This document shows, in pieces, positions 1-64,000 of a stretch of 64,000 bases of DNA. Position 1 is the stretch's first letter, and every line of letters starts with the position of its first letter. This DNA is from Antennarius striatus (Eukaryota > Chordata > Actinopteri > Lophiiformes > Antennariidae). The DNA lies in assembly GCF_040054535.1 (NCBI RefSeq), contig NC_090798.1, forward strand, positions 2,608,501 through 2,672,500. Reading direction: 5' to 3'. Position numbers and translations under genes: made by a program. The notes under the pieces were generated by a model. It did not search any database, was not told where the DNA came from, and worked only from the letters and a program-made list of their open reading frames with translations.

Positions 1-275
1 TGATAGTTTGATCCTTGATTGATGGAGTTCTGTGGGTTTAATAACCTGATAAATTAAAAGGATTTAAGTTATAATAGAGCAACAAGCAAACATGTTTGTA
101 ATGTTTGTAACTGGAATAAGTAATAAATTCAGTTATTTAACATTAAGGAGTAGTTACAGTTACTTTACATTATATTGAGTTACATTTACTTACATTTATT
201 AGTTACATCTGGCCCTTTGAGGACACGTTATGCTGATGTGGCCCTCGGTGAAAATCAGTTTGAACCCCCCTGCTC
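1..275 (-). repeat. Interspersed repeat fragment (copy 1 of 2)
   Basis: The first ~275 bases match, in reverse complement, a segment at about 54331-54600. The clearest shared blocks are the start of this window (atagtttgatccttgattga, complement near 54560-54590) and the 'gttacatctggccctttga' block near 203-221 (complement near 54380-54400). It contains runs of gttac/tttac motifs and text of the 'gatgtggccctcggtgaaaa' type, common in fish non-autonomous DNA elements. The left end lies outside the window and no terminal repeat or target duplication can be seen, so the class is undetermined. It lies 5' of the first visible exon of gene A, so probably in an intron. Confidence 0.6.
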
Positions 276-383
276 TAAAGAGTCTTTTTGGGGTTCTTTC
301 TTTACGTTGTTTACGTTGTGCGCGTCCTACTGAGAACCGGCTCCACGGGTTTCATTCTTGCCGTGTCACCGTCTGACTTGCAG

Positions 384-1401
384 AACAAACTGCAGGAACG
401 GTTCCATCTAACTTCTCAGGTATGCTGCTAGATGCCAGTTTCCATTCGATGACTCCGTCAACAGTCTAACGCTGCTTTTTCTTTATCTTCTTTCTTTATC
501 AGACTGGAACCGGTGGAGATTTATCCAGAACCAATCCGTTCTCGAAAGATTATTTGGTTCCTACCAAACCAGCCCCACCTCCCAGAGGAAACCTCTCCAG
601 AACCCAGCTGCCAAAAAGCACCCATCAGTTTAAAAGTCTCTTCCCAGCTGCTGATGGAGGTGATTCACCTCCTGCTGAACGCTCCAGGGAGGAGAACCTC
701 TTCGGTAAACCTCCCGTGAACGGTTTGGTCGACCCGTTTAAATCTCCTTCAAACGAGGAGGACGATCTGTTCCTGTCTCCACGGCCTCCGGCGGGACGGT
801 TCGACGCCGCCGTCAACACGCCTGAGTTGTTTCAAGCAGTTCCGACTAAAAGTGAGAACGCGTTCCATTCCAAAAACAACAAAGAGAGCCTTTTGGACGT
901 GTCCTATGAGAATCACCTGTTTAGTCCATCCAGAAAGACATCCGACTCGATCCCGAGCCCAGTTACGAGAGATTTATTCCCAGACTTCTCTAGTTTGGAT
1001 GACCCGCTTGCGACTACTCCTTCAAAGCATGACCTTCCCCCGTTTCCTTCAAATGGGACTCGAGATCTTGTCCGAACTCTTCCCTCAAGGAATACCACCC
1101 AGGATATGTTTAACGCCACCTCCAGCAATCCAGATCCCGGGTTCTCTAAATCCTCTCTCAACGGTACGTCGGAAATGAAGTCGGACAAGAATCCGAACTC
1201 CCAAGACCTCTTCGAGGTAACAACGTCGGAATCGCGGCCGACCTCCCGACCCCAGACGTCTTTCGCATCATTCGACGACGACGACGATGCAACCACATCC
1301 CAGGAACCCACCGGGGACGGTCTCCAACCCACGCCATTCACCCGGGCCAGGAATCTGTGTGTGTCGACGGGACAGTCTCCGTCTGATATGACCCACGTAG
1401 G

Positions 1402-1443
<42 letters not shown>

Positions 1444-4400
1444 TTTATGGACAAGCAGTATGAAAGAGATAAGAGTAACTTAAAAGTAAGTGAGTTTTAG
1501 TAGTACTGTTCTAGTAGAAACAACCTGTTCTGCTTTATAACTCATGTCAATTCTACTTACTGCAGGTTTCGACATTCAGGCGTCCACCAAGACCGCTGCC
1601 TCGGAAAAGATCAAGGAAACCATCAGTGTCGGAAAAACCCCTCGTATCGGAGAAACCACCCGTGCCAGAAAAGCCCCCCACACCAGTAAAACACGTATGC
1701 AAAGACCAGTTTGTGGCTGCGTTTTATTCATTATTATTGTTTTGCTCATTAATTTCTCCAATATTATGCAAATTATTTTGCTTCTTTTTGTCTTTTGGAC
1801 CTTTTTCAGGTCAAACCGGACAGAATTCTTCCAAACACTCCTCCTAAGCCCGGCGTCAGACCTCCACCCAAACCAGTCGTTCCTCACAAACCCAAATCTG
1901 TGGTATGAACGCTGTCGACACAATAAGCTGTTTGTTTGTTTGTTTGTTTGTCCTGGGATGTCGTTCCAAACTGTTTGTGTGTGTGTGGTTTTTTTTACAT
2001 TTTTTATTTCCACAGGCAGGTAAAGCAGCGGAGCCTGAAGACTACGTCGTCTTACAGGAAATCCTTTTTATCGGACAGGTGAGGTCTTAAGTTGTAGGTT
2101 TTTTTCCAAAATGTAAAATGAAGATGTCTGAAAATACATAAATAATAATCAACTTCAATGACCGAACGTTCGTTTCTCTGTTGAATCATTAGAAGTAGGT
2201 AATAAAAGTGTATCTGAATAAATGTTTTAAAACCCCTAAACAGGAAAAGTGTGTTGAAGACTGGCCTGAGGACAGCCCAGAGCTAAAGCCGGACTTTAAA
2301 CCAGTAAGAAAAGATTTAGAGAATTTTACTGCACCAACTTTCTCCAAATGTGTTTGCATACTTTGAACTTTGCCCTGCAGAGTTTTCAGCTAAAGCTTCT
2401 TCTTCTTTTTTTTTAATCTTTCTCTCTCCCCCCTGCAAGTCTGGAACATTTCGACTGCGGCGAGAATCGTTGAAAGTAAGAGAAGAGGTGTTTTCAGGTA
2501 GTTTTGTTTGTTTGTCAGCAGACAAACGTGAAAAAATGTGTGTGTTTAGATGAAGACGGACTCTGAAGGAGGAAGCGGTGAGGATCACGAGGGCGCAGGA
2601 AGCTTCAGGAAGGTACCGGATCCGAGTCGCAGGCGTTATATGTTTATCATCAGTTTATTATCCAGCGCTTTGCTTATAATCCTCTTTTCTTAACAGAAAA
2701 AAGACAAAAGAATCAAGTCTTTAATTTCCAGAAGAGGATCGAAGGTAAACAAAAGCTGCATCATCACTTCCACTGCGTTTGCATTTTACGACTTTTATGA
2801 TTGAAATCCTTGTTTGTTTGTTTTTCTTTATTTTTAAGGATAAATTTCCAGATGACGTAAAGGAGGGAAAGAGCAGGACGTTACCGGCACAAAATAAATT
2901 ATCAAAGGTAAAGAATTATGTGGAATAATTCAGTTAATGTGATGGAAAGTTACTATAATATTTTCTACACTCTTTAAAATTCAGATTAAAAAAAAAACTT
3001 GCATAGAAATGCATAGAATAGAATAAAATAGACACTCCTTTATTTTTTACAATAGGGGTTATAAAACAAAGAGAAAACACTCAGTGTGATCTGTGGGAAC
3101 AGAAGTTGGTCAGAGTTTGAGATTACATCCTTTTTCTTTTTTTTTTAATGCCGACGACACAATCCTTATCATAAACCTGATCATCATATGACGCCACGGG
3201 CGCCGCCGCGCTCCAGTCTGCCAACAAATGAGATACTCATCTGGTGACGATGGAGATATTTTTCTAGAATTATTTTACTGCTTCTCTGCAATTTAAAAAA
3301 ATAAAAGAATCGCTCCTCTCTGTCTGTACTCACCGGTGCTTTTATTTTATTTTATTTTATTTTTTTTCAGGATTATTTTTCAGATTCACACACGTCTGCA
3401 GGAGAGATTGATGAAGAGGAGCAGAACGGGATGGACTACAAAGTGCGTTATTACACGACCTCATTTCAGTATTTATGCACCCGATTTAATAAATCGGTTG
3501 AATTTGAATTTGTTTCTTTCAGCAGAAGAATCCTCTGAAGGCCAAAGTCTCAATGCTGCTGAGAAGAACCTCCACCAGTTCCTCCGCGCACGAAGGAAAA
3601 GTGATGAACGGACATTTACCTCAGGTTAGTCAGCGGACGTGGTTTGGATCTGAAAATGTGTGTTGCTGCGAGGTGAAAAGAAAGAAGAGGGTTATTTTTA
3701 ACTCAAAGCCGTTGAGTTTGTTTCATCAGCTTTACGGGGATGAGACGCGATTTATTTATCCACGCTCAGAGTATGAGGATGTTTCAGGTGACGTAGTGTT
3801 TTTGACATTTTGTTTTTCTCCCCTCAGGACAGATCACATGATGACATTCCTGGTGCGCATGGCTTCACAGCGCCTAGAACACGCCAGGTATCAGTCGCCT
3901 TTAGTACTATTGGGTTCTAAAGTGTCAGTGTAATCTTTATCCTCCATTAAAGTACATCCATTTAACCAAATAAATGGATGTAAGTGTGTCATAATAAAGT
4001 AAAATCAAGAACTGACTCCACATTAATCATTTTTAAATAACAAGATAGAAACTAATTCAGTTAAAAACCTCACTGGTTCATCTTGTCGTCATTCTAAACC
4101 ATCGCTGCCTCTGGATTGGTTGAAATAAACCCTGAATTTAACCCCTGAGCATTAATGTAGTCTGTATTCTACTTTTACTTTACCTATCTTCTCTGAATAT
4201 GTTGCTTAGACCGTTGCCATGGACGACGATGACTACCCTGGGTTGAACGGCGAGCCATACGGAATGGACGGCGGCAATCCTGTAACTTTTTTTTGTTCTT
4301 TTAATGCTCAGATTTCTCCGTTAATAGTTTTTAAGTGAACATTTCACGATCTGTTGGACGTCTAACTAACCTGGTTTACGTCACTGTCTGAAACCAGCGC

Positions 4401-7400
4401 TTTATGCAACAGTTTCTGTGCACCAGTGGTAGAAATCTTTTTGAAGTGATTGGCAACCACAAAGGAACAATCAGAAGTAGTGGTGCTGTCAGACGCCTCA
4501 TTGTGTTTCTGAATGGAGGGATAATAGTCGCTGAACACGCTCATTGATCATCAAACAGCTTGACAATGGAAGGCTGATTATTTGGTATTAATCTAAAGCC
4601 TGTGTGAACACTCATCTTTCAAATTCTCTTCCTGACACGGAAGCCGAAGTCGGTCTTTCAGTGAAACTGAAAGAGCTGGCACGATCATGGAATTTTAGAC
4701 TCGATCCGAAGTGAAGTTGTGATTTAAATTCTTTTAACAAATACATTTTTTTCTTACATTCTGACAGAAAAAATCCAAACAGAAAGGATTTTTCCCCAAA
4801 TCATTCAAATCTAAGAGCACCGGCGGACAGAGCGACCAGTTCGGATACAACATTCCAAATGAAGTTTCTAATGTATGTCTCCTGTTTTATATAATAAATA
4901 AATCAACCATTTCAGTTGATTTCTGCATTTTTTGATTTGATGATGTCGTATTTTAATTTTTTGCAGGATGTCTTTGCCGAGAACAACTTTGCTTCCGCCG
5001 CTGACTTCTCCATGCCGCCCGGAGAGACGTATGACGGTCAACACAACTTTGAAACTTCCAAGCCGGTACGTTTTGTGGCTCCAGTTGACTTTCCAGTGCT
5101 TGGTTTTAAAGTTAAACAATGCTCCAACATTTTATTCTTTTCAACAGAAGAAATCGTCTATACTTAAAACCTTGAAATTACCCAAGTTTAAGGTGAGTGT
5201 GTGTGTGTGAGTGTGGCCATGTCAGGTCCGATCAGGTGGGGACTCGCTGTCAGGTCAAAAGAGAATGACTTTTTTTTTTTTTTTTGTCACGCCAGAGAAA
5301 ATCCAGTCATTCAGGAGCTGCTCCCATGTCAGAAGCCGCCCAGGTGAGTTTTTCAGAACCGTGTTGGCGAAGCTAATAGTAGCACCAACCTTTAATAAAC
5401 TCACAAAACTTGAACAAGCGTTTATTGCATCACGAGATAAAGATCAGTTTGAATAAATGAGGCTTCGTTGGCGTCAGAAGAGACGAGCCTCCATTGGGGA
5501 GAGTTCCACACCGACCAGTCAAACCAGTTACAATGACTGGCAGAACTACCTGTGAAGCTTTCAACTTGATTTATTTACATAAACCATTAGAGGATCATAA
5601 GTCACGTCAGCACAGAACTTACTTTACATTTATCGAGGTGATGCACGTTTTTCTGAAGTTATTTAAAAAACCACTTCCTGTGATCGAATTTGAAAGACGG
5701 TGCAAAACAGGAAGACTTTGTTGGATATTTTAACTAAAAAACACTTTAAATCACGAAACACGAATATATATTTAATTTAACTAGATAAGGAAGTTAACTG
5801 ACTTTACTATATTTTTATTAATCTTAATGTTTTCTAACTCCTAATCTCTGGACTTTCTAAAAACATGCAAGAAGTTTATTTTTAAAATAATTATATATAT
5901 AATTATTGTTAAATTATACTTCTAATTATTATATAATATTAGTGTCAATTTCAAAGAGCAGTTTTGTTTCTGTTAACATCATTGTTTCCCTCTTCCTGAT
6001 GGGTCACATTCTTCTGACATGTGACTGAGCCGGTAAGGCTAGGTTAGCATGTACGCTAGCATCCAACTCGATGAACGCACTTTTAATATTTAGTTAAATA
6101 AATCCAAGTTAAATGAAATCACCGGATGATCTTTTTCTCCCCCATTCAGGCGGAGTGGCTTTCGGCTCAGATAGACGAACGAGGAGACGGAGACGAGGAA
6201 GACGGCGAGGAAGACGGGGTTGGTCTCTCTTTATCGTGATCACGGCGAATCAATAACGATCACTCGCCACCAGAAAGTGAAAACATGTCGTTTCATTTGT
6301 TTTTTTTCCAACAGGACACGGACAGTTTGATGGAATGGTGGTACACCGTGGAACGTGAGTAACAACCAGATCGAGTTAAACAAAGTCAGAATTCAGGTTC
6401 ATTTTAGATAACGCCGATTGTTTGGTTTGGGTTTCAGAGTGGGATGAGGTCCCGTCGGATGAGGAAGACAACGCCAAGACTGAAGATGAGAGGGAGTACG
6501 TATGGTTATATGAACTGAAACGCTCTGATCAGATTTGATCAGTTATAGCTGGATTTATAATCCTATTAAAAACTCTTTAAAATGAGAATAAATCAAGGGA
6601 TTACAGTATTTTCCGCACTTTAAGGCGCACCTAAAAGCCTTTAATTTTCTCAGTTTCTAATCCAATGTGCCTTAAATATGAAAGAAGTTTTCAAAATAGA
6701 CCATTCTTTGAAGATGAGTTCTCAGATGCGTTTATAATCCAGTGCGCTTTATATACGATTTCTTTTTTTTCATTCATTGACGGTGCGCCTTATAGTGCGG
6801 AAAATACTGTAGATTTGGGAGTCAGATGTAGCTGATGGGGCAATTAAAGTTTTCCCCAACTTTCTGAGTTTCACACGGGCGATTTAAAATAAAGTTAATA
6901 GGCGACAAGAACGATCGTTACGTATGATCGTTGGTATTTACTGCGTTATTTACAAGGTTGACTTGGTTTAACGGCTCCAGAATAATACAGGTGGGTGAAA
7001 CGGCGTTGCGTTTATTGTTCGTCCCTCAGCGTCGTAACCCCCGGCGCTCCTTCCTGACCGTCCCCCGCTGCGACTAACGTTCCTGCTCTCCAACAAAAAA
7101 ACCGCAGGTCCTTCCAGATATTGGCGGACAAGATCGTCCGCGGCCTCCGAGTCTTCAACAAGGTGTTCACGGAGCGCGCCGAGGTCCTCTGGCAGTACAT
7201 CATCATGCTCCACGCCATCGCAGACGACATCGAACACTTCCACCAGAAGGCCATCGTCGCCGGCATCACCGGGGGCACCACCACCGCCGTGGGCGGAGCC
7301 ACGGCCATCGCCGGTTTGGCTTTGGCTCCCTTCACCTTCGGTTTCTCGCTGATATTGACCGCCGTGGGCGTCGGCGTGGCGACGGCCGGCGGAATCACGT

Positions 7401-8057
7401 CGGCCTCCGCCGCCATCTCCGACAGCGTGAACAACATGCAGGACAGCAAGAAGGTAAGAAGACATTTCAACGAGAAGGAAAGTAAAGGTGGTTTCATCAA
7501 AGTTAGGAGTTTTCTGCTTGAGACGACCTTCAAAGACTTGAACTTTGACCCCATACCAGGTTGACACATGTGCCCTACCTTGTCCCTCATGTCTGAGCCT
7601 ACCAATGACCTCGTCAGGTTTTAACCAAAGATCTTCATCTCTCCTCCACAAGGTGGAGATAATCCTGCAGGAGTACGAAGCGCACCTCCTGGACATGGGG
7701 AAGATCCTCCACTTCGTCAATCACGCTTTGTACAAAATCCGCGGCCACCCTTTCCTCAGATGTGGGACCCAGCATTACTCGGAGGACTGGGAGGTCCGCC
7801 GGGCCGTCCAGATCATCAGCTTAGTGGACACGCCTGTGATGAGAGCGATGGACATCACGGACTCGGCCGTGGCCTCGGTCCAGGGACTCTTTAAAGGGAT
7901 GGATCAGTATTTCACCAAAGAATCCCGTGAGCTGAAGAAAGGCTGCAACCGGGAGGTGGTGGGTCGGATAAAGGGGGTGGCGAATGTCCTCAATAACGGG
8001 ATCATGGAGCTCAACAGCATCAGAGACGAACTACAGGAATCAACTGGAGGCATGTGA
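384..8057 (+). CDS. APOL-like protein with long endocytic-motif N-terminal region (gene A, 5' partial)
   Basis: Twenty-three exons join in frame to 1003 residues plus stop: 384-419, 503-1396, 1566-1694, 1810-1902, 2016-2078, 2244-2303, 2440-2475, 2550-2612, 2697-2744, 2839-2907, 3371-3442, 3523-3624, 3828-3887, 4210-4281, 4768-4872, 4967-5065, 5148-5192, 5296-5343, 6150-6218, 6315-6354, 6438-6495, 7108-7453, 7653-8057. The initiator is not visible, so the model is 5' partial. The 298-codon exon at 503 is disordered, with NPF, DPF and several DLF/NLF tripeptides, the classes bound by EH domains and AP-2. Proline-rich (KPPPKP-like), acidic and lysine-rich micro-exons follow. The last two exons encode an APOL-type domain: an amphipathic helix, a glycine/alanine-rich hydrophobic hairpin (about 7240-7430) and C-terminal helices. 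By family this is a membrane-associated, possibly membrane-inserting protein. The endocytic link is inferred from motifs only. It is probably a paralogue of gene B. Confidence 0.8.
1403..1441. repeat. (CA)n microsatellite after a gene A donor
   Basis: The CA run begins six bases after the proposed donor CAC|GTAGGT at 1396/1397. Reading through gives a spurious HTHTHT tail and then a stop at 1483. Confidence 0.95.
6602..6811. mobile_element. Palindromic MITE with TACAGTATTTTCCGCAC ends
   Basis: The element begins TACAGTATTTTCCGCAC and ends GTGCGGAAAATACTGTA, a near-perfect terminal inverted repeat. Internal 'aaggcgcacc'/'ggtgcgcctta' blocks are also inverted. It has no coding capacity. It lies in the intron between the WW-module exon and the APOL-domain exon of gene A. 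A diverged copy sits at 14148-14303 in gene B. Terminal TA is compatible with a TA target duplication, but the superfamily is not proven. Confidence 0.8.
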
Positions 8058-9315
8058 GTCGTTCAGTCTCCGAAAGGACCAGCGCCATCTGCTGGTGAAA
8101 TGAAGAAACTACATTTAAGTAGTGGGATTTTTTTTCTTTTTCTAAACACGTTTTTATGAAAAATTTTTTTAAATTTTTTTTGTGCATTTCACAAAAACTG
8201 CAGTATTCCTGCAAAAAAAATAATCCAAAAACAAAATAAAAGCAGCCACTGCAGAACAAATTTTAGTCATTATTTTTTATTTTAACTCAGGGGCTGTAGA
8301 TTAATGTATTAATGTTTTCTGTGCATGCAGGCTGGACAGAATGACAGGAATAAAGCTGCACATTATATGTATAGAGGTTTAACTACAAGGTATATTTAAC
8401 TGTATTCGTCTGCATAAAACTAAATCTTGAATTGATTTTCAATTTTAATGCATTCTAATACTACAAGTTTACGTTATGATTCTTTAACAGTTTCCATGTA
8501 ATTGTGCATCAGTGAATTTTAAATGTAAATGTTTTATGCAGCGTCTCATTTAGTTTATGGTATTGTCTGTAATTCCTAAGAGCTACATCTACAATTGCTA
8601 AATCGAGCAAATGCAAAACTCCAGACAAAACGACGAGTTTAGTATGTTGATAAAAACATGACCTGTAGATAGTTCATTTTTTTAATGTAAATTTATTTGA
8701 CCTTGATATTTTGTGTAAATAGCATTCTTCATTTGTGTTCTATTTATGTGTTGATACACCGTATTCACACAAATATTCTCTATAAATCACTGTGTGACAC
8801 CTTCAAATCACATCTGAGTAATTATTTAGGATGTGTTTTGCTAATTTGCAGCTTTAATTTGCTGGGATATTGATGAAATATGTTTGTTTAAAGCCAAACG
8901 TCTCCATGTTCATTTATTCTTTGTCACTTCACTTGCCTGACTGGCCTCTAAAAATGTTTTCTGCACCGTTATGAAGAATGTATTTTCTTCTCTAAATTTT
9001 CTGCATGGAAACCTGGAGAAAATTTTGGTTTTACTGGCATATCTTTTTGTTTATTCTGCACACAGTTTAATATTCCCACAGGAGTGATTTTAGATTTTTA
9101 CTGCCTCTCTATTTAACTTCCAATGTCATGAGCTTGCACATGTATATACAGAATGTCTAATTGTGTTTTAATGCACAAACATTTTGCTGCAGCAGTCATT
9201 TTAACCTTGAGTACAGAACATGCTTGTAGATTTATAGGTCTTAAAATATTGTTTTAGCATTTGTGTATTTTAATGCAAATCCAAACCCATGAATAAACAG
9301 TTTGTCAACATGTCA
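8058..9315 (+). other. Probable 3' UTR of gene A
   Basis: This is an AT-rich, non-coding stretch after the gene A stop codon, with T-rich runs and no convincing ORF. An AATAAA hexamer at 9292-9297 is followed by a GT/T-rich segment, fitting a cleavage site just downstream. A donor-like CAT|GTGAGT overlaps the stop codon (8054), so an alternative C-terminus is possible (see findings). Confidence 0.5.
9292..9297 (+). terminator. Polyadenylation signal AATAAA for gene A
   Basis: A canonical AATAAA lies about 1.24 kb after the gene A stop and before the GC-rich promoter-like region of gene B. T/GT-rich sequence follows. It is the best-placed hexamer in this interval. Confidence 0.5.
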
Positions 9316-9719
9316 TCTTTTTAAATTGTGGCCTCTTGTGATTTGTCCAGAGATGCCACTTGTGTGTTTCACATAATCATTTTTTTTGTGTTTTTTTTTA
9401 TTATAAAAAAGGCACACCCACAGTAGGTTAAATTAAGTGAAATACTGTATGATTCATATTTAACTGCTGGTTTCGTTTACGGTTGAAGCTCCATAATTAA
9501 AACTTAAAAACTAGTTGGATGCCTGGAAAGAAACCACAAACACATTACATTAAATTTAATCGGATAAAAAGGCCGATTCTTTTGATTAGTTTTTAGATTG
9601 ATTAGTTTAATTTAAAGGGGGTGTGGTGAAAAATCACTACAGTTCTGAACACGTGACAAAGAATAAAATCAATGGATATGGAGGTGAGGAGAACAGGTGA
9701 GGAGGCCACGCCCTCGTCC

Positions 9720-10420
9720 AGGTGAAAGTGATGTGTGTTTGGATGAATGCGCCCCTCCCCCCCGACCCCTCCCCGCCCCGCCCACTCGTGTTACTTTGTT
9801 ACATTGTTCTCGTTTAGCTGCGGTCAACCCCTGACATCAGATCGCACCGGTGCGCCTGTTATCACTAAACCAGCGCTCCCCAGTTCCGCCTCAGGTGTTC
9901 GTTAAACCAGTCTGACGCCTATTTGAACACACCGGGAAGTGAAAGACTCCACCGTGAGCCAACTCCACTTCTAAAACTCCCTCCATCTCCTGCCGTTTCC
10001 TTCTAACCGACTTTTTTTTTGTTTTTGTTTTATGTTCGTTTTGTTTTCCCCGTGTCGCAGCATCGAGGTAGGAACCCCGCTCGTTTTGTTGTTTCGCTGC
10101 TGCCGTTCGGGGCGGGCGGTCATCAAAACATTCCTCCGGAGCGGCACGAATGACCTCAATGACGCCGCCGGTTTGACTCGAATTGAACCGAACCGGACGC
10201 GCCGCCGCCGGTAAAGCTAATTCCCACGTCCGGACCGGTTTTACACCCGTTATCAGTTAGTTGCCGCCCGGCTGCGTTGCCACCATTTCTGCCTGGACGT
10301 GAAGTTTGTTCGCCCCGATTTCACTCAACTCTCGTCAGGCAGCGGCGTCACCCGACCAGAGAGCGCAAATCTCGCGAGAACTCAGAGCATCAGCGAGAGT
10401 TCGTCCATAACGAGGAGGAG
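9720..10420 (+). promoter_or_regulatory. CpG-rich promoter and candidate untranslated first exon of gene B
   Basis: The sequence becomes markedly GC- and CpG-rich compared with its AT-rich surroundings. It contains a GC-box-like cluster (ccccgccccgccc, about 9771-9783) and repeated CG dinucleotides between 10060 and 10380. A plausible donor CGAG|GTAGGA follows position 10067, which could end a non-coding first exon joined to the acceptor at 11036. No TATA box is evident. The transcription start cannot be fixed from sequence alone. Confidence 0.45.
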
Positions 10421-10579
10421 TTGGTTTCATGAATATAAAATACTGTATATTAAATATATCAATAATATATAATTAATATAATATATTAATATATATTGAA
10501 TATAAAATAAAAATATTTTAATTATTTTTATAAGTTTGATAAATTATAATTTTCATCCATTTTTTGTTGAATATTCACA

Positions 10580-11010
10580 TTCAAAGTTTTTAAAAAAACT
10601 TTATTTGTCCCTATTGGGGCAATTAAAGGCACATAAAGCAGGATTGTTGCACAAAAAAGAAATAGAGTGCAAAGAGGAAAAGACAGACTTGCGCTAACAC
10701 TAACATTAAACTACACAATAAACCGATTTGAATATTTGAATGGAATTTGGTTCGTCAGGTTATCCAATAAAATTTGTGCAACAAACACACAAAAAACAGC
10801 ATGTGGCTGTCAGAGTCCTCCCTGTCTTGTGTTAGTTTTATAGTTTTAATTTTTTTTTTACCTGTTCATACTGTACATTTCTGTTTTGTGTATTTTAGTG
10901 TTGTTTTCTGTGTGTTGAATCTGGTTTTTGCTCTTTGCACTCTGCATGTCCTTTTTGTGCACCAATCAATAATGCTTTATGTGCATTTAATTTTAAGTTT
11001 TTTTGAATTT
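10580..11010. mobile_element. Long-armed inverted-repeat element (MITE-like)
   Basis: The left arm (about 10590-10680) carries 'aaaaaaacttt', 'gcacataaagca', 'ttgttgcacaaaaa' and 'gagtgcaaagag'. The right arm (about 10930-11005) carries their complements in reverse order: 'ctctttgcactc', 'tttttgtgcacc', 'tgctttatgtgc' and 'aagttttttt'. Weaker similarity extends the arms inward past 100 bases. The short interior has no transposase. The right edge lies only about 30 bases from the acceptor of the first coding exon of gene B. Confidence 0.65.
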
Positions 11011-11037
11011 GAATTAAATTTAAATTATATTTCCAGG

Positions 11038-14000
11038 ATGAATGTGTTCAGGAGAGATAAAGGAGCAACTCCATCAGTCCCGCCTCGGCCCAGCAAAGAG
11101 GTACAGAGCGTGGCGTTAACGTTATTTTCTTTTTGTCTTATATGTTTTATTTTCCTGTTAACCGAAACTGTTATTCCTCTCCAGGAACTAGACCACCCCA
11201 TCACACACAGCATGAACACACAGGACGCAGCAACGGCCCCACAGGTTAAAATTTTTTAACTCTCACGTGCACAAACTTATTGTAGCCACGCTCCATTAGT
11301 TGTATTTTCTTACAGAAAAGCGAGTCCACGAGTGAGCTCAACCCAAAGGCGAAGGTGAGAACGCACTACGAGCCAATTCTTACAAAATCGGTTGTGTAAA
11401 AAATAAAAAAAAAGTCTGATCAGATATAAACAGTCGCAATGTGTGTTTTGTGTAAACATCAGAGGACGGGGGTGATGGGAGTGATGCAGAAGGTCAACCC
11501 GTTTAAATCCGCTTGGCAGGTAACAATAAGAAACGAGTCATAACGGTTTTGATCACTTAATGTGGACTCTAGTTTAAATAATTTTTATTCTCAGAACCCC
11601 CCTGCAGTCAGTAAAGCCCCCTCCTCAGAGTCACTGGAGCGGGGAACAGACTCCACGCAGGTGAGAACGCACATATCAGAACCAGAATCTGGATCTGGAC
11701 TCATAACCGCATCTTTGGGTTCCAGAACCCTGGTGGGCTGAAAGGGGTCATGCAGAAGGTGAACCCGTTCAAATCCACCTCCCAGGTAAACCCCAGCGCC
11801 CCAGAATGTCACCACGGTAACAGAAGGTTCTGTTTCAGTCGCTGCCACTCAGCTGTTTTTATCACATAGGCCTCCAAAGCGCCGTCAACCGAGTCCCTGG
11901 AACAGGGAAGTGCTTCAGATTCTAATCAGGTGGGTGGGAAATGATTTCCTCATTCAAAATCAATCTATCATAAAGAACAGTTCTGTTTCTGGGACACAAA
12001 TCAAAAACTGTTTCCTATTCCACACAAGTTTCTCACATAAGTCCATCTTTTCTGTTTAGAAACTTTGATCATTGGTATTTCTCCCTGTTTCCATGGTTAC
12101 AAGGTGATCAGATTCATTTTGATTGTGGGTTTTGTCTCAAATGAGGATTCAAATGAGTCTCAAAAACTGCTGACATGTCACAAAACTTCCCATTTCCTAA
12201 TTTTCGTGGACGGAATAAAGAATATTTGTTCAGTAGCGACAAATTTTGGCGTCATGAAAAGATTCAACGAATGAAAGGACGAGCGAGACTGACGAACAGA
12301 AGTTACAGAATTTGGAAAGCATTTGAAACACAAAAGTCAAAAACAGGAAGCAGATTAACTCGTACACCTGCCGTGACATAAATACTTAAATGCCCCCCCC
12401 CCCCAAAAAAAACAGCTTAAACATAGAGAAGTAATAAAAATATTCCTGCATGTCGACCATGATTGTGTTTCAGAACCCCGCCATGCTGAAAGGAGCCAGG
12501 CAGAAGGTGAACCCGTCCAAGTCGACCCCTCAGGTAACCAGGCCAGATTACAATCTACCGTAAATCCACATAAATCTAGTCATTTAAGGAAACAATATAT
12601 CAGATTTATTTTTTACTGCTGCATATTTTTCATGTAATTTTCATAGAGAAGTCAGAGAGATATATTGATGCTAAGAATACGAATTTATTACAGCCATGGA
12701 CAAGATAAGGTTGTTTTAATTTGACGTTCTGTGTTTAATATATAAGAACGATCCTCCAAACGATTCCGTGGCTCCACCTGAGACGGGAAGAGATCCACAA
12801 GGCAAACAGGTTGGCAAATCCTCCTCTGATGACCATCATCATCATCATCATCATCATCTGATCTCACAATGTCTGTATTATTTTAGAATCCAGGAATGAT
12901 TGCAGGAATGATGCAAAAAGTCAACCCCTTTAAATCCTCACAGCCAAAGGTAGCACATGTCCCAATAACGATGATATTAACTATCAGTTTGGAAGGAAAA
13001 AAACAATAATTTCAAGCACCATGCTGTTTATTATATTTATTTTTGTTGGCCTTACTTGTGTGTTTCCCAGGACACCCAGTCTCTGCAGAGTGACCTGTCC
13101 TCTAGCAGCGGGAGCTTGGCAGAAAATAACAACTTACCTGAGAAGCAGGTAGAACTTTGGGGAAAAAAAGTAGATCCTGAGTGTTAAGTAATATGAAATA
13201 TCTGGATCTTGTGTATTGGGATTATTGATTACACCAGGGACTATTCAGTGGCCTGGGGATTAAACTGAGGGCCCTGATCAGAGAGAGCAGCTTCTTTGTG
13301 TCTGTTATTATTCTTAATGCCACCACTAGATGGTGCTAGATCTGAGTATCTGTGACCTCTGCCAAGAATGTTGACCTGGTTGAGCTTGGATTGGTTGTTA
13401 GTTTGACAGTGTTCAATTGGATTCCATCTGGCATTAAATATGAGGCATTTTCCAATAGGAAAATTCAGGTTTTCTTGATTCAAAAATCTCATTTCTTCTA
13501 GCTGCAAAAACATAACAATGAAACTTCACTACCTTTGCTTTGCTACCTTTGGTTTAGTTGATTTCTTGTTCCACATCCTGAACATGATGTATATACACAG
13601 TTTTTGTGTGTGTTTATTCTGCCTCTGCTCCATCGATGTTGTGCATTCACGTGATTTCTGTGTTTGGTTCAGAACCCTGGGATGTTGAGAGGGATGATGC
13701 AGAAAGTAAACCCCTTTCGGTCTCAGACACAGGTACGGCGCCCCGTCTGAGGCCTCCCGGTCGTGTAGCTGCTTTTTTGTTGAATTCATTCGAATGTTGA
13801 ATGAGTGCGTTGTGTCGCTGTGATGCAGAAGCCAGAGGAGGAGCGTCAGACCGACCCGGTGTTTTCCACTGCACCTTCCTGCTTTGAGGCACAGGTGTGC
13901 TACTATTTGTTGGCGCTAGTGTGACTTCATGAATATTCTGGAATCTGTTTCCCATTTAATGAACTGTCTCTTTTTTTTATTTATTATTCAGGAACCCAAA

Positions 14001-17000
14001 ATCCACAGCGACCACTCCTCCAGCTCAGACAGTGTGGATGATAGTGAAATAATGAGACATGTAAGACAATTTATTTGCCCTTTTTTTTCATAGTTCCTAA
14101 AAATGAATTGGCACATTACTACTTTTGTCACATGCCTTAAATCAAAGTACAGTATTGTCCGCACCATAAGGCGTACCTAAAAGTCTTTAATTTTCTCATA
14201 AACTGACAGTGCGCCTAATAATCCAGTGCGCCTTATATATGAAAAAACATTTTAGAATACGTCTTTCATTGAAGGCGCGCCTTATAGTCCAGAAAATACT
14301 GTAAACATAGCGTGAAATCTGACTTGAGAATCATCTGGAAAGACTCGCAACAGTCAAATATTCTTATGGTACGTAATGTATATAATCTGTAAATTGAGTG
14401 CAGGATGTCTGATGCTTAACACCAGGTGTATTAATTAAATAGGACCTGTATTCTAACTCAATAACTCAGTAACTGCCTCCACCTTCCTGCAGTCTATTTG
14501 GTACGTGGACGCTGACGCCAGCAGCAAGGTGGAGGAACAACCAGCGGAGGCGCCGAAGAGACGTACCGGCGTATGTGAAGCAAAGATTTCCATCAAAATA
14601 CATTCACGTGAAATCAGTTTAACAGTGAAGCACTGAAAAGTTTTTAGAGTTCAATCCTGACGCTGAGCCGTTGTGAAGATGTAAGGGTGACGTTTGTTTC
14701 GTCTCCAGACCTTCAGAATAAGGAGGATTCTGCCCAGCGCGTTGTTTCGGTCTGGGACGAAGGTACCGCTGCACAGGAGTCACTTTACCACCCAAATGAG
14801 CTCCATTTATGTTTTTAAAGTCAAATGAAGGTGACTAATGTGAAATACCTGATTTTATTTATTACCTTCTTTTGTTCCCCAGGATGCAGCAGCAGCGGCA
14901 GCAGCTCCTGACCCTCCTCAGGTGAGTTTGTCTAACAGCTCTCAAACGTAGAGAATTTAATTTTAAACATTCCAAAAAAAAAGATTTTATATAGAAGAGG
15001 AACTAAAGTGAATGTTGCTGCTTTCTGGACAGATATTTGCTTATAAATTCTGAACCCACAACAAAATACAGGAAATAAATGCTGAATTTGAGGAGAAAAT
15101 GGCTCCAAGCTTGTGAACTGAACTGACAAATTTTCAAGTATGTTCAACGTAAAAATAAGTAGATTAAATAAAGTGCTGGTAAGTATCAACTGATTATTAA
15201 CTTGTAAAATCGACTGCTAATACTTTCAGGGATTAACTATTGATCGATCAATCATTACATTCTCTGGAAACTCCAGTAAATTCCAGAATGGAAAGATTTC
15301 ATTTACCGTTAGAAATAACCAGCCCAAACACTCCAAAAAAAAAAATCAATTTCAGAAGGTTTGAAAATTATTATTTGAAAATTATTATTATTATAGGGAC
15401 AAACCCTATTTTTGAGAAATGCAGGAGGGTGATTAACTTTGTGTCACGCGGGTGCATAATGACTGTAGTGGCATTGGGTTTTTGTGTAAATAAAGCTGCG
15501 TCAATAAAACAGACAGGCCAGTATTTTAATAAAAGGTTCGTGGTAAGATGATCGCTCAGAAACATATTTACTCTGTCAGCCTCAGTTTGGCTGCCTGGGG
15601 TTTTTTTTTTTTTTTTTTTCATTCTGAAAATAAGCCTCATTTTAATTTCTTGACCATCTGACAGGCTAAAGAACGTGAGCATAGAAATTCAGATTGTAGG
15701 CAGAATGTTAATGATTATATATAAAAAATAAGACATGACACACCTGTGTTTTCAGTGACAGAAATGTGTGATGTGCAAAATAAAACGTTTAAATGTTGTC
15801 TTTAGCGTTGAATTTTATATATGATCAACAGGGCAGAGTACTTGAATTAAAAATCCCAATTAATGTTAATATTAACATTTATTTCTTTTTTAAAATCCTG
15901 GTAAATAATCACTGTCCACCTTTTTTTGTTCAAGTTGTTTGCATCACAACTCAATACCGGTAGACCCTTTTAGTATTTTAGAATTCTCAACATTATAATC
16001 ATAATTACTCTAATTGGAAAATGTTCAATTGCTGTTTGCTGGAGGGAGAAAATATTACAATTTATATTTTTTTTATTCCCATGATAGCTCTGTTACAAAA
16101 GAAAAGACTCACTTTTGAAACAAGTAAAAACTTATCTTTTAACCAAACAACAATATATTAGTTTTTGTTTCCATGGCAACAGTGATGTTGACTTCAAAAT
16201 CAGTTTGAGTTCTTTTCCAGAGCAAAGGTGGAAACAATTTCTTTTACATGATGTGCTGTGATGGCGTAGCTGATTTAAATTTTATGTTAATTTTATGCAT
16301 TGTCATGGCAACAAATGTCCCTCGTGTGTCATATAAACAACCTAGTGGTGTGGAATTCTTCTGCTCTGCTACAGGAAGTGGTGGAGCTTCAGATGCTGCC
16401 ATTGGAGGACGTGCCGGTGCCCGGTGAGGGGGCAGAAGACCCGCTGGAGGTGAGGTTTATTTCAACAGATGGTGCTTTTTATGCTCCATTTAATGTACTA
16501 TTAATATGAAATGTTTGCTTCCAGGATGAGGACGGCCTTTTAGCCTGGTGGAGAACAGTAGACGGTACGGTTCTGCTTCACCTTCATAAAGTTCTGATGA
16601 TTTCTGATCCTATAGGAATTATTTTTTTCTCTTGCGTCTGATAGGCTGGCAGCAGTGGAATGAGTCGGTGCAGAATGATGAACCTGAAGAGTAAGATATA
16701 TTTTATCTTAAAATGTCAACCCTCTTGTCTGCATCTGGTTTCTACTCATTTCCACTTTCCTCCTCGCTTCCTTTTTCCAGCGTCATCGAAGACGCAGCCG
16801 ATCGCGTCTTCATGGCCGCCCGCCTCTTTGTCCGCTTCTTCAACCAATGCGGCGCCTCGCTCCAGAAACGCATCCTGGATTTGCTGGCCTTGGCTGACGC
16901 AGCCGACAACTTCCACAAGAAGACCGTCACGGCCAGCGTGGGCGGCGGCGTGGCCAGCGTGGCGGGGTCGATCACCACCATCACCGGACTCATCCTGGCG

Positions 17001-18272
17001 CCTTTCACGGCGGGAACGTCGCTCATCGTCACGGCGGTCGGTATCGGGATTGCCACGGCGGGCGGGGTGGCGTCGGCGTCGGCCAACATTACCGACACGG
17101 TGCATTCAAAGACGGACCGCAAGAAGGTGGAGAAGATGATCCAAGACTACGAAGACGAGATAAAGGACATCAGGGAGTGTCTGATCTTTTTGCAGGCGAG
17201 TGATGGACAGAAGTGTGTGTGAAGATGTACTGATCAATATGATTGTAGAGGTTTAGGGCTAAAATGTGGGTTTAAATCAACCTTTTTTTTTAAACATCGT
17301 GGAAAGCTTCGTTTTTAAAAAAAAAAATTAAAGTTGGAAAAAAAGCTGCATGACTTGAAACAGAAATCTAAATTAATATGAATATAAGTCTGGAATTTAT
17401 TCATTATTTCCCTTTGGAAAGTTTTGGAGTTAGTTTTTTGGAGTATTTCGGGTTCCATTGCTGCTTAAGAAAGTGAGGGAGAAAAAAAATTCATAATTCA
17501 TAAACTCCTGAATCAGGATCTACTCAGAAATTATTCTTTTAAAGAAGTTTAAATCTTTGGGACATATATATATATATATATAAATTATATTCCTGATCCC
17601 CAAACGAAACAAATAAAAAGAAAAACCAACTGAACAAACCCTTATAATAAGATCATTTCCCTTATAATAAGATTATTTCCCTTATAATAAGATTATTTCC
17701 CCTTATAATAAGATTATTTCCCTTGATAAGATTATTTCCCTTATTATAAGGTTATTTTCCTTATAAAATCTCCCTCTTCCTGACAGGAAGGGATGGACAT
17801 GCTTGAAGAATGGAACTTTGAGAAGTACGCCGAGAGCATCTCCAAGAAGCACCTCAACCAGAACGTCAAACATGTGATGAAGGAGGGCGGTCGTGCCGGG
17901 AAGGCGTTGGTGATCAACACGGAGACCCTGATCGGCACCATTCAGGTGCTGGGCGTGGCCGGAGGAGCTGCTAAAGCCGTCCAGGTGATGAGCATCACCA
18001 CGGGAGTGATGTCGGGACTCTTCCTGGCGCTCGACGTCTTTTTTCTGGCCAAAGATTCCATGGAACTCAAAAAAGGAGCAAAAACGGATTTTGCGGCTAA
18101 GATCCGGGAAGTTTGTAAAGACCTGCAGGACGGGTTGCTGGAACTGAACCGCATCAAGGAGGAACTCCAGAAAACCATGGACGGGGTGGAGGTGGAGGTA
18201 GACGAGGAGGAAGAGGACGTGGAGGTTTTGAAGTCTGAACTGAAGAAACTCATCGAGCTCGAAGAAGAATGA
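11038..18272 (+). CDS. APOL-like protein with five NPF-type exon repeats (gene B, complete)
   Basis: Twenty-two exons join in frame to 698 residues: 11038-11100, 11185-11244, 11316-11354, 11463-11519, 11595-11660, 11726-11785, 11870-11929, 12474-12533, 12747-12809, 12887-12949, 13071-13148, 13673-13732, 13829-13894, 13992-14060, 14493-14570, 14709-14762, 14883-14921, 16375-16449, 16525-16564, 16645-16690, 16781-17195, 17787-18272. The ATG lies one base inside its exon (acceptor CAG|G ATG), and the protein begins MNVFRRDKG. Exons at 11463, 11726, 12474, 12887 and 13673 repeat a G-x-MQKVNPFKS-like motif; the third reads NPS. They alternate with Ser/Glu-rich exons. The C-terminal half is an APOL-type domain with a Gly/Ala-rich hydrophobic hairpin (about 16930-17090) and an acidic tail. 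The last intron uses a GC donor (CAG|GCGAGT). NPF suggests EH-domain (endocytic recycling) partners, by inference. No signal peptide is seen. Confidence 0.85.
14148..14303. mobile_element. Second, diverged copy of the TACAGTATT MITE
   Basis: The element begins TACAGTATTGTCCGCAC and ends in AATACTGTA. It shares internal 'ctaaaag.ctttaattttctca' and 'gcgccttata' blocks with 6602-6811. It is about 156 bases, shorter than the first copy, and lies in an intron of gene B. Confidence 0.75.
17639..17766. repeat. 20-bp minisatellite in the last intron of gene B
   Basis: About six degenerate tandem copies of a 20-base unit (CCCTTATAATAAGATTATTT) are present. The array ends about 20 bases before the acceptor of the last exon and is preceded by a short (TA)n run near 17567-17583. 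It lies where the branch point and polypyrimidine tract are expected. Confidence 0.85.
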
Positions 18273-20216
18273 AGAAATAAGCCAAAGATTAACTTAATAA
18301 TTAATTATAGTTAAACCAACAGATTTTCTTTTATCTGAAGTTGAATCTCTAAATTATTACTACATAATTATGTGTATTCATAGCATTATATTTATTTTAA
18401 ATTGCAGTTTTAGCTCTTTTATAAACCTAGTTGTGATTGTGTTGAATCAATGCCTGTTTCTTTATTAAAAGATATTTCCTGCTCATGCATTTGTTGTTTT
18501 TGCATTCTGGTTCTACTCTTTTTGAGATTCGTGGGAACTTGATCACCAGCAGATATATAAGGAAATGACCTTAAGCGGAGCGTTACGATGCTGCGAATCA
18601 ACAAATTCTTTCAGGCACAGAAAAAACATGTACGTTGATGACTCCGTGTTTATACCTGGATGATAATTATACTTCATTCATTAAACTGCTTGAATGAACA
18701 AATCCTGATTTATGAAGGGTGTTTGATTGACTAAGATTTTTGTGGAAGCTCCAAAATGAAAATGCTTCAATCTGAGTTTCAGATTAATCATGTGGTCGAT
18801 TTAACTGCCGTTAATCTATAAAATGTCACAATAAATAAAATACATCCATTCATTACACTTTTCTAACTGTATCTGGTAAATATTTCTAACAAGTACGATA
18901 TTTTGTCGATTTGTTTCCTGGGTTTTTAAAATAGAGAGTATTGTTTGGTAACTTCCTTTTCGATAGTCCTGCCTCTTCTTCACGATCCAACCAATCACAG
19001 CTCCTGTTCAGCTGCCAAACGTCAACCCAACCGAAGCGATCGATCTAGATTTTGTTCCTGTCCACACTGAGGTGGTTTTTAGTGTTGACACATAAAAATA
19101 AACACCAAAGGTAAATTTCCCAACAAAAGAAGTTCCAGGAGTATAATCTATCTCATTAATTATGATGTCAGCATAATCCTATTCTGACATGGTTTTCAGC
19201 ATCGTTTGAAGTCTTCATACCATTTATTAAAAACTGCATTCATTACTTCAGTGCTGGAAGTATTCTACAATGCTTTAATACTTAATTTTACCTGACAAAC
19301 CTCCAGTATTGCAATAACTTCTCGGATGTCTCATTAAAATCTGATTTAAACTTTATTTTCTCTCCTGGATCTGACAGAACGTTACGTTTTAAAGGCCCTT
19401 TCCTCTTTAAAATTAAGAAATAATCATGTCCTTCTTTATCGGGGTGAACATTTGCCGCTTGACAAACAAGGAAGTTTGTTTTCATAAAAACCACAGAACA
19501 CAATCGGAATACTGAAGCTTATAGAAAAGCTGCCACCGACACTGACAAACCAGTTCTTAGTGATGCATCACTGATCCTGATGGCTGGTTTCACACACCAG
19601 ATCACGACAGGTGGATTATAAGGATCCACTTTTGCGACTTTCAGTGACACATGTTCAAATTCCCACATAAAATTCTAATTTTTTTTTTATAATGAGAATT
19701 TATTTCTTGTGAGAAATGACATTCAAACGCAACCAGGTAGAGGTTTTAGGCCTCACTGACTGATCAATAATCAGTGACCGTCTCATAGCAAGATTTCAAA
19801 TCTATATATCCTCATAGTATATATAGTATTAAATCAATAAGATGTAGAAGCTTGGTTTCATGTCATCACATTAATAAATGAATTGACAAGGAAACGTGCA
19901 GTCAGAGAGGAGGATGAGACAAAGGGGGTGTAATGTTACAGGACGCGGCGAGATTCATGTGTGTTTTCCATTAACCCCACCCTGTTAGACTCCACTCAAA
20001 TCAGGGATTTATTTGATTGTCTTTTTACTCTGATGACTTGATGTCTTCCTGCCTCCTGGTTTAAATAGTGACTCAGAGGAAACAGGTACCGCATCTTCAC
20101 CTGGAACCTGACTGGGATCGCATGTTTGACTGGGAGTCTCACCTGAGAATTAAAACTAAACAGGATCTTCATTCGGACAAACTAATTTTGATTTGCTGCC
20201 CTAAATTCAACCGGAA
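18273..20216. other. Intergenic: gene B 3' UTR and spacer, no gene seen
   Basis: This is AT-rich sequence without a convincing ORF on either strand. An ATTAAA at 18464-18469 may serve as the polyadenylation signal of gene B. A TATA-like TTAAATA at 20061-20067 lies about 150 bases upstream of the proposed ATG of the DOMON gene. I recognise nothing else here. Confidence 0.4.
20061..20067 (+). promoter_or_regulatory. TATA-like box of the DOMON gene
   Basis: TTAAATA lies in a non-repetitive segment about 150 bases before the proposed first-exon ATG (20217), leaving room for a start near 20090-20100 and a ~120-base leader. This is a position-based inference. Confidence 0.3.
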
Positions 20217-22477
20217 ATGAAACGAACATCAATAGGTAGGATAAAACACCATATATGATACATATTTATGTCTATTCATTAATTATTTCCTCTGCTCAGG
20301 ATATTATATGGTGCAGAAAATTGAGTAATGAGCTGCTGGACAAATAATATAAGTGGACGATTGCTTTTTAATATTATAATTTGAATAATAATAATACAAA
20401 CGTTATTCTTCTGTGATGTTGTCGGCTTCCTGCTCTCCACTGCTTCTAAATTTTACACGTAGCTGATCTGATACGATCTCGTAGATGAAATTTTCTGTTA
20501 TATTATACAAATACTTACTCTGCCTACTCTGCCTAGGAATGGACAACAAACTGGTCCTTGCTGTCCTGTTTGTGACGTTGTCTGGGTTATTTGTAAGCAC
20601 CACCTTTGGAATACAGAACTGCTCAGTTGTCAACGGGTCGATGGGATCCAATAACACCAGTGTAACCTGGCCAAATACGACCTGTCCAAATACGACCTTT
20701 CCAAATACCACCACGCGACATCCAACCTGGCGAAGTCCATTCCAGCCAAATACGACCTGCTCAAACATGACCTGTTCAAACATGACGTCATCAAATATGA
20801 CCTCTTCAAACATGACATCATCAAACATGACCTCTTCAAGCATGACGTCATCAAATACCACCTCTTCAAACATGACGTCATCAAATACGACCTCTTCAAA
20901 CATGACGTCATTGAATATGACCTCATCAAACATGTCATCATCGAATATGACCCAATCAAACATGACGTCTTCAAATGTGACCTCTTCAAACATGACATCG
21001 TCGAATATGACCTCATCAAACATGACATCATCAAATATGACCTCATCAAACATGACATCATCGAATATGACCTCTTCAAACATGACATCGTCAGATATGA
21101 CCTCGTCTAATACGCCCACGCCAAACACGACCATGACGCCAACAAGAACAACGTCAACAACTGTTCGGCCACTGACACCCAACTTCACAGTGGGAGCGCT
21201 GACCGTGAGTAATTCAGTAACTAACGGAAAGATCAGAAAGATTTATTGTTGGTAATAATAATAATGTGATCCAGTAACTTAGTGATTATTTGTTCCCTGG
21301 TTTTAATGACCCCAGCATTTGTTTACCACATGTTCTGTTTCTGCTATCCCTTGCAGGTCCCTATTGATAACACGATGTGTGGAGACACTCAGCTCTGTGG
21401 GTCGGAGCCTCCTGATTGCAGTCCTGCAACTTCAGACACGTGTAGCTTTATTGGCGTTCAGCAGCTGGAAGGTGGCGACACCTTCCTATTCGCCATCGCA
21501 GGACAACCGGACGACGCCCTCGGCCTCGTCATAGCGACTCCGGGACAAAATGTTTGTCAAGTTCTGACGTTTAGTTATTATTCACTAATTCACTAATTAC
21601 ATGTAGTTTCTACAGTTTCTTTGGGGATAAATCAACCGATTGTTCTTTTTTTTTTTACCACAGGGGGATTTGGCCTTTTTTTGCGTCTTTGTAGACGATG
21701 AGTTTATGTTCGTCACTGGTGTGGTGCTAAATAACAAAGTCACAATACAAGAGGTAAGATGTGCTGAGGAAGGATATATCTAGTAGAGATTAGTAGTAAT
21801 GTAGTAATCATTTATTCATAAACACAAATAATGTCAATTCAATACATATTAATCTGTCTGCTTTCCAGCTGAATGCCAACAATGTGATGGCCACATCCGG
21901 AGAAAACGGTATCCAGTGTCAGTTTGCTGCCTCTGTCCCACCGGCTCCAGCTAGAACCACAGCCGTAATGTTGTCGTTGGCCAGTGCAACTTTTGATAGC
22001 GGTAAGATATCGAAAGATAATCTAAAGAAACTCGCTGAGAGTTTCGAGGATTATCGCAGAAGACTGGTTTGGATTTTCCTACATGCTGAAAATGCATGGG
22101 TGATGTCATTTTGTGCTTATTCATCAGAAACTGGTTCCGTTGGAGGATTAACCACCCTGGTGCAGAGTCCCCCGGTGGACATTACAAATCCTACAGCCAC
22201 GTTTGCAAATGTGGCTGTTAATCCCAACACTACCCCCAGCACTACCCCCAGCACTACCCCCAACACTCCCTCCACCACGACCTCCAACTCTTCCTCCACA
22301 CCTTCTGGTTCCACCACATTCAAGCTGTCCCTGATGCCAGGTAAGCAAACAAAGACAATGATGCAGAAAAAAATAACCAAAAAGAGCCAGAAATGCACGT
22401 CTGTCTAACATCTAACGTATTTCTCTCCTCCAGTTCTACTGTTTGGTATGATCCCTCTGATTCTGACCAGACCATAA
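20217..22477 (+). CDS. Secreted/GPI-type DOMON-like (FRRS1-related) protein with N-glycan sequon array
   Basis: Seven exons give 453 residues: 20217-20235, 20537-21204, 21357-21551, 21664-21753, 21869-22001, 22128-22340, 22434-22477. Exon 1 (MKRTSI) joins in frame to MDNKLVLAVLFVTLSG, a good signal-peptide core; a start at 20539 is the alternative. A Thr/Ser/Asn-rich segment follows with about 30 N-x-S/T sequons, mostly as five-residue NMTSS units (20750-21110). Next is a cysteine-bearing domain (CGDTQLCGSEPPDC onward) resembling the DOMON region of fish ferric-chelate reductase 1-like proteins. A TP-rich stalk and a short hydrophobic end (VLLFGMIPLILTRP) suggest GPI attachment. No cytochrome b561 helices are present, so reductase activity is not expected. 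Its role is unknown; a heavily glycosylated surface protein is the best description. Confidence 0.75.
20750..21110 (+). repeat. Coding 15-bp VNTR (NMTSS units)
   Basis: Some 22-24 tandem 15-base units (consensus like atgacctcttcaaac, with atgacatcatcaaac variants) each encode N-M-T-S-S or a close variant, including NTT, NVT, NMS, SMT and DMT. The unit length is a multiple of three, so the reverse strand also stays open by chance. Confidence 0.9.
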
Positions 22478-22822
22478 AGGCATTGAGGTCTCCACAGGCC
22501 AACAACTTCCCCGGTAGTTTAGAAGGAGTTTTAATTCAACGTGCACAAAGCATGCATTTGAAACAATGTTTTATGAGTTGCTTAGTTGCAGGCAAATTTG
22601 TTGTCTCTCTGCTATTATTATTATTATTTCTTTAGTCTAAATGTACATATTTTTTGTATTTAATGTTTTCGCAATGAGGCTACCACTGGTTGATATTTCA
22701 TGTATGAACACATCCACATATTATGTGTGATATTATGTGTAGCCAGATATACCAAATATTGATGCAACAAATTTTTGCACATCCTGTGATGTAACAACTA
22801 TTTTTAATGTCTATTTTTTAGA

Positions 22823-22828
22823 AATAAA
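22823..22828 (+). terminator. Polyadenylation signal AATAAA of the DOMON gene
   Basis: AATAAA lies about 345 bases after the stop codon. Further AATAAA-like motifs occur near 22895-22910. No other gene ends nearby. Confidence 0.45.
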
Positions 22829-23167
22829 CTAAATTTTCACCATTTGTAGTTTTCCTGCAGATGTAGATCAGTCACATGGAAATTCATACCTTTCAATAAA
22901 ATTAAATAAAAAAATCAAGTTTAATTTAATGACCATTGATTTGGGTATGACGTTAAACGGCATCCAACCTGGAGAGTGATGGCTGCCCCCAAGTTCAATT
23001 GCTCATGACACACCATATGATGACAACGGCGGGTTGACAACCAACGACTCTTCGGGGTTATGGGATAGGCTAGAATCAAATGAAGTAAACAGGTTAAAAA
23101 ATTAATCAAAAATACAAAACTTACTTTATAGTTCTACCCATCCATCCCTCCATCCATCTATCTTGCG

Positions 23168-23890
23168 CAGTGGTTCTTAACCTTGTTGGAGGTACTGAAC
23201 CCTGCCGGTTTCATGTGCTCACTCACCGAACCCTTCTTTAGTAAAAAAAAAAATTATTATTTTTTTTTTTTCAAATTTAAGACATAAGTATGTTTTACTG
23301 GTGTATTTGATAAATTGTGCATTAATGTCTTCTTTTTTCAAAGAACAAAACATGAACTCACATTAAATGACTTAGCTGTAAATCAGTGTGACTTCTGCTG
23401 TTGTTATTGACAGACCAGTTCAGATATGCGTGGTTTCACCTTGGCAGGTGTTACTCTGATGTCATTTTCCCAGCAAAATCTGTTTCTGTTGTTTTCCACG
23501 CAGCTTAAGGAAGTGTTCCTTTATTTTTGCCATATTTTTTTCTTTTTTTGCTCAACATAGTTACTAAGAATTAATATATTAAGAGAGCAATCAGATGACG
23601 TACCATCATGACAGGTATAAATCGACTACTGATTGCGCAGAACTCCATGTAGCACAGGTAGGCTAATGATGTAGCGTCACGTGATCACCTGCAGCCAGTG
23701 ATGGCTAAGGGGGGCGTGTCATCACCAATTGACACAATGTGTCAAACGTACATAGTGATTCGTGTATGTTCGGCAAAAACAACCGACATATCGCGTCGGG
23801 TGTTTTGTCTTGACCTCCGTCTCCACCGAACCCCTGAGACCGACTCACCGAACCCCAAGGGTTCAATCGAACCCAGGTTAAGAACTATTG
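23168..23890. mobile_element. Non-autonomous hAT-like element
   Basis: The element begins CAGTGGTTCTTAACCT and ends AGGTTAAGAACTATTG, a terminal inverted repeat typical of hAT-like fish MITEs. Internal sub-terminal blocks such as 'caccgaaccc' are repeated at both ends. The flanking octamers (atcttgcg and gtctagtg) match at only 5 of 8 positions, so any 8-bp target duplication has decayed. It contains no transposase ORF. Confidence 0.75.
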
Positions 23891-24346
23891 GTCTAGTGTT
23901 TTATATCATCCACCCCTCCATGGTCGAAACAGTTTGAACGAGTAACCCCATGACAGACCTGATGAATTTGCGGTGGGCGAATACATTATAAATGACATGT
24001 GATGGATTGTAAAATAATTGTATTGGAGAAAATTGTTTGTAGGGCAAAAAAACAAAACAAAACAAAACAAAACGGACGAACCTTTTAAGTGGTTGAACCC
24101 CATTTGCCATAAAGGCCGATTAAAGTGCGGAGGGAGGATTTGTTTGTGATAAGCCGTCCATTTGGATCTGATGTCCTTCATGCAAACGTCTCTGACTGCA
24201 AATTTGCAGGTTCTCATGTCGCAGAACAAATTACCCAGTTCAGTGATGCTTCAAGGAAAACTCTCTGGACAGCAGTGAGGCAGTCCAACAACTAGTTGGT
24301 TGGAATCAGTTTGAATTGTAGGTTAATCAAGATTGTCTCCAAAGTC

Positions 24347-27300
24347 ATGAAAGGGAGTCAATACAATTGGATCTCCAAGGGTGAGTCACAGGATCTCTGA
24401 ATATTTGTTACTGTGTTTTCGCATTTAAATGGAATGTTCTACCTTTTTTTTTTTTAACCATTTCTCTTCAATAAGGTATTTGCCTCATGCTGACATTTGA
24501 AGCACTGAGAGGTAAACTGCATTTTTTAAATTTAACGTCTGCAGTTTTATTGCAGTTTTCTGAGTTTTCACTCTGGTTATTTTGGTTTGACAACAAGGTG
24601 AAAGAATGATTAACTTGGCGCTGCACAAACCAGCTGTCCAGTCTTCAGAACTTGCCAGCCAAAGTGCTCATTATGCAGTCAATGGGTTTAGACGCGCAGA
24701 CGATATTGGAGAGCGCTGTGCCATAACTATACAAGAATCTGATCCCTGGTTGAGGGTTGACCTGGGGAAGGTTGAAATGATCAGTAGTGTGATGATCACC
24801 AATGCAGATGGTACTATGTTGGGTGGTGCTGAAATCTGGATTGGAAACTCAGAAACGACCAATAACCAAACCGACAGAAGGTGAATCTGCTTGATGCAGA
24901 CATATTTCATAGATCTACCATTATAACATGAAAAGTTTTTCCTGTTCACATTTGTGCTGCTCTACTCCTTTCCTCAAACAGATGTGGTGTCATCTCTGGC
25001 ATTCCAAGCCTCCAGACATATTACTTTCCATGTACGGCAGCGAAGGGACGCTACGTTACTGTGCGTTACCCAGGAAGTCACAAGATCCTCGGTCTCTGCG
25101 AGGTCGAAGTGTACGAAGAAGATAAATGTGGTAATGATAGATTTCGATTATATTCCAGCAAAAGTCAGGTGAGGACCTAAATCCAGAGTCAGTCGGGAAG
25201 GAATTCAAATTTTGAAATATAATCCAAAAGTGAGCAAAACCACAGAAAGCAAAACGAAAAAGACACCAAAGCTAAAAATCGAGAAAATCAAAACACTGGG
25301 AGAGGGAAGAGACAACAGGAAAAAACAGACTCTACAACTCATTCATTCATTTTCTTCAATACATCAAAGAATAACAAGAACAAAAAGAGTCTTAGGAGTT
25401 CTTCTATCACAAGGGAAATGAATGTGAAAAACGTCCTGAGGCCTGACAGACCACTGATGCAGCCGTGTGGTCTTTAGCTCATTGCTAATCGTACCCAACT
25501 CAATCCTGCCTGGAATGTTTGATCGATTTGTAGCTACATTGATGGTTATTTTCATTATTTAATGAACTAAAGATTATTTTGAAAACAATTTGATATAAAA
25601 ATGACAAAAACCTAAAAAAAGAAAAGCATTTCTCCTGTCTAACTGTGTGGCCGACAATCCAAAGGACTTTTTCCCAATAATTGAATATTCTCTGAGCTCT
25701 TGATAATTTCGACTCACCACATGAAACTGATGAATTCAGCATTCTGTTCATTTCTGTTTCAAGTACACCCTTTAGAAAATGTGGCTCTGAAAGGCGAAGC
25801 CACCCAGTCGATGGCACTCGACTCGTCAGCCTTCAATGCAATTGATGGGAGACGAAACCCAATCTTCGCTCAAGGCTCCTGCACCCACTCAACTGACGGG
25901 GACATCGACCCTTGGTGGAGGGTGGACCTGAAGAGAACCTTCACTGTCATAAATATAAAAATCACCAACAGAGGAGACTGCTGTGCTGAGAAACTGGATG
26001 GAGCTGAGATCCACATTGGAGACTCCTTGGAGAACAACGGAAACAACAACAGAAGGTACCAACAAAGAAGTAAAAAATCGGTGCATTGAATCTTTATGGT
26101 TTGCTGTTTCAGTCGAAACTTGATATGCAAACAAAATATATTTTAAAATGCTGTACAATGTTCAAGGAAGACCATGTAGAAATGTTCAAAATGCACCAAA
26201 TCCCACAAGGTAACCTAGTCTTCCTCTCTTGCTGCCCTCCGCTGTCAGGTGTGCCACCATTTCCCACATCGGAGCTGGTAAAACCCACACTTACCACTGT
26301 GACGGGGGCAACTTGTCGGGTCGCTACGTGAACGTGATCCTCCATGGAGCGGAGAAGCTCCTCATTCTTTGTGAAGTGGAGGTGTATGCGGCTCCAGAAG
26401 GTACAACCGACCAACTGTGACTCATGGAGAGTCACCGGTCTGCTATTGATCCATCCCGGATTTGTTTTGTCTTCACAGCAGAGAAACCTCTTCAAAACGT
26501 GGCCTTAAACAAAAACACAAGAGGATCTGAACCTACAGGAAATCTCAACGGTCCGGTCAGTGGATGCCTGAACACCGCGCTTGATTCCAGATGCTGTAGC
26601 GACACTTTGCAAAGATCAAGTCCCTGGTATAGAGTTGACATGTCAAGTGAGCATCTCATTACTGCTGTTAGCATCATCAACAGGCAAGACTGCTGTGTTG
26701 AAAGACTGTCTGGGACAGAGATCTGGGTTGAAAGTTCTACGAAATCCGAACGGTGAGACATAATTTCTGAGTCAATAAACACCTTTGATTTTTTATGTAT
26801 TATTTAAATTTAAATGTGTTATTTAAATGTGTTATTTTAATTACCAATACCGCTAAGCTAATACGTCACCTACATTTCAACTTCAACTTTTATTGATGTA
26901 GCACTTAATCACATCTGAAGATATTTCAAAGCGCTTAACAGATAGAAAGCCAACAATGCCCTCCAGAGCATGCATAAGCGACGGTGGCGGGGGTAAAAAC
27001 TCCCTCATTGAGGAAGAAACTCCGGGCAGCACCCAGGCTCTGGAGGGCGGTCATCCACCTTGACCTGTTGGTTTGGCAGTATGGTGCAGACAAAGAGTGT
27101 GATTTAACAGTAATAATAAATTCTAGAAGCATAGAAAGATAATGAAAGAGAAGTGACAGAAACTCCAGACTATCTCCCTTTAACTGGAGAGACAGGGAAA
27201 AATACCGTCAGCAGCTTAGGCCTACAGCAGCATTTAGTGGAGTGTCTGTTATTTCTAATTGTAGACTCTATCAAAGAGGAGGATTTTTAGTCTACCCTTA

Positions 27301-28744
27301 AATAAGCTAAGGGTGTCCTCCCCTTGGACTGAGGCTGGGAGATCGTTCCAGAGTAAAGTTGCCAGATAGCTAAAGCTTCTGCCTCCTGTTCTACTCTTAA
27401 AAACCCGACGGTTCACCAGAAATCCTGCATCCTCGGATTGAAGGGCCCTGGGAGGGTGATACACTTAAATGAGATCTTCAATGTAAGACGGAGCCTTACA
27501 GTGGACAGCTTTATACGTAACCACGAGGAGTTTGAATTGTACCTACATTGTCATTTCTTACAACCAATTTCCCCACCTTGTCGTTCTTTGTCAATTAGAT
27601 GTGGAACTGTCACATGGATGCAAACCACATCGGTCTACACTTTCAGGTGTACAAGCCTGCATGCTACAACTGTCACGATACAAAACACGGGATCATCAAA
27701 GTACTTGACTTTATGCGGAGTGGAGGTGTACGGCGTGCCAGGTACGGTCCTGATTAGCAGCATGACCTCCTTAAAAAAGTTGTGCAACAGTTTGATATGC
27801 AAGACAATCCAACAGAGGCCTAATGGTTACTTCCTCATCAGTGTCCAAATTTGAGCCTACTCCTGCTGGACCTACTGATTCTCCTGCTGCTCCTCCTGCT
27901 GGACCCATCACTAATCCTCCCCCTGCACCTCCCACCACGAGCCTCACGCTGAACGACAAGACGGTGACCATCGTTGGAGACAGACTTTGCTGGTCCGATG
28001 CTCTGTTGTACTGTCGGCGCCACTTTGGGGACCTTCTGACCCTACACAGTGAAGAGGAGCAGAGGCAGGTGGAGCAGATGCTGAGGGGTAGTCCTTTCCC
28101 CCTCACCGACCTCCTCTGGATAGGACTCCGCAGGTAACGCCCAAATTAACACCAAGATATAAGAAAGAAGGTGAAAACAGGCAGCCTAACCTGTTTTTTT
28201 TCCATGCAGTCAAAAAAGCAAGGGATTTGAATTTTGCAAATGTGCATAGAAGAGTCTTGTCTTGGAGTCAAATGTTGTACGTTCTTGTATTCTACTCATT
28301 TGTATCGCCCTGCATGTGTAGTGTTGCATGGTCTCATCTTCAACACCTGATGTCGGTTGCTTCAGGTTGTTAATCAGAAGCATATCATTCAATCTGTTAA
28401 CACATTTGTTTTGCAGATCCGTGATGAGCGCTACCTGGTTCTGGATGTCTGGCGCATCCATGCAATTCACCAACTGGCCCCATGAATCTGCACCCGGCTT
28501 GCACCCTAACCCTAACCTCTGTGGAGGCTTGGTGAACGGAGAGCAGCAGCATTGGGAGATCCAGCATTGTCAGGAGCACCTCAACTTCATCTGCCAGTCA
28601 GGTAGGGTTCACGTTCTACATCCTGCATTCGAACAGATTTTACTTTATTACAATAGTTTCACCGGCTCTTTCTTCCCCGCAGAGTTTGGAGGGCAAAGAA
28701 GAGTGTATTTCTACAGCAGCCTGGATGACAGCAGTCGGACTTAA
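24347..28744 (+). CDS. Three-domain F-type lectin fused to a C-type lectin domain, copy 1
   Basis: Eleven exons give 633 residues: 24347-24380, 24476-24511, 24598-24880, 24982-25130, 25764-26055, 26249-26400, 26479-26752, 27599-27741, 27842-28133, 28417-28601, 28683-28744. A weak signal peptide ([19 protein letters not shown]) precedes three fucolectin (FTP) domains, each from two exons split at the same phase-2 position. FTP2 keeps the eel-fucolectin-type fucose motif (CTH, then RGDCCAEK). FTP3 keeps RQDCCVER but lacks the CTH. FTP1 has lost the RxDCC motif ([13 protein letters not shown]). A proline-rich linker leads to a C-type lectin-like domain with WIGL and conserved cysteines, but no EPN/QPD or WND calcium motif. 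It is probably a secreted fucose-binding recognition protein; the ligand is inferred. Confidence 0.88.
26870..27545. repeat. Interspersed repeat in the FTP3 intron, copy 1
   Basis: This is a fish-type interspersed sequence starting near 'cttttattgatgtagcactt' and running to 'gaggagtttgaattgtacct'. It includes text such as 'ggctgggagatcgttccag' and 'attgaagggccctgg'. An equivalent copy lies at 34876-35552 in the duplicate, so it was present before the duplication. Small ORFs inside it are non-genic. Its class is undetermined. Confidence 0.65.
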
Positions 28745-28877
28745 AAATGCTGGTGGTGTGTTTTGGCTGCAGTTAGCATAATGGCAAATCACTTAAAGTC
28801 ATGTTTTTGCTTTTGCTTTGGGTTTTTTTTGTTGTTGTAGTTGTTGTATCTAAGATAATACAAATAATACTAATAAT

Positions 28878-29769
28878 CAGTGATGTGTGGTCAGGCGAGG
28901 CAGGCGAGGCAATGGTTATCCAGTGATGTGTATTATGAAGTTATTTTCTGTTTGATGTCAAAAATTTTAGATTATTTTTACTCAAAACCACAGAATTTTC
29001 ACATTTACAGCTGAAATACTGAGAAGAGACCTGCGGTGAGGCAGCAGTCAGCCGAGCCGCACCATGGATTGATCAATGACTCGACGAGCTGTGCTGGTAG
29101 CTAAACAGTGAGACCATAATGCTATGTCTCTCTATGTGTCTATTAAAATGTTCAAACACGTTTGCTGTGTGAACTAAATTTCCACAGTTTAATGTATATA
29201 ATGTACTTTTTTTTGTCAACAACTGTATGCGTGTAACTCTCTGAGTGCAGCGATCATAAAATGGCTGTGAAGAGGCAGTAAGTGAGGCACGCAGTTCCAC
29301 TGCCTCCTGGTAGGGGGCGCTGGTAATCACAGGCATTCTTCTGGGGACTCTTCGGCCACAGAATAAGTGACAGCAAACTCCAATTTGTAGTCAGCAAGTT
29401 AGGCATAGTCATTAATTTGTTTATTCCGCTCGACTTGCCTTACTATAAAAATGGAGGATTACATATCTCAACCTCAAATTTTTTGAGTGCTTTTGTTCAG
29501 AGGGAGCGGCGCATGGATTTCATTTATAAATAAAAATAACAAATGTAGCTAACAACATAGCAATGTTTCCTTTTTAATCAAATGTGCTTATTTGTGTGTT
29601 ACAGTTTGTATGTGTAAATAATTCTGCTATGAGACCTGAAACATAATCCACTCACTGTTGCTTATTAAATGGTGAACAAGCTACAGTACATTGTAAATTC
29701 ATGTGTTTGTAAATCTGAATATGATGAAGTCAGTGCCTCCCCAGCCATGAACCTCACTGCATGTCAGTG
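28878..29769. mobile_element. Possible hAT-like non-autonomous element
   Basis: The left end CAGTGATGTGTGGTCAGGCG and the right end, whose complement reads about CACTGACATGCAGTGAGGTT, share a CAGTGA-GTG...GAGGC layout seen in fish hAT MITEs. A 'gaggcagtaagtgaggca' block is internal. There is no clean target duplication and no transposase ORF. Boundaries are approximate. Confidence 0.4.
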
Positions 29770-29890
29770 GCTTGGCTTGTCACCCAAGTAAAACCAAAAG
29801 AGAAGGAACATCCACCAATGGTATACGGTACTTACAACAGAAGAGGTGGAGAGATTCGATGGCAAGAAAAAAGTACAACTTAATCCAGAT

Positions 29891-30415
29891 TAGAGGTAAG
29901 ATCTTGTGCCCGAACCCGAGTTCGGGCCCGGCCCGACCTGAAATTCGGGTCGTGTCATGCTCAGAAAGTCAACAATTTCGGGTCGGGTCAGGCTGCATTT
30001 TTTTTGGACTCAGGTTCGGGCTTAAGATCCGGCCCGAACTTTTTAAATAAATATATACCGTATTTATGTATTATGTATCTCAAACGATCTTTGGGTATTA
30101 AACTAAGGGATACCCTTAATAATTTAGGTGAAACAGAGAAGGCGCTGTATGAGAAACATTCATCTACAATACCTGTTCAGTTCCCTCCATGCGTCAGCTG
30201 TATTTTCTCCTGTCACTTTACCTTTCCGATCGTATACGCGCTGAAAATAGAGGTAAGATCTTAAGCCCGAATCCAAGCACGAAATTTGGGCCGGTTCAGG
30301 CTCAAAATGTCAATAATTACATTCTGGTCTGGTCAGACTTTAATACCCTCGGGCTTTAATACCGTCGGGCTTGGTTCGGGTCGGGCTGGATTTTTTAGGC
30401 CCGATCTTACCTCTA
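29891..30415. mobile_element. hAT-like MITE with near-intact 8-bp target duplication
   Basis: The termini are TAGAGGTAAGATC and GATCTTACCTCTA, flanked by atccagat (29883-29890) and atccaaat (30416-30423), 7 of 8 matching. The interior is rich in 'cccga'/'tcggg' palindromes. A third internal copy of the terminus (atagaggtaagatctt, about 30246-30262) suggests a composite or partially duplicated element. It has no coding capacity. Confidence 0.8.
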
Positions 30416-30589
30416 ATCCAAATGTATTTAAAATCAATCTGAGACTTTTAGAAAGTAGTGGAAAAGAAATAAAGGCAAAAGAATGAAGAGCACATCAAGG
30501 AATTCCTTATGACACAAATATCATATAACTTTTTGTTATGATCTGGTGCTATACAAATAAAAACAAATTCAATTTGATCATACCTGGAG

Positions 30590-31070
30590 TTACCCCCATA
30601 TCCAGCTGGGATGGGCTCCAGCAGACCCAGGAACCACACAGTAGCTGTAGACAAGATGATTGTAATAATCTGATCGACAAGAAAATGGTTTTTTGACCAA
30701 AAAATTCTGAATTTTTTTGTCTTGGAAGTTGAACAAAATTTGGAAGTCGGACCCTAAACAAACGCAGTAACATCCGTTCTCCTCCTCTCCCTCTCCAACA
30801 TTCACGTATGCCAACTGCTTACCACCACAAAGGTAAAAATTCTTCTTTATTGTTCTTATGCTTTAACTGTAATGTGCTTTTTATTTTAGTTTAGTGTATT
30901 CAATAATTCTTTACTTAATTTGCGTTCCATTGCCTATGGTACGAGTTACTGTATCGTAAACTTCTGTCCAATGATATGTTGATATGTTTCATTACTATAC
31001 AATTTGATATATAACTGACATTATGAAATAACATATGGTACGCGGATACAGCAGCAGAAAATGGATGGAT
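30590..31070. repeat. Probable LINE-type 3' tail fragments
   Basis: The segment 'gctgggatgggctccagcag' (about 30605-30625) and 'cagcagaaaatggatggata' (about 31050-31069) resemble the 3' ends of fish L2/Maui-like LINEs, normally found much closer together. About 400 bases of unrelated AT-rich sequence separate them. No reverse transcriptase is present. Confidence 0.3.
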
Positions 31071-31680
31071 ATTATGTTGGAAAAAGGTAGTTTTATAGGA
31101 ATGGATTATGACCATTTACATTATTTGTAATGGGAAAAATGTATTTGGAATTCGAAACAAATCGGTATTCGAACAGCCTTCCTGAACGAATTGTGGCTGG
31201 AAACCGAGGATTGCCTGTATATGTATGTTTGTTTGTGTTAAGTTAGAAATGATAATAGGCTGATAAGTTAGAAATGATTATAATATAATAATAAGACGGT
31301 AAGTTTAAAAGACTGTTATTTGAAGATTTATAATAAGATGAGCATTTAGTTAAAAGAAATGAAATATAATAAGAACGTGTTTTGAAAATGGGCTAAAAAC
31401 ATTAAAAACTCAGAGATATGTTTAAGAAGGGATAAAAAGTTCAACGCTACAAAGTTTAATTCATTGTTTATTTTGTTATTGTTAAAAGTCAAAATGTATC
31501 AATGTCATCGTTGTTCATCAGCGTTGTCTTGATCCGATCGTCTGAGATCGATTCCTTGAGTCTTGATGTGTATTCCGGAGATTCGCGGCATTTTTTCCCG
31601 CACGGCAGTAAAGACGTTACTGACTGGAAATATCTCTCGTCACATTTGTGATTATTTCACCCCATCATTGAAGGGTCTAA

Positions 31681-31859
31681 TGTGTGTGTGTGAGTGTGTA
31701 TGTGTGCATGTTTGTATGTGTGTATATACAGTATATACTGTATATATACAGTAAACTGTATGTATGTATGTACACTATGTATATATATATACTATATATA
31801 TAAACACATACATATATATATATACATGTACGTATATACTGTATATACTGTATATACAT
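31681..31859. repeat. TG-rich and palindromic TA-rich low-complexity tract
   Basis: A (TG)n-like stretch passes into interleaved 'atatacagtatatactgtat' palindromes. Both strands can fold. The predicted small ORFs here are artefacts. Confidence 0.8.
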
Positions 31860-32553
31860 AACAATTCAATGTGGAATAATTTGTTCCCTGTCTTCTTTGC
31901 AGAATTGTTTTAATTCAGTGTAAAGTTCTTTCCTTTAATAAAATAAAAACCTAGAAAACTGCATTTTGAATGTATTAAGGTTCTTTTTGTTGTTTCTTGG
32001 TTATCTGAAGTATTTCAGTTTGACAAATGTGAACAAAAAAGAAGAAAAAATGAACAAAGGGAGAAATGCTTTTTAAAATACTTAGTGTTCTACGTTCTAA
32101 TAGACAGTGATAGAAAATTATTTTCATATTCTAGAAACGTTGGTTATGGGTTGTAATTTCTCACCTGAAATTTTTCCCAGCTACCTGATCAACAGTCATT
32201 AAACGGTGGGTGAATACATTATACGTTACATATGACGGATTGTAAAATAATAGTTTGTGAGAAAACTGTTAGTAGATTAAAAAAAAAAAATTGTAGTTGC
32301 TTAAGCTAATTTGCCATAAAGGCTGATTAAAGTGCGGAGGGAGGATTTGTTCGTGATAAGCCATCCGTTTGGATCTGATGCCCTTCATGCAAACTTCTCT
32401 GACTGCAAATTTGCATGTTCTCATGTCGCAGAACAAATTACCCAGTTCAGTGACACTTCAAGGAAAACTCTCTGGACAGCAGTGAGGCAGTCCAACAACT
32501 AGTTGGTTGGAATCAGTTTGAATTGTAGGTTAATCAAGATTGTCTCCAAAGTC

Positions 32554-35500
32554 ATGAAAAGGAGTCAATACAATTGGATGTTCAAGGGTGAGCCACAGGA
32601 TCTCTGAATATTTGTAATTGTGTTTTCACATTTAAATGGAATGTTTTACCAATTTTTTTTAACCATTTCTCTTCGATAAGGTATTTGCCTCATGCTGACA
32701 TTTGAAGCACTGAGAGGTAAACTGCATTTTTTAAATTTAACGTCTGCAGTTTTATTGCAGTTTTCTGAGTTTTCACCCTGGTTATTTTGGTTTGACAACA
32801 AGGTGAAAGAATGATTAACTTGGCGCTGCACAAACCAGCTGTCCAGTCTTCACAACTTGTCAGTCCTGATCATGCAGTCGATGGGTTTAGACGCGCAGAC
32901 GATATTGGTCATTCCTGTGCCATAACTACACAAGAATCTGATCCCTGGTGGAGGGTTGACCTGGGGAAGGTTGAAACAATCAGTAGTGTGATGATCACCA
33001 GTGAACACAGTTATTGGTTGGATGGTGCTGAAATCTGGATTGGAAACTCAGAAACGATCAATGACCAAACCGACAGAAGGTGAATCCGCTTGATGCAGAC
33101 ATATTTCATAGATCTACCATTATAACATGAAAAGTTTTTCCTGTTCACATTTGTGCTGCTCTACTCCTTTCCTCAAACAGATGTGGTGTCATCTCTGGCA
33201 TTCCAAGCCTCCAGACAATTTACTTTCCATGTACGGCAGCGAAGGGACGCTACGTCACTGTGCGTCTCCTAAAAGGGGAAAAGATCCTCGGTCTCTGCGA
33301 GGTCGAGGTGTATGAAGAAGATGAATGTGGTAATGATCGATTTCAATTATATTCCAGCAAAAGTCAGGTGAGGACCTAAATCCAGAGTCAGGGAGGAAAG
33401 AATTCATATTTTGAAATATAATCCAAAAGTCCAGAGATTACGGGGCCTGACAGACCACTGATGCAGCCGTGTGGTCTTTAGCTCATTGCTAATCGTACCC
33501 AACTCAATCCTGCCTGGAATGTTTGATCGATCTGTAGCTACAATGATGGTTATTTTCATTATTTAATGAACTAAAGATTATTTTGAAAATAATTTGATAT
33601 AAAAACGACCAAAACGTTAAAGAAAAAAAGCCTTCCTCTTGTCTAACTGTGGCCGACAATCCAAAGGACTTTATGCCAATGATTGAAAATTCCCTGAGCT
33701 CTTGATAATTTCGACTCACCACATGAAACTGATGAATTCAGCATTCTGTTCATTTCTGTTTCAAGTATACCCTTTAGAAAATGTGGCTCTGAAAGGCGAA
33801 GCCACCCAGTCGATGGCACTCGACTCGTCAGCCTTCAATGCAATTGATGGGAGACGAAACCCAATCTTCGCTCAAGGCTCCTGCACCCACTCAACTGATG
33901 GGGACATCGACCCTTGGTGGAGGGTGGACCTGAAGAGAACCTTCACTGTCATAAATATAAAAATCACCAACAGAGGAGACTGCTGTGCTGAGAAACTGGA
34001 TGGAGCTGAGATCCACATTGGAGACTCCTTGGAGAACAACGGAAACAACAACAAAAGGTACCAATAAAGAAGTAAAAAATCGGTGCATTGAATCTTTATG
34101 GGTTAAGTTTTCAGGCAAAATTTAATAAGCAAACAAGTATATTTTTAAAATGCTGTACAATGTTCAAGAAAGGAACATGTACAGTACAAATGTTCAAAAT
34201 GCTCCAAATCCCACAAGGTAACCTAGTCTTCCTCTCTTGCTGCCCTCTGCTGTCAGGTGTGCCACCATTTCCTACATCAGAGCCGGTAAAACCCACACTT
34301 ACCACTGTGACGGGGGCAACTTGTCGGGTCGCTACGTGAACGTGATCCTCCATGGAGTGGGGAAGGTCCTCATGCTTTGTGAAGTGGAGGTGTATGCGGC
34401 TCCAGGAGGTACAACCGACCAACTGTGACTCATGGAGAGTCACCGGTCTGCTATTGATCCATCCCGGATTTGTTTTGTCTTCACAGCAGAGAAACCTCTT
34501 CAAAACGTGGCCTTAAACAAAAACACAAGAGGATCTGAACCTACAGTAAATCTCAACGGTCCGGTCAGTGGATGCCTGAACACCGCGCTTGATTCCGGAT
34601 GCTGTAGCGACACTTTGCAAAGCTTAAGTCCCTGGTATAGAGTTGACATGTCAAGTGAGCATCTCATTACTGCTGTGAGCATCATCAACAGGCAAGACTG
34701 CTGTGTTGAAAGACTGTCTGGGACAGAGATCTGGGTTGAAAGTTCTACGAAATCCGAACGGTGAGACATGATTTCTGAGTCAATAAACACCTTCTATATT
34801 TTATGTATTATTTAAATTTAAATGTGTTATTTAAATGTGTTATTTTAATTACCAATACCGCTAAGCTAATACGTCACCTACATTTCAACTTCAACTTTTA
34901 TTTATGTAGCACTTAATCACATCTGAAGACATTTCAAAGCGCTTAACAGATAGAAAGCCAACAATGCCCTCCAGAGCATGCATAAGCGATGGTGGCGGGG
35001 GAAAAACTCCCTCATTGAGGAAGAAACTCCCAGCAGCACCCAGGCTCTGGAGGGCAGTCATCCACCTTGACCTGTTGGTTTGGCAGTATGGTGCAGACAA
35101 AGAGTGTGATTTAACAGTAATAATAAATTCTAGAAGCATAGAAAGATAATGAAAGAGAAGTGACAGAAACTCCAGACTATCTCCCTTTAACTGGAGAGAC
35201 AGGGAAAAATACTGTCAGCAGCTTAGGCCTACAGCAGCATTTAGTGGAGTGTCTGTTATTTCTAATTGTAGACTCTATCAAAGAGGAGGATTTTTAGTCT
35301 ACCCTTAAATAAGCTAAGGGTGTCCTCCCCTTGGACTGAGGCTGGGAGATCGTTCCAGAGTAAAGTTGCCAGATAGCTAAAGCTTCTGCCTCCTGTTCTA
35401 CTCTTAAAAACCCGACGGTTCACCAGAAATCCTGCATCCTCGGATTGAAGGGCCCTGGGAGGGTGATACACTTAAATGAGATCTTCAATGTAAGATGGAG

Positions 35501-36744
35501 CCTTACAGTGGACAGCTTTATACGTAACCACGAGGAGTTTGAATTGTACCTACATTGTCATTTCTTACAACCAATTTCCCCACCTTGTCGTTCTTTGTCA
35601 ATTAGATGTGGAACTGTCACATGGATACAAACCACATCGGTCTACACTTTCAGGTGTACAAGCCTGCATGCTACAACTGTCACGATACAAAACACAGGAT
35701 CATCAAAGTACTTGACTTTATGCGGAGTGGAGGTGTACGGCGTGCCAGGTACGGTCCTGATTAGCAGCATGACCTCCTTAAAAAAGTTGTGCAACAGTTT
35801 GATATGCAAGACAATCCAACAGAGTCCTAATGGTTACTTCCTCATCAGTGTCCAAATTTGAGCCTACTCCTGCTGGACCTACTGATTCTCCTGCTGCTCC
35901 TCCTGCTGGACCCATCACTAATCCTCCCCCTGCACCTCCCACCACGAGCCTCACGCTGAACGACAAGACGGTGACCATCGTTGGAGACAGACTTTGCTGG
36001 TCCGATGCTCTGTTGTACTGTCGGCGCCACTTTGGAGACCTTCTGACCCTACACAGTGAAGAGGAGCAGAGGCAGGTGGAGCAGATGCTGAGGGGTAGTC
36101 CTTTCCCACTCACTGACCTCCTCTGGATAGGACTCCGCAGGTAACGCCCAAATTAACACCAAGATATAAGAAAGAAGGTGAAAACAGGCAGCCTAACCTG
36201 TTTTTTTCCATGCAGTCAAAAAAGCAAGGGATTTGAATTTTGCAAATGTGCATAGAAGAGTCTTGTCTTGGAGTCAAATGTTGTACGTTCTTGTATTCTA
36301 CTCATTTGCATCGCCCTGCATGTGTAGTGTTGCATGGTCTCATCTTCAACACCTGATGTCGGTTGCTTCGGGTTGTTAATCAGAAGCATATCATTCAATC
36401 TGTTAACACATTTGTTTTGCAGATCTGTTATGAGCGCTACCTGGTTCTGGATGTCTGGCGCATCCATGCAATTCACCAACTGGCCCCATGAATCTGCACC
36501 CGGCTTGCTATCTGACCTCTGTGGAGGCTTGGTGAACGGAGAGCAGCAGCATTGGGAGATCCAGCATTGTCAGGAGCACCTCAACTTCATCTGCCAGTCA
36601 GGTAGGGTTCACGTTCTACATCCTGCATTCGCACAGATTTTACTTTATTACAACAGTTTCACCGGCTCTTTCTGCCCCGCAGAGTTTGGAGGGCAAAGAA
36701 GAGTGTATTTCTACAGCAGCCTGGATGACAGCAGTCGGACTTAA
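32554..36744 (+). CDS. Three-domain F-type lectin fused to a C-type lectin domain, copy 2
   Basis: Eleven exons give 629 residues: 32554-32587, 32681-32716, 32803-33079, 33181-33329, 33766-34057, 34257-34408, 34487-34760, 35606-35748, 35849-36140, 36423-36601, 36683-36744. The architecture matches copy 1: a weak leader ([19 protein letters not shown]), three FTP domains, a proline-rich linker and a degenerate CTLD. FTP2 is almost identical to copy 1 and keeps CTH and [11 protein letters not shown]1 is the most diverged part: [13 protein letters not shown] replaces [13 protein letters not shown], and the preceding loop is two residues shorter. The CTLD loop is also two residues shorter (GLLSDLCGG). 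No frameshift or stop is seen, so both copies appear functional. Confidence 0.88.
34876..35552. repeat. Interspersed repeat in the FTP3 intron, copy 2
   Basis: This is the duplicate of 26870-27545 at the same intron position and in the same orientation, with scattered substitutions and small indels. Confidence 0.65.
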
Positions 36745-36917
36745 AAATGCTGGTGGTGTGTTTTGCCTGCAGTTAGCACAATGGAAAATCACTTTTTATC
36801 ATGTTTTACCTTCTAAAATAGTTTAAGTGTTTCTTCTCTGATTATTTTTGTTGTTGTTTTTAAGAAAACACAAAAACTTTTAATAATTAATTATAGCAGG
36901 TGTGCTCACTTGAAATC

Positions 36918-36976
36918 CCATCCATCCATCCATCCATCCATCCATCCATCCATCCATCCATCCATCCATCCATCCA
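36918..36976. repeat. (CATC)n microsatellite
   Basis: About 14 near-perfect CATC units lie about 170 bases downstream of the second lectin gene, near the end of the duplicated block. Confidence 0.95.
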
Positions 36977-37139
36977 TTCATGAATCTGAACCATCAGTGG
37001 AATTAGGTGATAGTTTATATGACACTGTTGTTTTCTGTCTGTACTTGACCTTGAGGTCAATCCATCAATGGTCAGTTAAAATAGAACAATACAAAACATT
37101 TTTTTGCAACCTGCAACCATTAAATTCCATAAAGTAAAA

Positions 37140-39600
37140 CTTATTGAGATGTTTTCATGATTCTTGCCGTCACTTCTGCATATTGGGGTTAAAAAAAACC
37201 CCGCTCTGTTCATTCTGAAATTGAGACTCGTTTGCTTCTTCTCATTTTCTGTTTACAAGTTGTAATTCTACATAATCACCATACGAGGGCGCTGTTCAAC
37301 AGTGTTCTCACGGTTTCCGGTCTAACAGAAGCCGTTGAGGGTCAATTTAGAAGCTGTCAGATATCGGATTGGTCTTTCCCTTAGGGCTGGCCGTTAGAAT
37401 TAAAATTGTTTTAAATGAGCCCCTGACGATTCACACAATCAGGAAACATTCAGTCTAAAGTGTGATTTATAGTATAGGCTAGATGATGTCAATTGGAATC
37501 TCACACACCTTTAACACCTATAAATAAAGTTCAGTATTTCAAATCTTCAGTCAGACTTCCAGGGATTTAATCCATGAGGATATTTATGAAGCAGCTGATA
37601 TTTAAACAAGGCACTCTGGTGAGTTTATACTTGATGTCCACTTATTTTGAAGAAAACTACCAAGTAAATTAAAAGTGGATGTTTCATTTTTCACTACTTC
37701 CATTGTGGAGGCTATGAAAAATGTTTTGCTAGTGAACAGTTTGTTTGTCTGCTTGCAGTGTTAATCAGAGAAGTTAAACACATTTGATGATTTTTGGGGT
37801 GAAGGTATGACCTGTAGGATTTTGGGAGAGATCAGAATCCACATCTGAATGGCTTTAACGGTTCTTAACCAATGCAATATAGAGACCATTATAAAAGAAA
37901 ACAGTAGCTGCTTTGTTTATTCACTTTGTCTTCAAATTTCATGTCCTTAAAACTTACTAAAGTTGAACCAGAGGAAAAAAAAACCCAGTAAAGCGTAAAA
38001 ATTCATAGCATTGAAAACTGATGATATCAAAGTGATTTTTAATTCCAAAGTTTGGTTTTCATTGTCAAGGAGTCACATTATCAGGATCAATCTATCATGG
38101 GACTGTTTATTTTTCACTTTTTTGGCAATATAAAGAAAAAATGGCTGCAGTGATACAAAAAAAAAGACCAATTTCATGACTTCCTACAAAAATAGAAATC
38201 TGGATGCTGCAGATTAGAGATGTTTTCAAAGGGAGTAGTCCAACTTGTAAAATCTGGTCAGACGGCAGCGAGTTTGATTCTGGATAAGGTTCGATTGAAG
38301 TAAAAGGGACAGCTGGGCTTTGGCGGGGATGTGCACTCCACTGAAGGCTTTTTTAAATTTTTTATGTGACTCAGTGGGATCTGTCTAAAGTCTGAAAAAA
38401 ATCCCAGCCACTAGACACTGCTAATAAGGAGAGTTTCACACTAACATTTAAGGAAGACTGGTGAAGGACAGTAGATTACAGAGGGGTAACATGGGAAATG
38501 TAGGATTTAAGTTGTGTGGATACTATTTTGTGTTGCTAATGGGAAAATGTACTAAATGGTGTGTTTAAATTAAATAAAAGAAATAGTAGAGTTAGATCTT
38601 TAACACCAAAAATGGAGCTAGAAAAACAACAAACATCTAGCACTAGATAATCACAAAAACAACAGATTATAATATTGGAGTCATTATTGTCATTAAAGTA
38701 ACATAAATACTACTTCCTGTTTAACTTATTAGATGTGTGTGAGCAGCACTGGGGCTTAACTCCCACTCCACGAGGAGGATGTCAAACTCTGCCACCTCAG
38801 TGTCAAAAGTTCTCTTTAAAAAAACGTCTCCAAAGCCTCCAACTGGTGTAGAAGTGCAGTAATAAACCCAAGAACTGCCCTTTAACCCTTCTCCAATGAA
38901 AAAACGGGTAGCAAAAGGGTAATTTTCAGGTGATATAAGAAGGAGAGTTGAGTCATTGAGACAACTTGAACCTCACACCTTTGTAGTGGAATCCCTTCCA
39001 ACGCTCCTCTGTTATATCAGAGTTTTTATAGCATGATAAAAACACGTGCAAAAACAAACCAATTGTCGCAGAAAGCTTTTGATTTTTGAATAATTGCCCC
39101 AATAAACGTAATTATCTCTCACTGAGGGTAAAGAATGTTCTAATTTCATGCTCACAATAAAACATCAGAGGTTTTTCAGTTTTTCAATTACGCCTGGGTG
39201 GGGTAGCGTTGCTTCATTGTCTATTCATTTAACTCTAGTGGGGGAAATGGAAAGTTTGAGTGAGGAGAGGGACTGTAGAGCTCTTGTTAGGTGAGGGGAG
39301 AGGAGGAGAGGGAGGAATGGACGGAGGGGGAGGTGGGAGTGAGTAGAACTGCCTGGCAGAGACGGAGGGGAGGGGAAAAAAATGTAGCTTGGACATTCCC
39401 AGGCTGGGGAAATATATCGGAGGGTGATAGGTTAGGGGAACAGGGCTGAAATCTTACTGAGAGAAAGGCTGGAAGGGGAAAAGTCACATTACGGTGGCAG
39501 ATGGAGGCTGTTAATAACTAGAGAAGGGAGCGTTTTTGCGGAGAATGTGGAGAGGAAGCAAATGCAGGAAAGGAGCTGAAGACTATGTAGGAATTCCAGA
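37140..39600. other. Spacer with no recognised gene; GA-rich segment before a possible arhgef40 exon
   Basis: No convincing ORF or RNA gene is visible. From about 39240 to 39600 the + strand becomes strongly purine-rich (gagg/ggga runs), which may mark a promoter or 5' UTR for the ATG|GTAAGT site at 39609-39611. That role is inferred only from position and from the in-frame continuation into the exon at 45007. Confidence 0.35.
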
Positions 39601-39608
39601 CTGAAGTC

Positions 39609-63115
<23,507 letters not shown>

Positions 63116-64000
63116 GTGTGTGTGTGTGTGTGTATGGGGGGGGGGGTCTTACAGCGTCTCTCATACTGATCCCTAAAGTTGAGGACAACTTTTATATTTG
63201 CACAACACATGACGGTGGTTAAATATAGATTTGGAATGTGAGGAATGTGGAGGTGATTAGAGTTCAGCGTGTTGGAGGTTTTTATTTGCCCGAATGGAAC
63301 AAGAGACTCTTTTTTTTTTTTTTTTTAACGGGAAAATGTTTTTCCAACAATTTGAGTTTGACACCGCCTCTCAAAAAGTCTTAAAAAAATGAATTAAAAT
63401 GTAGAAAAATCTGGTAACTACCATAATATTTTTATATCATAGCAGCGTTGTAACACGTTTGTGGTAAACCGGTGGATTTTAGGTCGGAATGAAGTTCATG
63501 AACAACAACCACAACGCCAACGCTAGCAGAATCCAGACTAGAGAGAACCAGCTAACTCAAGTCTGACTTGTTCTATCCTATATTATTTCTTACATTTTGA
63601 TCGTAAATCTGCGCGTCACAGCAGAAGTCTGTCTTTTAATGATGAGGCGGTCGCCACGGAGACGGTTTTTATTTCATCCCTGCGCTGCAAAGCATCATTT
63701 TTCATCTTTATTTTCTTTCTGCGTTTGCTTAACTCGGCTGTTCGTTTGCGTCCCCGTCCCCCCCCCTGGTGAATATGTGTAACGCGGTGTGGTAGATTGA
63801 TGTAGGTCGTTCTAGAATGGGAAACAGGGGGCATCCCCAAGTCGATCAGGGGGGATAAGAGGCGAAACGTGAACCAGCTGTTCTTGAATGAGTAAAAAAA
63901 TAGGTAAAAAAAATAAATGAAATAAATAAAAAAAAACAGACTCCCAGAATCTTTTTCGTGCTTCGTCTTTTTAGGAATTTGTTGATTTATTATTTATGGA

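Follow-up and report, generated by a model that had tools for sequence, protein, structure and literature searches.

The window analysed here, 64,000 nucleotides long, is C23:2608501-2672500 in a 548-Mb genome of 42 contigs. Searching the whole genome with the Pfam profile PF05461 (ApoL) gave 11 matches at E<=0.01, which we read as nine APOL loci: two in the window (C23-A and C23-B), two on C18 (C18-A and C18-B), and three clustered plus two more on C16. In this genome scan, the profile also exceeded its cut-off for single exons. The second gene of the window, C23-B, had been called APOL-like in an earlier sequence-only reading, and the gene model confirms this. Its 22 coding exons, joined by eye from the splice sites, extend from 11038 to 18272 on the plus strand and form one open frame of 698 residues. 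The ApoL domain covers residues 408-658 and spans profile positions 46-297 of 298 (E 2e-36, 126.4 bits vs the curated cut-off of 25.9; the typed query carried E instead of D at a single junction).

Exons 1-18 of C23-B all have lengths that are multiples of three, lie in phase 0 and together encode 370 residues. They form an array N-terminal to the APOL domain, and a Pfam search with this part of the protein gave only matches below the cut-off. In the first coding exon (11038..11100, MNVFRRDKGATPSVPPRPSKE), the start codon is located one base past an AG acceptor. It is followed by coding exons 2 (11185..11244) and 3 (11316..11354), both in phase 0, by the alternating repeat and Ser/Glu exons described below and by an acidic/Ser exon in phase 0 (13992..14060, EPKIHSDHSSSSDSVDDSEIMRH). 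Linker exons lead from the array to the APOL domain (14493-14570, 14709-14762, 14883-14921, 16375-16449, 16525-16564 and 16645-16690); they include the motif LLAWW. The domain itself is encoded by two exons, 16781..17195 and 17787..18272, the latter with the stop codon. All the donors of C23-B are GT, except for the GC donor at 17196 (CAG|GCGAGT), which closes the first domain exon; C18-B has a GT donor at the corresponding place.

The five repeat exons of the array, all on the plus strand and delimited by splice sites, are R1 (11463..11519, RTGVMGVMQKVNPFKSAWQ), R2 (11726..11785, NPGGLKGVMQKVNPFKSTSQ), R3 (12474..12533, NPAMLKGARQKVNPSKSTPQ), R4 (12887..12949, NPGMIAGMMQKVNPFKSSQPK) and R5 (13673..13732, NPGMLRGMMQKVNPFRSQTQ). 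They had been described as five phase-0 exons, four with NPF and the third with NPS, each followed by an exon of 60-78 bases, and this description holds in full: AG precedes, GT follows and the length is a multiple of three in 5/5, R1, R2, R4 and R5 contain NPF, and R3 contains NPS. The following exons, S1 (11595..11660, NPPAVSKAPSSESLERGTDSTQ), S2 (11870..11929, ASKAPSTESLEQGSASDSNQ), S3 (12747..12809, NDPPNDSVAPPETGRDPQGKQ), S4 (13071..13148, DTQSLQSDLSSSSGSLAENNNLPEKQ) and S5 (13829..13894, KPEEERQTDPVFSTAPSCFEAQ), have 66, 60, 63, 78 and 66 bases. The pattern NP...MQKVNP, said to be common to all the repeats, is somewhat less uniform. The leading NP is found in 4/5 copies and MQKVNP also in 4/5, R1 beginning with RT and the partly decayed R3 reading ARQKVNPSKS, with RQK for MQK. 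The NPF motifs start at model residues 66, 108, 189 and 236 and the NPS at 148, so that the spacing is 42, 40, 41 and 47 residues. NPF is continued as NPFKS in three copies and as NPFRS in one.

The array had also been ascribed to the duplication of exon pairs. This is directly visible for pairs 1 and 2, both members of which match: S1 and S2 are clearly related and homologous (SKAPSSESLERG / SKAPSTESLEQG, pS 0.71, pN 0.15), and these two pairs therefore most likely arose as pairs. In pairs 3-5, repetition can be recognised for the NPF exon only, and the Ser exons share no recognisable likeness apart from that of S1 and S2.

A chance origin of the NPF motifs can be rejected, since 0.05 are expected in the 370 array residues and four are observed; none of 20000 composition shuffles reached four. 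Purifying selection on the C23-B core GxMQKVNPFKS is strong. Among its five copies, pS was 0.822 and pN 0.098 (11 codons, 10 pairwise comparisons; the pairs are non-independent and dS is too high to be corrected), and all 24 differences counted between pairs in the QKVNP codons were synonymous, none being nonsynonymous. The five copies agree throughout in the residues G, Q, K, V, N, P and S, whereas F is kept in 4/5. In a neutral star simulation, seven or more invariant columns occurred in 0/20000 runs at per-site divergences of 0.20, 0.25 and 0.30; at the lower divergences of 0.15 and 0.10, seven invariant columns were found in 0.015% and 1.7% of the runs, respectively. The mean simulated pS across the five divergence settings was at most 0.48 vs 0.82 observed. 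Because the synonymous sites are saturated and the neutral simulation fails at matching invariance, the copies are old and their core has been maintained. Since F is not invariant and conservation extends beyond NPF, selection is not centred on NPF alone.

Two other origins of the copies were considered and rejected. Recent or conversion-homogenised copies are contradicted by the saturated synonymous sites and by the extent of the repeat match, which an ungapped repeat finder followed for only about 16 bases into the preceding intron and for 4 bases after the exon. A separate count on the repeat flanks used 4/5 copies, R1 being left out because it has no NP start. Transposon pieces were rejected since the exact MQKVNPF-coding DNA is confined to C23-B among the matches listed (at least four sites in the 548-Mb genome, all of those found lying in this gene). 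At least five sites with one mismatch were found elsewhere, vs at least two for the reversed control pattern. The best matches of profile R23 outside the array were weak (0.062 at window positions 33071-33088, 0.26 in sequence L024 and 1.2 for AMTKLNPFR in C18-A), and a PDB sequence search with one repeat gave no matches.

The first gene of the window, C23-A, has its APOL-domain exons at 7109-7453 and 7653-8057 (7109..8057 on the plus strand, by PF05461 and BLAST); by eye, its first exons seem to be located upstream of the window. Its large phase-0 exon (503..1396, plus strand, 298 residues) contains NPF, DPF, NLF, three DLF, ELF and DMF. The pattern [DEN][LMPI]F, which was picked after the exon had been read and was one of five patterns tried, occurs eight times vs 0.81 expected, and 0/20000 shuffles reached eight. 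NPF alone was not significant (1 vs 0.15, P 0.14) and [ND]PF was borderline (2 vs 0.37, P 0.050); the remaining three of the five patterns gave P<=0.0005. This density of NPF/DPF/DLF-type motifs supports the presence of endocytic-type linear motifs in the APOL genes of the cluster. The site GGAAGTGAAA at 9935, which we take to be IRF/Ets-like, has no meaning by itself, as the window contains 20 sites of this kind against a shuffle mean of 12.2, and 4/100 shuffles had at least 20.

Four APOL genes on two chromosomes, C23-A, C23-B, C18-A and C18-B, make up the set to which such tails of mini-exons or motifs belong. The C23 and C18 clusters may derive from the teleost whole-genome duplication. 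The closest paralogue of C23-B is C18-B; their APOL domains share 76% identity across 271 residues in a comparison that left out the three C16 cluster proteins. At least 23 curated mini-exons precede the APOL domain of C18-B. AG..GT and phase 0 were found in 23/23, a count which is not independent evidence because the exons were picked partly by their splice sites, and NPF in 0/23. The exons mostly alternate between 11 of the EKGGIFSGMFKKSPK type and 12 of a Ser/acidic type, and the basic unit is GGIFSGMFKKSPK. C18-A has 27 curated mini-exons (AG..GT in 26/27), three of which contain NPF (SKFAEAMTKLNPFRYGNK, TRLKKSKGPNPFLQRTLAK and TKVKKPKRFNPFMPRVK), with K or R at most three residues from the motif in 3/3. 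BLAST scored C18-A at 230 bits to C23-B vs 206 bits to C23-A; as this slightly favours C23-B, C18-A is the counterpart of the first window gene on gene order only.

The two C18 arrays are related to each other. Profile R18, made from C18-B alone, matched five C18-A copies (6e-7 to 5e-3) and profile S18, of the Ser type, matched three C18-A exons (9e-5 to 0.026); the best match of S18 in the window array was the S4 exon (E 16). A protein query with the C18 unit gave at least eight genome matches at E<=10, all the listed ones in the C18 APOL cluster. The C18 repeat cores showed pS 0.73 and pN 0.23, counted on the 10/17 repeat-type exons of C18-A and C18-B that fit one ungapped 13-codon frame, and are thus constrained, less so than the C23-B core. 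When the flanking sequences fetched for the five C16 loci were scanned with regular expressions (on one strand for the two single loci), no such array was found. The only matches were a pair of overlapping exons near C16:1309685, which are not convincing, and an unrelated exon in the C16 cluster.

The C18-B and C23-B arrays are alike in their place before the APOL domain, in phase 0, in exon size, in their two mostly alternating kinds of exons and, loosely, in charge, but they differ in the motif, NPF being absent from C18-B. Their similarity was not significant when five C23-B pairs were compared with eight C18-B pairs (hhalign probability 0.52%; 20/200 column shuffles equalled the score), and direct homology of the two arrays was rejected on this ground. 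That array similarity is undetectable between paralogues with 76% identical domains would suit a flexible, phosphorylatable spacer which grew by exon-pair duplication and whose motifs have no dedicated receptor, and so would the Ser exons of C23-B, which are not recognisably alike except for S1 and S2. The strong purifying selection on an 11-residue core at synonymous saturation is hard to reconcile with a mere spacer, and we consider this explanation improbable.

The charges would fit another function. In C23-B, the net charge is +3 to +4 in the repeat exons and -1 to -4 in the Ser exons. The C18-B repeats range from -1 to +5 (9/11 positive, one 0 and one -1), and its Ser exons are negative in 11/11 (-1 to -5). 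The C23-B repeat might thus be a basic and hydrophobic patch contacting membranes or phosphoinositides through many weak lipid contacts, MARCKS-like in spirit, with NPF incidental or secondary. The C18 units would fit such a patch by retaining hydrophobic residues and KK with no NPF, and so would the conserved C23-B block, which also covers QKV. However, the hydrophobic moment reached P<0.05 against shuffles in 0/5 C23-B repeats (median P 0.31) and in 2/11 C18-B repeats (median P 0.13). An amphipathic helix was rejected for the C23-B repeats, as their moment did not exceed that of composition-matched shuffles. It is also not obvious why such a patch should require N and P, which are invariant in these repeats. 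Moreover, with the array comparison not significant, the C18 unit may be a poor guide to the C23-B repeat. We regard the lipid patch, the strongest competitor of the EH-ligand reading given below, as rather unlikely, with a probability of little more than a quarter. Both the longer conserved block and the NPF-free array of C18-B suggest that NPF may account for only part of what the repeat does.

The reading which we put first is that the N-terminal tail of C23-B, presumably disordered, acts as a multivalent ligand of EH domains. Its four NPF(K/R)S and one NPS lie 40-47 residues apart, and its partners would be EH-domain proteins of the EPS15/intersectin/REPS type. Through them, the APOL domain would be drawn to membranes that are clathrin-coated or belong to early endocytosis. 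Every array exon has 0-0 phase, and alternative splicing could therefore change the valency of the tail with the frame kept. We rate such an EPS15/intersectin/REPS-type ligand as having a chance just short of one half; the more general proposal, that the tail binds EH domains and thereby positions the APOL domain on membranes of the coated or early endocytic kind, is about evenly balanced.

Among the EH domains, those of the EHD type are the poorer candidates. Their preference is for NPF with acidic residues right behind it (PMC13282721, PMC4398442); of the two NPF motifs of MICAL-L1, only the first (NPFEEEEED) is acid-flanked, and this motif is needed for EHD1 binding (PMC13282721). In C23-B, K or R is found right after NPF in 4/4 copies. 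EHD1 was rejected as the preferred partner for want of an acidic flank, and the K/R residues favour the EPS15/intersectin type over the EHD type. The case against EHD is weakened by EHD2 itself: in a proposed contact between neighbouring EHD2 molecules, the basic-flanked loop KPFRKLNPF of one binds the EH domain of the other (PMC4398442). The C18-A motif KLNPFRYGN rather resembles this loop.

Several NPF motifs in one chain, the feature of a multivalent EPS15-type ligand, are present in the C23-B gene model. According to PMC12808100, EPS15 bound triple-NPF peptides and did not substantially bind a single NPF peptide, a preference which would match the spaced C23-B array. EH domains mostly prefer NPF peptides, and their affinity is set by the flanks and by the number of motifs (PMC3570524); EPS15 EH2 and EH3 also bind Phe motifs such as DLF, weakly (PMC12370899). 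The NPF/DPF/DLF-type motifs of the paralogues thus favour an endocytic ligand. The EH-ligand interpretation of the sequence-only reading is supported in part: the gene, the array and the conserved NPF core are borne out, with EHD as a less suitable receptor than had been assumed.

NPF is short and common, the disordered stretches of human proteins containing 509 copies, and is also read by POLE2, which forms a salt bridge to an Arg before the motif in DONSON (both from PMC12808100). As the C23-B motif has K two residues before N, it could serve POLE2 or another non-EH reader of NPF. However, it is not evident why a membrane protein such as an APOL should encounter the replication polymerase, and the multivalency of the tail points to EPS15-type readers; we consider a non-EH receptor highly improbable.

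To our knowledge, it is unsettled how APOL proteins reach the right membrane, be it a phagosome, an endosome, a pathogen surface or a mitochondrion. The four genes could represent a cluster of APOL effectors of fish, perhaps of ray-finned fish at large, with swappable, splice-tunable linear-motif tails made of mini-exons in 0-0 phase: an EPS15-type EH ligand in C23-B, a KKSPK-type array in the 76%-identical C18-B and a DLF/DPF/NPF exon in C23-A, by which nearly the same core would be directed to endocytic or vacuolar membranes of different kinds. We put this forward tentatively, and consider it doubtful rather than probable. An alike membrane domain with a replaced N-terminal tail would make membrane addressing testable by tail swap between the 76%-identical paralogues. 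If the proposal were true, an innate-immune family of membrane effectors, with any immune role of C23-B itself being putative, would be joined to the EH/clathrin adaptor network.

With the APOL family (PF05461; human APOL1-6 and mouse APOLs), C23-B shares the ApoL domain and differs from it by the N-terminal mini-exon array with repeated motifs; we know of no mammalian APOL with such an array. APOLs are lipid-interacting, membrane-remodelling proteins linked to immunity, and mouse APOL7C and human APOL3 act in phagosome permeabilisation, according to PMC13177371. The isoform-specific insertions described in this review are of another kind than the mini-exon array, and neither NPF nor fish occurs in its main text. 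In one open-access literature library, "apolipoprotein L" and "NPF motif" were not found together, and "FKKSPK" gave no match; in the text retrieved there, "apolipoprotein L", "NPF", "EH domain" and "Eps15" co-occurred only as unrelated names in a gene list, and a search for APOL3 with EHD1 yielded only single mentions of APOL3. Epsin is a multi-NPF ligand of EH domains. SYNJ1 (synaptojanin 1), which carries three NPF motifs (PMC12808100), likewise has several NPF in one chain, an arrangement suited to multivalent capture, as in C23-B. The EHD-type ligands MICAL-L1, Rabenosyn-5 and Rab11-FIP2 have the NPF core in common with C23-B, but their NPF is followed by acidic residues (PMC13282721) and that of C23-B by K or R. 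From the multi-NPF ligands, C23-B differs in that each NPF(K/R)S lies within a longer QKVNP block, is encoded by an exon of its own and is tied to an APOL domain.

A lectin-gene region of the window is duplicated in tandem. The near-identical copies lie at 26109-28744 and 34111-36744, approximately 8 kb apart, and pairwise comparison of their ORFs (27357-27854 and 35364-35861) revealed mismatches at only 4 of 498 bases and in 3 of 166 codons. Two fucolectin-like F5/8 type C exons were detected with the profile PF22633 at 24591-24884 (5e-8) and 25685-26086 (2.5e-16). A C-type lectin exon was found at 27796-28134 (PF00059, 9.6e-5), and another at 28322-28741 matched the same profile below the cut-off (8.2e-4). 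A mucin-like low-complexity reading frame at 20485-21252 carries NMTSS repeats and is rich in Thr, Ser and Asn; its match to the Pentapeptide profile (3.2e-9) is probably a repeat artefact.

Repeated ccgcactataaggcgcacc-type elements, MITE-like by eye, were observed in introns at window 6607-6810 and 14155-14305 and at 7920-8080 of L018, a further stretch of the same genome. Upstream of gene 2, the APOL gene with the NPF array, GGAAGTGAAA occurs at 9935-9944, which we take to be an IRF/Ets-type site; as a lone site, it showed no enrichment in the window.

Directly ahead of the APOL domain, all four array- or motif-bearing genes have in common, as judged by eye, the short motif L(M/L)xWW(x)(T/S)V (window 16525-16564 and 6315-6354; L017, which carries the closest gene 2 paralogue C18-B, 7582-7621; L018 9016-9054). 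Among the peptides bound by EH domains, the proposed partners of the array, WW is assigned to class II, a group of unclear relevance (PMC3570524).

The APOL domain of gene 2 uses a GC splice donor (CAG|GCGAGT, window 17196), whereas C18-B has a GT donor at the same position. Gene 2 has only a short acidic C-terminal end, in contrast to C18-B, where a long Lys/Glu-rich tail (L017 9178-10000) comes after the APOL domain and extends past the end of the analysed segment.
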